This document shows positions 1 to 64,000 of a DNA stretch of 64,000 bases, piece after piece. The stretch lies in the IMG/VR virus record IMGVR_UViG_3300021599_001395, positions 1 through 64,000 of that record; one strand, written 5' to 3'. The position numbers and the translations under genes were made by a program. How positions within the stretch are numbered: position 1 is the stretch's first letter; each line of letters starts with the position of its first letter. Under the pieces are notes generated by a model, which was not told the DNA's origin, did not search any database, and saw only the letters and a list, made by a program, of their open reading frames with translations. The stretch is from a virus.

Positions 1-81
1 TTGGAGGAATTAATCTCACAAGAAGATTTAGACATCGTTTGTAATATAGTAATCAATAATGTTAATCAATTAAAACAATAA
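1..81 (+). CDS. 3' end of a hypothetical protein (partial)
   Basis: An open frame enters from the left edge and stops at TAA 79-81, leaving 26 codons ending in NNVNQLKQ. It sits 2 bp before the next start codon, as in the tight operons that follow. Its start lies outside the window and no function can be assigned. Confidence 0.55.
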   Translation: MEELISQEDLDIVCNIVINNVNQLKQ

Positions 82-83
82 CA

Positions 84-632
84 ATGGGAGCAACAGATTT
101 CAGAACAACAAAAAGAGGTTGGTCAATGTCCGAAGCGTATGACACCGCAGTTGAATATGCGAGAGACGAATATGGAAACGATGGTTACAACGGAACAATA
201 TCCACAACTCGTGGGGTTATTGATAAGACCTCAATGTTTAAGTCATCAAAACTTTCTATTGATGAATTTATTAACAAACATATTGATAGTTGTCAGAAGT
301 GGGGTTCGGCTTGGGGAGTATGTATTGAAGAACCGACACAAAATAAATCTAAGATAAAATCTAAGGTTACAAACATTGTAAGTAAGGGAACGAAGAAATG
401 GGAGTTGGTTTATGATGTGATTGTTCGTGGAGATAGTGTTAAGTCATTCAATAGTAAGAACGATGCGGTTAAACATGGTCGTGATTTGGTTGAGAAGAGT
501 AAAGGAAGAGTATCAATAGAAATGAGGAAGAAACTTGTTAATGGTAACACAAGGGTTGCGGAGATCGAATATAAAACCGATGGAAAAGAAAAAGAGGGTA
601 AGTATGTTTTCTTCGGAATTGCAGCATGTTAA
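84..632 (+). CDS. hypothetical phage protein, 182 aa
   Basis: The start ATG is 2 bp after the preceding stop. The N-terminus (MGATDFRTTKRG, then SEAYDTAVEYARDEYG) is a recurrent opening among uncharacterised phage proteins. The middle is lysine-rich and the C-terminal half looks like a small beta-rich domain. No catalytic motif or membrane segment is visible. It ends 21 bp before the promoter of the ParB-like gene, so it closes its operon. Confidence 0.75.
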   Translation: MGATDFRTTKRGWSMSEAYDTAVEYARDEYGNDGYNGTISTTRGVIDKTSMFKSSKLSIDEFINKHIDSCQKWGSAWGVCIEEPTQNKSKIKSKVTNIVSKGTKKWELVYDVIVRGDSVKSFNSKNDAVKHGRDLVEKSKGRVSIEMRKKLVNGNTRVAEIEYKTDGKEKEGKYVFFGIAAC

Positions 633-652
633 CAAAACTTTAAGAAAATAAA

Positions 653-684
653 TTTGGAAAACTAATATAATAGTTATATCTTTG
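653..684 (+). promoter_or_regulatory. Bacteroidota-type promoter
   Basis: TTTG (653-656) and TATCTTTG (677-684) are separated by 20 bp, matching the Bacteroidota consensus TTTG-N(17-23)-TAnnTTTG. It lies about 50 bp upstream of the ParB-like gene. The same arrangement recurs before many left-arm operons. Confidence 0.8.
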
Positions 685-735
685 TTACTCATTACTAATC
701 TAACTCGGGGACAGGAGTTCTGAACAAATTATCTT

Positions 736-1479
736 ATGAATAAGTTTCATGGAAAAAAAGTAGGAGAAATCTTTGAGACAAAAGATTATTCAATTTTCAA
801 ATTCAGAGAGGACAATCGTCCAATCATTCCAAACCATGTTAAGAAGTTAGCGAAGAGAATGTCTGAACGTGGTTGGTTACCAACATCAGTTGTCACTATT
901 AATGGAAGTGGTGATATTATTGATGGACAAAATCGTGTGACCGCAGCGATGAGTGTTGGTTGTCCGATTCGTTACAAAGTAGTGAAAGGAGCAGGAAGTG
1001 ATGAAATGACGGAAATGAATACACTACAAAAGAATTGGTCTCCGTTTGACCACTTACACAAGTTCGTTGTGAAGGGTAATAAGAATTATGTTGTATTCAA
1101 TAATTTCATTACCGACTATCCAATGTATAAGTACACCGAAGTCGCGATGTTTCTCAACAACTCAATGTCAAGTGTGAAGAGAGATACTTTTGAAAGTGGT
1201 GAATATGTTGTAAAGAACGAGAAGAAAGCTCGTGAGTGGGCTAACAACATTCTTGAACTCAAACCTTACTTTGAGAAGTATTACAACAAGTCAATCTTTG
1301 TGAGGGCGATGGTGAAGATTATGTCAAATAAGAAAGACTTTGTTTTTGAAGAGTTTTTACACAAAGTAAAGTTGAGACCAATGAAGTTAGTTCCGTGTGG
1401 AACGGTGGAACAATATGTGGAAATGATTGAGGGTATCTACAACTACATGAGAAAGGATAAAGTGAATTTAAGGTTTTGA
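736..1479 (+). CDS. ParB/Srx-fold nuclease-like protein
   Basis: A 247-residue protein. Residues 1-90 resemble the ParB N-terminal (ParB/Srx) fold: a segment naming preferred positions (KLAKRMSERGWLPTSVV) followed by the family box IIDGQNRVTAA near residue 80. The C-terminal 150 residues are helical and lack a clear HTH. Phage ParB-like proteins act as nucleases, NTP-dependent clamps or regulators, and which applies here cannot be told. It has its own promoter upstream and a strong terminator downstream, so it is a monocistronic unit. Confidence 0.72.
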   Translation: MNKFHGKKVGEIFETKDYSIFKFREDNRPIIPNHVKKLAKRMSERGWLPTSVVTINGSGDIIDGQNRVTAAMSVGCPIRYKVVKGAGSDEMTEMNTLQKNWSPFDHLHKFVVKGNKNYVVFNNFITDYPMYKYTEVAMFLNNSMSSVKRDTFESGEYVVKNEKKAREWANNILELKPYFEKYYNKSIFVRAMVKIMSNKKDFVFEEFLHKVKLRPMKLVPCGTVEQYVEMIEGIYNYMRKDKVNLRF

Positions 1480-1503
1480 GTTAGATAGTAAGTGTGAACA
1501 AAG

Positions 1504-1530
1504 ACCACTCCGAAAGGGGTGGTTTTTTTT
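1504..1530 (+). terminator. rho-independent terminator
   Basis: ACCACTCC / GGGGTGGT stem with a GAAA loop, followed by eight T residues. It ends the ParB-like transcript. Confidence 0.88.
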
Positions 1531-1574
1531 GTTACGAACTCAGAATCTGCGGTCCTGAAGACGACGGGGAAATT

Positions 1575-1583
1575 TTCTGTGGC
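1575..1583 (+). repeat. single half-site of the TTCTGTGGC element
   Basis: TTCTGTGGC with flanks GAAATT and AGGATC, in the gap between a terminator and a promoter. The same nonamer occurs at 4218, 6557, 7558, 7666 and 13540. No GCCACAGAA partner follows here. Confidence 0.6.
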
Positions 1584-1620
1584 AGGATCAAACTCTTTAA
1601 CAAAACATTATGAAAATAAA

Positions 1621-1653
1621 TTTGGAAATAGAAAGTATTATATTGTATATTTG
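1621..1653 (+). promoter_or_regulatory. Bacteroidota-type promoter
   Basis: TTTG (1621-1624), a 21 bp spacer and TATATTTG (1646-1653). It lies 12 bp before ATG 1666 and inside a longer upstream-extended frame, which argues for the 1666 start and a very short leader. Confidence 0.85.
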
Positions 1654-1665
1654 AAAAAAAACATT

Positions 1666-2076
1666 ATGATTGAAATGATTAAATCGGAATTGAAGTGGAG
1701 AGGAAAAGAAACCTACTCAATAGAAGAAATTATTGAAGTCATTGAGAAGTATAATAAAAAAGAAGAAACTCATAGAGTTGAAAGTTGTGGGTTTGTTGCC
1801 GATATGGAAACCAGACAAATAACTATTGACGATAAAAAACACAACCTACCAAAAAAAGAATTTTTGATTATTCATTACCTTATGGAAAATAAAAACAAGG
1901 TATTGAATAGAGATAAGATACTAAATAAAATTTGGGAAGATGATGTGATTGTAATAAACAGAACTATTGATGTTCACATCAGGAGAATTAGAAATAAATT
2001 TCCAACAATTCCAATTAGAACAATTAAGGGAGTTGGATATACTTGGAGTGATAGAGAGACTTTAACAAATGTTTAA
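1666..2076 (+). CDS. stand-alone OmpR/PhoB-type winged-helix regulator
   Basis: A 136-residue protein. Residues about 42-132 form a response-regulator C-terminal DNA-binding domain: KKHNLPKKEFLIIHYLMENK, then LNRDKILNKIWED, the recognition region RTIDVHIRRIRNKF and the wing TIKGVGYTW. There is no receiver domain; residues 1-40 are a short lysine-rich helical segment. Start 1666 is chosen because the promoter lies immediately upstream; the frame is open further 5' but that part spans a repeat element. It is likely a phage transcription factor acting without phosphorylation. Its targets are unknown, and the repeated intergenic dyads of this arm are one candidate. Confidence 0.82.
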   Translation: MIEMIKSELKWRGKETYSIEEIIEVIEKYNKKEETHRVESCGFVADMETRQITIDDKKHNLPKKEFLIIHYLMENKNKVLNRDKILNKIWEDDVIVINRTIDVHIRRIRNKFPTIPIRTIKGVGYTWSDRETLTNV

Positions 2077-2085
2077 CATAAATTA

Positions 2086-2118
2086 TTTGGAGGTATAATG
2101 TTTTAAGTTGTATATTTG
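2086..2118 (+). promoter_or_regulatory. Bacteroidota-type promoter
   Basis: TTTG (2086-2089), 21 bp, TATATTTG (2111-2118), 14 bp before ATG 2133. It drives the cluster of small genes to about 4.1 kb. Confidence 0.85.
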
Positions 2119-2132
2119 TAAAAATTAAAATT

Positions 2133-2363
2133 ATGGTAACTTTACACGAAGAAAAATTTATGGACTATAAAATCGGTTTAGCCGGTTCGTTCAAACAATC
2201 ACTTTACGAAACCTTTTTCAAAGGAGATACGGAGAACAGAAAGAAGTTAATGTCTGTTTTTCCCGAACTTGAAGTCGCTCAAAGATACGCCTCCGAAAGT
2301 GGTTATTGGAAAGGACTTGTGGAGAGATATAATAAACAATACAACACAAACTATAACCCATAA
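2133..2363 (+). CDS. hypothetical protein, 76 aa
   Basis: Small, mostly helical protein with no recognised motif. The leader AAAATTAAAATT before ATG is the AT-rich type used in this genome. First gene of an operon of nine small genes. Confidence 0.7.
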   Translation: MVTLHEEKFMDYKIGLAGSFKQSLYETFFKGDTENRKKLMSVFPELEVAQRYASESGYWKGLVERYNKQYNTNYNP

Positions 2364-2369
2364 AATAAT

Positions 2370-2528
2370 ATGCCAACAAGAGAACAAACAGACAAAGTTT
2401 TCACTGAATTGATAAGTTTATATGACATCGCCGATGAACTTGAAAACAATGGCGAAGAAGAAAAATCAATCGAAATGAGAATTAAACTCAACATTATCGG
2501 ACAATTTATTCAATCATTAATAAAATAA
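2370..2528 (+). CDS. hypothetical protein, 52 aa
   Basis: Short frame (MPTREQTDKVF to FIQSLIK) beginning 6 bp after the previous stop and ending 1 bp before the next ATG. Residues 12-48 suit an amphipathic helix or coiled coil with an acidic middle (ELENNGEEEK). The tight spacing supports it as real. Confidence 0.65.
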   Translation: MPTREQTDKVFTELISLYDIADELENNGEEEKSIEMRIKLNIIGQFIQSLIK

Positions 2529-2529
2529 A

Positions 2530-2727
2530 ATGAAATCACAACAAGTTTTTATTGTAATGTACAATGACCGATATGGTAACGGAGACCAGAAGAAAATAGA
2601 GGTGGTATTAAAAGATGAAAAAGATTTTAAGAAGTGGTTGAAGAACCATAACTACGATAGGGATGCAGAACCCGAAACAAAAGAAGAATTTGATTTAATT
2701 CCAGTTAACCTTTTAACTTTTGATTAA
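2530..2727 (+). CDS. hypothetical protein, 65 aa
   Basis: Charged alpha/beta mini-protein (FIVMYNDRYG, then a lysine-rich helix DEKDFKKWLKNH). No recognised family. It starts directly after the upstream stop. Confidence 0.68.
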   Translation: MKSQQVFIVMYNDRYGNGDQKKIEVVLKDEKDFKKWLKNHNYDRDAEPETKEEFDLIPVNLLTFD

Positions 2728-2747
2728 CGATTATTATATTATCTTTA
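2719..2747 (+). promoter_or_regulatory. variant Bacteroidota-type promoter
   Basis: TTTG (2719-2722), a 17 bp spacer and TATCTTTA (2740-2747; final G replaced by A), 17 bp before ATG 2765. It is weaker than its neighbours but placed like them. Confidence 0.5.
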
Positions 2748-2764
2748 CAAATAAAAAAAATTGT

Positions 2765-3028
2765 ATGACAACACAACAATTCAACGAGAAGTACAAAGAT
2801 TACTTGGAGGAAGGACACTATGGTTTAGCCATAGGTGCTGGAGAATTTGTAGAATGGTTAGATAAAAAGTTTGAGGACTTTGTTAAGAAACCCGGTTTTA
2901 GATTTACACAGATTAAAGCGAAATTCGGTTATGGTAGATTTTACGCCGAAGGTTTAACAAGTGATGAAGTTCGTGAAGTGGAACAGAGAATTACAGATTT
3001 ACATTCAGGTACAAAATTAGAATTTTAA
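2765..3028 (+). CDS. hypothetical protein, 87 aa
   Basis: Start 2765 (MTTQQFNEKY) is preferred over an in-frame ATG 45 bp upstream because the intervening bases contain a promoter-like sequence. The protein has helices around EKYKDYLEEG and EWLDKKFEDF, an aromatic stretch KFGYGRFYAEG, and ends LEF. No function is recognised. Confidence 0.68.
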   Translation: MTTQQFNEKYKDYLEEGHYGLAIGAGEFVEWLDKKFEDFVKKPGFRFTQIKAKFGYGRFYAEGLTSDEVREVEQRITDLHSGTKLEF

Positions 3029-3030
3029 TT

Positions 3031-3273
3031 ATGGCAAGAGTATCAAAATTAGCACAAAGACAAACCTATTCAAACGGACATCAAATTTGTGTTGGATTGA
3101 CTGGTGATATTGGTTATATATCTATTGAAGATAATAACCTTTATCCCGAAGGTGATAGTCGAGCAGATAGAAGGGATATGAATTTTAATAGGATAATGGT
3201 TCCCGTTATGACAAGGGAAGACCTTAAAGATTTACAGACCGCTATTGGTGAAGTATTAAAAAACTCAAAATAA
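3031..3273 (+). CDS. hypothetical protein, 80 aa
   Basis: Small protein with a beta-type N-terminal half (GHQICVGLTGDIGYISIED) and a C-terminal helix (TREDLKDLQTAIGEVLKN). It overlaps the next start by one base (TAATG), implying coupled translation. Confidence 0.7.
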   Translation: MARVSKLAQRQTYSNGHQICVGLTGDIGYISIEDNNLYPEGDSRADRRDMNFNRIMVPVMTREDLKDLQTAIGEVLKNSK

Positions 3274-3557
3274 TGTCATACACAATAGATAAAATAATTC
3301 CAGTCAAATACGAATGGGATGATAAATGGACGGTAACCGCAGATCTTCGTGGACTTGAAACCTTTGAGAACTGCGAAAGTAATTATGATGTGGTTGAAAG
3401 ATTAAAAGATAATAATGTCCTTTCAAGTAAAACTAGTGAGGATAGTGAATATTGTCAATTCTTTGCATATTTCAGTACAAAGAAAGCGGCAGAGAACTTT
3501 ATCAAAAGATTAGGAACTTATATTGAAAAAAGAAAAAAATTAATATCATCTTTGTAA
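3273..3557 (+). CDS. hypothetical protein, 94 aa
   Basis: Translation is coupled to the preceding gene by TAATG. The sequence alternates short strands and a C-terminal basic helix (KKAAENFIKRLGTYIEKRKK). No family is recognised. Confidence 0.68.
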   Translation: MSYTIDKIIPVKYEWDDKWTVTADLRGLETFENCESNYDVVERLKDNNVLSSKTSEDSEYCQFFAYFSTKKAAENFIKRLGTYIEKRKKLISSL

Positions 3558-3558
3558 T

Positions 3559-3789
3559 ATGGAAATTTTAACATTTAGAGAATGGAGTGAGAACTTTGTA
3601 AAAGTTATCTTTGATTTAGAGGGTGGAGTAGAAATCAAATCATTTAACAAAACAATTCTTAAAGTAAAAACCCCAAAGATTGTTAATGGTTTGTTAGAAG
3701 AACAAAGTAAAATGTTGTTGAAACATTACACCGATAACTTTGATAAAATACAAAGTCAGTATCAAGAATTATTAAACGAAGTTATATGA
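3559..3789 (+). CDS. hypothetical protein, 76 aa
   Basis: Begins 1 bp after the upstream stop and overlaps the next gene by 4 bp (ATGA). N-terminal beta segment followed by two helices. No motif recognised. Confidence 0.66.
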   Translation: MEILTFREWSENFVKVIFDLEGGVEIKSFNKTILKVKTPKIVNGLLEEQSKMLLKHYTDNFDKIQSQYQELLNEVI

Positions 3790-4121
3790 CCGCACACCAC
3801 ATAGCAAAAGTTGTTCAAAGTCAATTCGATAAAGTAGATTTCGACGCCATCATTGATAAGTGGAAACACATTAAAAGAGAGGATTGTGGTAGAGTATCAG
3901 ATGAATGGGTTAATACAAGGATTGATGATAAACAATACTATAAGTGGATGAGGGCGTGTTCCTTATTAGAGGAACATATTAAAAGGAACTTTGAAACCTT
4001 TGAAGAAACTGAATTGGTTTATACTTGGGCGAAAGACCTTTGTATTCAAAAGAACAATGAATTAAATAGGTGGCGTCAGTTTGGTGCGTATCAAACATTT
4101 TCTCAATTTAGAAAGAGATAA
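3786..4121 (+). CDS. hypothetical protein, 111 aa
   Basis: ATGA overlap with the previous gene. Helical and tryptophan-rich (DKWKHIKRED, YYKWMRACSLLEEHIKR, ELNRWRQFGAYQTF). No catalytic motif is visible. Last gene of the operon, followed by a terminator at 4149. Confidence 0.68.
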   Translation: MTAHHIAKVVQSQFDKVDFDAIIDKWKHIKREDCGRVSDEWVNTRIDDKQYYKWMRACSLLEEHIKRNFETFEETELVYTWAKDLCIQKNNELNRWRQFGAYQTFSQFRKR

Positions 4122-4148
4122 TATGAGAAACCTAATCTGTACCTTTTT

Positions 4149-4175
4149 AACCCCGACATAATGTTGGGGTTTTTT
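4149..4175 (+). terminator. rho-independent terminator
   Basis: ACCCCGACAT / ATGTTGGGGT, a near-perfect 10 bp stem with a tiny loop and one G-T pair, followed by six T. Confidence 0.88.
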
Positions 4176-4195
4176 GTTGCTTGAACTTTGCTGGT

Positions 4196-4250
4196 CCTGT
4201 GCGCAACAGGTGAGATATTCTGTGGCAGACTAAACACACTCGCCACAGAA
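4196..4250 (+). repeat. intergenic dyad element, full copy
   Basis: TTCTGTGGC (4218-4226), a 15 nt spacer, and its exact inverse GCCACAGAA (4242-4250). It is preceded by a small stem CCTGT-GCGCA-ACAGG (4196-4210) and by CAGGTGAGATA shared with the copy at 6557. It lies between a terminator and a promoter. Confidence 0.82.
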
Positions 4251-4326
4251 ATTTCAGATGACCGGGGTCAGGACAGTTTCAGGGTAAAACTATTTATATC
4301 TGTTAAGAAAATTTTAACAAAATAAA

Positions 4327-4359
4327 TTTGGAAATACAAAGAAATAAGTTGTATATTTG
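4327..4359 (+). promoter_or_regulatory. Bacteroidota-type promoter
   Basis: TTTG (4327-4330), 21 bp, TATATTTG (4352-4359), 36 bp before ATG 4396. Confidence 0.85.
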
Positions 4360-4395
4360 TAATGTCATTTAATTATTAACTCAAAACTTTTTCAA

Positions 4396-4665
4396 ATGAA
4401 AAGTAAAGTAAAAAAACAAAAACACACCCTACTCAAAGGAGAGGGAGCAAACCAACACACTCTTTACGGAGAGTTTAAGATTGATGAAGAAAAGTCCTTT
4501 GCAACATTGGAAGTAACAAAGGATAGTGTATTAAAACACGAACAACCTGACGGAAGTTTCTCAAACGAACATCAAGCCTTAAAGATTGACAAAGGTAATT
4601 GGGTTATGGGAAAACAAGTTGAGTACAATCCGTTTTCTCGTTCAGTAAGTCAAGTTTGGGACTAA
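4396..4665 (+). CDS. hypothetical phage protein, 89 aa
   Basis: Basic N-terminus (KSKVKKQKHTLLKGEG) then a beta-rich domain with HTLYGEFKIDEE and the ending SRSVSQVWD. The layout resembles small conserved phage proteins of unknown role. First gene of a four-gene operon. Confidence 0.72.
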   Translation: MKSKVKKQKHTLLKGEGANQHTLYGEFKIDEEKSFATLEVTKDSVLKHEQPDGSFSNEHQALKIDKGNWVMGKQVEYNPFSRSVSQVWD

Positions 4666-4691
4666 TTTATTCACACACTAAATCAACTCAA

Positions 4692-5096
4692 ATGGCAAAT
4701 CCGTTAATTCATTCTAAATCCAGTGTTAAACGCTGGGGTGGAAAGGTAGAAGATTATTTACCTATTCACGAACTTATTGATAGTCCAAAAATGACTATGA
4801 ATAATAATAGTGCGAGGTTACTTACTCACAATACCTGGTTCGCATACCACATTGTTCCGAAAATCTTTGGTTACAACATTGTTAATTCTGACGGAAAGTC
4901 CGTTGATGTTGTAGATATTGCGATGTTACATATTGCAGAAGATTTCCGAATGAAGTTTGTACCGACACCACAGGACTATCTTAAACATTTAGAAGTCCAA
5001 CCCTGGATGAATAATGGAGTTAAGCCCGTTGATAATCCCGAAGCGTACGAAATTGTTAAAAACTTAAATCAAAAATTACACGATTATGCAAACTAA
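4692..5096 (+). CDS. DUF6915-like phage protein
   Basis: A 134-residue protein. The opening HSKSSVKRWGGKVEDYLPIH and the following helix with IFG fit a small family (I recall DUF6915) whose members share HAKSSAxxFGG..EDYLPIHEW. Start 4692 matches that opening; an ATG 36 bp upstream overlaps the previous gene and lacks a leader. No enzymatic role is known. Its 3' end overlaps the next gene by 11 bp. Confidence 0.7.
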   Translation: MANPLIHSKSSVKRWGGKVEDYLPIHELIDSPKMTMNNNSARLLTHNTWFAYHIVPKIFGYNIVNSDGKSVDVVDIAMLHIAEDFRMKFVPTPQDYLKHLEVQPWMNNGVKPVDNPEAYEIVKNLNQKLHDYAN

Positions 5097-5766
5097 TGAA
5101 GCAGTAAAACTCTGGAAGGAGTTAGGTATTACACACGCAAATATGGAGTTCAGTTGTGGTGGAGATAGTATGAATGACTACCACTTTACTTTCTACAAGA
5201 AAAACGATAGTAAGAAAAAGAATGTCCCCGAAGAAATTGAGGTTAATAGTCCCGAATTGGAAAGTTACTTTGACAAAGAAGTGTTTGATGAAGTTGAGTT
5301 TTATGTAAACTCTGACGGACACTACATTGGGGAGCACGGAAATGTTTATATTGAATTAGATGATAGTGATGAAGATGAAGAAGAACATACTTTCATTTAT
5401 TCAAAAAGTGCCAAAAGTGAGTGGTCGGAGAGAATTGAAGAAACAATGGAAATCAAATTATCAAAGAAGATGTCTAAATTTGTTTCGGAGTATGTTAGTA
5501 ACATTAACGGAGAAGAAGGGAATTGTACTATCAATTTCAAAAAAGATTTCATAATGTCTGACGAACAAGAAAAGTTGGTGGGAGAATTGGAAGAAATTGT
5601 ATTACAAGAAACCGCAGACTTTGAGCCTTCCTATGATGAAGGGGAGAAAGAAGATTACTATACTTTCACAACAAATGACGGAGATGATAGAGAAGAATTA
5701 ACTATCAAAGATGATAAGTTGTTGGTATCTGTTGGAACTTCGTTTATCATTTACAAAGAAGATTAA
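5086..5766 (+). CDS. acidic hypothetical protein, 226 aa
   Basis: Strongly acidic protein with a run ELDDSDEDEEEHT near residues 90-103 and another acidic stretch near residue 190. Two similar halves, each ending in a beta segment, are suggested by SxELExYFDKEV and EKLVGELEEIVL. No cysteine cluster or membrane segment. Acidic phage proteins of this kind can mimic DNA or bind basic partners, but nothing here shows which. Confidence 0.7.
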   Translation: MQTNEAVKLWKELGITHANMEFSCGGDSMNDYHFTFYKKNDSKKKNVPEEIEVNSPELESYFDKEVFDEVEFYVNSDGHYIGEHGNVYIELDDSDEDEEEHTFIYSKSAKSEWSERIEETMEIKLSKKMSKFVSEYVSNINGEEGNCTINFKKDFIMSDEQEKLVGELEEIVLQETADFEPSYDEGEKEDYYTFTTNDGDDREELTIKDDKLLVSVGTSFIIYKED

Positions 5767-5794
5767 ATTATTAACAAATTAAATTAAATCAGTT

Positions 5795-6466
5795 ATGCAA
5801 ATCGTTATCAATAATTTACAATTTCCGTATGACATTGGTTGTCGTATTTTGAAAGTGAAACACAAAGATTGTCCTTTCAGTCAGTTGGAAGATATTTGGG
5901 AAGATATTACCCCGATTACTTTCAAAGAGATAGCCCAATTAGAGAACTTGGAACAACGCCGTGTGGCTATGTTGAACTATGGGTTAGATAGATTGGTCAA
6001 AGAGATTAAACCCGAATTGATTGATAAGAAAACATTGAAGAAAACAACAACTTGGGTTAGTCAAGACGGACAACTTGTTACCAAAAAATTCAATGACACT
6101 TATGAACTTTACAAAGTTAATGGGGAAGTTTTCGGTAAGGCTCGTAATTCTTGGTCAAAACCTGATGATTGTTACTATGTAAAGTGTAAGGACACAAGTA
6201 CCGACAGAGAGTATTTCATTTGGGTTGATATGAAAAGTGTGGCAAACACAAATGGTCAGGGTTGGAATTGGGATATTAAAAAGGTCAATGCAATTCAGGC
6301 AATTGCTTGGACTATTCAAACGGACATTCCCGAAGGTTGTATTGAGAAGATTGTAAGACAGGGAGATTGTGTGTTGATTAAACCGATAGGGAAGAAAGTA
6401 AAGTCGGAAAGTACAAGACACTTAACGGAAAGTGAGTACAAAAATCTGTTGGTCGCTGAGAGTTAG
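5795..6466 (+). CDS. hypothetical protein, 223 aa
   Basis: Soluble protein with an N-terminal helical part (LENLEQRRVAMLNYGLDRL) and a C-terminal beta-rich half rich in tryptophan (ARNSWSKPDDCYYVKC, NGQGWNWDIKK, AIAWTIQTDIPEGC). No recognised catalytic signature. It closes its operon before the terminator at 6482. Confidence 0.72.
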   Translation: MQIVINNLQFPYDIGCRILKVKHKDCPFSQLEDIWEDITPITFKEIAQLENLEQRRVAMLNYGLDRLVKEIKPELIDKKTLKKTTTWVSQDGQLVTKKFNDTYELYKVNGEVFGKARNSWSKPDDCYYVKCKDTSTDREYFIWVDMKSVANTNGQGWNWDIKKVNAIQAIAWTIQTDIPEGCIEKIVRQGDCVLIKPIGKKVKSESTRHLTESEYKNLLVAES

Positions 6467-6481
6467 TAGTTTTTGACAAAT

Positions 6482-6512
6482 GAAAGGGGGTACAATTAGT
6501 ACCCCTTTTTTT
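6482..6512 (+). terminator. rho-independent terminator
   Basis: AAAGGGGGTAC / GTACCCCTTT stem with an AATTA loop and a seven-T tail. A second small stem TGCAC-TTTTT-GTGCA follows at 6514-6528. Confidence 0.9.
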
Positions 6513-6543
6513 ATGCACTTTTTGTGCACTCGATCTGCATATT

Positions 6544-6589
6544 AACAGGTGAGATTTTCTGTGGCGGATCAACTATACTCGCCACAGAA
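6544..6589 (+). repeat. intergenic dyad element, full copy
   Basis: AACAGGTGAGAT leads into TTCTGTGGC (6557-6565), a 15 nt spacer and GCCACAGAA (6581-6589). Arm sequence, spacer length and position between terminator and promoter match the 4.2 kb copy. Confidence 0.82.
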
Positions 6590-6654
6590 AATTCTTGGTT
6601 CAGATCCTGAAATTTTTAGATATAATATCTTAACTAAACTTTAACGAAAATAAA

Positions 6655-6686
6655 TTTGGAATCAAAATATATAAGTTGTATATTTG
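6655..6686 (+). promoter_or_regulatory. Bacteroidota-type promoter
   Basis: TTTG (6655-6658), 20 bp, TATATTTG (6679-6686), 14 bp before ATG 6701. It lies inside a longer in-frame extension and so supports the 6701 start. Confidence 0.85.
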
Positions 6687-6700
6687 TAAAAATTAAAATT

Positions 6701-7465
6701 ATGATTTACACAACTAAAGCTCAAGCAAAAAAATTAACGGGTATCGGTTACCTGGGGTCGGTTAACTTAACTACCAAACATCAGAAGGCGTACAAGTACA
6801 ATGAACTTACTTATAGTTTATACCTCGCACCCGCAAAGTCAAGTGGTTATGAGGTTTGTCCTATGAGAAGTGAAGAATGTACATTGCTATGTTTGAACGA
6901 ATCGGGAATGAATAAAATGACACAGAAGGTAAAGGGTGATGTTATTAATGAATCTAGAATTAAAAAAACGAAATTATTCTTTGAACACAGGGAATTTTTT
7001 GTTAATTGGATGATAGATGAAATATACACCGCAAAGAAAAAGGCAGATAAACTCGGTCACAAGTTCAGTGTTCGTTTAAACAATACATCAGATATAACCC
7101 CCGAAAGTTTTTATGTGACATATAAAGGAGAAGTGAGAAATGTATTACAGATTTTCCCCGATGTTAAATTTTACGATTACACGAAAGTTCCGAAACGAAT
7201 TGAATTGTTAAAGAAGTACAATAACTACGATTTAACATTTTCATTTAGTGGATATAACTTTCCCGATTGTATTAGTATGTTGAATAATGATGTTAGAGTG
7301 GCGGTCGTATTTAGAAAAGAATTACCCGAAACTTTCTGGGGTCGTAAAGTTATTGACGGGGATGAATACGATATGAGATACTACGATGAAAAAAATGTTA
7401 TTGTAGGTTTGAAATATAAAAGTGTTAGAAACAAGTTAAAGGATGATTACAAGTTCGTTGTTTAG
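6701..7465 (+). CDS. phage protein with CP..EC..LC motif (GP88/DUF7227-like)
   Basis: A 254-residue protein. The segment YSLYLAPAKSSGYEVCPMRS, then EECTLLCLNESG (about residues 37-66), resembles phage families with a cysteine cluster near 'CP..S..C...CL...G' (I recall GP88 or DUF7227). The rest contains LNNTSDITPESF and a beta-rich half with repeated Tyr/Phe. Whether the cysteines bind metal or a cluster cannot be told. It is monocistronic, with its own promoter and terminator. Confidence 0.6.
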   Translation: MIYTTKAQAKKLTGIGYLGSVNLTTKHQKAYKYNELTYSLYLAPAKSSGYEVCPMRSEECTLLCLNESGMNKMTQKVKGDVINESRIKKTKLFFEHREFFVNWMIDEIYTAKKKADKLGHKFSVRLNNTSDITPESFYVTYKGEVRNVLQIFPDVKFYDYTKVPKRIELLKKYNNYDLTFSFSGYNFPDCISMLNNDVRVAVVFRKELPETFWGRKVIDGDEYDMRYYDEKNVIVGLKYKSVRNKLKDDYKFVV

Positions 7466-7485
7466 TAGTTTTTGTTTTGATAGAG

Positions 7486-7513
7486 AACCCACCAGTAAAA
7501 TGGTGGGTTTTTT
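7486..7513 (+). terminator. rho-independent terminator
   Basis: AACCCACCA / TGGTGGGTT stem with a GTAAAA loop and a six-T tail. Confidence 0.9.
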
Positions 7514-7557
7514 ATTGCTGTTACCAGAGCAGATCGCAGCGCAAAGCACAGTGGAAT

Positions 7558-7566
7558 TTCTGTGGC
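7558..7566 (+). repeat. single half-site of the TTCTGTGGC element
   Basis: TTCTGTGGC followed by AGAATAG. No inverse partner at the usual 15 nt spacing. Confidence 0.6.
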
Positions 7567-7665
7567 AGAATAGTTTTATTGATTATCAATGAGTTATGAA
7601 AATAGCAAAAGTTGCAAAAGTTGCAGCAACACCAGAGCAAGTTGCCAGATTCAGAGCTATGGATT

Positions 7666-7698
7666 TTCTGTGGCAGACATTTGTATTACGCCACAGAA
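7666..7698 (+). repeat. intergenic dyad element, full copy
   Basis: TTCTGTGGC (7666-7674), a 15 nt spacer and GCCACAGAA (7690-7698). Third full copy with identical arms and spacer length; the spacer sequence itself differs. Confidence 0.82.
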
Positions 7699-7763
7699 TA
7701 TTTTTACCGTGCCGGGCTGGGGTCGTGATCAAAAATATTTTTGCAAAATTTTAACAAAATATA

Positions 7764-7795
7764 TTTGGATTATAACTTTATCCGTTGTATATTTG
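7764..7795 (+). promoter_or_regulatory. Bacteroidota-type promoter
   Basis: TTTG (7764-7767), 20 bp, TATATTTG (7788-7795), 37 bp before ATG 7833. The leader GATGTCATTAATTATTAA resembles that of the 4396 gene. Confidence 0.85.
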
Positions 7796-7832
7796 TGATG
7801 TCATTAATTATTAAACTCTAAATTTTATTAAC

Positions 7833-8288
7833 ATGGGAACTAGATCTCTCACAACATTCATTGAAAGATGGAACGATGAAAAGACAGGTAAAAAGAAACA
7901 AGTTAAGATTGTAACAATGTATCGTCAAATGGACGGTTACCCCGAAGGACACGGACTTGACCTCGCAGATTTTTTGGCTGGTGGTACTGTTGTTAATGGT
8001 TTGCCGATAGGTGTAATTACAGGTGAAGACAAGACACTTTACTTTAATGGAATGGGTTGTTTGTCCGCACAGGTAATCGGACATTTCAAAACCAATTCTG
8101 GAGGAATTTATTTACACAGGGGAGGAATTACCAACTGTTGGGAACAGTATCGATATGAGGTTATTGTAGATGAAGACAACCCGAAAGAAATCTTACTCCG
8201 TTGTTATGATGTGTATGACCGTAAATGGATATTCGAGGGAAACCCTAAAGATTTTGTTAAAAAATACAAAGAAAAAGAAAAAGTATAA
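7833..8288 (+). CDS. conserved phage protein of the MGTRSLT type, 151 aa
   Basis: Opening MGTRSLTTFIE with YRQMDGYPEGHGLDLADFLA (residues about 30-49) marks a widespread phage family of unknown function. A central glycine-rich part and YEVIVDEDNPKEI follow. No active-site residues are known for the family. Single-gene unit between two promoters. Confidence 0.78.
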   Translation: MGTRSLTTFIERWNDEKTGKKKQVKIVTMYRQMDGYPEGHGLDLADFLAGGTVVNGLPIGVITGEDKTLYFNGMGCLSAQVIGHFKTNSGGIYLHRGGITNCWEQYRYEVIVDEDNPKEILLRCYDVYDRKWIFEGNPKDFVKKYKEKEKV

Positions 8289-8296
8289 AAAATATT

Positions 8297-8328
8297 TTTG
8301 TATTATAATTTAAAACTCCGTATATTTG
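8297..8328 (+). promoter_or_regulatory. Bacteroidota-type promoter
   Basis: TTTG (8297-8300), 20 bp, TATATTTG (8321-8328), 33 bp before ATG 8362. Confidence 0.84.
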
Positions 8329-8361
8329 TATCACATTATCTAACAATTTAAATTTTATTTT

Positions 8362-8904
8362 ATGGGATTAGACCAGTATCTCTCCAAGAAAACTTATGTT
8401 AAAAATTGGAGCTTCCACACTAAGGAACAAAAACACACTGTCACCGTTAAGAAGGGTGGTAAGAAAAGAACCGACATTAACCCTGAAAAAATCTCCTACA
8501 TTGTTGAGGAAGTAATGTATTGGAGAAAAGCAAATCAAATTCATAATTGGTTTGTACAGAATGTTCAGGATGGTGAAGATAATTGTCGGGAACATTATGT
8601 GGAGAAAGAAAAACTGAAAGAACTTGTTGACACCTGTAAGAAAGTTCGTGACAGTTTATTGAAGTCCGAAATCAAATTGGTTCAAGCTGAGGTTGGTTGG
8701 GCTAATGGTGAGAAGATGTATGACAATATCGAAGTTTACACCGACACGGAAGTCGCGGAGGAATTGTTACCACCGAGTCCAGGTTTCTTCTTTGGTTCAT
8801 ATGAGTTCGATAAATGGTATCTTCAGGATATTGAAAATACTATTAACGCGATCGAACCACTATTAGACAGTGACGGTGAATTTTATTACGACTCGTCTTG
8901 GTAA
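8362..8904 (+). CDS. conserved phage protein of the MGLDQYL type, 180 aa
   Basis: The opening MGLDQYLSKKTY and MYWRKANQIHNWFV (about residues 53-66) define a family common in phages of many hosts. A long charged helix (KLKELVDTCKKVRDSLL) and a C-terminal segment SPGFFFGSYEFDKWYLQDI follow. Function is unknown. Its own promoter lies upstream and a hairpin overlaps the next promoter. Confidence 0.8.
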   Translation: MGLDQYLSKKTYVKNWSFHTKEQKHTVTVKKGGKKRTDINPEKISYIVEEVMYWRKANQIHNWFVQNVQDGEDNCREHYVEKEKLKELVDTCKKVRDSLLKSEIKLVQAEVGWANGEKMYDNIEVYTDTEVAEELLPPSPGFFFGSYEFDKWYLQDIENTINAIEPLLDSDGEFYYDSSW

Positions 8905-8913
8905 AAAAATATT

Positions 8914-8955
8914 GGGGATATTGTTTGGTAAAACGATATCCCCTTTATATCTTTG
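8914..8955 (+). promoter_or_regulatory. promoter overlapping a terminator-like hairpin
   Basis: TTTG (8924-8927), 20 bp, TATCTTTG (8948-8955) forms the promoter of the next operon. GGGGATAT (8914-8921) pairs with ATATCCCC (8936-8943), so an 8 bp hairpin of the upstream transcript covers the -33 region and spacer. Only three T follow, so termination would be weak. Confidence 0.72.
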
Positions 8956-8978
8956 TATCACATTTTAAAATAAATCTT

Positions 8979-9215
8979 ATGACAAAAGAATTGTTACAAA
9001 CTTGGACAACCAAAGCGAAAGAAGTATTAGAGGGACGAACTATTATATCAGTCCGTTATCTTAATGATAAAGAAATGGAAATGATGGGTTGGTATAAACG
9101 ACCTGTCGTGTTCTTCCTCGACAACGGAACATCCTGTATTCTCTCTATGGACGACGAGGGTAATGATGGTGGTGTTTTATTCTATGGTAAAGATGGTGTA
9201 TTACCTACACTTTAA
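8979..9215 (+). CDS. hypothetical phage protein, 78 aa
   Basis: Start 8979 (MTKELLQTWTTK) lies 23 bp after the promoter; a longer frame would begin before it. Likely fold is a helix followed by an antiparallel sheet (GRTIISVRYLN, RPVVFFLDNG, ILSMDDEG). Common in phages, function unknown. The junctions after it reuse the leader AAAATAAATCTATATGA. Confidence 0.72.
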   Translation: MTKELLQTWTTKAKEVLEGRTIISVRYLNDKEMEMMGWYKRPVVFFLDNGTSCILSMDDEGNDGGVLFYGKDGVLPTL

Positions 9216-9226
9216 AATAAATCTAT

Positions 9227-9442
9227 ATGAGAAGTTTTTTAGAATTAAAAACAGCAATAACAAACGGTGTTCCATTAGTATGGAATGACCCTGACCCAAT
9301 CAAAGGTACTGATTATACAATCACATACATTGAACCACTAGATGAAATTGATGATGATGAAGACCCAATGGGTTATCCAATTCTAATTCAATATGGGGGT
9401 TCAGAAGCTCAGGTTTATTTACATGAAATCATTTTAAAATAA
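9227..9442 (+). CDS. hypothetical protein, 71 aa
   Basis: Small acidic beta-rich protein (DYTITYIEPLDEIDDDEDP). No motif recognised. It starts 11 bp after the previous stop with the repeated leader AAAATAAATCTATATGA. Confidence 0.68.
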   Translation: MRSFLELKTAITNGVPLVWNDPDPIKGTDYTITYIEPLDEIDDDEDPMGYPILIQYGGSEAQVYLHEIILK

Positions 9443-9448
9443 ATCTAT

Positions 9449-9847
9449 ATGAAAAAACGAATTAAAGTTAGGTTCAATCTCGGTAGAGGTAAGAACTATC
9501 TAAAATGGAAAATCGAATATCCATCAGGTGAGGTAGAGTATCATTATCCTATCAATGTACAACTCGTAATGAAGAACTGTCAGCTTAAGAACAACAGGAA
9601 TGCCGCTGAGAAGATTTATAAAAATCAATCACACAAAGTCGTTTGTGCTTGGGTACTCTGTGAGGATATCGATGTGAAGTTCGATAAATTTAAGGCGTAT
9701 GACACGATGGATCTGGATCGATTAACATACAATCCAAGAAGATTACCATATTGGGTGAAAGATGATGGTTATCTAATGTGTATGGATGGAGTAACAGTAA
9801 ATGAAATTGGAACAGTGGATTATAAATTATTCATAACTAAAAATTAA
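9449..9847 (+). CDS. hypothetical protein, 132 aa
   Basis: Basic N-terminus (MKKRIKVRFNLGRGKNYLKW) and a beta-rich body with three cysteines. The motif VVCAWVLCEDI and the ending DYKLFITKN are not linked to any family I know. Same operon and same repeated leader as the preceding gene. Confidence 0.68.
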   Translation: MKKRIKVRFNLGRGKNYLKWKIEYPSGEVEYHYPINVQLVMKNCQLKNNRNAAEKIYKNQSHKVVCAWVLCEDIDVKFDKFKAYDTMDLDRLTYNPRRLPYWVKDDGYLMCMDGVTVNEIGTVDYKLFITKN

Positions 9848-9851
9848 AACT

Positions 9852-10448
9852 ATGCCAAATTGGTGTTCAAACTCAATCACCATAACAGGTGATGAGGAAA
9901 AAATTAAATTCTTAAAGAATGTAATTGAGAATGGTATCCCCACTGAAAAACGACAGGAAGCGAATGTTTTCATGACTCTCGTCGGAATTCCTCCTGACAT
10001 GAATCTGTATGAATATGAACAGAAGTGGTATGGAACCAACATAGATAATTGGGGGACCAAATGGGATGTGGCATATAATGAATCTTATTTCTCTTTTGAG
10101 GATACTGAAATAACCATGTCACCTGATACAGCTTGGTCACCACCAATTGGATTTGCTCAAAGTTTGGCAAGGAACTATGGGGTAAAGGTGGAGATGTACT
10201 ATGAGGAACCAGGTTCCGACTTCTGTGGTAAAACTATAATCACTGAAGATGGTACGTTGACGGAGGAGGATTATGATTTTGTACATGGGAAATATGTCTT
10301 TGATAAAGAAGGTTTTTGGAATGAAATTATAAATAATATAGAGTTTGCAAAAGAAGATGATGTATCTTTGGAAAACTTCATATTGGATTATGGTTATGTG
10401 AATGAAGAAGACAAAAAAGAGATTGAGAAATTATATAATGAATCATAG
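9852..10448 (+). CDS. Api92-like protein with ferredoxin-fold domain
   Basis: A 198-residue protein opening with the hallmark MPNWCSNSITITG. The conserved pairs WGTKWDVAY (around 64) and TAWSPPIGF (around 92) are typical of the Api92/DUF1281 family, which carries a C-terminal ferredoxin-like (non-iron) fold and occurs in phages and conjugative elements. The molecular role is unknown. The C-terminal 60 residues are acidic and helical. Confidence 0.8.
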   Translation: MPNWCSNSITITGDEEKIKFLKNVIENGIPTEKRQEANVFMTLVGIPPDMNLYEYEQKWYGTNIDNWGTKWDVAYNESYFSFEDTEITMSPDTAWSPPIGFAQSLARNYGVKVEMYYEEPGSDFCGKTIITEDGTLTEEDYDFVHGKYVFDKEGFWNEIINNIEFAKEDDVSLENFILDYGYVNEEDKKEIEKLYNES

Positions 10449-10493
10449 TTTTTATTTTTAACCAGCTGTTTATACAGCACAAATCAAACAAGT

Positions 10494-10973
10494 ATGGGTA
10501 GAGTTAACAAACTTACAGAGGGTGTGTTCACCAGTATCGTAGGTAATCAAACAATCATTCCTTCGTATGACAAATTCTTAAATGTTCAGGACGATTTAAA
10601 AAAACCGAGTCAGGAACTTAAGAAATTAATCACACAATACAAGAAAGAAATAACATCAAATAAAACAATATTTGAGAAGTTAGCAAAGCTTGAGGATGTG
10701 ATTATGCAGATCCGTACACGGGACAACCTGTCCAATGATATGATCAAATTGAACATTGTCCGTGAGTACATCTACGCTCGTATTCCTTTCCATCGTAACG
10801 ATAAGGAATCAAACGACATCCGTGTCATCGTTGGATTAACTGAATTCAATGGTGTGGAAGTGGACAAGATGTATGACAACAAAGAGTTTATGGACAAAGC
10901 CAAGAATAAATTGGTTGAGGCTATGAACGAGATTATTAACCAAAATTTGGAAACTGTAAATAAAATAGATTAA
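10494..10973 (+). CDS. hypothetical protein, 159 aa
   Basis: Mostly helical, charged protein with a likely coiled coil around residues 35-70 (QELKKLITQYKKEI) and RTRDNLSNDMIKL. It ends 1 bp before the methyltransferase start, so the two are probably co-translated and may work together, for example as a partner or regulator. A small hairpin (GCTGT/ACAGC, 10465-10478) lies in its leader. Confidence 0.68.
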   Translation: MGRVNKLTEGVFTSIVGNQTIIPSYDKFLNVQDDLKKPSQELKKLITQYKKEITSNKTIFEKLAKLEDVIMQIRTRDNLSNDMIKLNIVREYIYARIPFHRNDKESNDIRVIVGLTEFNGVEVDKMYDNKEFMDKAKNKLVEAMNEIINQNLETVNKID

Positions 10974-10974
10974 T

Positions 10975-11892
10975 ATGAAAAAGATTAACAATGTATTATC
11001 ATTATGTGACGGTATCTCAATGTTCCAATACGCATTGAAAAAATCAGGAATTGAGTACAAGAATTATTTTTCAGGTGAGATCAGTGAAACTGCTATGAGT
11101 ATAGCAATGAAGAATTTCCCGAAAACAAAACAACTTGGTGATATCCGTAACATCAAAGGAAAAAATTTACCTGAGATCGATATTATGGTTGCGGGATTTC
11201 CTTGTCAACAATTCTCAAGAGCAGGTAATGAAGATGGATTAACAGATATTCACGGAAATGTTCTCGACACATACAAGAAGTATCGTGAAGCCGATAAAAA
11301 GGGATGGATTAGAGAAGGATCTCAATCACACATTTTTTGGGAAGTATATAGGATCTTCAAAGAAGTTAAACCGAAGTATTTCATTTTTGAGAATGTTAAA
11401 ATGGATCCAAAGTGGATGTACATCATATCAACATCTTTCGGTGTTAGTCCCATCTTAATAGATTCAAAATTGGTTTCCGCTCAACATCGTGAGAGATACT
11501 ATTGGACAAATATTCCTGGTGCTATAATTCCAAAAGATAAAGGAATTCATCTTTCAAGTATTATTCCTGATGCGATCGGTGGACACGGTGTTAGAAACAT
11601 TGATACAGGTAAGAAAACTCCTGAAGGTAAAAAAGTTTGGCGTAAGAACGCTACAACAAGAAAAGATGGTAAGGCCAACTGTTTAACAACAAGAAAGGGT
11701 AACTGTTCCAAAGTGGAATTAAAGGACGGAACCATTAGACAAATCACCATCGAGGAAGCTGAACAACTTCAAAATCTCCCGAAGAACTATACCAAAGTTC
11801 CTGGTGTTGCTGAAGGTAAGAGGTGGCACGCCATCGGTAATGGGTTCACCGTCAATGTATTTGTTCACCTATTAAAAGGTCTTAAAAAATAA
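10975..11892 (+). CDS. DNA C5-cytosine methyltransferase
   Basis: A 305-residue protein with the expected motif order: motif I LSLCDGIS (8-14), motif IV GFPCQQFSRAG with catalytic Cys77, motif VI ENV (139-141), motif VIII QHRERYYW (170-177), a short target-recognition region, and motifs IX-X (RQITIEEAEQLQNLP ... AIGNGFTVNVF). It transfers methyl from SAM to cytosine C5, most likely to protect phage DNA from host restriction. It is compact but seems complete. No restriction endonuclease is next to it, so it looks like an orphan enzyme. Specificity cannot be read. Confidence 0.93.
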   Translation: MKKINNVLSLCDGISMFQYALKKSGIEYKNYFSGEISETAMSIAMKNFPKTKQLGDIRNIKGKNLPEIDIMVAGFPCQQFSRAGNEDGLTDIHGNVLDTYKKYREADKKGWIREGSQSHIFWEVYRIFKEVKPKYFIFENVKMDPKWMYIISTSFGVSPILIDSKLVSAQHRERYYWTNIPGAIIPKDKGIHLSSIIPDAIGGHGVRNIDTGKKTPEGKKVWRKNATTRKDGKANCLTTRKGNCSKVELKDGTIRQITIEEAEQLQNLPKNYTKVPGVAEGKRWHAIGNGFTVNVFVHLLKGLKK

Positions 11893-11894
11893 AT

Positions 11895-11925
11895 TTTGTG
11901 GAAAACATTTCACATATTATATTTG
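11895..11925 (+). promoter_or_regulatory. Bacteroidota-type promoter
   Basis: TTTG (11895-11898), 19 bp, TATATTTG (11918-11925), 18 bp before ATG 11944. Confidence 0.82.
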
Positions 11926-11943
11926 TAATCTAAATCCAAGTGT

Positions 11944-12291
11944 ATGACAAATAGCAATAGAATGTTAGTTCAGGATCTACAGAAACAACTGATCAATAAG
12001 GTTCTTTCCTTTATGGATGAGAATGATTTAAATATGGTGGAATTAAAAACCCCACTCAGGATCTTTGTTGAAGAACCATCATTTGATGATTATGTTATGG
12101 TTCCAATTGTGGCGAGGTCATTGTATGCTGATGGTTCCATCGGAGCTTATGATGAAGAAATAAAGATCGAGAACTGTAGTATCTACGAGATCGCATACAT
12201 AATGGATGTTCTCGAGAGTGGGGACTACACGGTAGATGAAGACGACTTTATCGATCCCGCTGGTGGACGAGGATTACATTCTCACATTTAA
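11944..12291 (+). CDS. hypothetical protein, 115 aa
   Basis: N-terminal helix (MLVQDLQKQLINKVLSFMDE) followed by an acidic alpha/beta region. The ending DPAGGRGLHSHI is unusual. No family recognised. Confidence 0.68.
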   Translation: MTNSNRMLVQDLQKQLINKVLSFMDENDLNMVELKTPLRIFVEEPSFDDYVMVPIVARSLYADGSIGAYDEEIKIENCSIYEIAYIMDVLESGDYTVDEDDFIDPAGGRGLHSHI

Positions 12292-12316
12292 ATTTCGTAA
12301 CTCAAAACTCAAGTAT

Positions 12317-12889
12317 ATGCACACTATCAATCTCGGAAAAAAAGTGGTCGTATCCGACCCTTGTTACACCATCCCAACTTGGTGTCAAGCTGTAATCGAA
12401 AATGTAAAACCCGGCGTGTATCACACGACAGTCAGGAAACACGACGCTGGTGATTGGGGAAATCGTTGTTCAATGGTCTTTGCAATCCACGAGGAGTATG
12501 TTAACTTTGATCACCTGTTACACGGGAAATGGGAAGAACACCCAGCATCCATCGGAGTTGACTCGGGTCAATGTGGGATCTTTTCTTTTGAATCCTACAG
12601 GAATGACGAAGTTAAGTTCGATTTCGAACCATATGACTTCGGTAATGATTACCTTAGTAATAATGAGGGTGGTGACCTGTGGTATCGTCATATGTGTAAA
12701 CACACATTGAGTGATCAATCTTGGGGAGTGTATGACAGTGGGATTGTTTCCAGTTCAGGATTCGGAGATGGAGCTTATCAATTGTATGTTGTTAAGAAAC
12801 GAAACAAGATCGTGGCCTTCGCCATTGACTTTGGAGTTGAGGAGGGTAAGTACATCGACTTCGATTACAGGAAGAAAGAATTAGTTTAA
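12317..12889 (+). CDS. conserved phage protein with VSDPCY motif
   Basis: Start 12317 (MHTINLGKKVVVSDPCYTIP) is preferred over an upstream ATG that would overlap the previous gene by about 55 bp. The motif VSDPCY near the N-terminus, then PGVYHTTVRKHDAGDWGNR and SGQCGIFSF, is typical of DUF4241-like and related phage proteins of unknown function, probably an all-beta domain. A strong hairpin follows the stop. Confidence 0.7.
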   Translation: MHTINLGKKVVVSDPCYTIPTWCQAVIENVKPGVYHTTVRKHDAGDWGNRCSMVFAIHEEYVNFDHLLHGKWEEHPASIGVDSGQCGIFSFESYRNDEVKFDFEPYDFGNDYLSNNEGGDLWYRHMCKHTLSDQSWGVYDSGIVSSSGFGDGAYQLYVVKKRNKIVAFAIDFGVEEGKYIDFDYRKKELV

Positions 12890-12896
12890 GAACTTG

Positions 12897-12922
12897 GTGG
12901 TCAAATGACCACCATTTTCATT
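12897..12922 (+). terminator. probable rho-independent terminator
   Basis: TGGTGGTCA / TGACCACCA, a perfect 9 bp stem with an AA loop, followed by TTTTCATTT. Confidence 0.78.
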
Positions 12923-12955
12923 TAAACCCTATTATAAAAATATAAATCTAATATT

Positions 12956-13384
12956 ATGTACTCAGATAACTTGATCAGAATCATCAGACCATCTCAGTGG
13001 ATTAATTTAATCTATATCGTTCTTGGTATTGCTTTGATCCAAACTATCTTTGTTCCCCTTCTTGCTGTCATCAAGATGTTGGATGTATATTTTTGGAGAT
13101 ATGAATTCAGGGAGAGGACCATCATTGAAAGAAGGGGAATATTATCCGTGACAAGGAAGGAGGTTCACTTCTACAGGATTAAATCCATCAGAATCGACGA
13201 ACCACTGTGGATGAGAATCTTCGGACTGTCCAAAGTATCCATAATCACCTCCGATCAATATCATCCTGAATTGGTTTTATACGCTGTATCCGACGGACAT
13301 TACCTCCGTGAGTACATTAGATCTAACACCGATCAGTGGAGAAAGCTCGAAGGAGTTAAAGAATTTGACCTATATAACCTATAA
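12956..13384 (+). CDS. PH-domain (bPH2-like) membrane protein
   Basis: A 142-residue protein. Residues 15-45 form a hydrophobic membrane segment (INLIYIVLGIALIQTIF). After it comes a bacterial PH-like domain: YEFRERTIIERRGILSVTRK, HFYRIKSIRIDEPLWMRIFG, KVSIITSD, as in YdbS-type proteins. It could recruit factors to the inner membrane or interfere with host envelope proteins. No clear promoter is visible; it is followed 3 bp later by a tiny membrane-associated protein. Confidence 0.75.
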   Translation: MYSDNLIRIIRPSQWINLIYIVLGIALIQTIFVPLLAVIKMLDVYFWRYEFRERTIIERRGILSVTRKEVHFYRIKSIRIDEPLWMRIFGLSKVSIITSDQYHPELVLYAVSDGHYLREYIRSNTDQWRKLEGVKEFDLYNL

Positions 13385-13387
13385 TTT

Positions 13388-13522
13388 ATGATAAGTAAGA
13401 TTGCTTGGTTCTTTGATTACTACATCTTGTACTTCCTGTACAATGAGAGAAAGATCAACAGGTACCATCGTAATATGATCAACAAGTACGGGGACAAATA
13501 CAGAATACGAATCGACAGGTGA
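13388..13522 (+). CDS. small hydrophobic/basic protein, 44 aa
   Basis: Frame MISKIAWFFDYYILYF followed by a basic tail ending KYRIRIDR. It starts 3 bp after the PH-domain gene with a leader TAATTT. The aromatic N-terminus could lie in the membrane. Its stop codon overlaps the CAGGTGAGAT string that accompanies the repeat element. Confidence 0.55.
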   Translation: MISKIAWFFDYYILYFLYNERKINRYHRNMINKYGDKYRIRIDR

Positions 13523-13539
13523 GATATGACCCCTCGATT

Positions 13540-13548
13540 TTCTGTGGC
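13540..13548 (+). repeat. single half-site of the TTCTGTGGC element
   Basis: TTCTGTGGC with upstream CAGGTGAGATA (13516-13526) as in the full copies, but 14 extra bases separate the two and the inverse arm is absent. It looks like a degenerate copy. Confidence 0.6.
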
Positions 13549-13637
13549 AAATCCATATGGGAGAGGTATGCCCCGACAATAAGTTCTTTGAAATCCTTAC
13601 TGGGATAAAGTTTTGTTAAAAAAAGTTACGGCAAGAT

Positions 13638-13668
13638 TTTGTTTTCTACCATTCATTTTGTATGTTTA
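13638..13668 (+). promoter_or_regulatory. possible Bacteroidota-type promoter
   Basis: TTTG (13638-13641), 19 bp, TATGTTTA (13661-13668; last base A not G), 4 bp before ATG 13673, which would give an almost leaderless message. Confidence 0.45.
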
Positions 13669-13672
13669 TGAT

Positions 13673-13894
13673 ATGAAGAAAACAACAACCAAGGCTACTC
13701 GTGGAACAGGTTCCAAGACAGCCAACAAGACCCGCCGCACCACTTATGTTGCGGTAACGAACAATGTTTACCATGACGGTACTAGTTACCGTGTACGTGT
13801 AAGTGTTGACGGTATCAAGTACAGCAAGAACTTCACTTCGAAGAAGAATGCTGAACATCAGATTTTCCGTGGCATAACTATGCTCATTAATTAA
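13673..13894 (+). CDS. small basic protein with AP2/arm-type DNA-binding pattern
   Basis: A 73-residue protein: a Lys/Thr-rich N-terminus (KKTTTKATRGTGSKTANKTR) followed by DGTSYRVRVSVDGIKYSKNF and TSKKNAEHQIFRG. The three-strand-then-helix pattern resembles AP2-like or integrase arm-type DNA-binding domains. Probably a DNA-binding accessory protein. Start 13673 is chosen because the longer frame begins upstream of the promoter-like sequence. Confidence 0.62.
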   Translation: MKKTTTKATRGTGSKTANKTRRTTYVAVTNNVYHDGTSYRVRVSVDGIKYSKNFTSKKNAEHQIFRGITMLIN

Positions 13895-13906
13895 CCAAAT
13901 ATATTT

Positions 13907-14737
13907 ATGTGTATGACAAGACTTAAGATGTATGACATACTGAGAGAATCAGAAAAAAGGGAAGAGATAGAAAATAAACTTGATAAGTATATAAAATATG
14001 AATTAAGTTATGAAGACCAAGACCGAACTTATGAACCCATTGTAATGATGTATAAATCAATGTCCGATGGTGATAAGGTCCATGTCACTTTTGAAAACGT
14101 ACCATTGAATATAAAATCAAATACAATTGATCCAAATATATTCAACACCGCCCTGAACAAACTAGTTGAAAAGTTAAAAGGTAGCGGGTACACAAGTGAA
14201 GATTTTGGTGACCGTAAATTTAGAGTTATCGGTTTTCATGTTATCGTACCAAATCCAGATTATAAATATAGTATTGACTTAGGTGCACTTAGTTTTAATT
14301 TTCTTAAGTTTGATCTAACCGATTACCTATCCACTTCTCTTAACAATATCGTATACCGTCAGGAATATTCTTTTAAAGATTTATATTCAGGTGACCTACT
14401 TAAAGATGTTGGACCGTTACCAAAGGTAGATGTGGACCTAAAAAAATGGAACGATATTGAATATAAAAAGATATTAACCGCAACAAAACACCTTCTTAAA
14501 GGTAAGGTTGATGATACCACGTATGACATAAATAATTCACACGTACATATGTTTATTCAGTTGGATCGTAAACTATACAGGGAATCGGAAAACTATATTC
14601 ACCCGGTTTTCAAAAGTATGTTAAAGATAAACCTAAGTAAATATTTTTATGAGGATACCGACGAATATGATAAAGTAAAAAATCACATCGAGAATAGACT
14701 TAAAAAGTTCGGTATAGACAATGTAGAGTTTAATTAA
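13907..14737 (+). CDS. hypothetical protein with capsid-targeting-like N-terminus, 276 aa
   Basis: The N-terminus MCMTRLKMYDILRESEKREE contains a short amphipathic segment followed by LRE (12-14), resembling T4 capsid-targeting sequences cleaved after (L/I)xE. The body is alpha/beta with VHVTFENVPLNI and HVHMFIQLDRKLY. No enzyme motif. ATATTTAT lies just upstream. It ends the plus-strand arm before two hairpins. The virion role is inference. Confidence 0.68.
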   Translation: MCMTRLKMYDILRESEKREEIENKLDKYIKYELSYEDQDRTYEPIVMMYKSMSDGDKVHVTFENVPLNIKSNTIDPNIFNTALNKLVEKLKGSGYTSEDFGDRKFRVIGFHVIVPNPDYKYSIDLGALSFNFLKFDLTDYLSTSLNNIVYRQEYSFKDLYSGDLLKDVGPLPKVDVDLKKWNDIEYKKILTATKHLLKGKVDDTTYDINNSHVHMFIQLDRKLYRESENYIHPVFKSMLKINLSKYFYEDTDEYDKVKNHIENRLKKFGIDNVEFN

Positions 14738-14740
14738 TTA

Positions 14741-14816
14741 CGGGCCTCCCTTCGGTCGGCCCTTCATCCCCGAATATAGTGACCCATATGTATGACAAAT
14801 ATATATGGGTTTTTTT
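14741..14816 (+). terminator. terminator pair at the end of the plus-strand arm
   Basis: A GC-rich hairpin GGGCC...GGCCC (about 14743-14764) is followed by ACCCATAT / ATATGGGT (14782-14789 / 14803-14810) and a seven-T tail. The second is the convincing rho-independent terminator. Confidence 0.8.
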
Positions 14817-15186
14817 GTGACCGTTCCCCCTGAAGTCCGACCATCGTGAAACGAGGGAGGACGATAATCTATTCCACATATACATATATAAAACGTATAC
14901 TGAAGACGTATAAATGTATGACGTTTATAAATTTTTCAGAAAGTGGGTCGTGATTCGGACAAGGGACAATCCTACACTATCTCCCACAAAGTTACACTTT
15001 TCCCCACTTTTCCACTCTGTCATACATAGAACCAAAAAAATGTGGGTTACAGGTATCTGTAGAAGGGAAAAAATAGGTACGACAAAAAAGGTGACAAAAT
15101 GTCTGGTTTTTATAGGTTATTTTAATAGAAATTTGTAATACACTCGGTCCCCCATAAAGTGGGTGACCTCGTTTACTGGTACCCAA
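14817..15186. other. non-coding convergent junction
   Basis: About 370 bp between the last plus gene and the first minus gene. Locally richer in GC with homopurine blocks (GAGGGAGGACG, AAGGGAAAAAA) and several TGTATGAC strings. A 74-codon frame at 14914 has no leader and poor composition. I see no promoter, tRNA or clear origin repeats. Confidence 0.5.
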
Positions 15187-15585
15187 TTAGTTATGTATAT
15201 AATACCTAAACTTATACTCAACCTTCCCCAAGAGTCCCATGGGTAGAACATTAATGAACATATAGAACCTTACCTTATAGACATTCTCTTCCAGTAACTT
15301 CTTTACGATCTGACGAGCAACTCTGTGGAACTCATATGGACCACTTAGATAAGACTCCCCCTTTAATGTGACGACCACCTCATCTGTGTGAGGGAGTGAA
15401 TAAGGGTCCGTCTTAACCGTTCCTTGTATATCTAATTTACCCAATGTTTCCATTAGACTCTTCTCACATTTCCTTTCAAACTCTTCTATCTTCTCTACAT
15501 ACTTTTCCTGTGTATGAACTTTCTTACTGTGTCCGAGTAGAGGAAATAGTATGGAGAGGTTCAGATCTACTTCTGGTCGTTCCAT
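15187..15585 (-). CDS. hypothetical protein, 132 aa
   Basis: Charged N-terminal helix (EKYVEKIEEFERKCEKSL) and a C-terminal beta-rich half ending VEYKFRYYIHN. No known family. Last gene of the minus-strand operon. It overlaps the upstream gene by 19 bp. Confidence 0.68.
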   Translation of the reverse strand: MERPEVDLNLSILFPLLGHSKKVHTQEKYVEKIEEFERKCEKSLMETLGKLDIQGTVKTDPYSLPHTDEVVVTLKGESYLSGPYEFHRVARQIVKKLLEENVYKVRFYMFINVLPMGLLGKVEYKFRYYIHN

Positions 15586-15770
15586 TGTTTTAATTCTTCA
15601 ATTATATTATTATTCATCTCTGTACAGAAATCTCGTTCAAGTATATTCTTTAGTGCTTGTTCTGCATCAACACCTGTTTCACTTGTGGCCATTTCAATAC
15701 ACTCATCATCTGTTTTATTATGCCAAAATGTTAAGTGTTTCAATAACTGATTTCCGTCTATTTTATTCAT
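15567..15770 (-). CDS. hypothetical protein, 67 aa
   Basis: Small acidic helical protein (MNKIDGNQLLKHL ... IIEELKQWNDQK). Its ATG overlaps the stop of the upstream gene in the arrangement ATGAATAA that is repeated at the next two junctions. Confidence 0.65.
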   Translation of the reverse strand: MNKIDGNQLLKHLTFWHNKTDDECIEMATSETGVDAEQALKNILERDFCTEMNNNIIEELKQWNDQK

Positions 15771-15939
15771 AAACTTCTTCGATTTTAAGTATTTTACAAT
15801 CTTTCACATTTACACATTCCAACATTTCTTTTTTCCATTCTTTAAGTTTTTCTAAGTTGGATGTTTCTCTATAACCCATTTTATAGTAGTCATCAAATTC
15901 ATTTTTAAATAATCCAATGTATTTTTGTTCGTTATTCAT
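15763..15939 (-). CDS. hypothetical protein, 58 aa
   Basis: Runs from MNNEQKYIGLFKNEFDDYY to KILKIEEVYE. Helical and charged. The ends match its neighbours: it starts MNNEQ where the next starts MNKEQ, and both end EVYE followed by ATGAATAA overlap. This indicates a duplicated junction or paralogous small genes. Confidence 0.66.
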   Translation of the reverse strand: MNNEQKYIGLFKNEFDDYYKMGYRETSNLEKLKEWKKEMLECVNVKDCKILKIEEVYE

Positions 15940-16381
15940 AAACTTCTATTGTTTTATCTTTGTATGTTACTGTAATTAGTTGAGTTGGGATGTTTATACC
16001 TTGATTTGACTGAATGCCTTCGTATTGTTCTTGAATATACTTTTCCCATTCATGTCCATAAATTATCCTATCATTCTCAATATCATTTATACAATTAGTT
16101 TTTTCCAATTGCCATTCTTTTTCTTCCAAACTCAACTCTCTTTCTTCAATCTTTAATCTCCACTTTTCAGAGAACTCTGTGTCGGTTTTGATTTTGTTGA
16201 TGAATTCTTCTTTGGTTAAATGACGAGTTGGATGTGGAGATACCATAGAACGACCATTCAACATACACCAACCTTTACCTATATTTTGATAAAGAAGATT
16301 TGTACGATGGTCGTGTATTGTTGCTAATGGATAGTTTTGGTAATTCTCATAAGCCTCATCAATGATCTGTTCTTTATTCAT
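15932..16381 (-). CDS. hypothetical protein sharing a thymidylate-synthase-like segment
   Basis: A 149-residue protein. Residues 57-75 (LTKEEFINKIKTDTEFSEKW) match LIKEEFINKIKTDDEFAKKW of the thymidylate synthase at 45.7 kb, and the DNA aligns without gaps over 61 bp. A charged coiled stretch (KIEERELSLEEKEWQLEK) follows, then a beta segment ending KTIEVYE. The N-terminal part (HDHRTNLLYQNIGKGWCMLN) could be a small separate domain. It has no catalytic part of thymidylate synthase. Confidence 0.68.
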   Translation of the reverse strand: MNKEQIIDEAYENYQNYPLATIHDHRTNLLYQNIGKGWCMLNGRSMVSPHPTRHLTKEEFINKIKTDTEFSEKWRLKIEERELSLEEKEWQLEKTNCINDIENDRIIYGHEWEKYIQEQYEGIQSNQGINIPTQLITVTYKDKTIEVYE

Positions 16382-16387
16382 AAACTT

Positions 16388-16648
16388 CTATTGTTTTGAT
16401 TTTATTTGTTCCCTATACCATTTGGCTCCTTCTTCGAATGCTATTGAAGATACTCCATGAATTCTATTTGATTCTTTTAATATCTCCTCATCTGATATTT
16501 CTGTTTGATCCTTCTCCATTTGTTTGGCTTGTTCTTCCTTTTCAGCTAAAACCCAAGCAGGTATTTTGATAATATAGTTTTCATTATCTTTTATATCGGC
16601 AAAATCGTATTCTTTTAATTGTTCAACCAACCATTCTACTGCTGTCAT
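16388..16648 (-). CDS. TAVEWL-family protein, 86 aa
   Basis: N-terminal MTAVEWLVEQLKEYD, a linker, then AEKEEQAKQMEKDQ, ending FEEGAKWYREQIKSKQ. This small helical family is common in Bacteroidota phages and has no known function. Three more copies lie at 16651, 17174 and 20179. Confidence 0.74.
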   Translation of the reverse strand: MTAVEWLVEQLKEYDFADIKDNENYIIKIPAWVLAEKEEQAKQMEKDQTEISDEEILKESNRIHGVSSIAFEEGAKWYREQIKSKQ

Positions 16649-16650
16649 AG

Positions 16651-17169
16651 TTATTTCTTTTTAAATTGTTCAATAAAATGCACTAATGTTTGTACATCTA
16701 TACAAGAATTTCCTAATTCTCCTTCTGTGTGGTTATCTTCATCAAGAATAAATTTTAACATTCTTTCTTGTTGCCATTTAACAATGTGAATAAACATTGA
16801 TTTTATCCAAGTTTTTTCATGAGGATCTATTGTTTTTGCTTCCAACAATTCTAAGCTATACTTTTCAGCAGCTTCTTCAAGTTCATTTTCCATTTCTATT
16901 GCTTGTAATTTAGGAGAATTATATATCCTCATTGGTCTACCATCCTTATATCTTAATTCAGGTAAACCTTTCCCATAAGTTTCTTTATAGTATCCTTCCC
17001 CCGTACTATATTCTAATAACACATGACCATTCCTTCCGAGAAGATTACCATCATTCCAAGATTCTTTTATCTGATCCTTAAACATTTGTTTAACCTGTTC
17101 TTGTATATCTAATGGAATATCTCCCATGTTATCTTGTACTTGGTTTATTAACCATTCTACTGCTGTCAT
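16651..17169 (-). CDS. TAVEWL-family protein, long form, 172 aa
   Basis: Contains MTAVEWLINQVQDNMGDIPL, EQVKQMFKDQIKESW, and an extra middle domain with GYYKETYGKGLPELRYKDGR before a helical C-terminus. Start 17169 is chosen to match the family opening and an AT-rich leader; an ATG 15 bp upstream would overlap the neighbour. It is twice the usual family length and so may be a fusion of two copies. Confidence 0.7.
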   Translation of the reverse strand: MTAVEWLINQVQDNMGDIPLDIQEQVKQMFKDQIKESWNDGNLLGRNGHVLLEYSTGEGYYKETYGKGLPELRYKDGRPMRIYNSPKLQAIEMENELEEAAEKYSLELLEAKTIDPHEKTWIKSMFIHIVKWQQERMLKFILDEDNHTEGELGNSCIDVQTLVHFIEQFKKK

Positions 17170-17173
17170 GTTT

Positions 17174-17383
17174 TTATTTTCCATATCCTTTATTTACTAA
17201 GTTTATACCATCTAATCTTGCAATATTTAGTTGTTTCTTCTCCATTTGTTTGGATTGTTCTTCAAGTTCATCAATCATACCTTGTGTAACTCTCACATCA
17301 CCCATTCCTATATGTGTGGTTGGATCATGTGCAAGTTGACGTAATTGATTTATAATCCACTCTACCGCCGTTTGTTGTGACAT
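17174..17383 (-). CDS. TAVEWL-family protein, 69 aa
   Basis: Starts MSQQTAVEWIINQLRQL, then DELEEQSKQMEKKQ and ends NLVNKGYGK. Same architecture as its two neighbours: N-terminal TAVEWx helix and a KQMEKxQ helix. Its start overlaps the upstream stop by one base. Confidence 0.74.
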   Translation of the reverse strand: MSQQTAVEWIINQLRQLAHDPTTHIGMGDVRVTQGMIDELEEQSKQMEKKQLNIARLDGINLVNKGYGK

Positions 17384-17643
17384 TATTTATATATTTTATC
17401 GTAATTGATATCGTACATTTGATCGTAGAACTCGATCAGTTCTTTATACTTTTCCTTATCCTGGTAAATCTTTTCCATTAAAATATTGTTCATCTTATAC
17501 CCGAATTTTAAATCTTTCAAATAAGTTTGACAATAAGAACCCTCGGAACTTTGTTCACATCTTAATGGACTACAACACCCCTCTTCACCACATCCATCAC
17601 ATATAGGACAATATGGATTATGTATATCTTCTGTTGTTTTCAT
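17383..17643 (-). CDS. cysteine-rich small protein (zinc-ribbon-like), 86 aa
   Basis: Residues 9-40 carry CPICDGCGEEGCCSPLRCEQ and a further C, giving CxxCxxC...CC...C spacing that suits zinc binding. The C-terminal half is a charged helix. Phage proteins with CPICDGCGEEGCC are common and uncharacterised. Confidence 0.72.
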   Translation of the reverse strand: MKTTEDIHNPYCPICDGCGEEGCCSPLRCEQSSEGSYCQTYLKDLKFGYKMNNILMEKIYQDKEKYKELIEFYDQMYDINYDKIYK

Positions 17644-17909
17644 ATCAATTCGACTTTTTCTTTATTATACTCCATAATCTCCTCGGTTTGATCGGGTATC
17701 TCAAGGAACCTAATATGATGATGTTTACCTTCCACCTCCAAGAATTCATACCAAGGACCGGGTGCAAAGTTAATACCCGTTTCCTCCCTCATTTCCTCAC
17801 CACTGATCACATCAATAACATGATATATCGATCCTTTATGGGTATAGACTTTACCCTTGTCTTCACCCTCATCAACACATAACGAATTCTCAATACAAAT
17901 CACTCTCAT
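17640..17909 (-). CDS. small beta-barrel-like phage protein, 89 aa
   Basis: Starts MRVICIENSL and has GSIYHVIDVISGEEM, PGPWYEFLEVEGKHHH, suggesting an SH3-like barrel found in many phage proteins beginning MRVICID. Function unknown. It overlaps the upstream gene by 20 bp and the next by 4. Confidence 0.7.
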   Translation of the reverse strand: MRVICIENSLCVDEGEDKGKVYTHKGSIYHVIDVISGEEMREETGINFAPGPWYEFLEVEGKHHHIRFLEIPDQTEEIMEYNKEKVELI

Positions 17910-18870
17910 GTTCTTTTAATAATTTATTTGGATTAACACAATAGGATTCACTCCAATTTGGAACCGTATAATGACAATTCCATGGTAATTTTTTATGAAC
18001 CTCCTTAAACTCATTACACCCAATCATTAAAGAAAAACAATAATCTATTTCATCTAAAAGATGTTGAATTGTATCAGGTGGATTACCATAAAGTTTTTCA
18101 GATTCTTGTACATAACACTTAAACCCACCAAATCCAATGTAATCTATAAAAAAGTTAGATGTTAAAACATTGATCGGTGTGACAATATACTTCTTATGTT
18201 TATTATAGGTAGTATAATTTATTTGAGTATCACCAATCTTTTCAATATTCCATTTTATCATTTGTTCATAGTTCACCGGTTCGTGAAAGATAAGAAGATT
18301 GGCGAACTTTCTAACATTATGTGTACATAGATAATTTGCAAAATGTATAAAAGACATTTTGTTCTTACCACAGAAAGATTTTAAATTACGTTCACTGGTG
18401 AGAACCACCTCATTGATAAAACACATATCCTCAAAAGTGATTTCCGTCTTATATCTCATATACATTAATCTCGAATGTTTATCTTCGTTCCAATACCCAT
18501 ATTCTTTAATATCATAAATAATATTATCAATCTCCCTGAGTATCAATTGAACAAAGATTTTAGATAGAACATTACTGTACTTCACATGATAAAAGATACC
18601 ATTCATTCCATCCAAATATTTTTCAACCTCACATGTCTTTTGGTCAAAATACATAACCGGATCATATAGAAGAAAATCTCCCCTGTTTTTGTGTACCCCT
18701 TCAGTTGGATGTAAATGTTTAAACATTGACATAGATATCTCCTCCGCGAAACTCGTTGTTAAATCCATTTTATCAACAAATTCCTTCCCATAAAAAGATT
18801 CAATAGAATAAAATTTACCGAACTCAGGTCTCCATTCAAACCTATTTGATCTTGGAATAAATTGTGACAT
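17890..18870 (-). CDS. hypothetical protein, 326 aa
   Basis: Large soluble alpha/beta protein with no recognisable motif. Two HTxxK-like aromatic patches (NWSESYCVNPNKLL, YGNPPDTIQHLLDEIDY) are seen. Its length in a run of tiny genes is notable. It overlaps the downstream gene by 20 bp. Confidence 0.72.
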   Translation of the reverse strand: MSQFIPRSNRFEWRPEFGKFYSIESFYGKEFVDKMDLTTSFAEEISMSMFKHLHPTEGVHKNRGDFLLYDPVMYFDQKTCEVEKYLDGMNGIFYHVKYSNVLSKIFVQLILREIDNIIYDIKEYGYWNEDKHSRLMYMRYKTEITFEDMCFINEVVLTSERNLKSFCGKNKMSFIHFANYLCTHNVRKFANLLIFHEPVNYEQMIKWNIEKIGDTQINYTTYNKHKKYIVTPINVLTSNFFIDYIGFGGFKCYVQESEKLYGNPPDTIQHLLDEIDYCFSLMIGCNEFKEVHKKLPWNCHYTVPNWSESYCVNPNKLLKEHESDLY

Positions 18871-18875
18871 AACTA

Positions 18876-19124
18876 TTAATTGTTGTTTATAAATGTATCA
18901 TTACACCATATCGGTGTTTTCTCTCCAACGTAACTACCAGCAACATTATACCAAAAGTATTCTATCGCATCATCTTCCGTCATTCCCTCCTTAACCAATA
19001 TATCAATACATTTGGTGACAGAATATATAAGACGATAGGTCGATTCCTCAATACCAATTATTGCGTCATCAAACCCATCGGCTTTTAGAATGTCCTCATC
19101 AATTGTATAATGTGATAAATCCAT
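18876..19124 (-). CDS. hypothetical phage protein, 82 aa
   Basis: Pattern: EESTYRLIYSVTKCIDILVKEGM, then TEDDAIEYFWYNVAGSYVGE. Members of this small helical family occur in many phages without known role. It has its own promoter 15 bp upstream. Confidence 0.72.
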   Translation of the reverse strand: MDLSHYTIDEDILKADGFDDAIIGIEESTYRLIYSVTKCIDILVKEGMTEDDAIEYFWYNVAGSYVGEKTPIWCNDTFINNN

Positions 19125-19138
19125 ATCAATATTTTCAA

Positions 19139-19168
19139 CAAATATAAGAGAAATAATTTTAAAACAAA
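19139..19168 (-). promoter_or_regulatory. Bacteroidota-type promoter (minus strand)
   Basis: On the minus strand TTTG (19168-19165), 18 bp, TATATTTG (19146-19139), upstream of the 82-residue gene. The -33 element lies in the T tail of the preceding terminator-like hairpin. Confidence 0.72.
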
Positions 19169-19218
19169 AAAAATATTTATTAAAGGTCCGATATCCGCGT
19201 TTTCATCTCACTCGGACC
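19166..19218 (-). terminator. hairpin with T-rich tail after the tRNA-like RNA
   Basis: On the minus strand GGTCCGA (19218-19212) pairs with TCGGACC (19191-19185) around a 20 nt loop, followed by TTTAATAAATATTTTTTTT. It would end a transcript carrying the tRNA-like RNA. Confidence 0.62.
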
Positions 19219-19240
19219 AACATGAGCTTCCGACGGGTTG

Positions 19241-19384
19241 TGGTCAGGACAGGATTCGAACCTGTTTTGTAATAAAGGGTCTCACGACAGTTATTTCTAA
19301 CCTACATTTCTGTAGCGTGGTTTGAGTAGTCCCTAAACTGTTCTCTTTTATATTACAATGGCGTACCAATTCCGCCACCTGACT
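19241..19384 (-). ncRNA. tRNA-like structured RNA with expanded branched anticodon region
   Basis: The ends look like a tRNA: acceptor GTCAGG / CCTGAC, a class II-type D arm GGCG-GAATTGGTA-CGCC and a canonical T arm ACAGG-TTCGAAT-CCTGT followed by CCTGACCA. Between them the anticodon arm is replaced by about 85 nt that fold into a long helix (TTGTAATA / TATTACAA), inner pairings AGGG/CCCT, CTC/GAG and CACG/CGTG, and two GAAA-capped hairpins (CTACA-GAAA-TGTAG and GTTA-GAAA-TAAC). Only one unpaired base separates the long helix from the T stem, so simple intron removal does not give a normal tRNA. It could be a tRNA with an inserted element, a tmRNA-like or other tRNA-mimicking RNA. Confidence 0.7.
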
Positions 19385-19391
19385 ATTTTAG

Positions 19392-19547
19392 TTAATATAA
19401 TTTTATTTTTTCAACTGAACAATCCAACCCATAATTTTCTTTAATTAAAGACACAAAACTATCCTTTTCTTGCTCACTAAATCTGGTGATAGTTTGACCA
19501 TTCCAAGTACCACCAATAATCGTAATAATAAATTTGTATGCTGGCAT
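19392..19547 (-). CDS. hypothetical protein, 51 aa
   Basis: Frame MPAYKFIITIIGGTWNGQTI to EKIKLY. Strand-turn-strand start then a helix (SEQEKDSFVSLIKENYG), a plausible small folded protein. It ends 8 bp before the tRNA-like RNA. Confidence 0.6.
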   Translation of the reverse strand: MPAYKFIITIIGGTWNGQTITRFSEQEKDSFVSLIKENYGLDCSVEKIKLY

Positions 19548-19559
19548 ATTTTTTAATTT

Positions 19560-19784
19560 TTAGTAGTCTACTACAAACCATTTAATGTCAGGTCTAGTTT
19601 CATTTAACCTTTTTTTCCATGGGTTAAGAAACTCAATGGCTTCTTTCTCATTATTAAATTTCTTTGCATGTTCCAAATTTTTCGGTCTCAAATATGGATC
19701 TTTATGTGAGGCGTAAAAGTATTTTTCACAAAAGAAATAGTGCATGGATTTGTTTATCTCACTTTTCCCAACTATCATTTTCAT
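19560..19784 (-). CDS. hypothetical protein, 74 aa
   Basis: Basic, aromatic small protein (MHYFFCEKYFYASHKDPYL). The segment AKKFNNEKEAIEFLNPWKKRL looks helical. No family recognised. Its ATG overlaps the upstream stop by 4 bp. Confidence 0.66.
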   Translation of the reverse strand: MKMIVGKSEINKSMHYFFCEKYFYASHKDPYLRPKNLEHAKKFNNEKEAIEFLNPWKKRLNETRPDIKWFVVDY

Positions 19785-20029
19785 ACTCTCTTCTTTAATG
19801 TTATGTTACCATTTACACTTAATATCACCCTACCGTCACTGAATACCGCTGGTCCCTCTCCTTCATATGCAACAATATCTTGATTAATTGTTACAGTGGG
19901 AGGTTTATTAAATGTTTTTAACCAATACCATTTATCTTTAATCCAATCTTTGATACTCATAAATAAGTTTTTATTTGGGTTTTCAGTTGTAAAATATGTT
20001 GTCCCGTCTTCTCTTTTTATTTGAAACAT
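19781..20029 (-). CDS. hypothetical protein, 82 aa
   Basis: Contains a tryptophan-rich helix (SIKDWIKDKWYWLKTF) and a beta-rich C-terminus (VIAYEGEGPAVFSDG-like, ILSVNGNITLKKRV). Possibly membrane-surface associated. Function unknown. Confidence 0.66.
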   Translation of the reverse strand: MFQIKREDGTTYFTTENPNKNLFMSIKDWIKDKWYWLKTFNKPPTVTINQDIVAYEGEGPAVFSDGRVILSVNGNITLKKRV

Positions 20030-20035
20030 TTGAGT

Positions 20036-20182
20036 TTATTTTTTTATATAAGGTTTCTTTGGTGAATACTTGTTCTGTGACATATTAAACTTTCTCATAA
20101 ACATTCCATTCAAATGTAGTCCAGGTGAACAGGATGTTATAAACATAACAAATATAATAAAAAATACTAATAACTTTCTCAT
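20036..20182 (-). CDS. predicted small lipoprotein, 48 aa
   Basis: MRKLLVFFIIFVMFITSCSP is a lipoprotein signal: basic start, hydrophobic core and lipobox ITSC with Cys18. The remaining 30 residues are basic. It probably sits in the cell envelope, where small phage lipoproteins often block superinfection or receptors; that role is inference. It overlaps the next gene by 4 bp. Confidence 0.68.
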   Translation of the reverse strand: MRKLLVFFIIFVMFITSCSPGLHLNGMFMRKFNMSQNKYSPKKPYIKK

Positions 20183-20415
20183 TTTCCATATGTTTTGTTA
20201 TAGTATTTTATTGAACTTTTATCGATCATTTCGTCAGTACATCCGGCATGTTTCATATATGGTGATTCTCTTTTGTATGCCTCAATTATCTGATCCTTCT
20301 CAATTTGTTTGGCTATTTTTTTCAATTCATATAACCTTTGGGTTGTTAATATTTTCTCTATTTTAGCATGATTAATTCTTTCAACTAACCAATCTACTGC
20401 TGTTTCCTGTGACAT
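20179..20415 (-). CDS. TAVEWL-family protein, 78 aa
   Basis: Fourth copy: MSQETAVDWLVERINHAK, KKIAKQIEKDQIIEAYKRES, ending IKYYNKTYGK. It lies 2.8 kb from the other three, whose ends it shares (MSQxTAVxW start, KxYGK tail as in the 17174 copy). Confidence 0.73.
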   Translation of the reverse strand: MSQETAVDWLVERINHAKIEKILTTQRLYELKKIAKQIEKDQIIEAYKRESPYMKHAGCTDEMIDKSSIKYYNKTYGK

Positions 20416-20422
20416 AAAATTT

Positions 20423-20578
20423 TTATATTTGTTTCTTAAAATATGTTAAAGGTAATTTAACATCGTTAGATTTAACATAATATGAATTGATGTTCATCCA
20501 TCTTTCCTGTTTATTGTTTTCACAAATGAAATATAATTTTGAAAGTGTGTGAAACACAATGTCACCTACGATTATCAT
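20423..20578 (-). CDS. hypothetical protein, 51 aa
   Basis: Frame MIIVGDIVFHTLSKLYFICE to YFKKQI. It sits in the operon with 7 bp to the next start. Possibly a small beta protein; nothing else can be said. Confidence 0.58.
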   Translation of the reverse strand: MIIVGDIVFHTLSKLYFICENNKQERWMNINSYYVKSNDVKLPLTYFKKQI

Positions 20579-20618
20579 TTTTATTTTTACTTTATGGTAT
20601 TATACCTTTTAGTATAAA

Positions 20619-20882
20619 TTATTGTTTGGGATACGTTTTCGCATCTGAAAATGATTCTATTGAAACGAATTCGGAATGAAGATGTTCAATAATTTCTTTC
20701 ATTAATTCATGATCGGGTTTACCGTCATCTTTTTCAGAAAGTTTAACCAATAAAGATATTCCCGATACAAGTATATGAGACATTTCACTAAAACTTAATT
20801 TTGGTTGAGTTGGTGGTAACTTAATAAAAACATTTGATTTACCATCTAAAATTTCAGTCTCAACAATTACACTTAAATTCAT
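20619..20882 (-). CDS. hypothetical protein, 87 aa
   Basis: N-terminal strand (MNLSVIVETEILDG), helix with SEMSHILVSGISLLVKLSEK, and an acidic C-terminal helix. Start overlaps the HAD gene stop by one base, so translation is likely coupled. Confidence 0.66.
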   Translation of the reverse strand: MNLSVIVETEILDGKSNVFIKLPPTQPKLSFSEMSHILVSGISLLVKLSEKDDGKPDHELMKEIIEHLHSEFVSIESFSDAKTYPKQ

Positions 20883-21403
20883 TAGTCTTCATTTTTTAAA
20901 ATTTTTATTAATTTTTCTTTAATTCCACTTTGTTTAATACCTTCACTTTCTTTGGGTGTTAAAACAAAATTGTCACCAAGAAATAAACTCATATCTAAAT
21001 CATCAACACTAACCCAACTTGTGATATCATTTTTATCTTCCAACCATTTTTTTATTTCTAATGATCTAAGAAGTTCTAATGTACCTGATTGATTGATTAT
21101 GGGTGTGAAGTCTATTGGTTTTTTTATTACACCCATAAGTTCATAATACTTACCAATATCTTCTAATGATCCGTGAAGTTTCCAATCTGAACTAACAACT
21201 ATCTCAGCATCGGTTTCAGTTAAAACTTCATTTAAAACTTTAACTGCCTTCTTATCAAAATTATCAAATCTAAATTCAATCGGAACTTCTCTTAATGTCA
21301 TAGACATTTTCATTCTACCCCACTTCTTTTGTTTCTTATAACGAGAACCAAAATTATTTGATAGACAAATTACACCATCGTGATCCAAGAATAGAATCTT
21401 CAT
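20882..21403 (-). CDS. HAD-superfamily phosphatase-like protein
   Basis: A 173-residue protein. Motif I FLDHDGVI places the nucleophile Asp7 and Asp9; motif II EIVVSSDWK (about 69-77) gives the Ser; VSVDDLDMSL near 130 fits the acidic motif. It lacks a large cap and fits the HAD domains seen in RNA-repair systems and in phages. Likely a phosphatase on a nucleic-acid end or small substrate; the substrate is not known. Confidence 0.82.
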   Translation of the reverse strand: MKILFLDHDGVICLSNNFGSRYKKQKKWGRMKMSMTLREVPIEFRFDNFDKKAVKVLNEVLTETDAEIVVSSDWKLHGSLEDIGKYYELMGVIKKPIDFTPIINQSGTLELLRSLEIKKWLEDKNDITSWVSVDDLDMSLFLGDNFVLTPKESEGIKQSGIKEKLIKILKNED

Positions 21404-21588
21404 TTATTAAAATTAGTTTTGGATTCAAATAAATCACAAGTGTGATTTTTACTTGGTATTGATTCCAGTTTAATTTCTTTTTTTGGATTACAACATTTTA
21501 AACCTTGCCCTACACCAACCAACCAAGCAATATACTTACAGTTATAACAAACTTTATCTTCTGATTTTATTTCATTTGTTGTTTCCAT
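21400..21588 (-). CDS. small cysteine-rich protein, 62 aa
   Basis: VCYNCKYIAWLVGVGQGLKC then CNP and HTCDLFES gives CxxC...CC...C, suggesting a zinc-bound knuckle. Overlaps the HAD gene by 4 bp. Confidence 0.68.
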   Translation of the reverse strand: METTNEIKSEDKVCYNCKYIAWLVGVGQGLKCCNPKKEIKLESIPSKNHTCDLFESKTNFNK

Positions 21589-22147
21589 TTATAACATTAT
21601 TTAAATTATATTTCTCTTTAATATTATTTAACTGTGGACATTCTTTATTTACAAGAGTTTCGTCTGAATCTATCGAACCATACATATGATGACCACACTC
21701 ATATTCCCTATCCCATGCATGGAGTGAACTACCTTCTCTTTTAAGTTTGGATCCACACACACTACATATTGTCTTATCAAATACTTCAACTTTTCTTGGA
21801 ATGACACTATCAATCATTCTATTTACAATTGCTTCAGACATAGAAACATTTTCTTTTTTCAAATTTTTAAGTTCTTCCGTAGTCATTACAACAACTTCAC
21901 CATAACTTGTTATTGAATGATTTGGGTTGTTTGTATAAACATCAACAATTCCATTATCCCCATAATATTCGTCACAAAGTTCCTGAACGGAAAAACAATT
22001 GTAGTGTATATCCCAATTTATAGAACCATAGCACCTAAGTTTAGTCAAATATACAAATCCGTCAGAATATTCTCTAATCTGTCCTCTAACTTCATGAAGT
22101 TCATCCTGCAACTTATTCATCTTATCTAGTAGATCTTGTATTTTCAT
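21572..22147 (-). CDS. hypothetical protein with zinc-finger-like domain, 191 aa
   Basis: Residues 1-30 form a coiled coil (LLDKMNKLQDELHEVRGQI). Near residue 127, CSVCGSKLKREG, and later YECGHH provide CxxC and C..HH for a zinc site, as in treble-clef fingers. The middle is beta-rich. No known family. Confidence 0.68.
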   Translation of the reverse strand: MKIQDLLDKMNKLQDELHEVRGQIREYSDGFVYLTKLRCYGSINWDIHYNCFSVQELCDEYYGDNGIVDVYTNNPNHSITSYGEVVVMTTEELKNLKKENVSMSEAIVNRMIDSVIPRKVEVFDKTICSVCGSKLKREGSSLHAWDREYECGHHMYGSIDSDETLVNKECPQLNNIKEKYNLNNVINGNNK

Positions 22148-22193
22148 TTTACACTTTTTAAAAGTTTTACTTTACATATTTTTATAAAAAAAA

Positions 22194-22400
22194 TCACCAA
22201 CTTTCGTAGTCTGTTAAATTAATATCTAATTCAGGTACATCATCTCTACCTGCCAATACAATATCTCCTATTCCAGTTGGAATAAACTTAAACCAATAAC
22301 CACCACCCGCCGCACCGAACTTACCCTCATCTACTTTAGGTAAATTCTTTTTCCACTTATTATACTTTTTAATTTGTTTATCGGTAAGTTCAAATATCAT
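22194..22400 (-). CDS. hypothetical protein, 68 aa
   Basis: Starts with a basic helix (LTDKQIKKYNKWKKNLPK) followed by a glycine-rich turn and strands (GGGYWFKFIPTGIGDIVLAG). Common in phages, function unknown. Confidence 0.68.
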   Translation of the reverse strand: MIFELTDKQIKKYNKWKKNLPKVDEGKFGAAGGGYWFKFIPTGIGDIVLAGRDDVPELDINLTDYESW

Positions 22401-22422
22401 AGTATATGAATTTAATATAAAA

Positions 22423-22986
22423 TCATTTATCTAATTTAACTTTTATTTTATTACAATCTTTACTTCTTAAATGTACAGACGAATCAACAGTAATTGAACT
22501 TCTGTCGGGATCCGATTTCCAAAATTCATGTCTTATTACCTGATGAATATCATAGGCGACCCTACAACTTTCATCTACATCTGGACTATATATGCCGTAA
22601 CTTCCGTTATTGGGGATTTCTTCTTGGAGAAGCACATTTCTTCCTTGATTAAGAATTCTTTCTGCCTTGTCTCTTATATCGTGATATAAACCATAATCAA
22701 TAGATAATTTAATATTCTCAACATCAGTCCATTCTCTAATCTCTTCTCCATTTCCCCAACTTCCCTTTGTTTTAATATACCCATCACCAATTTCAACAAC
22801 ATCACCTCTTTCTGTTCTATCACCGACTTCTAATTTCTTTTTTGGTCTGAGTTTGTCGGCCAATATTCTTTCGTATGTGGGATGTTCTTTGATTGCCCAC
22901 ATTTGTCCGATACCAACTCTTGAATAAAAATCAAGCGCTTTTTGTATGAGTTGTAATTGTTCGTTGGTTACAGTTAATGTTGCCAT
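22423..22986 (-). CDS. conserved phage protein, 187 aa
   Basis: Opening LTVTNEQLQLIQKALDFYSR and VGIGQMWAIKEHP are frequent in Bacteroidota phage proteins. The middle is a short beta-barrel region, and the C-terminal half has YDIHQVIRHEFWKSD. No enzymatic motif is established; it may be a nucleotide- or DNA-related accessory factor. Confidence 0.72.
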   Translation of the reverse strand: MATLTVTNEQLQLIQKALDFYSRVGIGQMWAIKEHPTYERILADKLRPKKKLEVGDRTERGDVVEIGDGYIKTKGSWGNGEEIREWTDVENIKLSIDYGLYHDIRDKAERILNQGRNVLLQEEIPNNGSYGIYSPDVDESCRVAYDIHQVIRHEFWKSDPDRSSITVDSSVHLRSKDCNKIKVKLDK

Positions 22987-23015
22987 GGTTTATTTTTTGC
23001 CTTCTGATTTTTCTT

Positions 23016-23915
23016 TTATTTTTTTATATTTTCATAATTTTTAACAAAAAAATCTATTGTTTCGTTCAATCCATCTTCTATATTAGTGAACTTAAAATCT
23101 TTTAATATTTTTTTTAGTTTTGTGTTATCAGATGGTTTTCTAAACTGACCGCTAGGTTTTGTTTTATCCCATCTTATTTCTTTTTTATATCCCATTATCT
23201 TTGTCACCAAATTTGCAACTTCTTTTATTGATATTTCTTCAGAGTTAGATAATATTATCGGTTCTGTTTTATTATATTCGTTTAATAACCTATCACATAT
23301 ATTGGATACATCTCTAGAAAATATGAACTCTCTTAAAGATTTACCGTCTCCCCATAATTCTAAAATTGTATCGTATTTTATAGATAAATAACATTTATGA
23401 ATTATTGCAGGTAAAACATGACCATTTTCTAAATTATAATTGTCTTTTGGTCCATAAACATTTGTTGGGATTACACAAAAATATTTTGTACCATATTGTT
23501 GATTATATGACTTTATTTGAATATCTGACATTCTTTTTGAATACGCATATGCGTCATTTGAATGATGTGGTGGACCAAAATGTATTTTTTCCTCAATCAA
23601 TGGATATTCAATATCATCGGGGAAAACACAAGTTGACAAAAAAGCAATTAACTTTTTAACGTTAAATTCTTTTGCGTAATGAATAACATTTGTATTCATT
23701 ATTATATTTTGATAGAAAAAATCGCCTTTATGTCTCATATTAGAAAGAACTCCTCCGACTTTAGCCGCAGTATGAATAACATAATCTGGTGTATGTTTTT
23801 CGTACATTAATTTCACTTGGTTAGAATCGGTAAGATCGAATTCTTTTCTACTTATTTTTGTTCCTTCTTTGAATTCACTGGCAATCAAACCATTTCCTGT
23901 TATTAATTTTTTCAT
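23016..23915 (-). CDS. fcl: GDP-L-fucose synthase
   Basis: A 299-residue SDR enzyme: N-terminal nucleotide loop ITGNGLIASEF (a variant of GxxGxxG), catalytic FLSTCVFP (S94/T95, C96), YxxxK as YAYSKRM (Tyr123, Lys127) and TNVYGPKDNY. It performs the epimerase-reductase step from GDP-4-keto-6-deoxymannose to GDP-L-fucose with NADPH. It overlaps gmd by 4 bp, forming a two-step pathway. The product would feed the glycosyltransferases at 50-59 kb. Phage origin by transfer from a host locus is likely. Confidence 0.92.
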   Translation of the reverse strand: MKKLITGNGLIASEFKEGTKISRKEFDLTDSNQVKLMYEKHTPDYVIHTAAKVGGVLSNMRHKGDFFYQNIIMNTNVIHYAKEFNVKKLIAFLSTCVFPDDIEYPLIEEKIHFGPPHHSNDAYAYSKRMSDIQIKSYNQQYGTKYFCVIPTNVYGPKDNYNLENGHVLPAIIHKCYLSIKYDTILELWGDGKSLREFIFSRDVSNICDRLLNEYNKTEPIILSNSEEISIKEVANLVTKIMGYKKEIRWDKTKPSGQFRKPSDNTKLKKILKDFKFTNIEDGLNETIDFFVKNYENIKK

Positions 23916-24880
23916 TTATAATAATTTAACCAATAGTCTATCATCTCGTCGAGCATTGTTTCAAAAGTGTATTCATTATCCCATTTAGTTATATCTCTAA
24001 GTTTTGTTGAATCTCCTTTAAGGTCCTCTAATTCTTCTGGTCTAAAATATTTCTGATCTTGTTCCACATATTTCTTCCAATCTAAACCTAATTTTGAAAA
24101 TACATATTCACATAGATCCCTAACTGAATGTGATATACCTGTTGAGCAAACAAAATCATCTGATTTATCTAATTGTAAAATCATCCACATTGCTTTAACA
24201 TAATCTTTAGCGTGGCCCCAATCTCTTGTTGCCTCTAAATTACCTAATTTTAATTTATTAGATAATCCAAGTTTTATTTTAACAGCTTCTTTACAAACTT
24301 TGTTTGTTACAAAATTGGTTCCCCTTCTTGGTGATTCGTGATTAAATAATATCCCATTTGATATGAACATGTTATATGAGTTCCTATAATTCCTTGAAAT
24401 ATTATAAGAAAAAACTTTTGCACATCCATATGGTGAAACGGGATTCATTGGTGTTGTTTCTCTTTGAAAACCATCGGAATCAATACTATTGCCGAACATC
24501 TCCGAAGAAGAGGCTTGGTATATTTTTGTGTCAGGTTTAATTAACCTAACCGCTTCAAGTAGATTTAACGTTCCTAAACCCGTGACTTGTGATGTATATA
24601 TTGGTTGATCAAAAGATATTCTGACATGTGATTGTGCCGCCAAATTATATATTTCATCTGGTTGTATTTTTTGAATCACATAAATCAAAGATGATAAATC
24701 GGTCATGTCCGCATAGAATAACGTAATCTTATCGTAAATGTTATCTAATCTATACGTTTGATTTTCAGCAACAGAATTTCTTTTTAATATCCCATAAACT
24801 TTATATTTTTTTTGAATTAAAAATTCCGATAAATAAGATCCGTCTTGCCCATTTATTCCGGTTATTAGTGCTTTCTTCAT
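23912..24880 (-). CDS. gmd: GDP-mannose 4,6-dehydratase
   Basis: A 322-residue extended SDR: ITGINGQDGSYL (6-17), SSSEMFG (124-130), catalytic YGCAK (Tyr151, Lys155) and the family stretch TRDWGHAKDYVKAMW. It converts GDP-D-mannose to GDP-4-keto-6-deoxymannose, the first step to GDP-fucose or related sugars. Length is slightly below the usual 340-370, but all motifs are present. It is coupled to fcl by a 4 bp overlap. Confidence 0.94.
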   Translation of the reverse strand: MKKALITGINGQDGSYLSEFLIQKKYKVYGILKRNSVAENQTYRLDNIYDKITLFYADMTDLSSLIYVIQKIQPDEIYNLAAQSHVRISFDQPIYTSQVTGLGTLNLLEAVRLIKPDTKIYQASSSEMFGNSIDSDGFQRETTPMNPVSPYGCAKVFSYNISRNYRNSYNMFISNGILFNHESPRRGTNFVTNKVCKEAVKIKLGLSNKLKLGNLEATRDWGHAKDYVKAMWMILQLDKSDDFVCSTGISHSVRDLCEYVFSKLGLDWKKYVEQDQKYFRPEELEDLKGDSTKLRDITKWDNEYTFETMLDEMIDYWLNYYK

Positions 24881-24891
24881 TTATTTTATTT

Positions 24892-25419
24892 TTATGCTTC
24901 ATTAGTTGAAATTATACCATTACTTGCTAACATTATTCTACGAATATTTGTTGGTTGTAGTTTGTATTCTGGTCTTCTTGCTTGTGATAATCTAGATTTT
25001 GCAATTCTTGAAACACAAACTTTGTTTCCTTGATTACCACCAAGAACATGATATGCAGTTTCATCTTCTCCAACGTAGAAACCAACATGACCACCACTTT
25101 TTCTTGTGAATGTTAAGATGTCCCCTAACATAGGTGTTTGTACTCTAACACCAAACTTATTCCAATTTAAAGCCCATAGTGGACCTTCGACAACAGGTCT
25201 AGCGGCCCTGTGGATAACAATTGCAACATATAATCCACACCATGGAATTTCATCTGATTTATAGACGTTATCTAATCCAACTTCTTTTGCCCATCCCATG
25301 ATGACCGGATTGTGTTTAGGACCAACAATTTCTGTTACACCATACAATTCAACTGCCTTTAATAAATGTCTTGGTGCAGGTTCCTGTACTAACCAACGAT
25401 AAGATTTTGAAATATTCAT
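24892..25419 (-). CDS. TIGR02594-type cell-wall hydrolase (CHAP-like), putative endolysin
   Basis: A 175-residue protein of the size of this family. The catalytic cysteine is in EIPWCGLYVA (Cys61), the histidine in SGGHVGFYVGED (His111), followed by YHVLGGNQGNKV. These fit an NlpC/P60-CHAP-like amidase or endopeptidase acting on peptidoglycan. There is no signal peptide, so export would need a holin or use as a virion enzyme. No holin is obvious beside it. Confidence 0.85.
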   Translation of the reverse strand: MNISKSYRWLVQEPAPRHLLKAVELYGVTEIVGPKHNPVIMGWAKEVGLDNVYKSDEIPWCGLYVAIVIHRAARPVVEGPLWALNWNKFGVRVQTPMLGDILTFTRKSGGHVGFYVGEDETAYHVLGGNQGNKVCVSRIAKSRLSQARRPEYKLQPTNIRRIMLASNGIISTNEA

Positions 25420-25468
25420 ATTAAATGTTTTGTTTTAAAATAATGAAAAATTTCTAATTAAACAAATT

Positions 25469-26182
25469 TTAATCAACATTTGATATAATTTCCTTTATTT
25501 TTTTAAGACCCTTGTATTCTAAAATCGAATCGGACATTGAATTAATACTTTCTCTTATTATTTCTTTATGTTCCACCCATATCTGATTCAATGGTGTCAT
25601 TTCAACTCTAACAAAAAATAAACTAATGTTATTACCCATACCAACTGTGGTTTGAACTTCTGTTCTAAAGTATATATCATCAATACTTTCCGGTATGGGT
25701 CTTTCGTATCTTGGGTGTTGACTTAATGAAGATAAGGATGAAAGTGTCCAAACATATCTCCTATATTTTGATCCCTCCCTTGACATTGCTGTCGTTATAT
25801 TATCACTAGACTTTCTTAATCTTTCAGATTCGGGTACTGGTTCATGAATTTGATAAAAGGATTTACCGACAATTTCATCAGGTGAGAACCCACTTGGAAA
25901 ACAAAAACATATTGCAGATAATTTACCATCCTTCATAACCGCAACATCTTCCTCTAACCTAAGTCCAATATCTTTTATATTAAATGAGTTAACACCACAA
26001 TAGTCACCAAGAATACGAACAACACTTTCGTCTTCTTGTTTACATAGATACTTTTCAAGTCTAAATAATTCTTTTTCTTTTTCTCTAATATAACTTTCAC
26101 TAATAACGGGACTAAAAACTTCACCATCGTACTTAACAATATCGGGACCGATGGTGTATTTTGGTTTTACCGGAAATACCAT
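25469..26182 (-). CDS. DUF3445 heme-dependent oxidative N-demethylase-like protein
   Basis: A 237-residue protein. LEEDVAVMKDGKLSAICFCF, then PSGFSPDEIVGKSFYQIHEP and VPESERLRKS, match the core of DUF3445 (alpha-subunit-like domain of heme-dependent oxidative N-demethylases). A C-terminal pattern with YFRTEVQTTVGM and FFVRVEMTPL also fits the fold. The proteins normally bind heme in a PAS-like fold; I cannot verify the ligand residues here. Its role in a phage is unknown. Confidence 0.72.
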   Translation of the reverse strand: MVFPVKPKYTIGPDIVKYDGEVFSPVISESYIREKEKELFRLEKYLCKQEDESVVRILGDYCGVNSFNIKDIGLRLEEDVAVMKDGKLSAICFCFPSGFSPDEIVGKSFYQIHEPVPESERLRKSSDNITTAMSREGSKYRRYVWTLSSLSSLSQHPRYERPIPESIDDIYFRTEVQTTVGMGNNISLFFVRVEMTPLNQIWVEHKEIIRESINSMSDSILEYKGLKKIKEIISNVD

Positions 26183-26192
26183 GTAAATTATT

Positions 26193-26315
26193 TTATCTTA
26201 AACGATTCTTACCACATTTCATTCCACCTTTCTGTGATGCTTGATATGGTGTAAGATTCCTACCACAAGAAATTAATAATGTGGTTATGAGAAGGGTTAA
26301 TAATATTTTTTTCAT
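26193..26315 (-). CDS. predicted tiny lipoprotein, 40 aa
   Basis: MKKILLTLLITTLLISCGRN carries a lipobox LISC with Cys17. The mature part is only 24 residues, ending KCGKNRLR, with a second cysteine. Likely a peptide anchored in the envelope. Overlaps the upstream gene by 4 bp. Confidence 0.66.
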   Translation of the reverse strand: MKKILLTLLITTLLISCGRNLTPYQASQKGGMKCGKNRLR

Positions 26316-26494
26316 TTTTTACTAATTTTTATAATTTGGATCTCTTTCACGTTGGATCCAATATTACCTGTTGCCCTGATTTTTCTTTCCGCTTCGGAAC
26401 TTGAATCAGATTCCATAATTAATGTTGTTCCTTGTGATAATTTACTATTGTTCGCATAAACTAAATAGTAAGTAACTTCATAATGATTTGCCAT
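26312..26494 (-). CDS. hypothetical protein, 60 aa
   Basis: Beta-strand-rich start (HYEVTYYLVYANNSK) with a helix SSSEAERKIRATG, the pattern of a small ferredoxin-like fold. CAAAGATA (minus TATCTTTG) lies 20 bp upstream, a -7-like element without a clear -33. Confidence 0.64.
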   Translation of the reverse strand: MANHYEVTYYLVYANNSKLSQGTTLIMESDSSSEAERKIRATGNIGSNVKEIQIIKISKK

Positions 26495-26529
26495 AATTTC
26501 TTATTTATTTCAACAAAGATAAGGTTATT

Positions 26530-27162
26530 TTATTTAATAATCTTAAATAAATGATAATCGTATGTTTTATTTTCTATATATACAGAAATAAAATTCATTC
26601 CCCTTACTAAGAAATCATTTAAATTAATTTCATATTGTTTTTTAACCCAACATCTGTGTTTAAACAATATTCTACCGACACCATCATAAATGATTGTTAT
26701 TTGATTATCAGATAAATTACCAAAATCACTTTTTAGTATACCACCGACAAACGATACTTTGTATGTACTTGATGATCTAATTGGTTTTATCACATTAGTT
26801 TCATTAAGAGATAGGACAACTAAACTCGTGTTAATTTCTAACCAACCCATATCTGGTCTAGTTATACAAGCTGTTTCGGCTTTAGCTCTAAATAATATGT
26901 TTATATTAGTTGGTCGTGCAACATATACTGTTTCACATTCTAATGCTCTAACTATTATATCAATAGCAGAATCTTGATCAGCTTTTGTTCTAATTCTTGC
27001 TTCACAATCTTGTTTGTTACACACTATAAAAGTGTGTTGTTCATTAGAATATCCTAAATAGTTTATTCTAATTACATTATTTTCAAAAAACTGACCTCCG
27101 TTTTGGGAGAAAGAAAAATTTGATATTAATAGTAATAAAAATGTAATTAAATGTGTTTTCAT
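26530..27162 (-). CDS. exported protein with type IX sorting-domain-like C-terminus
   Basis: A 210-residue protein. Residues 1-20 (MKTHLITFLLLLISNFSFSQ) form a Sec signal peptide. The C-terminal ~60 residues, with ITIIYDGVGRILFKH, INLNDFLVRGMNFI and the end YHLFKIIK, follow the pattern of type A T9SS C-terminal sorting domains (VYDxxGR...L..L..G.Y...I......KIIK). The middle is beta-rich with six cysteines. If genuine, the phage would use the host type IX system to display or secrete it. Confidence 0.7.
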   Translation of the reverse strand: MKTHLITFLLLLISNFSFSQNGGQFFENNVIRINYLGYSNEQHTFIVCNKQDCEARIRTKADQDSAIDIIVRALECETVYVARPTNINILFRAKAETACITRPDMGWLEINTSLVVLSLNETNVIKPIRSSSTYKVSFVGGILKSDFGNLSDNQITIIYDGVGRILFKHRCWVKKQYEINLNDFLVRGMNFISVYIENKTYDYHLFKIIK

Positions 27163-27193
27163 ATTAAAGGTATATACTATATATATATCTTAA

Positions 27194-27358
27194 TTATTCA
27201 TTTTCGTAAGGATCGGGTGCACAAATATACTTTCTCCACCACCTACCAAATTTCGTGTCTTCATTGTTAGCAACATATACCTCACCAACAATCAAACCAA
27301 ATAAAAAAATGAATGAAATTACACATAAAATGAAAAAAATGACAAGACTTTTTAACAT
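27194..27358 (-). CDS. single-span membrane protein, 54 aa
   Basis: MLKSLVIFFILCVISFIFLF is followed by GLIVGEVYVANN and a soluble tail KFGRWWRKYICAPDP. Hydrophobic N-terminal anchor and short cytoplasmic or periplasmic tail. Function unknown. Confidence 0.62.
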   Translation of the reverse strand: MLKSLVIFFILCVISFIFLFGLIVGEVYVANNEDTKFGRWWRKYICAPDPYENE

Positions 27359-27419
27359 AAAAATAATTTTAATCCGAAGTTAATAAATATTTTCAATAAA
27401 AAAAAATATTTATTTAGAT

Positions 27420-28244
27420 ATGAAACTATTAAAAACGGTATACGATATATTATTATTAGAATATAGTGAAAAATTAATTGGGGGTCTTGTAAATAAATTT
27501 ACAGAGGAAAAACCCGATTTATCAAGTGAAATTGCTAGATTTTATATAAAAAGATTTAAAGAACTTAAGGATTCCCCAAATATTGGAGAAAAGGACATAA
27601 CAAGGTATTCTTGGAATGAATTGGAAAAAGTGGTCGATAGTAACCAAAAAAGAAAAATAAAAACAGGTAAAATTGATTTAACATCAGATGACCCAAATTT
27701 AATCTACAATAATAATGGTATTAGATTATATAAGTCAAATACATTAGAATCATGTGTAAAATATGGTGCGGGTTATAGATTTTGTATATCATCAAGAGGT
27801 TTAAAGAATCAATATCATGAATATAGGGTACATAAAGGAGGTACGATATATTTCATTTTCAACGATAATTTACCAAAAGAAATGGATGATCAAAGTAATT
27901 TTGGTGATCCGAGACATGTAATGGTTATTATTGTTTATAAAAACAAATACACAGTAACCGACGCCACAAATAGACAGGAAGAAGAATATTATAATTTAGA
28001 GGATATGGTTAAAAAATATCCTTGGATTGGTGAGATAAAAAATTATCTTGTTGAGGTTAAACCAAAAAACTTCGACACCGAATTAATGAATTTAAAAAGA
28101 AATTACGAAAAAGATAAAAGAGAAATCGAATCTCAGTTACAAAATGATCCGACCAACAACGAACTAATTTTTAAATTAGATGACTTAACAAAAAACTTTA
28201 GATCTGAAGTTCAAAAATTAAGAATTGAATTTAATAAATTTTAA
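27420..28244 (+). CDS. phage protein with CVKYG..YRFCIS domain and capsid-targeting-like N-terminus
   Basis: A 274-residue protein on the plus strand among minus genes. The N-terminus MKLLKTVYDILLLEYSEK has an amphipathic stretch ending LLE (12-14). Residues 100-180 carry ESCVKYGAGYRFCISSRG, GGTIYFIFNDN and YTVTDATNRQ, the same order (Cys motif, aromatic, IYFI, positive strand) as the 30396 gene and, more loosely, the PcfJ-like genes. A coiled coil ends the protein. ATATTTATTTAG stands just before the start. Function unknown. Confidence 0.68.
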   Translation: MKLLKTVYDILLLEYSEKLIGGLVNKFTEEKPDLSSEIARFYIKRFKELKDSPNIGEKDITRYSWNELEKVVDSNQKRKIKTGKIDLTSDDPNLIYNNNGIRLYKSNTLESCVKYGAGYRFCISSRGLKNQYHEYRVHKGGTIYFIFNDNLPKEMDDQSNFGDPRHVMVIIVYKNKYTVTDATNRQEEEYYNLEDMVKKYPWIGEIKNYLVEVKPKNFDTELMNLKRNYEKDKREIESQLQNDPTNNELIFKLDDLTKNFRSEVQKLRIEFNKF

Positions 28245-28384
28245 TTTTTTCTTTTCGGTGGATTAAAGTTTCTTCTTAACCATTCAATCAATGGAATTGC
28301 GTCTGTAAATGGGCCACCGAATGGTGGGTAATTTTCATTAGAATATTCCTCATAAATTTCATCCCATTTTTCATTTGATATCAT
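28241..28384 (-). CDS. hypothetical phage protein, 47 aa
   Basis: Start 28384 (MISNEKWDEIYEEY) limits the overlap with the upstream gene to 14 bp; a longer version begins 45 bp earlier. FTDAIPLIEWLRRNFNPPKR at the C-terminus recurs in uncharacterised phage proteins. Its 3' end overlaps the convergent plus-strand gene by 4 bp. Confidence 0.66.
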   Translation of the reverse strand: MISNEKWDEIYEEYSNENYPPFGGPFTDAIPLIEWLRRNFNPPKRKN

Positions 28385-28595
28385 AACCAATTCTTTGTAA
28401 TATTTTCGCCCTGTATAAAGTTTGATCACTTAAATAAATTTTAATGATGTCGAAAATAACATTGGAACCTATATCTGATTCTAAACAATAAAGTTCATCT
28501 TCTGGATGAAGTTGTATTTCATTTTTTGTTTTGTCTTTAATTGATTCGTATTTTACAAACCAATTTTGATCTTTTTTAATTAACAAACCGACCAT
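28371..28595 (-). CDS. hypothetical phage protein, 74 aa
   Basis: GLLIKKDQNWFVKYESI and EIQLHPEDE resemble a small beta-barrel-type phage family (W.V.Y...LHPED). Function unknown. Confidence 0.68.
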   Translation of the reverse strand: MVGLLIKKDQNWFVKYESIKDKTKNEIQLHPEDELYCLESDIGSNVIFDIIKIYLSDQTLYRAKILQRIGYDIK

Positions 28596-28596
28596 A

Positions 28597-28875
28597 TTAT
28601 TTATATATTTTTACCGCATACATTTGACCTCTTCTATGATAATGAGTTATTGATATGGCATATATCTCAGGTTGATCAACAATGTAAATCATATTATCAA
28701 CCCTATCATTACTTAAAATATGGTAATTTTCGTTTATTTCTTTATAGTATCCAATTTCATTATCACCCGTAATATCTAAACTATCTTTACTTAATTCCTG
28801 ATAAGTTTGAATGTTATCTAAATTAGGTTTAAATATGTCTTCGGGTAAATAGGAAAACACCTCTTGTATTGTCAT
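28597..28875 (-). CDS. hypothetical protein, 92 aa
   Basis: Helical N-terminus (TIQEVFSYLPEDIFK) and a beta-rich C-terminus ending HHYHRRGQMYAVKIYK-like. No family recognised. Overlaps the upstream gene by 4 bp. Confidence 0.64.
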   Translation of the reverse strand: MTIQEVFSYLPEDIFKPNLDNIQTYQELSKDSLDITGDNEIGYYKEINENYHILSNDRVDNMIYIVDQPEIYAISITHYHRRGQMYAVKIYK

Positions 28876-29159
28876 ATTTTTGCTTTTTTATAAACAAGTT
28901 TTATTGTGTCACCAATTTTATAAATATCTCTTCTTGTTGTTGTAAACTTGAAATCACAATCTGTGATATACACATATTTTGGTTCGATGTCCATTACAGA
29001 TACTTGTGGTAATCTATAAAACGTATCTATAATACAATTCTCCACACGGTCACCCTCTTCAATTTTTGGTGGATCAACACATCCAACAAATAATATTGCG
29101 AATATTAAAACTGCGATAAACCAAATAATAACAATGTAAGTAAATAAATTCTTTTTCAT
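28872..29159 (-). CDS. predicted lipoprotein or membrane-anchored protein, 95 aa
   Basis: Long hydrophobic start (YIVIIWFIAVLIFAILFVGC) ending in a lipobox FVGC with Cys27, then a soluble beta-rich domain. The signal is longer than average, so an uncleaved anchor is possible. Located in the envelope by inference. Confidence 0.64.
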   Translation of the reverse strand: MKKNLFTYIVIIWFIAVLIFAILFVGCVDPPKIEEGDRVENCIIDTFYRLPQVSVMDIEPKYVYITDCDFKFTTTRRDIYKIGDTIKLVYKKAKI

Positions 29160-29160
29160 T

Positions 29161-29502
29161 TTATAAAAATATTTGAGTTAAAATTATTAACAGACCCAAG
29201 AATAAACATATATAACTTTTTAATGTTAGAGGTTCGTTAAATATTAAAACACTTAACCATGTGAAAACTATCACACCAATACCAAAACCAATAAGTCTAG
29301 ATGGCCATATTTGTCCATCATAACCATCAATGAGATAATTGGTTGATTTTATAAAAAACCAACCTATCGGGATACTTGACAACAGGACTAACCAAAAATA
29401 CTTTTTATTCCAATCATATTTGTAGGAACATTGTAACTGTAAAAATGTTGCAACTTGCCCGAGTATCCCGTAAAATACACCAAGTATTATTTTATAATTC
29501 AT
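29161..29502 (-). CDS. four-helix membrane protein (SMR/EamA-like)
   Basis: 113 residues with four hydrophobic segments (IILGVFYGILGQV, FWLVLLSSIPIGWFFI, IGFGIGVIVFTWLSVLIF, SYICLFLGLLIILTQI). FNEPLTLKSYICLFLGLLII fits the end of small multidrug resistance/EamA half-transporters. Such phage genes might alter host envelope transport. No substrate can be assigned. Confidence 0.68.
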   Translation of the reverse strand: MNYKIILGVFYGILGQVATFLQLQCSYKYDWNKKYFWLVLLSSIPIGWFFIKSTNYLIDGYDGQIWPSRLIGFGIGVIVFTWLSVLIFNEPLTLKSYICLFLGLLIILTQIFL

Positions 29503-29830
29503 TTGTTATTTTTTCTAACTCTTGGTATGTTTTATTTGTTTCTTCTTTAAGAAAATGTAATTTAGAATGAGATAGATTTTTATATTGCGATAACATATAT
29601 AAAATTGATGAATGATCTCTTCCCGATAATTGTTCGCCAATCTTTTTCAATGTCATTTTATGTTTGTTCTTTAAAAGAACACATATAAACATTCTAACTT
29701 TGACGAGTTCATCTTTTCTTGATTTACTAACAACTTCATTTGGTTCAATCTGAAAGTAATCCGATACTTTATTGATTAAAGAAATCATTTGTTCATCTGT
29801 GAGATTGTTTTTCGGTTTTTTTTGATACAT
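29492..29830 (-). CDS. DnaA domain IV-like DNA-binding protein
   Basis: 112 residues. The helix-turn-helix with signature SGRDHSSILYM (69-79) is that of DnaA domain IV, which binds DnaA boxes; KVRMFICVLLKNKHKMTLKK precedes it as in DnaA. The ATPase part is absent. It could control phage replication or compete with host DnaA at its boxes. Overlaps the SMR-like gene by 11 bp. Confidence 0.83.
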   Translation of the reverse strand: MYQKKPKNNLTDEQMISLINKVSDYFQIEPNEVVSKSRKDELVKVRMFICVLLKNKHKMTLKKIGEQLSGRDHSSILYMLSQYKNLSHSKLHFLKEETNKTYQELEKITNEL

Positions 29831-29847
29831 TTTATTATATTTGGGGA

Positions 29848-30396
29848 TTAAGAATTAAGATATAGTCTGTTATTATTGTAATAAGCAACAGGATTATTTT
29901 CAGCAATTAAACCGTATTCGTTTTTTACTTTTTCGTATATGGTTTCATTACTTTCATTTATACATTCCGCTAATATATGACAAAATCCGTAATTAGATTC
30001 ATCAACAACATCTTGTCCCATTCCAGGTAGACCACAATAATTTGCTTCTCCAACTTCAGATATAAACATTCCAGAATAAAACCCTTTTAGATCATACCTA
30101 TCAACAAACATATCGGCATTACACCAAATGAAAACACTATTGTCTTTTTTCTCTAACAATGGAACCATTGTGTGATCAATTATAAATCCATGTGTGTCTT
30201 TAAATTGACCTACGGAGAACAAACCACCTGGTGATCCATGACCCATCATCATGACCCTATCATGTTGTTCAATTAATTCTCTTAAATCTTCTTTACTAAT
30301 ACCACCAGTTATAACTGTTTTATTCGGTATTGGTGTGTATACAATATCTAAAAATGATGTTGTATCGTCTTTTGGATGTACTATTAATGTTTTCAT
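29848..30396 (-). CDS. caspase-like (clan CD) protein with His-Cys dyad
   Basis: A 182-residue protein. RVMMMGHGSPGGLFSV (His53) and FIWCNADMFVDRYDLKG (Cys92) give a His before Cys in the order and spacing of caspase-like peptidases, after strands and helices typical of the fold. GFYSGMFISEVGEANY follows. The same GHGSPxGL..IWCNAD pattern occurs in other Bacteroidota phage proteins. Proteolytic activity is inferred from the dyad only. Confidence 0.66.
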   Translation of the reverse strand: MKTLIVHPKDDTTSFLDIVYTPIPNKTVITGGISKEDLRELIEQHDRVMMMGHGSPGGLFSVGQFKDTHGFIIDHTMVPLLEKKDNSVFIWCNADMFVDRYDLKGFYSGMFISEVGEANYCGLPGMGQDVVDESNYGFCHILAECINESNETIYEKVKNEYGLIAENNPVAYYNNNRLYLNS

Positions 30397-31430
30397 TATG
30401 CTCTGTTATTTGTTTCGGGAAAAGGTATTTCTTGTTGTACGTATACTCGATCCACATTTTCATTAATTAATTCACTGACGATTCTTCTAACTCTACTATT
30501 ATCATATTCACTAGCAAGTATATTTGGTTCGACCATCGGTTCATCCCAATTAATTTCGTCAGGTAAATCTTCCTCTATTTCATCCTCTGAATCCAATTCT
30601 CTGATTGGTGCCAAAGCAATGGGTTCATCTATCATAGGATAGGATCGAAAATTTTCTTCTTCATATTTTTCACCAATTAATGATAAGTTTGACACAAAAT
30701 TGTTTTCGGTTTCATTTAAAATTATATCTAAAATATTTTTAGGTAAACAACTTTGCATAGAATCTATTCTTTCATCAATTTGATTCCAAAAACTAAATTC
30801 AATATCTTTGATCGATCTGAAAGACGCTACCTTTAGACCTGTTTTTTTATTTATGACATATATAAGAATACCTCTTCCTGCATATTTTCTAAAGTACGAT
30901 TTATCCTCCATGGTTGTACACCATTTTGTATTTGATCCGTATCTTTTTGATGCCTCATATGTTAATGGTCTAACAACTATCCATTCACCATCATCATGTA
31001 ATTTCAATATTTGTTTTTCCATTTCTTTTTCAACTGACTTCATTTCAGCAATTGTCAATTGATCTATTATTTCTTGAAAGTTATCATATGATGATAAATC
31101 ATTTTTTTCAACCAAACCTCTCTCATTTAATTCACAGAATTTTTTAAATCTAACCACATCCCCAACACTAAAATAATCATCAAATATTTTGTAAAATAAT
31201 AAAATTTGTATTGAGGTAAATTTATTTAATTTTTCACAATCAATTCCAAATTTTGTCTCCAATATTTTTTTTACTTCTTCACCATATTCATCAATTCTTT
31301 TCGTTCTTTTCATTAATCTCAGACCCAACTCAATATATTTTGATTTATCTTCGGGACAAATTAATGAAAAAAGATCAACAAGATTAATACAGTTTTCAAA
31401 TTCGTTTCTTAAATTTTTAATTCTTGACAT
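30396..31430 (-). CDS. phage protein with TKWCTT motif, 344 aa
   Basis: N-terminal helical domain, then WIVVRPLTYEASKRYGSNTK (about 156-175), WCTTMEDKSYFRKYAGRGIL and LKVASFRSIKDIEFS. This Cys motif, FxxYxGRGILIYVI and the next strand resemble the 27420 protein and PcfJ-type domains. A C-terminal acidic segment (EEDLPDEINWDEP) and a short tail follow. Function unknown. Confidence 0.66.
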   Translation of the reverse strand: MSRIKNLRNEFENCINLVDLFSLICPEDKSKYIELGLRLMKRTKRIDEYGEEVKKILETKFGIDCEKLNKFTSIQILLFYKIFDDYFSVGDVVRFKKFCELNERGLVEKNDLSSYDNFQEIIDQLTIAEMKSVEKEMEKQILKLHDDGEWIVVRPLTYEASKRYGSNTKWCTTMEDKSYFRKYAGRGILIYVINKKTGLKVASFRSIKDIEFSFWNQIDERIDSMQSCLPKNILDIILNETENNFVSNLSLIGEKYEEENFRSYPMIDEPIALAPIRELDSEDEIEEDLPDEINWDEPMVEPNILASEYDNSRVRRIVSELINENVDRVYVQQEIPFPETNNRA

Positions 31431-31439
31431 AGTATAGTT

Positions 31440-31577
31440 TTATATTGTTTCTTCTTCGATTTCGTTTAGTAATTCATTTTCTTCTTGTGTTCTTCTCTTT
31501 TTGAATTTTTGAACATCAATAACCATTTTTGTTACTAATGAAAGCAAAAGTACTAAAAAAATTGTTGATCCAATCAT
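31440..31577 (-). CDS. small membrane protein, 45 aa
   Basis: MIGSTIFLVLLLSLVTKMVI, followed by a charged tail (KKRRTQEENELLNEIEEE). One membrane span and a coiled-coil tail. It lies between two operon genes with 3-4 bp gaps. Confidence 0.6.
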   Translation of the reverse strand: MIGSTIFLVLLLSLVTKMVIDVQKFKKRRTQEENELLNEIEEETI

Positions 31578-31580
31578 AAT

Positions 31581-32036
31581 TTAAAATTTTAATTTTTGTT
31601 TTGATAATGTTATATTTGAAAATTCTTTTTCTCCTGTTATTTCTCTACCAAACCAGTCTATCGGTTTGAATTTGTCACAATCTTCTTGTGTTTTAAATTC
31701 AACTTCGGCAACTACTAAACCATTCGGATATGTATCGATATCAACAACATATTCACCACCGTGTGGGGACAATGTTGTCCTTATTTTTTCAAGTCTGTGC
31801 TTACATTTACCCAACATTTCCAAACCATCCAATAGTGGTATCTCATATTCGTATTCATCACGAATTTTATCTTTTGTATATTTTATACACAAGAAACTTT
31901 GATGGTCTATTACTCGTACTCTAACTTGTTTTCCTTTGTCGTGAAAAATATAACCTTGTTTTATAAGTTTTTTTGGTCCGAGATCTGGTGATATCGAAGT
32001 TTCAATTAAAAACTTTCTTTCAATTTCTTTTGCCAT
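31581..32036 (-). CDS. CYTH-domain phosphatase (triphosphate tunnel enzyme)
   Basis: 151 residues. EIERKFL (4-10), RVRVIDHQSF with KYTKDK, YEYEIPLLDGLE, EKIRTTL and VDIDTYPNGLVVAEVEF are the charged tunnel strands of CYTH proteins. These metal-dependent enzymes cleave inorganic or nucleoside triphosphates. All key Glu/Arg/Lys positions are recognisable. The function in the phage might be nucleotide or polyphosphate turnover; this is inference. Confidence 0.88.
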   Translation of the reverse strand: MAKEIERKFLIETSISPDLGPKKLIKQGYIFHDKGKQVRVRVIDHQSFLCIKYTKDKIRDEYEYEIPLLDGLEMLGKCKHRLEKIRTTLSPHGGEYVVDIDTYPNGLVVAEVEFKTQEDCDKFKPIDWFGREITGEKEFSNITLSKQKLKF

Positions 32037-32045
32037 TTTTAATTT

Positions 32046-32660
32046 TTAGGGACAATACAATATTGTTGGATTATCTTTATGAACATCAAGTCTAACATCT
32101 AAATCGTTTATCAAAAGTTTAAATTTAGACAGATTAAATGGTCTTGTAATCATATGATAACCATTTTTTGTTGGTAGAACTTCCAACATGGGTTCTTTAC
32201 CTGTTTCTGTTTGTAAATTTTCAACGTAATTATGTATACGAACTAAAACATCCATTCTGTTTTCAAAGTCTTTGAAATCTACATCAACTATCCATTTTTT
32301 ATCTTTATCTGAATGGAACTCACCACAGACCGAGTCAAACGCATTTTTAATTGCTGAATTGTTTCCACTTGAAATGTGATCGGCAACTCTCTTAATCATT
32401 TGAAGACCATTCTTTTTATAGTTTCTTTTGTTTAAACGAAAATACGCTCTAGCATTTTCATAATCACATAAAGACATTATCCTCGGAATAATTTTTATAT
32501 AGTGGTCAATTGATTCGACATAGTAGTTTTTAATAACTACCATATCTCTATCCATTTCAGGATTGTCCTTTCTTCTTTTAAGGATCTGTAAAAAATAAAA
32601 ATCATCCTTATCAAAAGATAACATTGTTCCGATTTTTGCACTATTATCTACCGACATCAT
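32046..32660 (-). CDS. primase-polymerase-like (AEP-fold?) protein
   Basis: 204 residues. NARAYFRLNKRNYKKNGLQM, then WIVDVDFKDF (motif I-like DxD) and VLPTKNGYHMIT (motif II-like xxH) near 180 and RLDVHKDNPTILY at the end fit archaeo-eukaryotic primase order. Similar short proteins occur in Bacteroidota phages with a clear 'ARAYxRLN' segment. No zinc knuckle or helicase domain. Assignment is tentative. Confidence 0.5.
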   Translation of the reverse strand: MMSVDNSAKIGTMLSFDKDDFYFLQILKRRKDNPEMDRDMVVIKNYYVESIDHYIKIIPRIMSLCDYENARAYFRLNKRNYKKNGLQMIKRVADHISSGNNSAIKNAFDSVCGEFHSDKDKKWIVDVDFKDFENRMDVLVRIHNYVENLQTETGKEPMLEVLPTKNGYHMITRPFNLSKFKLLINDLDVRLDVHKDNPTILYCP

Positions 32661-32935
32661 CTACCGAATTTAAAATTTTTCAAATCAATATAATCAGGAA
32701 CTGATATGTTTTTTATTTTTCGATATTCTTTTTCATTACACATCATTGGATATGTTTCACCATACGTCTCATTACATCTTACGGAAAATTCCTCGATGAA
32801 ACTAATAATGTTATTTAGGTGATCATCTGACAGATCTTTTATTAATCTATATTTTAATGGTTCATCACCATTTTTACCGAATGATCCCCATTGTTGTGTC
32901 TGCCTAATTTCTTCATGTTTTTGAATATCAAACAT
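32657..32935 (-). CDS. conserved hypothetical phage protein, 92 aa
   Basis: QQWGSFGKNGDEPLKYRLIK and DLSDDHLNNIISFI are recurrent in phages; the rest is helical with CNETYGETYPMMCNE. Function unknown. Overlaps the next gene by 4 bp. Confidence 0.68.
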   Translation of the reverse strand: MFDIQKHEEIRQTQQWGSFGKNGDEPLKYRLIKDLSDDHLNNIISFIEEFSVRCNETYGETYPMMCNEKEYRKIKNISVPDYIDLKNFKFGR

Positions 32936-32937
32936 AA

Positions 32938-33114
32938 TTAATTGTTTTTATTTCTGTTAACTAAAAGATAAACCATAAAATATGAAGTAAAATATGATAA
33001 TAAAAACCAGTCCCACCAACCCATAGTTTCATTGTAAATGTATTGTCTGGTACTATACACTCCAAGTATATAAACCCCAATTGTATAAAATATAAAGGCA
33101 AAAAATCTTTTCAT
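32938..33114 (-). CDS. two-span membrane protein, 58 aa
   Basis: Start 33114 (MKRFFAFIFYTIGVYILG) shares one base with the stop of the exonuclease gene (TAATG). Two hydrophobic segments flank YNETMGWWDWF. Short basic tail. Could be a holin-like protein by size, but charge pattern is not diagnostic. Confidence 0.6.
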   Translation of the reverse strand: MKRFFAFIFYTIGVYILGVYSTRQYIYNETMGWWDWFLLSYFTSYFMVYLLVNRNKNN

Positions 33115-33785
33115 TAATAAAATTTTCTTAAAACTTGAACCACGTCCCAAGCATCTTCTAAAGCATTATGTGTAACAATTCCTTCGATTCCCTTTCTTTC
33201 TTTACATTTTGTTAGTGAAGGTAATGAATCATCATTGATCCAATCAACACATAATATCGCAGGATCTAATACTCGTTGTCTTGTTCTGATTAATTTTTGC
33301 CACCAAGGAAGTTGTTGTAAGAACAACTTGTCAAATGTACCAAAGTTTTTACCCGCAACATTAATCGTTATTGGTTTAGTCCCGTTGTTTATCATGGGTC
33401 TATGTTTACCATTAACATGTTCAACATAACCACCACTATTATTAATAAGACCATGACCTAAACCATTTTCTTCTAAGAACCAATATAATTGTTTGACAAC
33501 ATCTTCTTTCTCCAAAAAAAGATAATCGGTATGTGTATTCATATTGAATCTTAGTTCATCGTCACCCTCAAGATACTCACCGATCATTGATATGATATCT
33601 TTATTCATTGTCAGTGCTCTTGGTGAACCGACAATTTCATTTTGGAGAACAATTGCATTGAATTTAGGTATCTCGTTAAATGGTAATTTTTTGGTTGTAT
33701 CTTCAATGATTGCACCTATTGAAAGAACTTTGTGTTTCTCCGGATCTAAACCAGAGGTTTCTATGTCAATTGAACAATAAATCAT
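33114..33785 (-). CDS. DnaQ-type 3'-5' exonuclease (DEDDh)
   Basis: 223 residues. Motif I SIDIETSGLDPE gives Asp7 and Glu9, motif II AGKNFGTFD the third acid, and the C-terminal THNALEDAWD gives His and Asp of the DEDDh set. Family members trim DNA or RNA 3' ends (oligoribonuclease, RNase T, epsilon). The extra segment with SGGYVEHVNGKHRPMINNG is unusual. Probably an editing or nucleotide-recycling enzyme. Confidence 0.85.
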   Translation of the reverse strand: MIYCSIDIETSGLDPEKHKVLSIGAIIEDTTKKLPFNEIPKFNAIVLQNEIVGSPRALTMNKDIISMIGEYLEGDDELRFNMNTHTDYLFLEKEDVVKQLYWFLEENGLGHGLINNSGGYVEHVNGKHRPMINNGTKPITINVAGKNFGTFDKLFLQQLPWWQKLIRTRQRVLDPAILCVDWINDDSLPSLTKCKERKGIEGIVTHNALEDAWDVVQVLRKFY

Positions 33786-33828
33786 GGGATTGTTTTATAA
33801 CACAAATATATGAAAAACAATTCACAAT

Positions 33829-33863
33829 AAAAAAAATAACCCCGAAATTTTCGGGGTTATTTT
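33829..33863 (-). terminator. rho-independent terminator (minus, possibly both strands)
   Basis: AATAACCCCGAAA / TTTCGGGGTTATT perfect inverted repeat; on the minus strand it is followed by an eight-T run. It ends the transcript of the 33881 gene. Confidence 0.85.
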
Positions 33864-33880
33864 ATATAATTAACTTTAAA

Positions 33881-34171
33881 TTAATTTGGTGCTTTCATTG
33901 TTTTACCAGTATTTGTATCGGTAACAACAATATTACCATTTTGATCTTTACCAATTAACAAGTCTGGAGTATCGTACTTTCCATCAAAATCTAATTCAGA
34001 AGGATCTATCCCGAATTTTTCAAGACTACTTGGTAAATCCATTTGATCGACAGATAATTCTTCCGGTTGTATTTTTGTATCGAAATCGTCAAATTCACCA
34101 TTACTTTCTTTAAGAATGTTATTTACGATTTTTTCAATATCAGATTGTTTTAATTTTATAACTTTTGACAT
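33881..34171 (-). CDS. small acidic protein with capsid-targeting-like N-terminus, 96 aa
   Basis: The first 22 residues (MSKVIKLKQSDIEKIVNNIL + KE) form an amphipathic helix ending LKE, the (L/I)xE pattern cut in T4 internal head proteins. The mature part is acidic with a DGKYDTPDLLIGKDQNGNI beta hairpin. Its own late-type motif lies upstream and a terminator follows. The packaging role is inference. Confidence 0.7.
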   Translation of the reverse strand: MSKVIKLKQSDIEKIVNNILKESNGEFDDFDTKIQPEELSVDQMDLPSSLEKFGIDPSELDFDGKYDTPDLLIGKDQNGNIVVTDTNTGKTMKAPN

Positions 34172-34182
34172 AATAGTTTTAT

Positions 34183-34194
34183 CAATAAATATCC
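34183..34194 (-). promoter_or_regulatory. late-type motif GGATATTTATTG
   Basis: On the minus strand GGATATTTATTGATAAAAC precedes ATG by 12 bp. It belongs to a set with the shared core GATATTTATA. Confidence 0.5.
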
Positions 34195-34197
34195 CAA

Positions 34198-34389
34198 TTA
34201 ATCAAAAAATGACTTAATCGTTAATGCCACAACTAAAACAATTAATAAAATTGCGAATCCGCCCCATAATGGGGCCGTTACCCACCACCAAGACCAATCG
34301 ATTACGTTGGTTAATTTTAAGGTCATGAATATTAAAAACATTAAACCAAAAAAACCGACACCACCACTTGAAGTATTTTTTTCTGACAT
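34198..34389 (-). CDS. transmembrane Fragile-X-F-like protein, 63 aa
   Basis: Two membrane spans with the hallmark KLTNVIDWSWWWVTAPLWGG (residues 25-44). Proteins of this name occur in many phages and bacteria and have no known function. Ends in IKSFFD. Confidence 0.76.
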   Translation of the reverse strand: MSEKNTSSGGVGFFGLMFLIFMTLKLTNVIDWSWWWVTAPLWGGFAILLIVLVVALTIKSFFD

Positions 34390-34600
34390 AATTTTAATTT
34401 AAAAAGTTGGGTTCAAAGATCAAACAAAATAAATATAAAAAGAGTTTTAAGTAATGACTTTTCTAATTTTGACTATTTGTGTGTTAAGTTTTGAATACAT
34501 TAACATCATCTTTTAATCAATATAATGCTAGAATTGGTAACGGAGACCAACCGTCTTGTATTATTTATTAGTTATCACTTATCCCCCAACTAAGAGTTTA

Positions 34601-35041
34601 TTAATCAATTAATGTGTTATGGTTCCAAACATCCAATTCGTCTTGGATCATTTCTATTTTAAGTTCCAAATTTTTAACCATTGTATCTCTTTCAATAATA
34701 TTAATTTCGGATTGTTTAACAACTATTTTATCGTCCCATCTACTTGCATTAACTTTACCATTTGTGCAATCCAAACCTCTTAATAGTTTAACTTGGTTTT
34801 TTAATTCCGCAAGTTCAAAGATTTTACCATACATAGGTAAATTGGCCTTGTGAATTTTGGTTTTCAATTGAGTCAATTCCTCAGTTAATTCAAACCACTT
34901 TTTAAGTGATTCTGTTGCCGAATACGGTCTACTATTCCCTTCTTCAACCACATTATATACTTGTGCCTTTGTGAACTCTTCTTTAATAAGTCCAACTAAT
35001 TTGTTTTTTTTCTTTAACGCTTGTTTGATATTCATATCCAT
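34601..35041 (-). CDS. coiled-coil phage protein, 146 aa
   Basis: MNIKQALKKKNKLVGLIKEE, SYSATESLKKW-like segment, ELTQLKTKIHKANLPMYGKI and LELKIEMIQDELDVWNHNT suit a helical bundle family frequent in phages (I recall DIP1984-like proteins). No enzymatic motif. Function unknown. Confidence 0.7.
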   Translation of the reverse strand: MDMNIKQALKKKNKLVGLIKEEFTKAQVYNVVEEGNSRPYSATESLKKWFELTEELTQLKTKIHKANLPMYGKIFELAELKNQVKLLRGLDCTNGKVNASRWDDKIVVKQSEINIIERDTMVKNLELKIEMIQDELDVWNHNTLID

Positions 35042-35081
35042 GTTTTTTATAAAAGTAAATAAATTGTTTCAAATAAAAAAA

Positions 35082-35738
35082 TTAACCGACAACATTTTTC
35101 ATATCATCGGTATGATGATCTAAAGATCCAAGTTCTGAACCTATTTGTACTTTCTTCATTGGGTTCATAACCTCTCTTAATAAATCGTAAGGTCTGAATT
35201 CGGGATGTCCGTCCATACCAATATCCATTCTTCTACCTCCACTTATTCTTTTATCTGTTTGTAGATGACAGTGTCCGTGTAGATGTATTCTACCCTTTCT
35301 AAGACTATTCCACGATGTTATAGGATAGTGCATACATTCAAGTGTTTCACCCATGTAATTTACCTGTAAAAACCATTGAACACTGGTAAATAAACTCCTA
35401 CAATTACCCCTATTTAAATCTATGTGGTGATCGTGGTTACCTAAAACCAAATGTATTTCTTCACATATAATTCTTTTTCTGAATATTTCTATATTCTCAA
35501 AACCACCGAACGACCAATCACCCAAATGAATTAAAACATCATCTTGACCCACAGTATCATTTATATTGTAAATAATATTTGCGTTCATCTTTTCCAATGT
35601 ATCAAAATTTCTTGTTTGTTCAATGGGTATAGAACCGTCGGGCATACGCCAATTTGTTACTCCTCTACATATATTTTTATGATCGTAATGGGTGTCAGAT
35701 GTGATCCAAACTTTCCTATCTTTATCTATTTTCAACAT
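35082..35738 (-). CDS. calcineurin-like metallophosphoesterase
   Basis: 218 residues. Metal-binding motifs: SDTHYDH (14-20), HLGDWSFGG (71-79), GNHDHH (100-105), MHYP (136-139) and HGHCH (154-158). It is a small phosphoesterase of the phage type often called phage phosphoesterase; substrate unknown (nucleotides or nucleic-acid ends are typical). The last 40 residues are an extra tail. A -7-like element TATCTTTG (35760-35753) precedes it. Confidence 0.85.
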   Translation of the reverse strand: MLKIDKDRKVWITSDTHYDHKNICRGVTNWRMPDGSIPIEQTRNFDTLEKMNANIIYNINDTVGQDDVLIHLGDWSFGGFENIEIFRKRIICEEIHLVLGNHDHHIDLNRGNCRSLFTSVQWFLQVNYMGETLECMHYPITSWNSLRKGRIHLHGHCHLQTDKRISGGRRMDIGMDGHPEFRPYDLLREVMNPMKKVQIGSELGSLDHHTDDMKNVVG

Positions 35739-35770
35739 AAGACAAAGATATAAAATTTTATTTTTAATAA

Positions 35771-35806
35771 CAAAAAAAACCCCCGATTTTTTTTCGGGGG
35801 TTTTTA
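35771..35806 (-). terminator. rho-independent terminator
   Basis: On the minus strand CCCCCGA...TCGGGGG followed by an eight-T run directly after the 35807 gene stop. Strong stem, so it isolates the phosphoesterase gene. Confidence 0.9.
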
Positions 35807-37036
35807 TTATTTTTTAATTTCTTGTACGATTTTATTTATCAAAACGTCCATTTTACTTTCCGGTAAATCTAAACGTGTGGCTGTTGCCACTCCTAACATA
35901 TAGTTAGGTTTCAATGATTGTATTTGATTTTTCAAATCATCAAACGCCTCAATTAAACCTTGTAATATAGATGGGTTATCCAATACAGTATATTTGTTAT
36001 CAAATGTAGTATATGGATCACTTAAATCGATATCAACTTCTTTACTTGAGGTAATAACTTGTGTTTCTTTTAATCCACTAATACGAAATTCTTCACTTAA
36101 TTTTTTACCAAATTTAATATTCATACTGACATCCCATTTATATGTTTTTTGATCCGCATTTAATTTACCATTAATTCTGAAATCTAATCTAACAGCAACA
36201 TCTAAATTATCTGTCTCCAATCCAAATCTATCCAAAACATATCTGGATGTTTTACCTTTATATTCTTGTTTGTATTTTTTAGTACTTTCCCAATTTTGAT
36301 AAATTAAATTAAATTGTCTGGCCAAATATTGTGATTTAAAATTATCAGGTAGATCCTCTGATCTACCGGTTGCATATTTAATTCTATCTGAAATCGCCTT
36401 TTTAAAATCGGAGGAAGTTTTATATGAATTATAAGAATGTGTTCCCCACTCAATTTTATTATTACTTATTTCACCATATGCATCTAAATGTTTTCTATCC
36501 CTACTAATTGTTGGTATACTTCTAGTTTCAAGAATTTTTTCCATTTCCGAATTATCAATAAAATAACGATCAATAATTGGATTTAATTTTCTTAAAATAC
36601 TTTCTTTTTCATCATATTGTTCACCACTTGGTTTGTAACCGCCGGCCAATGCTTTTTCAACAGGTCTATGATATTTTCCTCTTGTACATGCAATTATCTG
36701 TGGTTCTAACTTATGTTCTAACCTAAGTTGTTCAAGCCAATCCTTATGTTTTTCCATGAACTCATTTAACTCTTCACAATCTAACGGAACCGCCAATATT
36801 TCACTACCTTCGGTTTGTGTTGGATTAACAACCCAATAATCGGGAATCCCATCTTCACCAATTTTTGTTGGATTATCTGGGTGCCAACCTGCAACAAATT
36901 TTGGATATATTATTTCATTTGTTTTAGGATTCCTTCTTATATCTTGTTTCCCACTTTTTCTAAGTGCCATCTCCTCAACATCCATTGAGTCGACTTCTTC
37001 CATTATTTTAACTAAACTCTTTTTTGAAAATTCCAT
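35807..37036 (-). CDS. hypothetical virion-type protein with capsid-targeting-like N-terminus, 409 aa
   Basis: N-terminus MEFSKKSLVKIMEEVDSM contains an amphipathic helix and IME (11-13). The rest is alpha/beta with FVAGWHPDNPTKIGEDG and a beta-rich C-terminal part (WDVSMNIKFGKKL). No enzyme motif. A late-type motif lies 5-19 bp upstream and a terminator follows. By its start and promoter it resembles an internal head protein; that is inference. Confidence 0.7.
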   Translation of the reverse strand: MEFSKKSLVKIMEEVDSMDVEEMALRKSGKQDIRRNPKTNEIIYPKFVAGWHPDNPTKIGEDGIPDYWVVNPTQTEGSEILAVPLDCEELNEFMEKHKDWLEQLRLEHKLEPQIIACTRGKYHRPVEKALAGGYKPSGEQYDEKESILRKLNPIIDRYFIDNSEMEKILETRSIPTISRDRKHLDAYGEISNNKIEWGTHSYNSYKTSSDFKKAISDRIKYATGRSEDLPDNFKSQYLARQFNLIYQNWESTKKYKQEYKGKTSRYVLDRFGLETDNLDVAVRLDFRINGKLNADQKTYKWDVSMNIKFGKKLSEEFRISGLKETQVITSSKEVDIDLSDPYTTFDNKYTVLDNPSILQGLIEAFDDLKNQIQSLKPNYMLGVATATRLDLPESKMDVLINKIVQEIKK

Positions 37037-37040
37037 TGTT

Positions 37041-37055
37041 TTTATTTATAAATAG
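37041..37055 (-). promoter_or_regulatory. late-type motif CTATTTATAAATAAA
   Basis: On the minus strand CTATTTATAAATAAA ends 4 bp before ATG 37036. The TATAAATA core equals the T4 late promoter box, but the distance to ATG is very short. Confidence 0.55.
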
Positions 37056-37073
37056 TTTTGATTTATTTTAAAT

Positions 37074-38684
37074 TTAGGAAACGTTTGATAACTGTCTAAT
37101 GGTATTATTAACTCTAGTGGTTGCTTTAGTCCAACCTCCTGCAATTAATTCTTCCCTTTGTTTAGTAACTAATTGTATCAATTCTTCGTCAGATAACCCA
37201 TTATTAACTCCCTCTTCTAATTTATTTGCAAATTTTTGGAAGAATCCTGGTCCGTTCCAACAAGCATATGACATATGTAAAAGTAAACCAGGATTACCCT
37301 CTATTCTTTTTTTAACTTCACTATTTTTTACATAGTTACTCATATTTTGATCGTATAGTCTTTTCATGACTTTAGCGGCCAACTCTTTTAATCTTCCTTC
37401 AAGTGGACCTCCCCTATAGTTATATTTCCATACTTGACAAAATTTATCCATACCTAACCTTTGTTTCTCTTCATCAATAATTTTGAAAAATTCTCTACCT
37501 TCTGCTGAAATGTTTTCAATTTTTCCAGCCTTTCTATCTAAACCAAACAAAGTTTCACCGGATTTATTATAAATGGAATCATATGGGTGATTTTTACATT
37601 CCCAATAGTTCCAATACCCACCTTCGAATGTATCAATTACTTTTTGGGTTATAGTCATCCAATTGGAATCAACACCCCCACCAGATATAAATGTAGTATC
37701 GATATATTTTTTAAGATCTTCGGATTTTACTCCCTTTGTTTTAAGTAGTTCAATTAACTTATTTAACATTTCAGGTGTTGCTTTACTATTACTTACACTA
37801 CCTGAATCTGAAACACTAGCAGGTAATTCGGATGCCCCGACTTTATTTGATACGTGTAAATGGTTAAAGTGATTTCCTCCCGTATTTGTCTGCCACAAAA
37901 CAGCCTTATCATTTCCACTTTCAACATTACGTCTATAACCTAAAGATTCTAATGCGGAAGCTAATCTATTACCTAATTCTCTAAATTTTGCATTACCGTT
38001 TGTTGAGCTAGTTGCTCCACCAGCACCAACACCATCTAATATAGCAATATCGACACCCGTACCATCCATGTGACGACTCTTATTTTTACTTTTTGTAAAA
38101 TACCCGTGTCCTGTTTTTGCGGTTGTTATTGTTGCAACCAATCCTGCTGCACCTGCGGCTTTATTTAAATCATCAAGTAATCCCTGATTAACAAAGTCAT
38201 TCTGAGTACCATCAAAATCAATTTTTAAATTAGGATATGATATTGTTTTTAATTGGGTCATCGCTTCACCCAATGTTTCGGCACCATCTTTAACATCATT
38301 ATCGGATTTAAATTTCTCAACTGCCGCTGCCGTTTCTCTACCATATAAACCATCCACACCAAATCTAGGTAACTGATACCCTAATATCATTAACCCTATT
38401 TGCATAGATTCAACTTCCTTTTGGAAGTTCATCGATCCCATCTCTTGTTGTGAAATTCCTCCACCATCTGCAGCTTTTTTCAACGTATCAAAGAATTGTT
38501 GAACATCGGAAGAAACCAAATCCGCCTTTTTGGGGTCGTCAATTTTTTTCCCCTCTTTATCATCAGCACCTTTACCTGTTATTTTACCCAATATCTTATC
38601 AAGTAGGCTTTGTTCTGATAACAACTCTTTACCATATGTTAGAGTATGTATTCTTTCAAGTTCTTCGATTAATGATTTCTTCAT
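37074..38684 (-). CDS. three-domain peptidoglycan hydrolase with capsid-targeting-like N-terminus
   Basis: 536 residues. (i) N-terminal MKKSLIEELERIHTLTYGKE then LLSE (LSE at 22-24). (ii) 85-150: PG-binding domain (FGVDGLYGRETAAAVEKFKS). (iii) 160-280: M15-like D,D/L,D-peptidase with SRHMDGTGVDIA (His205, Asp212) and HFNHLHVS (His275/277). (iv) 340-536: GH108-like muramidase with DTFEGGYWN (Glu354) and SGETLFGLDRKAG. It likely breaks both glycan strands and peptide bridges during infection as a virion enzyme. No signal peptide. Confidence 0.8.
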   Translation of the reverse strand: MKKSLIEELERIHTLTYGKELLSEQSLLDKILGKITGKGADDKEGKKIDDPKKADLVSSDVQQFFDTLKKAADGGGISQQEMGSMNFQKEVESMQIGLMILGYQLPRFGVDGLYGRETAAAVEKFKSDNDVKDGAETLGEAMTQLKTISYPNLKIDFDGTQNDFVNQGLLDDLNKAAGAAGLVATITTAKTGHGYFTKSKNKSRHMDGTGVDIAILDGVGAGGATSSTNGNAKFRELGNRLASALESLGYRRNVESGNDKAVLWQTNTGGNHFNHLHVSNKVGASELPASVSDSGSVSNSKATPEMLNKLIELLKTKGVKSEDLKKYIDTTFISGGGVDSNWMTITQKVIDTFEGGYWNYWECKNHPYDSIYNKSGETLFGLDRKAGKIENISAEGREFFKIIDEEKQRLGMDKFCQVWKYNYRGGPLEGRLKELAAKVMKRLYDQNMSNYVKNSEVKKRIEGNPGLLLHMSYACWNGPGFFQKFANKLEEGVNNGLSDEELIQLVTKQREELIAGGWTKATTRVNNTIRQLSNVS

Positions 38685-38687
38685 AAT

Positions 38688-38700
38688 AGTATAAATATCC
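38688..38700 (-). promoter_or_regulatory. late-type motif GGATATTTATACT
   Basis: On the minus strand GGATATTTATACTATT ends 0-3 bp before ATG 38684. Same core as at 34183 and 60511. Confidence 0.5.
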
Positions 38701-38710
38701 GAAAAAATCG

Positions 38711-39394
38711 TTATTTTTTGGTGTAATTATTAAAATTTTCAATAAATGGTTTGGTGTACTTTTTAAAAGTTTTTGTTGAGAATGTCTTATATAAACCCGT
38801 GGACATAAAGGCCTGAATTTCGTCATCTATTATCTTTTTGTCGTTAACATACCCAATTTTAATCAATTCCTTTTTAATTTTGTTATAATCTACTTTCTTT
38901 ATTTCTGAAATTAACTCGTCACATGTGGTCTTATATTTCTTGTTTGTGTAATATAAACCATGTGCAATTTCATGGTTCATTGTGTCAGATTTAAAGTCAT
39001 CGGCACCGATCAAATACCACTTTGTTCTTGATTTACCGTATTTTAATGGATAATTTTCACAATAATAAATTATTTTAGTCATTATCTCATCATAATTATT
39101 TTTGTAATTAAAGAAAGTTTCGTACGCTTTCCATAAAACATCAGATGGAATATTGTATCCAACCCAATCTTCAGGATATGTAAATGTTGGTTTATTATTT
39201 TTAGTTTTATATAACCACATGAATTTTTCAAATGAGAAGTTCTTACCTCTTATCTCTTTAAAGGGCGACTCATAAAACTCCTGATATCTACAAAAGAGCA
39301 TGGCTCTATCGTAATTATTTTTAATTGAGACACCAAAAATTTTTGGGTAAAGTTCTTTTACTTCACCCTCAACTAATAAATTTTTTATTTTCAT
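38711..39394 (-). CDS. zinc metalloprotease-like protein (HEIAH) with capsid-targeting-like N-terminus
   Basis: 227 residues. NHEIAHGLYYTN (His141, Glu142, His145) is a zincin HExxH motif, and DDEIQAF (Glu192) is a fitting third ligand as in gluzincins. The N-terminus MKIKNLLVEGEVKEL holds LVE (7-9). Surrounding helices match small phage-associated zincins. The substrate is unknown: host proteins after injection or virion maturation are options. Activity is inferred. Confidence 0.72.
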   Translation of the reverse strand: MKIKNLLVEGEVKELYPKIFGVSIKNNYDRAMLFCRYQEFYESPFKEIRGKNFSFEKFMWLYKTKNNKPTFTYPEDWVGYNIPSDVLWKAYETFFNYKNNYDEIMTKIIYYCENYPLKYGKSRTKWYLIGADDFKSDTMNHEIAHGLYYTNKKYKTTCDELISEIKKVDYNKIKKELIKIGYVNDKKIIDDEIQAFMSTGLYKTFSTKTFKKYTKPFIENFNNYTKK

Positions 39395-39403
39395 AATTTG
39401 AAA

Positions 39404-39718
39404 TTAAGACATAAAATACTTGTTTTTCCAAAATTGCCACCACTTTCTTTTAACAATTGGTTTACATTCTGAAAATGGATTTTGGCCAAAATTAACTTTA
39501 TTTAGATATTTTGAAGTTAATACATTCAAAAATATCTCATGATACTTTTCAGGTATTTCATTAAAATCGGCGGTAATATCTATCTTTAGGTCAATTATTC
39601 CATCTTCAGTTGTTACCGACAAATACTCATTTAATTTAACGACTGTTGATGTTTTTATATCGAAATAACCCGATCCACCAACATTAATTTGATCGTTATA
39701 TTTTTTATTATTTTCCAT
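39404..39718 (-). CDS. hypothetical protein, 104 aa
   Basis: Beta-rich centre and a basic, aromatic C-terminus (VKRKWWQFWKNKYFMS) that may lie on a membrane. No family recognised. Starts 2 bp from the upstream stop. Confidence 0.64.
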   Translation of the reverse strand: MENNKKYNDQINVGGSGYFDIKTSTVVKLNEYLSVTTEDGIIDLKIDITADFNEIPEKYHEIFLNVLTSKYLNKVNFGQNPFSECKPIVKRKWWQFWKNKYFMS

Positions 39719-39720
39719 AT

Positions 39721-39984
39721 TTATTCTGTTTCTGATTCCATTATAACTTCAAATAACAAAGAACAAGTTGAGTCTTGTTCTCTCATCTTATCAAGTGTCA
39801 TTTGGTATCTATTTAACTCTATTTCTACAGGAAATAATACATTTCTCAAAGAGTCTGATACTAGTTTCTCTTCTTTTATTTGGTAATTTAATTTCTTATT
39901 TATGTTTAATAAACTAAAATATTTGTAAACCATAATTAAGGAAAACAAAATAGTAACCACCAAATAAAATTTGTTGCTTTTCAT
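39721..39984 (-). CDS. membrane-anchored coiled-coil protein, 87 aa
   Basis: One N-terminal membrane span (FYLVVTILFSLIMVYKYF) followed by a charged helix (KKLNYQIKEEKLVSDSLRN). Size and order resemble inner-membrane spanin subunits, but there is no partner or other evidence. Confidence 0.6.
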   Translation of the reverse strand: MKSNKFYLVVTILFSLIMVYKYFSLLNINKKLNYQIKEEKLVSDSLRNVLFPVEIELNRYQMTLDKMREQDSTCSLLFEVIMESETE

Positions 39985-39990
39985 ATATTT

Positions 39991-41388
39991 TTATTTAATT
40001 TTTTCTACAAAGTCATATTTTTCTTTTTTCCATGTAATATCTGACATTTTTTTAAATCTCTCCGTTAATATATAAATAGGATTGTTAAAGTTTTCGGGAA
40101 CCGGAGTATTTGCTTTTCCATATGATTGTATTAAAATACCTTTTTTATATTGTATATTAACTTTTTTGTTTTTATTTTTTAATGAAACAAAAAGATAAAC
40201 GGTTCCATGAGAAAATTGTTTTGACATACAGTTTTTCATTAAGGTACCCTCAATCATAAAATCTTCCTCGTTTAATAGAAGTTTTGGTTTAAAAATTTCA
40301 TCACCGATGTTAATATCCTCCTCAATAAATTTTATAAACTCAGGATCTATCACGTATCTCAATCTATAACCTCTATTAAAATGTTTTTTATGACTACTCC
40401 AAATTTCATAATAATTATTTAAATCGGTGTTATTTCTTACTTTGAACTTTAAATCAAAATTTAATTTTTCTAAATACTCTCTTAGTGTTAATAATTTATT
40501 TATTGATGATACAATATTACCATGAAGTGAGTCCACGTCTTCCCACTTATTGAATAGTCTGACTAAGTTTTTCTTTTCAAATTCGTCTTTTAATGTATGT
40601 TTTTTTTTATTAATGGGTTCTCTGTAAAGATTTGATTTCCATGGAATTTTTTTCAAATATTCAATATAATTTTCACCGAACAAGTTACATAGATATTTCA
40701 AAGATTTTAAATGTATAGGTGGATTATATTCTCCATTTAGTTCACCTATTAGGTATTTTGATTTTATATTATATTCATCCAATACCGCTGGTAAGAATTT
40801 ATTACCATTTCTCTTTAGGTATTTCTTTTTTGGAAAATTATATTTTATGTCAAAATATATGTTATCGTGACCCTTTATATTTTTACAATCTAAATAAAAA
40901 TCTACGATTAATTCATACAATTTATCATTAACATTTTTTTCTTCATATTCTTTTGTTTTCAAAAAATCACTTTTGAATCTTGATTTCAATATATCAAATA
41001 CAATTTGATATATTTTGTCTATTGCTCTAGAATATTTTACACCCCAAAAATGTATTTTCTTTTCACCTCTAAAAAGTCCGTTAGTGAGTAACTCCTCCAG
41101 TGATATAAAATCATTGGATTTATTTTTTATTTTATTTTTTAATAATGGCTTAAACAGATTACCATTATTAACTAATTTATATGAAGTTGAGAATTCACCA
41201 TTTAAAAGATTCAAATGTAATTGATGTTGAAAAAACAAAGTTCTTTTGTTCCCATGTCTCATGTACTCACTATAAAAAGACGATCTATATATCAATATAT
41301 CATTATTTAATTCCAAGTTTAAATCACAAGTGGATAATAAGTCGGAACGATCTTTTTTATCTTGTTTATATGTAAACAACAAATCCAT
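39991..41388 (-). CDS. PcfJ-like protein, 465 aa
   Basis: C-terminal core ('EEDFMIEGTLMKNCMSKQF', GTVYLFVSLKNKNKKVNIQY, GKANTPVPENF) follows the PcfJ pattern EG..L..C......G...+F..+.......+. N-terminal 300 residues are charged and helical and are not recognised. It pairs with a larger PcfJ-like neighbour. PcfJ proteins are known from conjugative elements; function unknown. Confidence 0.68.
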   Translation of the reverse strand: MDLLFTYKQDKKDRSDLLSTCDLNLELNNDILIYRSSFYSEYMRHGNKRTLFFQHQLHLNLLNGEFSTSYKLVNNGNLFKPLLKNKIKNKSNDFISLEELLTNGLFRGEKKIHFWGVKYSRAIDKIYQIVFDILKSRFKSDFLKTKEYEEKNVNDKLYELIVDFYLDCKNIKGHDNIYFDIKYNFPKKKYLKRNGNKFLPAVLDEYNIKSKYLIGELNGEYNPPIHLKSLKYLCNLFGENYIEYLKKIPWKSNLYREPINKKKHTLKDEFEKKNLVRLFNKWEDVDSLHGNIVSSINKLLTLREYLEKLNFDLKFKVRNNTDLNNYYEIWSSHKKHFNRGYRLRYVIDPEFIKFIEEDINIGDEIFKPKLLLNEEDFMIEGTLMKNCMSKQFSHGTVYLFVSLKNKNKKVNIQYKKGILIQSYGKANTPVPENFNNPIYILTERFKKMSDITWKKEKYDFVEKIK

Positions 41389-41425
41389 CTATATAAAATA
41401 AATGGATTTGTTGAAAATTTGTAGT

Positions 41426-43381
41426 TTAAAATAAATCGAGTTGTTGATTACCCATGTTATTTATTAAATGAAATAATTGTTCTGTGGTAGTTCTTTCTGG
41501 TTGAAATACCTGACCATCTTTTAACAACAATGGTGTTCTGATTTTCTCTTTTGATTTTATAGGATAATTGTAATTTTTTATTTTTTCTTTGAGTGTTAAC
41601 AATGCGGAATTAAAATGATCGGGTGGAGTTGCGTTACAGAAATGTCTGGCCTGTACACAATTTTTATCAAATGTACTAAACTCACAAGTGATCCTTTCTT
41701 TACCGATTCTATCATTCATTCTTAATGAAACAATTAAAGAATTTTCATTTTCCGCATATCCACCAACACAATGGTGCATATGTGTACCTTCATCGGTATA
41801 GTCACAATCCTTTTTTAATATTACCGGATGGAATATCCCGTCACCATTTATGATTGGTTCTTCAATATATTCAACCATTCTTTCATCAAAAACAAATTCA
41901 ACATTATATCCTCTACCAATAATTCTTTCCAATCTAGCAAACTCTAAATGTTCTTGATGGAAAGACATTTGATTAGTTGCTCTTATTTTGGTATCAGGAA
42001 AATATATCTTAACCTTACCCAACATTCTTATATGGTCTCTTATTTCTCTAAAAGTATCATCAATAATTTTTTTATTGTGTTGTCTATGTTTAACATGGTC
42101 AACTCTGTCACTCATTGATTTTGATAGATTATCATTTAAAAATTTAAATAAATTTGATTTTTCATCATTTGTTAAATCTACATGATCGGGCATGTGTCTT
42201 AATCTTCTATCGGGATATTGATAGATACTATTGTAATCTATCCCTAAATTGTTATCGGATGATGAAACACCGAATAAATTAGGATCAATATTCCCGATGT
42301 ATTTATGGAAATCCCTTTCACCGAATATTTCTTTTAATTCAGTAAAATAATTTAATGGAAGTCCCGGATTTTCATGTAAAATCTTAATTGTTTTTTTAGA
42401 CTTAACACCAAATCTATCAAGTATTGATGCAATTAATTTATTATCATTTTTTATAAGATACTTTTTGGTTGGGTACCAATGAAAAATCAAAGATTCATAA
42501 TTATTATTCGGTACTTTTATTTTTTTCAAGTGAACAAATAGACGAATTAATGTTTCCATAAACCAATCTTTAGGTTCTCTTAAATCCACATCGGGACAAC
42601 TAAATCCTTCTATACTTGAAAATGTGTTCTTTAATTCTTTTATAAACTCATAATCGTTTATTATATCTAAACATTCATTTCGTAAAATTTCACTACTTTT
42701 TCTATCACCATAAAATTTTCTAAGAACTCTAACACCAAAACTCATGATTTCCGTGGACAATAAACTGGTATGTATTTCCCTAAAAGAATTTCTTCTAACT
42801 TTATTTGCACCTGATTTGTTTGTGTGGTATGATGTTATGTTACCGGTTTTTAAATCGATGGTTATACCAAATCTAAACCAATTTTTTTTGAAGTACTTAC
42901 AATTAATATGTCTTGATTTTGTGAATATCGATTTCTTTATCGTTATTTTATTATCTTTAATATAAATCGTTCTTTCAAAGACATTTGTACCAATAGATGA
43001 AAAAGGTCTAGCATAGTGGTTTTTTATATGTCTATCATTTGTGGTAAAAAAAGTATTATCTTTTTTAAAGAATGGTTCAATTTGTGTGATTACCCCAACA
43101 CCATTTTCACCAGAATAAAAATATTTTGTTTTATTATTTTTTCTTATTGAATCATTCTCATCCAACCTGAGAGTATAAAAACCATTATCTTGATAAATTG
43201 ATCTTTGAACCTCGTTTGGTATTGATGATATTGTTCTATGAAATTCATCCTCGTCAGGTGATTCAATAACCTCATCTATATCGAAACTAAACGGATTTCG
43301 TTTTTTAGTTAATTTTGAGTAATTTTTAAAAGCCTGAATTTCCGCGAATTCAAATCTTTGATGTAATATCTGTCTTTCCAT
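41426..43381 (-). CDS. PcfJ-like protein, 651 aa
   Basis: C-terminal part (about 540-610): YTDEGTHMHHCVGGYAENEN, SLIVSLRMNDRIG, RITCEFSTFDKNCVQARHF and NATPPDHF, the recognised PcfJ signature with HHCVGGY. It is longer than the neighbour and the two share order of motifs, so they are likely paralogues. A TACATTTG element (minus, 43408-43401) precedes the start. Function unknown; a nucleic-acid or RNA-processing role has been guessed for PcfJ elsewhere. Confidence 0.74.
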   Translation of the reverse strand: MERQILHQRFEFAEIQAFKNYSKLTKKRNPFSFDIDEVIESPDEDEFHRTISSIPNEVQRSIYQDNGFYTLRLDENDSIRKNNKTKYFYSGENGVGVITQIEPFFKKDNTFFTTNDRHIKNHYARPFSSIGTNVFERTIYIKDNKITIKKSIFTKSRHINCKYFKKNWFRFGITIDLKTGNITSYHTNKSGANKVRRNSFREIHTSLLSTEIMSFGVRVLRKFYGDRKSSEILRNECLDIINDYEFIKELKNTFSSIEGFSCPDVDLREPKDWFMETLIRLFVHLKKIKVPNNNYESLIFHWYPTKKYLIKNDNKLIASILDRFGVKSKKTIKILHENPGLPLNYFTELKEIFGERDFHKYIGNIDPNLFGVSSSDNNLGIDYNSIYQYPDRRLRHMPDHVDLTNDEKSNLFKFLNDNLSKSMSDRVDHVKHRQHNKKIIDDTFREIRDHIRMLGKVKIYFPDTKIRATNQMSFHQEHLEFARLERIIGRGYNVEFVFDERMVEYIEEPIINGDGIFHPVILKKDCDYTDEGTHMHHCVGGYAENENSLIVSLRMNDRIGKERITCEFSTFDKNCVQARHFCNATPPDHFNSALLTLKEKIKNYNYPIKSKEKIRTPLLLKDGQVFQPERTTTEQLFHLINNMGNQQLDLF

Positions 43382-43430
43382 ATAAAAAAATATCTTTTTA
43401 CAAATGTAGTAAAAAATCCAATATTTCGCG

Positions 43431-43440
43431 TATTTATAGA
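43431..43440 (+). promoter_or_regulatory. late-type motif TATTTATAGA
   Basis: TATTTATAGAAAAAAAATT leads to ATG 43450 of the small basic protein. Confidence 0.45.
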
Positions 43441-43449
43441 AAAAAAATT

Positions 43450-43578
43450 ATGGCTAAAGGAAAAGGTGGATCAGAAAGTAGAAAAATCTCTTTCGGTAAA
43501 AGAAAAAAAGGTAAAGCAAGAAAATCATACAACAAACACGATCGTAAATCAAGAAATTACGTCGGTCAAGGTAGATAA
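43450..43578 (+). CDS. highly basic small protein, 42 aa
   Basis: MAKGKGGSESRKISFGKRKK and GKARKSYNKHDRK end in NYVGQGR; about one third of residues are Lys or Arg. Similar tiny basic proteins with ..NKHDRK..YxGQGR are common in phages, perhaps DNA- or RNA-binding, or virion-associated. Isolated plus-strand gene with an upstream late-type motif. Confidence 0.7.
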   Translation: MAKGKGGSESRKISFGKRKKGKARKSYNKHDRKSRNYVGQGR

Positions 43579-43591
43579 TATAAAGTTTATA

Positions 43592-44098
43592 CTATTTTAT
43601 TAGGTAGTTTTTCAACGTAAAAAATCGGTAGTATTCCAAATACCTTAATATTTGGTCATGTACTTTTTTGGGTTTGTTTTTATTCTTACTTGATAATATA
43701 TCTAACCAATATGACATGAATAACTTAAAGTTATTTGATGAAATCATTTTGGTTTCGCACATGTATATCAACTTTGTTAAATTATCGAAATATTCATCAA
43801 ATAGATTTCTTAGAAGAACCTCGTCTTTACTGAATTTTTGTTTAACGTCGTGTGTCTGTAGTGCTTCAAATAATATCTCATCATTAACGTAAATCTCAGT
43901 ACCATAAACCTCGACGTTAATTCCATTCCAATCTAATATTTTTTCCACAGATTTTGTTGTTTGAATTGATCTGAATTTATCAATTTCGTCCAACATAAAT
44001 TTATTCCTATTCCACTTTAAATTTTCACTATACTCATAGATCCATTTAAACGTGGCGTATAATCCACCGATTATTGATAATATAATTTCTATATTCAT
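43592..44098 (-). CDS. membrane-anchored hypothetical protein, 168 aa
   Basis: N-terminal hydrophobic segment (IILSIIGGLYATFKWIYEY), then a soluble helical domain with LRNLFDEYFDNLTKLIYMC and YWLDILSSK. Host proteins with a similar (DEYFDxLT) segment exist without known function. The start overlaps the upstream gene by 4 bp. Confidence 0.64.
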   Translation of the reverse strand: MNIEIILSIIGGLYATFKWIYEYSENLKWNRNKFMLDEIDKFRSIQTTKSVEKILDWNGINVEVYGTEIYVNDEILFEALQTHDVKQKFSKDEVLLRNLFDEYFDNLTKLIYMCETKMISSNNFKLFMSYWLDILSSKNKNKPKKVHDQILRYLEYYRFFTLKNYLIK

Positions 44099-44904
44099 TT
44101 ACTATTTTCAGATAAAAATTGATCTATTTCAGATTCAGTTAGTGTGAGACAACTTGATCTTTCACCAAATTGTTCCTTGAATTTTTCTTTTAACTCATTT
44201 GGTATTAACTTTTTTTCTAATCTCATAGCAACATTACCGTATTCATCTTCGGGTTCGGGTTTTAAGTAGTATAAGATACTAAACTTCGGTTCTTCCAGAA
44301 CTTTTGCGGTTGTTACCGATTCGTCAAATACCCCTCTAATCATAACTCCTCTATGACCTTCAGGCACATATTCTTTTGGATTATCTAAAACTTTATCTAA
44401 TAAATCGTGTAGGTGTTTCCTAAGTATTGAGTCGGGATCTTCAGTAGATCCCTCCACTTTCCCTAATATTTTATTTATTACATTATCTTGTGCCATTTCT
44501 GGTGAAAACTCTAAAACAATTTTTTTACTTGGTTCAAGTGTTTGTGAATTATATGTTGTTGGTGTTATAACTGCACCATCCTTAACTGGCGTATGTAATT
44601 TATTAGGATCGTATATTTTGGGTGTTAATGATACTGATAGTATATAACCAACACCCTTAAATTTTGTTTCATCACCTACTTTATATGTAGGTACGATAAC
44701 GGTTTTACCATTTAATTCAAAAGTGGGTAAGTCCACAAAAACAATATCCGATAATCCTTTGAATTCATCACATTCGAGTAATTTTTGTTTATATGGTTCT
44801 AAATTTTTTGACCCATATAAACAATAATCAGTGATAAATGACCCATCATTTATTGGTTTTGGTCCATCTTTAAAAATTTCGTCTAATAATTCTTTTAATT
44901 TCAT
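44095..44904 (-). CDS. hypothetical protein with capsid-targeting-like N-terminus, 269 aa
   Basis: MKLKELLDEIFKDG contains LDE (7-9) at the end of a short amphipathic helix. The rest is beta-rich with PTYKVGDETKFKGVGYILSV and ends TLTESEIDQFLSENSK. No enzyme motif. It may be an internal virion protein by its start only. Confidence 0.64.
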   Translation of the reverse strand: MKLKELLDEIFKDGPKPINDGSFITDYCLYGSKNLEPYKQKLLECDEFKGLSDIVFVDLPTFELNGKTVIVPTYKVGDETKFKGVGYILSVSLTPKIYDPNKLHTPVKDGAVITPTTYNSQTLEPSKKIVLEFSPEMAQDNVINKILGKVEGSTEDPDSILRKHLHDLLDKVLDNPKEYVPEGHRGVMIRGVFDESVTTAKVLEEPKFSILYYLKPEPEDEYGNVAMRLEKKLIPNELKEKFKEQFGERSSCLTLTESEIDQFLSENSK

Positions 44905-45101
44905 GTTACAATAAACTTTTCGGTATCTTTTATTTTTTTAATAACGTCTTCAACAGTTTCTTCAGTGTATACACTACTACCATCCATAGTATAAACAATA
45001 GTCTTTGTTCCTGCTTTTCTTATTCTTGTGATGAATGTGGGATTAATTAGTTCTTCATCACCGGGGATTTGTACTTTTAATTTAATAAACTTACTTATCA
45101 T
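44901..45101 (-). CDS. small FlbD-like or LytTR-like protein, 66 aa
   Basis: NPTFITRIRKAGTKTIVYTM and SSVYTEETVEDVIKKI fit the two-sheet pattern of FlbD-like proteins (also seen in phages). No certain function. Coupled by 4 bp overlaps to both neighbours. Confidence 0.62.
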   Translation of the reverse strand: MISKFIKLKVQIPGDEELINPTFITRIRKAGTKTIVYTMDGSSVYTEETVEDVIKKIKDTEKFIVT

Positions 45102-45292
45102 CTTTGTTCAATTATATATTTTCCTTTAATGTATACATTTTTTTTATCAATGTCAATAAATTTAATTCCGTCGGAAGTTATTTCAAATTTATCTGTTCTG
45201 TATCTATGACTATCTTGATATATCACAATATTGTATTTTTTCATTCTATCCTCATCTTTAATGATTGCATAAACTAAAAATGAAATTAACAC
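45098..45292 (-). CDS. small membrane protein, probably frameshifted at its start
   Basis: The intact frame runs to stop 45098 (KKYNIVIYQDSHRYRTDKFE ... IIEQR). From GTG 45292 it includes half of a membrane segment (LISFLVYAIIKDEDR). A natural ATG (45333) overlaps the previous stop (ATGA) but its frame stops after 6 codons; one added base in the A6 run (45321-45316 minus) would restore MTNFKKIILGLSFSVLISFL followed by this frame. Alternatives: a start at ATG 45244, or a programmed slip. Confidence 0.55.
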   Translation of the reverse strand: MLISFLVYAIIKDEDRMKKYNIVIYQDSHRYRTDKFEITSDGIKFIDIDKKNVYIKGKYIIEQR

Positions 45293-45329
45293 AGAAAAAG
45301 ATAATCCTAAAATTATTTTTTGAAGTTTG

Positions 45330-45668
45330 TCATCTTAATTTTTTTACGTAATATCTAATGTTTATCTTGTCATTGAACCAAGTGACGGACAACATGCTTT
45401 CACCATCTTTGAAATCAACAACATGTATGGTGCATTTAGTTTCTGTGACAAACTCGTAACCGTCATATGAGTTTCCCTTGAAAGTGTTCCCGGATATATC
45501 AATTTGAAATGCCGGTGAATGGTCGTCCTCGTATCTATCGCAATTAATGTTAAGTCTAAAGAATGTTATTCCGTCTTTAAATGATCTGGTAATGGCGAAT
45601 AATTGAGTTTCCCAATATATTCTTTTTTTCTTAAATAATGTTCCGTGATTAATAATACCTATATTCAT
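45330..45668 (-). CDS. hypothetical protein, 112 aa
   Basis: Beta-rich protein (RIYWETQLFAITRSFKDGIT, DYDGYEFVTETKC-like part, MLSVTWFNDKINIRYYVKK). Possible jelly-roll or lipocalin-like fold, not assigned. It begins 2 bp after thymidylate synthase. Confidence 0.66.
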   Translation of the reverse strand: MNIGIINHGTLFKKKRIYWETQLFAITRSFKDGITFFRLNINCDRYEDDHSPAFQIDISGNTFKGNSYDGYEFVTETKCTIHVVDFKDGESMLSVTWFNDKINIRYYVKKLR

Positions 45669-45670
45669 GT

Positions 45671-46828
45671 TTAGTTACTTAACGGCATCCGTATTGTTGG
45701 ATGACTTTGATAGTTTTCAATTACAAAATCAGTATTATCTAAATGAGTTATAAGTGATAGATCTTCAGATAACGATCTATAGAACTCATCTGTCTTCATA
45801 TGTTTTAATGTTGGTAGTTTATATGGTTTTCTTGTTATCTGTTCTTTAACACCATCAATTTGATTATTATAGATATGACAATCACCAAGATTACCAATTA
45901 TTTCTTCAGGAACCATATTAACTGCCTTGGCAATGATTTCCAATAATAATCCATATGATGCTATATTGAACGGAAGACCCAATGGAACGTCAACACTGCG
46001 TTGATTCCACATTAGAGAGATTGCTCGTTTAGGTACACCTAATTTATCTAGATTTTCATTAGTTGCCAACTCAAATAACAAATCTAATTTATCTTCGGTT
46101 ATGTATTTTTTATGAATATCGTATCTTTCTTCATAACCCAACTCTCTCGTATAAACTTGAAATCCGTAATGACAGGGTGGAAGAACCATTTGATCCAACT
46201 CACCTACATTCCAAGCATTAACCATTAACCTGCGACTATCAGGATTCGTTTTGAGTTCGGAGATTAGGTTTGCGATTTGGTCAACTTGTGTTAAATAATG
46301 ACTATGTATTCCATTGAAACCAGTAAATAGGTATGTTTTATTATTACCACTTTGACCTGTATTTGGTTCTAATTTAGTCCAACTTCTCCACTGCTTTCCG
46401 TAGATGGAACCGAGTTCACCCCACTTCTTAGCAAACTCATCATCGGTTTTAATTTTGTTGATGAATTCTTCTTTGATTAAAAATCCATTACTTATTGATA
46501 AATCATCATTAACAATATCTCTATTGTTGTATGGATTGTATTCATTTAAGTACCTCTTATAAGCGTCCCCGTCCCAAATGTGACAATCATTGTCTACAAG
46601 GTATTTGATGTTTGTCTCTCCTCTCAAAAACCACAGGAGTTCAGTTATGATACCTTTGGTATACATTTTCTTTGTAGTTAATAATGGGAATCCTTCTTCC
46701 ATTCTATGAACTATCTTCCAACCGAATACAGATCTAGTACCTGTTCCAGTTCTGTCACTTTTATTATTACCAAACACTAATATGTGTTCAAGTAGTTCTT
46801 TGTATTGCCTATCTATATTATTGCTCAT
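45671..46828 (-). CDS. thyA: thymidylate synthase (ThyA type)
   Basis: 385 residues. Active-site Cys219 in QMVLPPCHYGF; DRTGTGTRSVFG (25-36), YGKQWRSW (143-150), RRLMVNAWN and LGLPFNIASYG are present. It methylates dUMP to dTMP with 5,10-methylene-THF and supports phage DNA synthesis. About 38 extra residues (230-268) separate QVYTREL from the NQRSVD motif, and the stretch LIKEEFINKIKTDDEFAKKW (118-137) recurs in the 15.9 kb gene. Confidence 0.95.
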   Translation of the reverse strand: MSNNIDRQYKELLEHILVFGNNKSDRTGTGTRSVFGWKIVHRMEEGFPLLTTKKMYTKGIITELLWFLRGETNIKYLVDNDCHIWDGDAYKRYLNEYNPYNNRDIVNDDLSISNGFLIKEEFINKIKTDDEFAKKWGELGSIYGKQWRSWTKLEPNTGQSGNNKTYLFTGFNGIHSHYLTQVDQIANLISELKTNPDSRRLMVNAWNVGELDQMVLPPCHYGFQVYTRELGYEERYDIHKKYITEDKLDLLFELATNENLDKLGVPKRAISLMWNQRSVDVPLGLPFNIASYGLLLEIIAKAVNMVPEEIIGNLGDCHIYNNQIDGVKEQITRKPYKLPTLKHMKTDEFYRSLSEDLSLITHLDNTDFVIENYQSHPTIRMPLSN

Positions 46829-46832
46829 AAAT

Positions 46833-46994
46833 TTATCTATAAATGTTTATCAATGTTACAACGAATATTATCAAAGACATTATCGCAAAACAAAATGCAA
46901 CAAAACTACCTTTCTCTTGACTTTTAATAAATCTTGGGAGTATGTCGGCAAGAGCTAAAAAAATGTATCCAATACTTAAAGCAATTAAATTCAT
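46833..46994 (-). CDS. two-span small membrane protein, 53 aa
   Basis: MNLIALSIGYIFLALADILP, a basic loop (RFIKSQEKGS) and AFCFAIMSLIIFVVTLIN. Typical hydropathy for a small holin-like or regulatory membrane peptide. It lies just upstream of thyA. Confidence 0.62.
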   Translation of the reverse strand: MNLIALSIGYIFLALADILPRFIKSQEKGSFVAFCFAIMSLIIFVVTLINIYR

Positions 46995-46996
46995 AT

Positions 46997-47095
46997 TTAC
47001 TTTATTTTTCTAATTTGTTTTTCAATATCAATAATACCAAATATACAAATACCTATTAGTAATCCAAAAACTCCACCGATAATTAATTCTACCAT
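46997..47095 (-). CDS. single-span peptide, 32 aa
   Basis: MVELIIGGVFGLLIGICIFG then IIDIEKQIRKIK. Only 32 codons, but start and stop fit the tight operon (2 bp to the next gene). Confidence 0.5.
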   Translation of the reverse strand: MVELIIGGVFGLLIGICIFGIIDIEKQIRKIK

Positions 47096-47096
47096 A

Positions 47097-47552
47097 TTAT
47101 TTTCTAATTAATGTATTATATTTTTGTTTAACACTTGATCCTATTGGTAATGCCTGTCCCTCTTCATCTATTCTAACAAAAGTAATGTGTACACGTAAAC
47201 AGACAACTTCCGCCTCACTCCTAACATTATATTTTCTCATTTCTATTATAATGTTTATAGATGTGTTACCAATACTTTCGATACCACAATAAGTTTTGAT
47301 TACGTTACCAACTTTAATTGGTGCAAGAAATTCTGCATTTAAACTTCTTGTGACAACTAATGGTGTGTCACATATTTCAGCCGCAAAAACCGCCGCAATC
47401 TCATCAATGTGTGAAAGAAGAATACCTCCAAAAGCATTATTATGAACACCAAGGTCTTTCGTCATGCAAATCCAAGTGGATCTCATAACCATACCCTTAC
47501 TTCTTAAAATCTCAACGTTGTTGTCAATAATTTCTTTTTTACTTAAAGGCAT
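47097..47552 (-). CDS. acyl-CoA thioesterase-like hotdog protein
   Basis: 151 residues. TKDLGVHNNAFGGILLSHID is the YciA/BACH-type hotdog signature with Asn-Ala-Phe-Gly-Gly, followed by LSHIDEIAAVFAAEI and later NIIIEMRKYN. It should hydrolyse acyl-CoA, perhaps altering lipid or membrane metabolism during infection. Start 47552 (MPLSKKE) is favoured over a TTG 9 bp upstream that overlaps the neighbour. Confidence 0.82.
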   Translation of the reverse strand: MPLSKKEIIDNNVEILRSKGMVMRSTWICMTKDLGVHNNAFGGILLSHIDEIAAVFAAEICDTPLVVTRSLNAEFLAPIKVGNVIKTYCGIESIGNTSINIIIEMRKYNVRSEAEVVCLRVHITFVRIDEEGQALPIGSSVKQKYNTLIRK

Positions 47553-47553
47553 A

Positions 47554-47799
47554 TTAAACAATTAGATCATCTAAATTAATTCCACGTTCATTCATTTCTT
47601 CCCACAACTTATCAAATACTTTATCTACAGCCTCATAAGCGTCCAACTTATTAAATTCAATTTGATTGTGAATACTTTTTTTAGTGTTATGTGCCATTTC
47701 CCATAACACTAATGCCATGTCTAATGATTTTACCGCCCTAAGATGTGCCATTGAATCGTCATGGTCATTTAAATCAAATTCTAATATTCCTTTAGCCAT
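47554..47799 (-). CDS. conserved phage protein, 81 aa
   Basis: GILEFDLNDHDDSMAHLRAV, LDMALVLWEMAHN and NERGINLDDLIV match a widely distributed phage family with (I/L)LEFxLP...A..LWE. Function unknown; helical. Confidence 0.72.
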   Translation of the reverse strand: MAKGILEFDLNDHDDSMAHLRAVKSLDMALVLWEMAHNTKKSIHNQIEFNKLDAYEAVDKVFDKLWEEMNERGINLDDLIV

Positions 47800-47800
47800 A

Positions 47801-48001
47801 TTAATATCCTTCTTGTATTTGAAATCCGATCATTATTGTAAACCATCTGATTGTTATCCCCCACGCGGGAGTGTAAACCCCCGTTTCTAAAAAAGTATTT
47901 TTATCATAATAAAAAACAATCGTAGGAATTATAAACCAATGATGTTTCTTTTTATATATAAAGAAATCTTTTAGATATATTTTTTTAGTTTTCTTTAACA
48001 T
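47801..48001 (-). CDS. small aromatic protein, 66 aa
   Basis: YKKKHHWFIIPTIVFYYDKN and FLETGVYTPAWGITIRWFTI are typical of an uncharacterised phage family. Likely a beta-type fold close to a membrane. Overlaps the upstream gene by 17 bp. Confidence 0.66.
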   Translation of the reverse strand: MLKKTKKIYLKDFFIYKKKHHWFIIPTIVFYYDKNTFLETGVYTPAWGITIRWFTIMIGFQIQEGY

Positions 48002-48200
48002 CTTGTTGTTTACTTTTTAACTTATTCAAACACTCATATATAATATGGGATTCTTCGAATGAAAATAAACCATTTTTAAGTGAAAAAAGTAGAGCCATTT
48101 CAATTAATTTAATTGCATTCTCATCATTAATTGTTTCAACAAAATTGTTGAATTGTTCTCTACTTTCAAATTGAACTAAGCCACCAAATATTGTATCCAT
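47985..48200 (-). CDS. hypothetical protein, 71 aa
   Basis: Helical protein (ENAIKLIEMALLFSLKNG, ESHIIYECLNKLKSKQQD). No motif recognised. First gene of this minus run. Confidence 0.62.
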   Translation of the reverse strand: MDTIFGGLVQFESREQFNNFVETINDENAIKLIEMALLFSLKNGLFSFEESHIIYECLNKLKSKQQDVKEN

Positions 48201-48259
48201 TTTATCAGTTTTTATAATAATACAAAAATTATTTGAAATAACAAAATAATTATAGATAT

Positions 48260-48619
48260 ATGTCAGTAAGAATTAATAATCAATTGTTCCCGGCCGAGTA
48301 CGTGTCCACACCTGAACAAATCGAAAAAGGTATGATGGGTCGTGAGTCACTTAATGGTTGTATGGTTTTCAAAATGAAAAAGGGTCACCATACTTTTTGG
48401 ATGAAAAAATGTAAAATCCCGTTAGATATTGTATTCGTACTAAACAATAGGATTAGTAAAATACATAGAGATTGTCAACCATGTGAGGGTGAATGTCCTG
48501 AAAGATATTCAGGAATTGGTGATCATGTTATCGAATTTCCTGCGGGAACCACTAAAGATTGGAAAGAGACTGATCGAGTATCAATGTATCTTGGGACACC
48601 TCAGAACCCTGTTCGTTAA
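48260..48619 (+). CDS. DUF192-family protein
   Basis: 119 residues. GMMGRESLNGCMVFKMKKGH, TFWMKKCKIPLDIVFV and VIEFPAGTT are the DUF192 core (beta-trefoil-like). An unusual insert CQPCEGECPERYS adds four cysteines. Function is not known; homologues exist in bacteria, archaea and phages. Its 3' end overlaps the convergent methyltransferase gene by 68 bp. Confidence 0.84.
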   Translation: MSVRINNQLFPAEYVSTPEQIEKGMMGRESLNGCMVFKMKKGHHTFWMKKCKIPLDIVFVLNNRISKIHRDCQPCEGECPERYSGIGDHVIEFPAGTTKDWKETDRVSMYLGTPQNPVR

Positions 48620-49268
48620 TTAATTTTACATTATAATCTACTTTAGGTTTTACTTTTTCAAAAACCCAAAAATAACTGTGGTATTTTCTTGCGTGTTCTT
48701 GTTTAGTCCATTTAGATCCAAAACTGTTAATTCTCATTTTAGCAAGTAAAATAAACAAATCCTTTGGATAAAATCCCATTTCCATTGCCATATTCATAAC
48801 CATAACATGACTAAAATGATTTTTACCGCCAGATACCGTATCTTGACATTTCATAATAACATAACCACCTTTTTTACAAACTCTATACAATTCTTTTAAT
48901 GAATTATAATAATTTGATTTAAGATGATTAAAAGTTTCATAACCCTCAAATCTTTTTGCAATTATTGAACTACCTTCTTTATTATTTCTATACGTTTTAC
49001 CGACAACCACAAATGGTGGATCGTACATTATACTTGACATTGAGTCACTTTCGAATGGTAAATTCTCTGAACTAGCATTTATTACAGTATCGTTAATAGG
49101 ATATATATCTGATTTTAATTTTGGTTGTGATAAGTCTTTCCAAAAAGAACCTTTAGAATATGTACAATCTAAATCAAATTGTTCAATACCATACAATTCC
49201 ATTATATTAGTTATAACTTCAAAATTTGAAGAATATACACTTTTTACGGGTTTAAAATCTTTTTCCAT
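48552..49268 (-). CDS. DNA N6-adenine/N4-cytosine methyltransferase-like protein
   Basis: 238 residues of a class I methyltransferase: FDLDCTYSKGSFW, ENLPFESDSMSSIMYDPPFV with the catalytic DPPF of N6/N4 enzymes, and GGYVIMKCQDTV. A target region (SGGKNHFSHVM to KWTKQEHARKYH) follows. Likely DNA modification, with the C5 methylase at 11 kb a second mark. Its last 22 codons lie over the 3' end of the DUF192 gene. Promoter at 49298. Confidence 0.8.
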   Translation of the reverse strand: MEKDFKPVKSVYSSNFEVITNIMELYGIEQFDLDCTYSKGSFWKDLSQPKLKSDIYPINDTVINASSENLPFESDSMSSIMYDPPFVVVGKTYRNNKEGSSIIAKRFEGYETFNHLKSNYYNSLKELYRVCKKGGYVIMKCQDTVSGGKNHFSHVMVMNMAMEMGFYPKDLFILLAKMRINSFGSKWTKQEHARKYHSYFWVFEKVKPKVDYNVKLINEQGSEVSQDTLILDQSLSNL

Positions 49269-49297
49269 TTACTTTTTTAAATTTTTAGAATATGTTA

Positions 49298-49329
49298 CAA
49301 ACATAGGTATTTAAAACCAATAAACCAAA
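49298..49329 (-). promoter_or_regulatory. Bacteroidota-type promoter (minus strand)
   Basis: On the minus strand TTTG (49329-49326), 20 bp, TATGTTTG (49305-49298), 30 bp before ATG 49268 of the DNA methyltransferase. Confidence 0.72.
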
Positions 49330-49353
49330 TATTTATTAAAAAACATTATTATC

Positions 49354-49527
49354 ATGGGATGCGGATGTAAAAAAAACAGACCAGTACAACAACCTCAACC
49401 TCAAGTACAGGTTCAGGTGCAAGAATCAACAACTAATCAACCAAATCAATCTGGTGTTCAATTAACTGAAGAACAACAAAAACAAGTTGATGTCATCATG
49501 GATAAATTAAAACAATTGAACTCATAA
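49354..49527 (+). CDS. small MGCGCKK-type protein, 57 aa
   Basis: MGCGCKKNRPVQQPQPQVQV: cysteines 3 and 5, a Gln/Pro-rich linker, and a helix ending VDVIMDKLKQLNS. Phages commonly carry such proteins near structural genes. Divergent promoter-like sequence (AATATTTATTAAA, 49328-49340) precedes it. Confidence 0.64.
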   Translation: MGCGCKKNRPVQQPQPQVQVQVQESTTNQPNQSGVQLTEEQQKQVDVIMDKLKQLNS

Positions 49528-49556
49528 TATCGGACAACTAAAAATTGTCCGATATA
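49527..49556 (+). terminator. rho-independent terminator
   Basis: ATATCGGACAA / TTGTCCGATAT perfect 11 bp stem with CTAAAA loop, then ATTTTTG. Confidence 0.84.
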
Positions 49557-49588
49557 TTTTTGAATAAAAAGTATATAAATATATAAAT

Positions 49589-49786
49589 ATGATAGATAAA
49601 GTAAAATTAACCAGTGTAAACATTTTAGATGATGTATACAAAAAATTTAAAATAGAAACTGTTAATGATGAGATTAATTTACAAAAATTAGTTAATAGAT
49701 CGTTAGATTTATACAATAATGACGAACAATTTAGAGAAAAAATAATAAATCATTTAAATTTAAAAAATAAAAACACTAAATTTTGA
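49589..49786 (+). CDS. ribbon-helix-helix-like small protein, 65 aa
   Basis: KLTSVNILDDVYKKFKIETV and NLQKLVNRSLDLYNNDEQFR fit the strand-helix-helix pattern of RHH DNA-binding proteins (dimer). It lies upstream of the glycosyltransferase gene and may be a local regulator. Confidence 0.62.
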   Translation: MIDKVKLTSVNILDDVYKKFKIETVNDEINLQKLVNRSLDLYNNDEQFREKIINHLNLKNKNTKF

Positions 49787-49826
49787 TTTAGGTTTTTTTT
49801 TGTTTACATTTATCAAAAAACATTAA

Positions 49827-51344
49827 ATGATTACTGTAATTTATTCCACACATAAAGACCAAGAGTACAATAAAAATTTTAAAAGTCATATTGAAAATAC
49901 AATTGGTGTAAAAGATTACCAAATTCTTGAGTATAAAAATGATAATGAATTTGGATTATCTGAAATTTATAATAAAGGAATATCCGAATCAATACATGAT
50001 ATTGTTGTTTGTTGTCACAATGACATAAAATTAGAAAATAATTGGGGTAGGAGATTGATGCTGGACTTTGTCAATAATCCTGAATATGGTATCATTGGTA
50101 AAGCCGGTTCTTGTTATTTTCCCGAATCAGGAATCTATTGGGAAAGAATGAATGAAACAATGGTCGGTCAGGTATATCATCATCCGAAAGACTTTACAAA
50201 ATGGTTAAGTAAATATTCCGCAAAAGTACCCTATTTAATTCCCGTTGTAACAATTGATGGTTTATTTATTTCATTTGATAAAACAAAAATTAAACATCAA
50301 TTTGACGAATCAATTGGGAAATTTCACTTTTATGATCATGGATTTTGTGTGCCAAATTATTTAGATGGAGTTAAAATTGGTGTTACGTCTTCATTTGAAA
50401 TAACACACCAATCTGTTGGTGTACCCAATGAAGAATTTTATTTATCAAAAGATAAGTTTGTTGAAAAATATAAAACAAAATTACCGATAGATTTGAAGCC
50501 AGAAAAAGTTTATGTTCCTAAATTAGACATTAAAATATCTAAAAGTTTCGGTAAAGTTGCGGTTATTATCCCAACTAAAAATAAAGTTGATTTACTTTTC
50601 AATTGTTTAAATTCATTTATTAAAAATTGTACTCAGTCAAACTACGAAATTTTTATTGCAGACACGGGATCAGATGAAGATGAAAAAAATAAAATAAAAG
50701 ATTATATTAAAAATAACGAAGAGAGTATTAAAATAAATTTAATTGAATATGATTATTACAACTTTGCAAAAATAAATAATGATGTTGTAAAAAATCATGT
50801 TAGTGATGAATTTAAATTTATACTATTCTGTAATAACGATATTGTTCTTTTAAATAATGTAATTGATGGAATGATGGATGTCTTTAAAAGAAATCCTAAA
50901 ACGGGGACTGTTGGGGCTAGATTACATTACGGGGATAACACAATTCAACATGAAGGAATTGTCAGTGTTTTAAATAGCGAAAATGTATTTGGTGTTACAC
51001 ACATGGGTTTAAGAAGTTATTATAGTAAACAAATCAACCCAATGAAAGTATGTGGTAACACAGGTGCTCTTTTAATGATAAGAAAAAATGTATTTGAAAA
51101 GTGTGGTTATTTTAATGAAAATTATATTTCTTGTTTCGAGGATGTTGAATTGAATTACAAATGTTTAATTAATAATTTTGAAAATTATTATGATGGTAAC
51201 TTAGTTGCCTATCATTTTGAGAGTCAATCCAGAAATGAAGATCCAAAAAACATGGAAAAATTACAACAGGATTACATAAATAATCTAGCACCATTTGTTC
51301 AAAGTAATTTTGAGAAATTATCTAAATGGTTTGTTAGAATCTAA
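49827..51344 (+). CDS. two-domain glycosyltransferase, 505 aa
   Basis: Residues 1-225: GT-A-like domain (VIYSTHKDQEYNKN, SIHDIVVCCHNDIKLENNWG). Residues 240-470: family 2 glycosyltransferase with VAVIIPTKNKVDLLFNCLNS, IADTGSDEDEK, a nucleotide-sugar/metal motif FILFCNNDI, and GNTGALLMIRK, SCFEDVELNYKC. It probably adds two sugars in a glycan chain. Only plus-strand gene of the glycan cluster; its end overlaps the FdtA-like gene by 4 bp. Confidence 0.85.
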   Translation: MITVIYSTHKDQEYNKNFKSHIENTIGVKDYQILEYKNDNEFGLSEIYNKGISESIHDIVVCCHNDIKLENNWGRRLMLDFVNNPEYGIIGKAGSCYFPESGIYWERMNETMVGQVYHHPKDFTKWLSKYSAKVPYLIPVVTIDGLFISFDKTKIKHQFDESIGKFHFYDHGFCVPNYLDGVKIGVTSSFEITHQSVGVPNEEFYLSKDKFVEKYKTKLPIDLKPEKVYVPKLDIKISKSFGKVAVIIPTKNKVDLLFNCLNSFIKNCTQSNYEIFIADTGSDEDEKNKIKDYIKNNEESIKINLIEYDYYNFAKINNDVVKNHVSDEFKFILFCNNDIVLLNNVIDGMMDVFKRNPKTGTVGARLHYGDNTIQHEGIVSVLNSENVFGVTHMGLRSYYSKQINPMKVCGNTGALLMIRKNVFEKCGYFNENYISCFEDVELNYKCLINNFENYYDGNLVAYHFESQSRNEDPKNMEKLQQDYINNLAPFVQSNFEKLSKWFVRI

Positions 51345-51739
51345 ATATCTTTACTAATTGTTATATCTAAAAATTTATTAAAGTCTAAAATATAGTCATT
51401 TATATCATAGTTTGTTGAACAAACAACTAATATTTCACTATTTTCTGTCAAAAATTTTTGTGAGTCCCAAATTAGTTCAGGTACTAATATTTGTTGACCA
51501 ATTTCAAGTCTATATGTTTTTTCCGATTCACCATCATGTAATATAACATCAACAGAACCATTCACACAAATTATTAATTGTTTCGTTTCATGATGTGCAT
51601 GATTACCTCTAATCTCATTAATTGGTACATTGTTTACTAAAAAGACTCTCTTGGGAATAAAGGGGAGATTGTGAAATTCAATTGGTATTAACAATCCTCT
51701 TTCATCATTAAACACATTAATATTCTCAATTTTACGCAT
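51341..51739 (-). CDS. FdtA/QdtA-like sugar 3,4-ketoisomerase (cupin)
   Basis: 132 residues, WxcM-like C-terminal family. ERGLLIPIEF, IRGNHAHHETKQLIICVNG and DVILHDGESEKTYRLEIG form the double-stranded beta helix with the HAH motif. Acts on dTDP-4-keto-6-deoxy-glucose to give the 3-keto isomer, before transamination by the next gene. The stop-to-start overlap (8 bp) couples the pair. Confidence 0.82.
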   Translation of the reverse strand: MRKIENINVFNDERGLLIPIEFHNLPFIPKRVFLVNNVPINEIRGNHAHHETKQLIICVNGSVDVILHDGESEKTYRLEIGQQILVPELIWDSQKFLTENSEILVVCSTNYDINDYILDFNKFLDITISKDI

Positions 51740-52655
51740 TATAACTTTTAATTATATTAATAATATATAAAACTTCTGAATTAGTCAATAATTCATTAAA
51801 AGGTATTGACACGGTTTTTTTAGATTTTAATTCAGACATTGGACATTTTATACTATCAATTGAATATACGGGGTTCATGTGTGCCGCATCATAATGTATA
51901 CCACATAAAATATTATTTTTATACATATAATCAATAAAATTAGATCTATTTTCAACTTCAATTCTATATAAATGATTACTAGTATTTAAATAATTCAATT
52001 CCTTATTGTATGTTTCTCTAATCTCGCCTAATCTTTTTAACTTTGTATTATATGTTTTAAAATTTCTAAGAGCAATATCACACTGTATACTATTCATATA
52101 CATTTTATAACCAGGAAATTTAATTTTTCGATCCCAATTATTTTCAGCATACGACATACCATTTAATGCCAATTCTTTTAATTCTATGATTTTTTCAAAA
52201 TCATTTGAAACAATAATACCCCCGTCACAAGAACCGATTGGTTTTGTGGGGTAAAAACTGAATACCATTAAATCATTTGGATTACATTCATTTTTAAATT
52301 GGTTCTTTTCTAGTTTTTGTGCCGAATCAATAACTTTATAATCACCAAAATCGTGTAATAAATATGAATCACCAACCCAATCTGTATTATCGGAAAAATT
52401 ATGTTTATTTCCTGATGTTATTATTGCGTTAAGTACAACTGGTGGTATCATACTAGGTACCGTGATAGTTAAATTTTTATATTTTGATAATAATAAAAAT
52501 ATCGCACTAGTTGCACTATTAAAACTAACAGCATATTTTGCACCAACATATTCTGAAATTTTTTCTTCAAATTCATTTACTATCTTATCATGTAAAAGAT
52601 TAGAATATTCACCAGTATTGATTATATGGTTATTTATGTTAAATAATTGTATCAT
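51732..52655 (-). CDS. DegT/DnrJ/EryC1/StrS aminotransferase (FdtB-like)
   Basis: 307 residues. VSFNSATSAIFLLLSKY (nucleotide-sugar site), DSAQ, and FYPTKPIGSCDGGIIV with the PLP lysine of the SFxPxK type. The family makes amino-sugars such as 3-amino-3,6-dideoxy-hexose. With the FdtA-like enzyme it would give dTDP-Fuc3N or similar. Somewhat shorter than the usual 360-380 residues, with little C-terminal extension. Confidence 0.85.
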   Translation of the reverse strand: MIQLFNINNHIINTGEYSNLLHDKIVNEFEEKISEYVGAKYAVSFNSATSAIFLLLSKYKNLTITVPSMIPPVVLNAIITSGNKHNFSDNTDWVGDSYLLHDFGDYKVIDSAQKLEKNQFKNECNPNDLMVFSFYPTKPIGSCDGGIIVSNDFEKIIELKELALNGMSYAENNWDRKIKFPGYKMYMNSIQCDIALRNFKTYNTKLKRLGEIRETYNKELNYLNTSNHLYRIEVENRSNFIDYMYKNNILCGIHYDAAHMNPVYSIDSIKCPMSELKSKKTVSIPFNELLTNSEVLYIINIIKSYNA

Positions 52656-53245
52656 TTTTTTCTAATTACTACTTGATATTCTTTTTTAATTAATTCATAC
52701 TGATTTTCATATTCGTTCAAAAATTTGTCAATACCAAAAGATGTTGCTTCTTCGTGGTACATTTTTCCCCAAGAGTAGTCATCAAATATAATGACACCCC
52801 CTTTTTTACATAATTTAAATGAATTAATTGAATCAATATAGACTGCCGATGCTCTGTGATCACCATCAATATAAATTAAATCAAATTGTGATTCATATTT
52901 TTCTAACAATTGGGGAAAAACTTCTGAACTAATATTTCTATATAATTCTAATTTATTATTTTTAATGTGATGATTTGTATTATTTATAAACCTATCATAC
53001 TGATTATTAAAATATTTATAAATGGTATTGTTATTATGAACATCACTTTCCTTTAATTCTGTGTTTAAATAAACATCGGTCAGTGGATCGACACATATTA
53101 ATTTACCATTTTCATTTAATATATTATCAATTATATAATTCGATGTTAGTCCTTCGAAACAACCGATTTCTAAACACAATGTTAAATTTTTAACACCGTT
53201 AGTATTAATTTTGAATTCATTATTCCAATCGTAAGTGTATTCCAT
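52652..53245 (-). CDS. SAM-dependent methyltransferase (Methyltransf_24 type)
   Basis: 197 residues. LCLEIGCFEGLTSNYI (motif I), LICVDPLTDVY, FDLIYIDGDHRASAVYIDSI and GGVIIFDDYSWGK are typical of CmcI-like enzymes. Likely methylates a sugar or nucleotide-linked precursor within the glycan cluster. Confidence 0.8.
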   Translation of the reverse strand: MEYTYDWNNEFKINTNGVKNLTLCLEIGCFEGLTSNYIIDNILNENGKLICVDPLTDVYLNTELKESDVHNNNTIYKYFNNQYDRFINNTNHHIKNNKLELYRNISSEVFPQLLEKYESQFDLIYIDGDHRASAVYIDSINSFKLCKKGGVIIFDDYSWGKMYHEEATSFGIDKFLNEYENQYELIKKEYQVVIRKK

Positions 53246-53250
53246 ATTTT

Positions 53251-53724
53251 TTATTTTTTTAATTTAAATTTTGCCATTGTACCAACTTGTTCAACTAATT
53301 CTAAAAAATTTAAAGCATCTTGATATTCGGGTCTATTAAAATCATGAATGAAAATAATTGTGTTATCGTGTGACATTAATTTCACAACTGAAGCACAAGA
53401 AACCCTTGCTCTACCATCAATTAAGATAACATCAAAAGGTCCTTTATCTAAAGGTGCCTCAATATAAGATTTAAATTCTTCGTATGTACCACAATGTCCA
53501 CCCTCTACATATGGTAAGTCAGGTTTTTTTAATATTATCTCGCAATTAGATAATAATCCATCTTGTAATTTATTATACCAATCTTCTTGATGTTCTATCG
53601 AAATTATATTTAAACACTTATCGGCAATTTCAAATGTCGATTGACCAGAGCCATATTCTAGTACTTTTTTTGTTTTATCTATTTCGGCTAAAAAAAAGAC
53701 TGATTCATTTGTTGTTGTAAACAT
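53251..53724 (-). CDS. SAM-dependent methyltransferase-like, 157 aa
   Basis: EYGSGQSTFEIADKCLNIIS (a YGSGxST nucleotide loop), EHQEDWYNKLQ and DVILIDGRARVSCASVV, the Methyltransf_24-like fold. Small for the class, so part of a complex or minimal enzyme. Probably glycan related by location. Confidence 0.74.
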   Translation of the reverse strand: MFTTTNESVFFLAEIDKTKKVLEYGSGQSTFEIADKCLNIISIEHQEDWYNKLQDGLLSNCEIILKKPDLPYVEGGHCGTYEEFKSYIEAPLDKGPFDVILIDGRARVSCASVVKLMSHDNTIIFIHDFNRPEYQDALNFLELVEQVGTMAKFKLKK

Positions 53725-53740
53725 ATTATATTGTATTATA

Positions 53741-54493
53741 TTATTTTAGTTCGATATAACATATCCAAGTGTAATCTTTTTTTTCTTCAAAAAAAGTGGG
53801 ATACTTTTCGTTATCGTTTATTGTTAATAAAGGTTCTGGTGTTGGATAATTTTCATCCCAATTATCACCCCATCTTGTTATCTCTGATTTAAATAATGGT
53901 GGCATTTCTTGATAAACCGAAACATTTTCTTTAAAATAATCTAAATCTGAATCGTTCTTATCATACCAAGTTTTAATTCCGTCCAAGTCAATAACATATC
54001 TGGTGTTGGATAATATTTTTTTTGGTGTATAACAGTCACCTAACTGATAAGGATAATTATCTTCAGTCATAAAAACCTTAAAACCCAATGATTTGGCATG
54101 TTTTAGTCTCTCTAAAAAATTTTGATGATCATCAAAAAAAATCATAGTATCTTCTTTTGGTATGTGATCCCAATCAGTTTTTAAAAAATCTAATGTTTGA
54201 TATGTGACTTTAGGACTCGTATAAACTCTAAAATGTGGTGAAGGGTCAATAGATATTATTTTTGTATCTGGACTAGCTTGTTCAAAAAACCAAGTGCCAA
54301 GTCCTTTCCATACACCACTCTCAATTAGATATTTAGGTTTAAGTTTTTTAACAACATACCAAGCCGAAAACATGTGTCCAGATTTCATACCACCATTATT
54401 GTCTTTTATGGGTCTTGATTCGTATAATGTCTTAAATTCATCTAAATGTTTTAACATATCTACTCTATCCCATTTGCTTAAAAATTCAGTCAT
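53741..54493 (-). CDS. methyltransferase-like protein, 250 aa
   Basis: LIESGVWKGLGTWFFEQASP, then IISIDPSPHFR and MIFFDDHQNFLERLKHA outline a Rossmann methyltransferase core with an N-terminal helical cap. The third of four such genes in a row. Substrate unknown. Confidence 0.72.
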   Translation of the reverse strand: MTEFLSKWDRVDMLKHLDEFKTLYESRPIKDNNGGMKSGHMFSAWYVVKKLKPKYLIESGVWKGLGTWFFEQASPDTKIISIDPSPHFRVYTSPKVTYQTLDFLKTDWDHIPKEDTMIFFDDHQNFLERLKHAKSLGFKVFMTEDNYPYQLGDCYTPKKILSNTRYVIDLDGIKTWYDKNDSDLDYFKENVSVYQEMPPLFKSEITRWGDNWDENYPTPEPLLTINDNEKYPTFFEEKKDYTWICYIELK

Positions 54494-55086
54494 TTGTTTT
54501 TTTCTTTAAATAAATAATTATTATCAATATTATTAATTATATAACCATATTTTTCACATAAATAAATCAAATTATTTTTATTGTGAAAATATCTATATGT
54601 TGTAATTTCATCATACGCATCATATGTTTCGTAATAGCTAGGTTTATCGGTTATTTCCATTCTACCTATTAATAATTTTTTTGGTGATAGTTTTAACATA
54701 TTTTCTAATACATCATCACCATTTGGTAGTACATCCAATAAGGCACCTATATGAATCATATCAAAATTATTTATATAATCTGACGATAATTCATTTATAT
54801 CTTTAACATAGAATTCTTCGTAATTCCATTTATTTTTGGCCAATTCAATTGCATCAGACGAATAATCTATTCCAGTATATTTTATATTATTAAACTCCCT
54901 ATTACATAATTCATAGTAAGTACCACATCCACAACCAATATCTAAAATGGATGTGGGTTTTTCTTGGATGATAAATTTAATAAAATCCATCCAATGTTGT
55001 GGGTAGTTATTTGATAGTTGTTTTATATTTAATTCTAATTGTTTTTCAAAAACGTTTTTATTTTTCCAAGAATCAATTAATGCCAT
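54490..55086 (-). CDS. class I SAM-dependent methyltransferase, 198 aa
   Basis: SILDIGCGCGTYYELCNREF (motif I), YTGIDYSSDAIELAKNKW and DMIHIGALLDVLPNG give a standard small-molecule methyltransferase core. It overlaps both neighbours. Likely modifies a sugar. Confidence 0.83.
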   Translation of the reverse strand: MALIDSWKNKNVFEKQLELNIKQLSNNYPQHWMDFIKFIIQEKPTSILDIGCGCGTYYELCNREFNNIKYTGIDYSSDAIELAKNKWNYEEFYVKDINELSSDYINNFDMIHIGALLDVLPNGDDVLENMLKLSPKKLLIGRMEITDKPSYYETYDAYDEITTYRYFHNKNNLIYLCEKYGYIINNIDNNYLFKEKNK

Positions 55087-55963
55087 ATTTTTTAATTTGA
55101 TTTTTAAATTTAATAAGTAAATTATCCATATTATTTTTTATTGATTCTGGATGTTCGCCAATAAATTCACTTGTTTTACATTCACCGCGAACGTGTGGTT
55201 TAAATTCGTGTACACCATTCCACATTTCTTCAATATAATTTTTTTTATCGATATCACCAGTAACCCAAGGTAGATAAACATCATTAAAATAATTATCAAT
55301 ACAATTATTTCGACTAACACTATCTTTATAATAATTTACTTTCTTATAAACTTGGTCAGGAAAAACATATGAATAATGATACATCTGTACCCCCAATTTT
55401 TCAAATAATTGATCACTATCGATATGTTTTCTTACGATATTTGATGTTACCGGATATTGAATTGTGGGTGGTCTATGTGTTAACCATGTTGACCCCTTTG
55501 TATATTTAAACACTCTTAAAAAGTTATCTCTGTTTAATTCAAAACCAGTTAAATAATGATTAAACCCACCATAAAAAGAACAACTTCTAATGCCGACACT
55601 TGTCGGTTGTTCTTCTTTTAAAAATTCGATCATTTTAACCAAATCTTCAGTTTTATAAACCTCATCTGAATCTAAATTCCATATATAATCAATATCATCA
55701 TTAATATGTTCCATGTACGCCCTACATTGATCATCTTTTTCAGTAAACTGACCATGTACAATTTTTATTTTATTCTCGGGATCTGGAAATTCATTTAATA
55801 TTTTATTTGTTTCGTCAGTAGAGGTTGTCCTACCTTGCCTTTGCCAATAAGAAACTGGCCCTTCCGCAATTAAAATTTGACTTGCAAATGGATAAACCTG
55901 TTCTAAACATTCTTTTAAAACATAATCACCCTCAAAAATTATCATACCAAATGCTATCTTCAT
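55073..55963 (-). CDS. glycosyltransferase (GT-A family), 296 aa
   Basis: FGMIIFEGDYVLKECLEQVY, ILIAEGPVSYWQRQG, and the DxD-like YIWNLDSDEVYK (about 98-109) are features of family 2-like enzymes. A C-terminal region with HYSYVFPDQVYKKVNYY fits acceptor binding. Sugar and acceptor not identifiable. Confidence 0.8.
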   Translation of the reverse strand: MKIAFGMIIFEGDYVLKECLEQVYPFASQILIAEGPVSYWQRQGRTTSTDETNKILNEFPDPENKIKIVHGQFTEKDDQCRAYMEHINDDIDYIWNLDSDEVYKTEDLVKMIEFLKEEQPTSVGIRSCSFYGGFNHYLTGFELNRDNFLRVFKYTKGSTWLTHRPPTIQYPVTSNIVRKHIDSDQLFEKLGVQMYHYSYVFPDQVYKKVNYYKDSVSRNNCIDNYFNDVYLPWVTGDIDKKNYIEEMWNGVHEFKPHVRGECKTSEFIGEHPESIKNNMDNLLIKFKNQIKKYGIN

Positions 55964-55975
55964 TAGTTTTGTTTT

Positions 55976-56845
55976 TTAATTGTAATATTTAATTTTGGTT
56001 TCTTTTAATTTATTGTAATAATCATCATATATCAATTTTAAAGACTTAACGTTTGTATACATTTCAATTGGTGTATAGATATGATGTTGTGTTGATGGTA
56101 TATACCCATTTTCACGGAAATCAAATTGTGAAAAATGTGTAAAAATAAGTTTTTGTTTTCTTCCTTCCCAAATAATATTATGATTAGATTCATAATCTGA
56201 ATAATCATATAATTGCCATTGCCAAGGTGCTCCGTGTCCAATTTCACCATCTATAAATATTAAATCACTCGGACACATATTTGGAAACTCATCTAAATAT
56301 TTTTGATCTCCACAGGTTGCTAAATGTGGATATTTTTGATTTAAAACCGCATCTGACCACCAGTTTAGTATTTTCTTACCTATTGTTCCATTTTTAAAAA
56401 AAACAATCCCGACATTATAAAAACCTTCATCTCTACTATAATTTAATGGAAATTGTCTATGTCTGAAAATACCAATTTCTTTATTTCCAATTGAATTTAA
56501 AATAACATCAACGTCATCGTGTAATAAAATATCACTATCAATGTACATTATGTCGCCAATATTTTTATTAATTAAAAAATTTGAAAAATATGAAGCTAAA
56601 GACCAACAGAAATATCTGTAATTACTATTTTTTAATTTTAGTAATATCTCATCGTTTGATAAAAGTTCTGAGACATTATAAATAATTAATGTTTCTGATT
56701 CATGTTTTTTTGCAATTTCATAGCTTTGATCATCAATACATAAATAATGTAGTTTAAAATTTTTTGAATATTTCAATAGGGATTCATATAATGTTAAACC
56801 CTTTATTAAATAATTTATATCTGAAACTGTACAAATGTTTATCAT
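55976..56845 (-). CDS. glycosyltransferase family 8-like, 289 aa
   Basis: MYIDSDILLHDDVDVIL (DxD motif), NVGIVFFKNGTIGKKI, CGDQKYLDEFPNMC and FTHFSQFDFRENG are typical of family 8. It likely transfers glucose or galactose onto a glycan. Two base overlap or small gaps link the neighbours. Confidence 0.84.
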   Translation of the reverse strand: MINICTVSDINYLIKGLTLYESLLKYSKNFKLHYLCIDDQSYEIAKKHESETLIIYNVSELLSNDEILLKLKNSNYRYFCWSLASYFSNFLINKNIGDIMYIDSDILLHDDVDVILNSIGNKEIGIFRHRQFPLNYSRDEGFYNVGIVFFKNGTIGKKILNWWSDAVLNQKYPHLATCGDQKYLDEFPNMCPSDLIFIDGEIGHGAPWQWQLYDYSDYESNHNIIWEGRKQKLIFTHFSQFDFRENGYIPSTQHHIYTPIEMYTNVKSLKLIYDDYYNKLKETKIKYYN

Positions 56846-57507
56846 AAATAAAAATTTTTTTCTTGTCTTCTTTTAAATGTTAAAAAATCATCACCGTAGT
56901 GTGTTTCGTTTCTCTGATATAAAGAATCAAATTCATTGGATTTATCAACACTGTGATGTTTATGTCTTATGATAACTTTACTATTATAAACTTGTTTTTT
57001 TAACATATTACCGACAATTGTAAATTCATTATCAGACCATAAAGATTTATATTCTGGATTGTATATGTAATTAAATCTATCATAATATTTTTTACCTAAA
57101 ATACACAACGTATTCAAATTATCTCCATGATTTCCATCATTAAACCATAAAATACCGTCGGTATCAACGAAGTTTTTTTTCATTTCATCTCTTATTATTT
57201 CATCATAATTTTTTATTTCTGGCACCATATCATCAGAAGCCAATAAAATAATATCATACTCTATATCACTAAAACCATTATTTATTGCTTCTATTTTACT
57301 TTTATTTTGATTAAATACTAATCTTGTATTTTTAAGTTTACTTATCTCGTTTTTAATATCATTATTATTCATTAACTGATCATCAACATCACAACTGACA
57401 TTAATAAAATAATTTTCATTATCACTTAATAAATCATTATAAATTTTTAAAACATTTAAAAATTTAATGGGTCTGTTTCTAGTTGGAAATTGTATTAATA
57501 ATTTCAT
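56842..57507 (-). CDS. glycosyltransferase-like protein, 221 aa
   Basis: LIQFPTRNRPIKFLNVLKIY, NVSCDVDDQ, YDIILLASDDMVPEIKNYDE (xSDDM, a DxD variant), and an ending NETHYGDDFLTFKRRQ. Probably GT-A. Overlaps the next gene by 4 bp. Confidence 0.74.
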   Translation of the reverse strand: MKLLIQFPTRNRPIKFLNVLKIYNDLLSDNENYFINVSCDVDDQLMNNNDIKNEISKLKNTRLVFNQNKSKIEAINNGFSDIEYDIILLASDDMVPEIKNYDEIIRDEMKKNFVDTDGILWFNDGNHGDNLNTLCILGKKYYDRFNYIYNPEYKSLWSDNEFTIVGNMLKKQVYNSKVIIRHKHHSVDKSNEFDSLYQRNETHYGDDFLTFKRRQEKNFYL

Positions 57508-58214
57508 ACGTATGCGGGTTTAAATTTTTCATTATTACCATGAACTGTTATTTCATATCTTTGAGTGTTCCATATATTCTCATCAGGAATTATGTTAAAA
57601 CTAATGTTTAGTTTCCATAATGTAAATGGTAGAGATACCTGACATTGTGGATAAATCATTCCAAATTTCATTATTTCTTTAAACCATAATTTATTAAATT
57701 CAATAACATCTAAATATCTGTTGTTTCTTAAAAGAAATCCACTTTGGTATAGTCCATTATTTTCTGGATAGTTATGTAAATTCTTATATTCATTTAATTG
57801 AGGTAATATTTTTTCTTTTGAATATTTTGGTATTGTCAAACTATATATACCTTCTTGGTATATACAATTTCTCGGGAACCCAGCCAAACAAAAATGTTTA
57901 TATAATAAAATTTTATCTGATTTAAAATTTTTAAATAAAAAATTAACGTAGTCTTTATCTTTTATAACAAAATTAGCATCTAACCAAATAGTGTAATCGT
58001 AATCTGGTAAGTAATTGTGTGAAAGACATTTTATTTTTTTATATGAAACAGCCGGTGGAACATTATTATCTTTTTCGATATATATTATCTTCCAATCATC
58101 CGATTTTAAATCGGGATTATCGGTGAAACATATATAATCTAATCCATCTATTTTTTCTGGTGGTTTTAGTGTTTCGTAATCACCAAATATCGCCGTATAT
58201 AAACAAATTTTCAT
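57504..58214 (-). CDS. DUF616/TOD1-like glycosyltransferase, 236 aa
   Basis: LYTAIFGDYETLKPPEKI, DYICFTDNPDLKSDDWKI, DYTIWLDANFVIKD and LYKHFCLAGFPRNCIYQEG are the DUF616 hallmarks (hypothetical glycosyltransferases; also called TOD1/MUCI70 in plants). Acceptor unknown. Confidence 0.82.
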   Translation of the reverse strand: MKICLYTAIFGDYETLKPPEKIDGLDYICFTDNPDLKSDDWKIIYIEKDNNVPPAVSYKKIKCLSHNYLPDYDYTIWLDANFVIKDKDYVNFLFKNFKSDKILLYKHFCLAGFPRNCIYQEGIYSLTIPKYSKEKILPQLNEYKNLHNYPENNGLYQSGFLLRNNRYLDVIEFNKLWFKEIMKFGMIYPQCQVSLPFTLWKLNISFNIIPDENIWNTQRYEITVHGNNEKFKPAYV

Positions 58215-58987
58215 TATAAATTAATATTAAAAATATTATCAACTAATTTTGTTCTTTCATTACCGGGCGGTGTTGTGGTAAAAAAAATGTCACCTAATTT
58301 ATATTCGTCGTACATTTTTAAAAATTCATCAATGTTTTTAAAAGCATCCTTAGAAGAACTATTTATTAATTTTGTTTTTATATTTTTTCTAACATAACTC
58401 ATGTGATGCATCTCCATTTCATCTCTAGTTAATATTAATGGTTTATTTGAATCCATTCTACGAGTTGGGTCCACCAATACAGGTGATATGTTTCCAAACT
58501 TATATGTAGAATTATTTAATATTTTAAAAATCAAAGAAACATAATATGTGTTATATGGAAAAATTTCATATGTGGGTTCTTTAAAATAAGTCTTCATCTG
58601 ACAATATGATGAATCATAGTCCCCATCTATTAGTTTATTTTTTAGATATTTGAATTGTTCCAATAAATAAAATTCATCGGAATCCATACTCATATGGTGA
58701 GTACATCTATTTCCTTGGGAAATATAAAGACCAATATTTCTTTTTACAATTTCGTTGTAATGTCCACCATTCTCGATCTTTGGTTTGTATTCGTATAACT
58801 CATCAACTAAACCTTCCGATTTTAATCTATTGAGTAATGGTATCAATTCTTCATTACATTTATTTCCAAAATTAGATATTGTCTGATAAACAACTGAAAT
58901 ATAATCGACTTCTGATCTTATTTGCTTAATAGAACCTTCGAGTAATTCTTCTCCATCAAATATGTTATAACTTACACCTAAACGCAT
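58214..58987 (-). CDS. glycosyltransferase (GT-A family), 257 aa
   Basis: GVSYNIFDGEELLEGSIKQI, VDYISVVYQTISNFGN and MSMDSDEFYLLEQF (DxD) define a phage/bacterial family of GT2-like enzymes with acceptor side HHMSYVRKN. The first gene of the minus glycan operon (58987 downward). A hairpin with T-rich tail stands just upstream. Confidence 0.8.
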   Translation of the reverse strand: MRLGVSYNIFDGEELLEGSIKQIRSEVDYISVVYQTISNFGNKCNEELIPLLNRLKSEGLVDELYEYKPKIENGGHYNEIVKRNIGLYISQGNRCTHHMSMDSDEFYLLEQFKYLKNKLIDGDYDSSYCQMKTYFKEPTYEIFPYNTYYVSLIFKILNNSTYKFGNISPVLVDPTRRMDSNKPLILTRDEMEMHHMSYVRKNIKTKLINSSSKDAFKNIDEFLKMYDEYKLGDIFFTTTPPGNERTKLVDNIFNINL

Positions 58988-58989
58988 AA

Positions 58990-59022
58990 AAAAATATTCA
59001 CTAAAATATAATGAATATTTTT
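58990..59022 (-). terminator. hairpin terminator between operons
   Basis: AAAAATATTCA / TGAATATTTTT perfect 11 bp stem on the minus strand, ending in T-rich sequence next to the start of the 58987 gene. AT-rich, so moderate strength. Confidence 0.6.
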
Positions 59023-59051
59023 CAAAATAAAAAGTATTTTATCTTTTTTTT

Positions 59052-59297
59052 TTAATCGGTTAAATCGGTAAAAAATCCTTTGGTTGTTAAATCCTCAGAA
59101 TTGTTTTTAGATCTTTCTTCTGCTCTGGCAATCTCCTTTTCTGTGAATAGAAGACATCTTTCGTTTTTACCGTCAGCATCTTCTACCCAAACGGAAACAT
59201 ATTTAGCAGAAGCGTTTGAAAACTTCTTCTTTTCAGTATTCCAAACTCTGATTAATCTACCTGATTTAACTTTTACCTTGTCAATTAAACTAGCCAT
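59052..59297 (-). CDS. hypothetical protein, 81 aa
   Basis: Basic N-terminus (IDKVKVKSGRLIRVWNTEKK), strand KYVSVWVEDADGKNERCLLF and a charged helix. Common-type phage protein of unknown role. A strong late-type motif lies 6-21 bp upstream. Confidence 0.68.
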   Translation of the reverse strand: MASLIDKVKVKSGRLIRVWNTEKKKFSNASAKYVSVWVEDADGKNERCLLFTEKEIARAEERSKNNSEDLTTKGFFTDLTD

Positions 59298-59302
59298 ATG
59301 TT

Positions 59303-59318
59303 TTTATTTATAAATATC
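59303..59318 (-). promoter_or_regulatory. late-type motif GATATTTATAAATAAA
   Basis: On the minus strand GATATTTATAAATAAA ends 6 bp before ATG 59297. It is the clearest copy of the motif. Confidence 0.6.
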
Positions 59319-59559
59319 ATGCGAAAAAATAAAGTACCGCACCTAATGAAGTTACACCAGCATCGACCCAATCAAATTTTTCTTTTTGATAAAATCTATC
59401 ATAACATTCTTTAAGTAATCCTGCAATTGTTGCCACACCTAAACAAATAAATCCTAGTGTTGGTTGTGTGAAAAAATCAAACCGAGCGTTTATAATTACA
59501 ATTAAAAGGGATAATGCGAATCCTGCGGTAAAATGCATTGCTTTGTCTTGTGGTATCAT
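59317..59559 (-). CDS. membrane protein with DKAMHFTAGF motif, 80 aa
   Basis: DKAMHFTAGFALSLLIVIIN, LGFICLGVATIAGLLKECYD and DWVDAGVTSLGAVLYFFA: three hydrophobic segments with conserved polar motifs, resembling YfiM/DUF2279-like proteins common in phages. Perhaps membrane or envelope remodelling. Confidence 0.7.
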   Translation of the reverse strand: MIPQDKAMHFTAGFALSLLIVIINARFDFFTQPTLGFICLGVATIAGLLKECYDRFYQKEKFDWVDAGVTSLGAVLYFFA

Positions 59560-59570
59560 ATTTTGTTTTT

Positions 59571-60497
59571 TTAATATCCTACTAAGTTTCTTATTATTAG
59601 ACTATCGTTTTGAATACTAGTACATCCAAATGAATTAGGTCCTATCCACCAATATCCAGGTCTTGAATAAGAATTACCCATGATAGGTGCTCTACCTGTT
59701 GTAGAATTTCCAAAACCTGCGAAATATTCTGCAAGAAAATTACAATTAGCATCATAATTTGCTTGGTGGTACAATCCAAAAGTGTGTCCTACCTCATGAG
59801 ATGAAGCTTCCCAAATAGATTTTTGTCTATATCCTAATGCTTTACTAAATACAAAAGCAACTACCTCTTCACCCCATTTTATTGATTCTATAAAAGCGAC
59901 ACCTCCTGCACAAGCTGTTGGTCCACAATACCATTCATAGTTTTCTGTAATTATCAATCTCTGTCTACGAACAATAGAAGCATTATTATAAACACTAGAG
60001 TCTGTAGTGACATTGATGTTTTTAAATTGAGCAAAGTCAGTGGTTATAGAATCTACAATGTTTTTTATTTCTGTTGAACTAAGTCCTGATGGTGTAGCAT
60101 AAAATGGTAAACCTCCGTTTTGCCCTATCCAATAAGGACTATTTACATATTCCCCATCAAAATCTAAAAATATAACCCAGTTTCCTGTACCAACAATAGG
60201 TGGAAATGGTGTTGCATCACAAGCGTCTCCTATACCATCTTTATCACTATCTAATTGATCGGGGTTAAATGTGACAGAACAGTTATCCTGTGTATTAGGT
60301 ATACCATCTTTGTCTGTGTCCCTTACTCTTGTTCTAAGTGCAATCTGTTGTTCTTGTGGAGACATTCTAGCAACGGTATTGTAATTACCGTTTAGAAAGT
60401 CACATGATTCTGGTTTATTTTTTAATGTAAAATTGTTTGTTATTTTTTGACAAGAAAAAAACAAAAATAGAATAAAAAAAAGATAGGTATTTTTCAT
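59571..60497 (-). CDS. lipoprotein metalloprotease (metzincin-like) with thrombospondin type 3 repeats
   Basis: 308 residues. Lipobox FFSCQ (Cys16) after a hydrophobic start; 60-93 carry calcium-binding DTDKDGIPNTQDNC and DSDKDGIGDACD repeats; SSHEVGHTFGLYHQ (His234, Glu235, His238, His244) is a HExxHxxGxxH zinc site. Predicted to be exported, lipidated and proteolytic, which is rare in phages. Late-type motif upstream. The target may be host surface proteins or competing phage receptors. Confidence 0.82.
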   Translation of the reverse strand: MKNTYLFFILFLFFSCQKITNNFTLKNKPESCDFLNGNYNTVARMSPQEQQIALRTRVRDTDKDGIPNTQDNCSVTFNPDQLDSDKDGIGDACDATPFPPIVGTGNWVIFLDFDGEYVNSPYWIGQNGGLPFYATPSGLSSTEIKNIVDSITTDFAQFKNINVTTDSSVYNNASIVRRQRLIITENYEWYCGPTACAGGVAFIESIKWGEEVVAFVFSKALGYRQKSIWEASSHEVGHTFGLYHQANYDANCNFLAEYFAGFGNSTTGRAPIMGNSYSRPGYWWIGPNSFGCTSIQNDSLIIRNLVGY

Positions 60498-60510
60498 AGG
60501 ATATTGTTTA

Positions 60511-60521
60511 CTATAAATATC
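60511..60521 (-). promoter_or_regulatory. late-type motif GATATTTATAG
   Basis: On the minus strand GATATTTATAG lies 14-24 bp before ATG 60497. Shared GATATTTATA core with others. Confidence 0.55.
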
Positions 60522-60537
60522 ATATGAAAATTAAATT

Positions 60538-60957
60538 TTATATGATTTTATACCACCACAACCAACCTAACAACCTAACAACATAATATCTTAATTTATT
60601 ATCAAACTTGTTTGAATTGGTGATATTTGTCCAAAACAACATTTCTTTATCACATTCCTTTCTTGTCATGTTGTGATTTCTATTAACATATAAAACGTCG
60701 TGTACTAAATAACCAAATAGACCGTCATTATATGGTCTCACAATTGACCACAACCATTTAGGTACTGTGGACATATCATAATAAAATCCTTTGGGGATGT
60801 TTATGATTTTACCACTACTTAATACTACCGTAATTGGTTGTGCTATTTTCCAATATTTGGAACTATTATCGGAATATACGTAGGATTGGATAATTAATTC
60901 GTCGGTTAGTAGTTTTTCGACTACATTATCTTTAGTTATATAACCTCGACTTACCAC
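60538..60957 (-). CDS. DUF1353-family phage protein
   Basis: 139 residues. NIPKGFYYDMSTVPKWLWSI and DGLFGYLVHDVLYVNRNHN match the DUF1353 core (IPxGFxxDxxSxPxxLW...HDxLY). Common in tailed phages and often near tail genes; function unknown. It overlaps the upstream gene by 26 bp. Confidence 0.85.
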   Translation of the reverse strand: MVSRGYITKDNVVEKLLTDELIIQSYVYSDNSSKYWKIAQPITVVLSSGKIINIPKGFYYDMSTVPKWLWSIVRPYNDGLFGYLVHDVLYVNRNHNMTRKECDKEMLFWTNITNSNKFDNKLRYYVVRLLGWLWWYKII

Positions 60958-61315
60958 TTTGAATTGAATTAGTTATCAACGCAAAATTATTATTTCTTAT
61001 CTCGGTAACATTCTCTGAAAGTTGAATCCAATTAGGATCATTATTACTCACACCTGTCACTATTTGTGATTGTAATAAAGTTAACATTTCTGTATTTATT
61101 TCATTATAACTACCTTCAGGTTTTTGAGACAAAATGTTAAAAACGGTTGTTACAGTATTAACATCGGACTCAATAGTTACTAAATCGTCATCACCAACAC
61201 CAATACAACCATCTTTTATTTTGTGTAATGTTGAAAACGAACTATATGCTGCAAATCCGAATAATATTTCAGCAATTAAGTAAAAATGTTTTGCTTTTAA
61301 TTCTATTTGTATCAT
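60932..61315 (-). CDS. hypothetical protein with N-terminal hydrophobic segment, 127 aa
   Basis: HFYLIAEILFGFAAYSSF could be a membrane helix or hydrophobic core; the rest is helical and Asn/Thr-rich (IESDVNTVTTVFNILSQKPE). Probably virion or lysis related by location. A clear late-type motif precedes it. Confidence 0.64.
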   Translation of the reverse strand: MIQIELKAKHFYLIAEILFGFAAYSSFSTLHKIKDGCIGVGDDDLVTIESDVNTVTTVFNILSQKPEGSYNEINTEMLTLLQSQIVTGVSNNDPNWIQLSENVTEIRNNNFALITNSIQSGKSRLYN

Positions 61316-61320
61316 TGTAT

Positions 61321-61336
61321 TTTATTTATAAATATT
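61321..61336 (-). promoter_or_regulatory. late-type motif AATATTTATAAATAAA
   Basis: On the minus strand AATATTTATAAATAAA ends 6 bp before ATG 61315. Confidence 0.6.
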
Positions 61337-61409
61337 TAGTTTATTGTAATTTTATAAAAAGTAACTTAAATTAATTTCACTTCTTAATGTTTGGTTACTT
61401 CCACCATAA

Positions 61410-62645
61410 TTATCTACTTATTTCTTCCCAATCCATTGATGCAAGAATAGCTCCTCCTCCACCTCCTACATTAGAAGCTACTACAATAGTAAGTTCAAAT
61501 GGAGTTCCTGTTAATCCATTTCTTTCAAGTTGTGTTTTAAAGAGTGCTTCTTTAAGAATATCAACTTGAGTTGAACCTTGGTTTGACACACTAAAAAACC
61601 CACTTGCAAGTATTCTTCCTCCTGTAAATGAAGTTCCGTCTATGTTATATTGAACAGAAGAGTTATTAGGAGCATCAACCCAAGTACCACCTGTTGTAGT
61701 TCCAGATGATATTACCTGCCAATTATAATCTCCTGAAATAGTTGCCATTATAGAAATTGCGGTAGATATCACTATAGCATCTAAACGATTAGGAGATGTT
61801 TTAAGACGTATACTTAGTACAGGATAAAACGTTCCTGCAACTGCTAATGTTGTTGGAGTTGTTACAGGAATACCAACAGCTTGTTGTAACCCATTAAGTT
61901 GATATCCTCCTTCAGATAACACTGTAGAACATATTTGCTTTAATGTACTTGCTCCACTTGTAGCAGTTGTATTTGTTATTTCATATCTTAATGGTAGTGA
62001 AGCTGTTGTAATATATGTAGATGTAATTAAATTAGCATGCTGAAACTTATGACAAACATGAAAGTTACCATCTATTACAAATCCTATTCTAACTGTACCC
62101 ACACCCAACCACTCCAAATCCATAAATAAAATTTGGGCTTTTGTAAAATCAAGTATTATTCCACTTGGCCCTGAGCCATTCATAGGGTCAACATTCCAAC
62201 TTGCCTGAGCAACAGGTGTATCTACTAATGCTCCTGAGACAGAACTTCTTTCAACAAAACTTACTGTACTACCACTCTGTTCTAAATAATATCCATTTTC
62301 TGCTCCATAATAACCCACTCTTTGTCTAAGACCTGTTTTAGCAGCACTCATTACAAATGTAGATAGTACAAGAAGACTTTTACCAGGTTGATATGAAAAT
62401 ACCTTTATAGTTTCTCTTGTAACAGAAGAACCTGAATCCGCTGTTACATCTAAGTTAATTAGTCCTTGGTTAGCATCAAATGTAGCAGTACCACCTGTAG
62501 CAGTGGCAGTAGACCATAATCCATTATCATCATACCTATGGCTTGAATCAAATAATGTAAATGGTTCACTAACTCTTAATCTACCAAACGAATCTATGTT
62601 TGGAGAGTTTGAATATTTTATTTCATTGTTAATTATATATGACAT
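61410..62645 (-). CDS. virion structural protein (SFGRLRVS type), 411 aa
   Basis: Residues 17-34 (IDSFGRLRVSEPFTLFDS) open a family found in many marine and freshwater tailed phages, including T4-like ones. The body is Ser/Thr/Gly-rich beta structure (WSTATATGGTATFDANQG, GFFSVSNQG). It is likely a tail-associated or fibre protein that interacts with the cell surface. The gene lies just after a fibre-like gene. Confidence 0.82.
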   Translation of the reverse strand: MSYIINNEIKYSNSPNIDSFGRLRVSEPFTLFDSSHRYDDNGLWSTATATGGTATFDANQGLINLDVTADSGSSVTRETIKVFSYQPGKSLLVLSTFVMSAAKTGLRQRVGYYGAENGYYLEQSGSTVSFVERSSVSGALVDTPVAQASWNVDPMNGSGPSGIILDFTKAQILFMDLEWLGVGTVRIGFVIDGNFHVCHKFQHANLITSTYITTASLPLRYEITNTTATSGASTLKQICSTVLSEGGYQLNGLQQAVGIPVTTPTTLAVAGTFYPVLSIRLKTSPNRLDAIVISTAISIMATISGDYNWQVISSGTTTGGTWVDAPNNSSVQYNIDGTSFTGGRILASGFFSVSNQGSTQVDILKEALFKTQLERNGLTGTPFELTIVVASNVGGGGGAILASMDWEEISR

Positions 62646-62657
62646 ATATTATATTTT

Positions 62658-64000
62658 TTATATTATCCACCAATTATTATCTCTTGCCATTAAATGAAGG
62701 GCGACATATCTTAAATTAATATCAACATAATTATTCCCATCAATTAATCCTGAAGATGGAATTAATCTTATTCTATGTGTTGCCGCATATCCTCCTTCAT
62801 CTTTAATTGTAAAATTATAACCATCATAACCACTCGGATTTGGTAATGTTAAATCAACATCTCCATTATAATTAACACCATAATAATTGAATGACGTTGT
62901 TAATGTTTGTGATGATACGGTTATACCTGTTGTACTATAAGCTAATGCTGATGATAAATTTCTATATCCAATTACACCGTTAGAATCTGAAGTTAATATT
63001 CTTGTGTCCCCCGAACTTATTTGGAGTCCTTGTATTCTAATTGGGTTTGTTGTTGCCGATATTGATAACTTATGTCCACTATCAACTGTTGTACCAATTA
63101 AAGTATTTCCAGACAAACTATTTAATATGTTATCACCCGTTGTGTTTTGATATGCGATGTGTGTTACGCCCGTCATACCCGACAATATTGGGTTATAATA
63201 TATACCTCTTATTGTTGTAGAAAACGCATTGGTTTTATTAATTACTGGGTCTATTAATAAAGTATTTGCGTCCCATCCATTAGTGTTAGGATTTGTCCAA
63301 CCTAAATTTATGTTTACAATAGATGAATTACCCTGATAATAGTCTCTCACTAATCCATATCCACCTCTTCTAACAAAAGTCCATTTGTCTTTTGCACCGC
63401 CTTGTTCATCTTCAATAAAATATGTTGAATTTCCATTTCCTGGTTTTCTATATATACCAACATTTGCAATTGGTACTGTGGATGATGTTGTGTTTATTTC
63501 AAAGCCAGATGATACACCACCAATTAATACGTTACCAGTAAAAGTACCATTAGAGTTAACAAATAAATTACCACTTGAACTTATATTTGTTTTTAATGTT
63601 CGATTTTGTGTTGGTGGATTACAACCAGATCCATCACAAGCGGCAGATGAACCCGTATCGGTAAATGAATTTGTACTTGTGTTATAAAACCTATTTGTAC
63701 TATTCCAAGGATTTGATCTATATACTCTATACGAGGATATACCGGCGATTGCCGTCCATGTAAGACTAACAGAATTAGTTAATCCAGAAAGTGAAACAGA
63801 ACTTATTGTACCAGCTGGTGTGGTATAACCAAGATTATCAACACCAACAATGCGATATGTGTATGTTGTACCTGTTGTTTCACCTGTAATCGCACCACCC
63901 GTTGTTGAATCAGTTAAAATTGGTTGTGATGGTGTGGAAAAAGTTCCAACACCAAAATTATTTTGAATTCTTGTTACACCGTAACTATCTAATTTAACAC
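62658..64000 (-). CDS. tail-fibre-like protein, 5' end outside the window (partial)
   Basis: The open frame continues from stop 62658 to the window edge (at least 446 residues), so any start inside is not the true one. It has a fibronectin type III-like domain (SVSLTWTAIAGISSYRVYRS, then TNSFTDTG), repeat-like beta segments (SSSGNLFVNSNGTFTGNVLI), a part LDSYGVTRIQNNFGVGT at the edge, and a C-terminal domain ending ALHLMARDNNWWII. Likely tail fibre or receptor-binding. Confidence 0.78.
   Translation of the reverse strand, partial: VKLDSYGVTRIQNNFGVGTFSTPSQPILTDSTTGGAITGETTGTTYTYRIVGVDNLGYTTPAGTISSVSLSGLTNSVSLTWTAIAGISSYRVYRSNPWNSTNRFYNTSTNSFTDTGSSAACDGSGCNPPTQNRTLKTNISSSGNLFVNSNGTFTGNVLIGGVSSGFEINTTSSTVPIANVGIYRKPGNGNSTYFIEDEQGGAKDKWTFVRRGGYGLVRDYYQGNSSIVNINLGWTNPNTNGWDANTLLIDPVINKTNAFSTTIRGIYYNPILSGMTGVTHIAYQNTTGDNILNSLSGNTLIGTTVDSGHKLSISATTNPIRIQGLQISSGDTRILTSDSNGVIGYRNLSSALAYSTTGITVSSQTLTTSFNYYGVNYNGDVDLTLPNPSGYDGYNFTIKDEGGYAATHRIRLIPSSGLIDGNNYVDINLRYVALHLMARDNNWWII

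Follow-up and report, generated by a model that had tools for sequence, protein, structure and literature searches.

The window analysed here comprises 64,000 nucleotides of viral DNA, positions 1-64,000 of the 150-kb record IMGVR_UViG_3300021599_001395 (G000), and its left part harbours a series of genes between which copies of a nonamer arm, alone or with an inverted partner, are found alongside terminator-like and promoter-like sites, as follows.

736..1479, + strand: ParB-like gene, the marker by which element-bearing relatives were found
1500..1527, + strand: terminator-like stem-loop before the 1575 copy
1575..1583, + strand: one-arm copy, left arm only, resembling a full copy truncated just past the loop letters AAACTC
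1621..1653, + strand: TTTG...TATATTTG promoter-like site
1666..2076, + strand: gene for an OmpR/PhoB-type winged-helix protein (PF00486), the earlier candidate binder
4149..4171, + strand: terminator-like stem-loop before the 4218 copy
4218..4250, + strand: two-armed copy, 15-nt spacer; 51.6 bits with model R1, which includes its G001 twin
4327..4359, + strand: TTTG...TATATTTG promoter-like site
6557..6589, + strand: two-armed copy, 15-nt spacer; 55.6 bits with R1, G001 twin likewise included
6655..6686, + strand: TTTG...TATATTTG promoter-like site
7558..7566, + strand: one-arm copy, in tandem with the 7666 copy
7666..7698, + strand: two-armed copy, 15-nt spacer, GTATTAC abutting the right arm; 44.1 bits with R1, G001 twin likewise included
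7764..7795, + strand: TTTG...TATATTTG promoter-like site
13540..13548, + strand: one-arm copy, upstream of the small putative arm-type/AP2-like gene
13673..13894, + strand: that small gene, candidate binder
13865..13873, + strand: one-arm copy with one mismatch (TTCCGTGGC), outside the small gene in G001

The arm TTCTGTGGC was recovered exactly, on the + strand, at all six positions listed in the initial annotation (1575, 4218, 6557, 7558, 7666 and 13540), as was its exact inverted partner after 15 nt at 4218, 6557 and 7666, the arms at 1575, 7558 and 13540 being exact one-arm copies. A scan allowing at most one mismatch revealed the further copy at 13865, absent from the earlier list. All six copies lie in gaps between likely genes, in agreement with their claimed location between operons; those at 7558 and 7666 occupy one common gap, and some mechanical ORFs without other support overlap the TTCTGTGGC copies. 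On both strands of the window 21 matches to TTCTGTGGC with at most one mismatch were counted as compared to 5.6 (sd 2.3) in shuffles, and the two-arm pattern with at most three mismatches was found 3 times as compared to 0.01.

The window sites belong to a larger array, of which they make up the right-hand part, seen in G001, a longer near-identical record of 287 kb, in which about 30 kb carry 20 two-armed and several one-armed copies, with left arm TTCTGTGGC, right arm GCCACAGAA and spacers of 15-39 nt. The spacer of 'precisely 15 nt' is thus true of the three window copies only, and is a small-sample effect. With at most one mismatch, 21 left and 8 right arms were located in the 140-172.5 kb region of G001 and none elsewhere in the 174 of 287 kb scanned. 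The remark that no copy was noticed elsewhere stands as near-confinement to one gene region; one more exact copy is present in G000 at 100075 on the opposite strand, and its counterpart at G001 258945 is an exact arm outside the array. The upstream CAGGTGAGAT that three copies were said to share adjoins the arm at 4218 and 6557, is displaced outward by about 20 nt at 13540, and is not a regular feature of G001 copies.

Placement after terminators and before TTTG/TATATTTG promoters, as originally proposed, was established for most G001 copies. A copy is found upstream of 19 of the 30 TATATTTG promoters in the 138-174 kb region of G001, the remaining 11 being without one, and the distance from the end of the right arm to the -33 box is 63-65 nt in 10 of the 17 copies (20 in total) for which it could be measured. 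This distance is tight in G001 only, ranging from 26 to 90 nt in relatives, and helical phasing to the promoter, good in G001, was abandoned as an explanation on being lost in relatives.

Three diverged relatives carry the same two-arm plan with different arm letters. The 310-kb phage G052 has 17 pairs of TTGTTTGG[C/T]/GCCAAACAA with spacers of 14-101 nt, the 15-kb contig L261 has 8 pairs of TTG[T/A]TTGGC/GCCA[A/T/C][T/A/C]CAA with spacers of 4-25 nt, and G051 (180,831 b, possibly partial) has weaker AATGAATGGC-type arms. Across the whole 310 kb of G052 the left arm occurs 21 times in a 32-kb region (19 exact) and 3 times outside, and the right arm 13 times inside and 2 outside; in G051, at one mismatch or fewer, the left arm occurs 13 times inside the region vs 8 outside and the right arm 9 vs 13. 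The spelling of the arms is uniform inside each phage and altered on both sides between phages, with TTnnnTGGC as left arm in three of the four, its reverse complement as right arm, and a conserved arm length of 9-12 bp. Single arms recur in G052 (left-only at 242056 and 239848, right-only at 239336 and 238525), as does one divergent pair (232849/232887); an exact single arm at 234833 falls inside a likely gene, and four interiors of 89-101 nt have one module in common. As a two-armed copy is symmetric, the arms alone give no orientation, and the cues to it are the better-kept left arm, the one-arm copies and a loop motif, GTATTAC. Of 45 pairs from three phages, 20 have the latter between their arms, usually 4-6 nt inward of the left one; by phage it is present in 9/20, 6/17 and 5/8 copies, where shuffled loops would give 0.03, 0.06 and 0.01, and its reverse complement in no loop of the three. 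GTATTAC presumably matches the complement of the 16S rRNA 530 loop, a link that was dropped as 7-mer matches are frequent by chance.

We put the probability at roughly one half, marginally in favour, that the elements serve as half-sites for a phage regulator of early operons that binds DNA and co-evolves with them. In a family of large phages, each of the asymmetric half-site pairs that precede the promoters of early operons would be bound, probably arm by arm, by a phage-encoded sequence-specific protein; the bound arms may jointly govern how active about twenty operons are, with the protein acting as activator, repressor or organiser, and binder and arms would have changed together between phages. 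The retention of the two-arm plan with letters changed uniformly per phage is consistent with early-regulon sites that a protein reads, and the near-perfect arms of G052, as compared to its diverged flanks and loops, indicate that letters are read rather than pairing alone. That the elements are read as duplex DNA, by a protein and in a regulatory role, we infer from these patterns, and 'early' is our label from promoters and gene types. Four related phages with different spelling and similar placement amount to a natural experiment, according to which the reader should be something shared whose specificity shifted, and the comparison suggests that the sites may act as switches recognised by a protein of the phage. 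Of the initial proposal of an early-regulon operator, the position upstream of one region's promoters is retained, along with the two-arm plan in relatives, while fixed spacing is not; the scan of relatives, suggested as a check, recovered the plan with changed letters and free spacing. The argument for a dimer or tetramer from fixed spacing is not supported, given spacers of 4-101 nt over three phages, and the constant half-site spacing of a classical dimer operator is likewise not found across that range.

Such spacers are unusual for a dimer operator and more easily accommodated by a stem-loop, in which the arms form the stem and the spacer a loop presenting GTATTAC, read as RNA or single-stranded DNA. 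It might serve as a processing or antitermination signal on read-through transcripts, a decoy RNA, or a hairpin promoter of a phage polymerase. We consider this unlikely. In its favour, the loop varies freely in length and the arms are kept, GTATTAC is enriched in loops on one strand only, the arms are altered on both sides between phages, and some covariation is seen in the stem of G001: 85.3% of cells are paired vs 81.9% in shuffles (3/500 as high), the covariation score is 0.153 vs 0.110 (6/500), and double-change cells number 13 vs 7.4 (2/500). The reading as DNA is further weighed against by the 11 promoters without a copy, the looser promoter distance in relatives, the weak arms of G051, the exact G052 arm inside a likely gene and the exact arms outside the array. 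Against the stem-loop, Rfam 15 gave no family at gathering score within the window, and 24 permissive matches but none at gathering score in the G001 region (L050/L051), the highest being 32.2 bits vs 56. Flank stability relative to shuffles over 37 copies was slight (mean z -0.43, se 0.18, upstream; -0.20, se 0.19, downstream), with the opposite strand equally stable (-0.45 and -0.13), and the outer stem is marginal at best (p 0.04-0.29). A TAnnTTTG box within 70 nt before the left arm was found in 0/20 G001 copies, so that any RNA would have to come from read-through or from a promoter of another type; moreover, exact one-arm copies exist, and G052 stems hold the same letters rather than drifting with compensation. 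A three-hairpin RNA, suggested by flanking hairpins identified by eye, was rejected on the same flank values, alike on both strands, and structure beyond the stem is not convincing. G-U wobbles were not used as a sign of plus-strand RNA because changes are mostly one-sided and pairing in G001 is not better for matched than for mismatched arms (p=0.16). A coding element, with an F-L-W frame through the left arm, was also discarded, stop-free lengths being alike in three frames (24 copies).

The similar place of copies in successive short operons could also be ascribed to recombination joints or integron-attC-like sites, at which cassettes of element, promoter, genes and terminator are gained, lost and shuffled; attC sites have a variable loop, as is the case here, and boxes RYYYAAC and GTTRRRY. 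These boxes were found beside the arms in 0/20 G001 copies on either side, and differing arm spelling does not favour homologous exchange among the relatives. Near-identical records agree in the spacing between copies and thus give no instance of exchange at a copy, and we regard this explanation as very unlikely. Remnants of a MITE-like mobile inverted-repeat element, spread through the early region, would account for inverted arms with a variable interior and for the module common to the four long G052 interiors. However, the location of the copies with respect to promoters is of one type and not random, equivalent locations carry different arms in different phages, and target duplications were not recognised by eye, which makes such an origin scarcely credible.

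Returning to a DNA-binding regulator, the candidate that we tentatively, and with considerable doubt, put forward is a small protein of 56-70 residues encoded at the array end in three phages, with a weak arm-type/AP2-like fold match. Its gene lies at 171808-172020 in G001 and has homologues in G051 and G052; in the window the 3' end is replaced, as 161 bp of G001 are missing at 13852/13853. A model built from a three-sequence alignment has a mean pLDDT of 78.5 and a pTM of 0.58, with blocks from residue 21 on at 84-95. For the fold sought, a three-stranded sheet with a C-terminal helix, Foldseek returned no match at E 0.001, its best matches being the arm-type domain 3jtz (E 0.65) and the AP2 domain 7et4 (E 0.74), while the best VIA match had Z 4.9 (rmsd 9.9) and the next 4.8 (rmsd 2.2 over 47 residues). 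Double-stranded RNA binding domains appear in both lists. Pfam gave the protein no significant family (dsrm E 0.04-0.11, below cut-off), a PDB sequence search nothing credible, and the annotated phages no match. The winged-helix protein (1666-2076), the binder first suggested, lies directly behind a window site and is present in L261 and G052; it is nevertheless not favoured, since it has no match in G051, itself possibly partial, and in G052 is separated from the array by about 40 kb. The most specific version, in which a minimal AP2/arm-type protein, specific to each phage, would bind free-spaced convergent half-sites and a constant GTATTAC box at some twenty early operons of a jumbo-phage family, the spelling of the sites and the specificity of the binder changing in step, appears quite unlikely in its entirety.

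To our knowledge, how large uncultured phages with TATATTTG-type promoters control their early genes is little known, and no description of the element was found in titles and abstract starts of open-licence papers. Of 536 relatives by head gene 80 were kept, and the arm pattern was found in 0/33 of these loci with whole records searched. Model R1 matched 4 of 47 records, two being the same phage and two giving single weak matches (E 0.14 and 0.51) that are taken as chance; such absence says little, as the records are mostly fragments and R1 is specific to G001-type arms. Eighteen loci of other phages gave no R1 match; recurrent convergent 8-mers were not found in 13 of them, nor in two loci of very large phages, by a scan so insensitive that it missed the G050 and G051 arms. 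Genome contigs yielded no ParB-like relative, and in annotated phages the ParB-like and three other early proteins were matched only below 60% identity.

Among known systems, the phi29 p4 sites, with inverted 8-9 bp arms 15 bp apart upstream of early and late promoters, resemble the elements in having short inverted arms before promoters, but are few and of fixed geometry as compared to about 20 copies with free spacing here. The stoperators of cluster A mycobacteriophages are likewise numerous, intergenic, directional, phage-specific and short; they are single asymmetric repressor sites of temperate phages, in contrast to the paired arms described here, for which no sign of a repressor or of lysogeny was seen. 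For the question of variable-spacer inverted repeats in phages, the present set provides short arms together with a small protein open to testing.

The closest known kind is the extended start-associated sequences (ESAS) of cluster K mycobacteriophages (PMC3203893, PMC12699233, PMC11373665), imperfect inverted repeats with a variable spacer, found several times per genome between genes of the non-structural part. As described there, the left ESAS repeat is nearer consensus than the right, as in G001, and the consensus varies between subclusters, as arm spelling does between phages here; the intergenic, group-specific copies outside the structural region that characterise ESAS are also seen here, with only partial restriction in G051. 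The repeats so described are 17 bp (15 bp in Adephagia) vs arms of 9-12 bp, their spacers mostly 4-13 bp (Adephagia: 12-14) vs 4-101 nt, and those of Adephagia contain a SigA-like promoter, whereas here the promoter is downstream of the element. ESAS directly precede SAS and start codons, unlike the elements described here: the 13-bp SAS GGGATAGGAGCCC, at two mismatches or fewer, occurs 0 times in G001 (174 kb), G000, G051 and G050 and once in G052, at 306784, outside the array. The function of ESAS was unproven in 2011 (PMC3203893) and is still called unverified (PMC12699233). Intergenic repeats of 58 and 29 bp are also tied to transcription units in a tailed virus of an archaeal host, halovirus HF2 (PMC8707807), and are described there as carrying the promoter itself, in contrast to its downstream location here.

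The nonamer TTCTGTGGC, the left arm of the element, is present at all six positions claimed for it in the initial annotation, and the exact inverted partner after 15 nt, claimed for three copies, was found at three. Across the window the single arm (<=1 mismatch) gave 21 matches as compared to 5.6 in shuffles, and the two-arm pattern (<=3 mismatches) gave 3 against a shuffled expectation of 0.01; an additional arm with one mismatch lies at window 13865, while the whole record opened by the window (150,387 b) holds one further exact TTCTGTGGC at 100075 on the opposite strand. The near-identical record G001 (286,785 b) continues the region leftward and carries 15 forward copies of the exact 9-mer between 141,680 and 171,675, and six reverse copies, five of them within the same interval. 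A degenerate two-arm pattern located 20 two-armed copies in 138-174 kb of G001, of which only five have a 15-nt spacer, and the fixed spacer length initially proposed was therefore not borne out; the other spacers measure 16 (three copies), 17, 23 (two), 24 (four), 25 (two), 26, 32 and 39 nt. The left arm is better kept than the right (21 versus 8 with <=1 mismatch), and a reverse-complement scan of G001 with the same asymmetric pattern returned 11 matches, all coinciding with the same symmetric copies as far as compared. The inter-copy spacing of two further records, G003 and G004, equals that of G001, so that the three represent one lineage and provide no independent evidence. In 140-172.5 kb of G001, GTATTACA was observed 23 times on the plus strand and never on the minus strand, both inside and outside elements and at coding as well as intergenic places.

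The left arm follows the T-run by about 44 nt in the 15 G001 copies measured, and the right-arm end precedes the -33 box by 63-65 nt in 10 of 17 measured copies (37-81 nt in the remainder), with no promoter match close enough in three of the 20 two-armed copies. The G001 region contains 30 promoters of this type, 19 with a copy and 11 without; element and promoter are 26-90 nt apart in the relatives. These TAnnTTTG promoters are of Bacteroidota type, which would suggest a host of that group. The phage gene content includes a tail sheath, a baseplate wedge and one head-and-packaging gene. The virion structural protein at window 61410-62645 has cyanophages and Puniceispirillum phage HMO-2011 as its 20 best listed annotated-phage matches (62.9-66.8% identity), in contrast to the Bacteroidota-type look of the promoters.

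Convergent arms upstream of promoters were found in all three diverged relatives, L261 (a 15-kb contig, also G050, reached first through the promoter pattern), G051 and G052, whose ParB-like proteins share 84%, 75% and 67% identity, respectively, with that of the window. G052 contains 17 two-armed copies of TTGTTTGG[C/T]/GCCAAACAA with spacers of 14-101 nt, and also lone exact arms of both left and right kinds, one of these single arms lying within a likely gene (234833) and the last two forming a divergent pair (232849 and 232887). L261 has eight two-armed copies with spacers of 4-25 nt. G051 is the weakest case, its AATGAATGGC-type arm being less sharp and only mildly enriched inside the region, with 4-nt spacers in five copies of a loose pattern. 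TTnnnTGGC/GCCAnnnAA is common to G001, G052 and L261. The G001-based model, which is specific to G001-like arms, gave no credible match in 45 further records, mostly fragments.

The heptamer GTATTAC stands in the spacer of 9 of 20 copies in G001, 6 of 17 in G052 and 5 of 8 in L261, as compared to shuffled-loop expectations of 0.03, 0.06 and 0.01, and starts 4-6 nt past the left arm in 16 of the 20 motif-bearing copies; its reverse complement is absent from all 45 loops of these genomes. G051 has it within one copy with a long loop and next to one lone arm. A second shared module is the 20-mer ATAACTCATTGATTATCAAT (<=2 mismatches), common to the four 89-101-nt loops of G052 (near 249602, 255528, 257538 and 259982) and present as its reverse complement, with one mismatch, at window 7578-7597, after the one-arm copy at 7558; no further copy was found in G051, G050 or the remaining G001 sequence examined.

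A stem-loop would leave spacer length free, and would suit the confinement of GTATTAC to one strand; a stem held by pairing alone, however, would be expected to show letter drift with compensation within a genome. In G052, 19 of 21 left arms with <=1 mismatch are exact over 12 letters, and they stay exact while loops and flanks vary. The evidence from G001 is mixed: paired stem cells (85.3% versus 81.9% in column shuffles, 3/500 equally high), covariation score (0.153 versus 0.110, 6/500) and double-change cells (13 versus 7.4, 2/500) all exceed shuffles, as kinship of sequences alone can cause where structure is absent, and the pairing energy of matched arms is no better than that of mismatched arms (p=0.16). 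Together with the exact G052 arms and this energy result, the hardly structured flanks and the exact one-arm copies in G001 and G052 favour arm letters that would be read in duplex DNA; the free spacer and the one-strand GTATTAC leave a stem-loop some, though rather low, probability.

As described in PMC3203893, PMC12699233 and PMC11373665, the extended start-associated sequences (ESAS) of cluster K mycobacteriophages resemble the elements as inverted repeats with a variable spacer and a better-kept left repeat, with a consensus that changes between subclusters and a function that is unproven. The elements are not assigned to ESAS, since their arms are of another length, their spacers cover another range and the 13-bp start-associated sequence is absent here. 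They fall into a known group, that of intergenic dyads repeated in a phage-specific form.

Among the early proteins, three look or are annotated as nucleic-acid-binding, namely a winged-helix protein (PF00486), the ParB-like protein and a small protein whose gene closes the array on its right-hand side:

Window 13673..13894, plus strand: small protein, candidate binder

The winged-helix protein, initially put forward as a possible binder, was not matched in G051, and in G052 it is encoded some 40 kb away from the array; in L261 and the window, however, it adjoins a site. The small protein is predicted to form a three-stranded sheet and a helix, and the best structural matches of this model, all weak, fall to DNA-binding domains of the arm-type integrase and AP2 kinds, with RNA-binding domains ranking lower. 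Its gene is present in G000-G003, G051 and G052; the 18 other records searched, the 15-kb G050 among them, gave no match, several of these being fragments, of which two probably come from this same phage. The gene is preceded by an arm at 171675 in G001, a single arm with GTATTAC in G051 and the divergent pair in G052, as autoregulation would predict. In the window record, 161 bp of G001 (171988-172148) are absent at 13852/13853 between flanks of 100% identity, which cuts the gene and also removes sequence 3' of it; this is either a real deletion or an assembly fault, and if real, the cut gene disfavours an essential role. Other genes of the window are as follows:

Window 6701-7462: GP88 family protein, between two elements (PF17338, E 3.3e-32)
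Window 10975-11892: DNA methyltransferase, in the early region (phrog_116, E 8.5e-54)
Window 12956-13384: bacterial PH domain protein (PF03703, E 1.1e-14)
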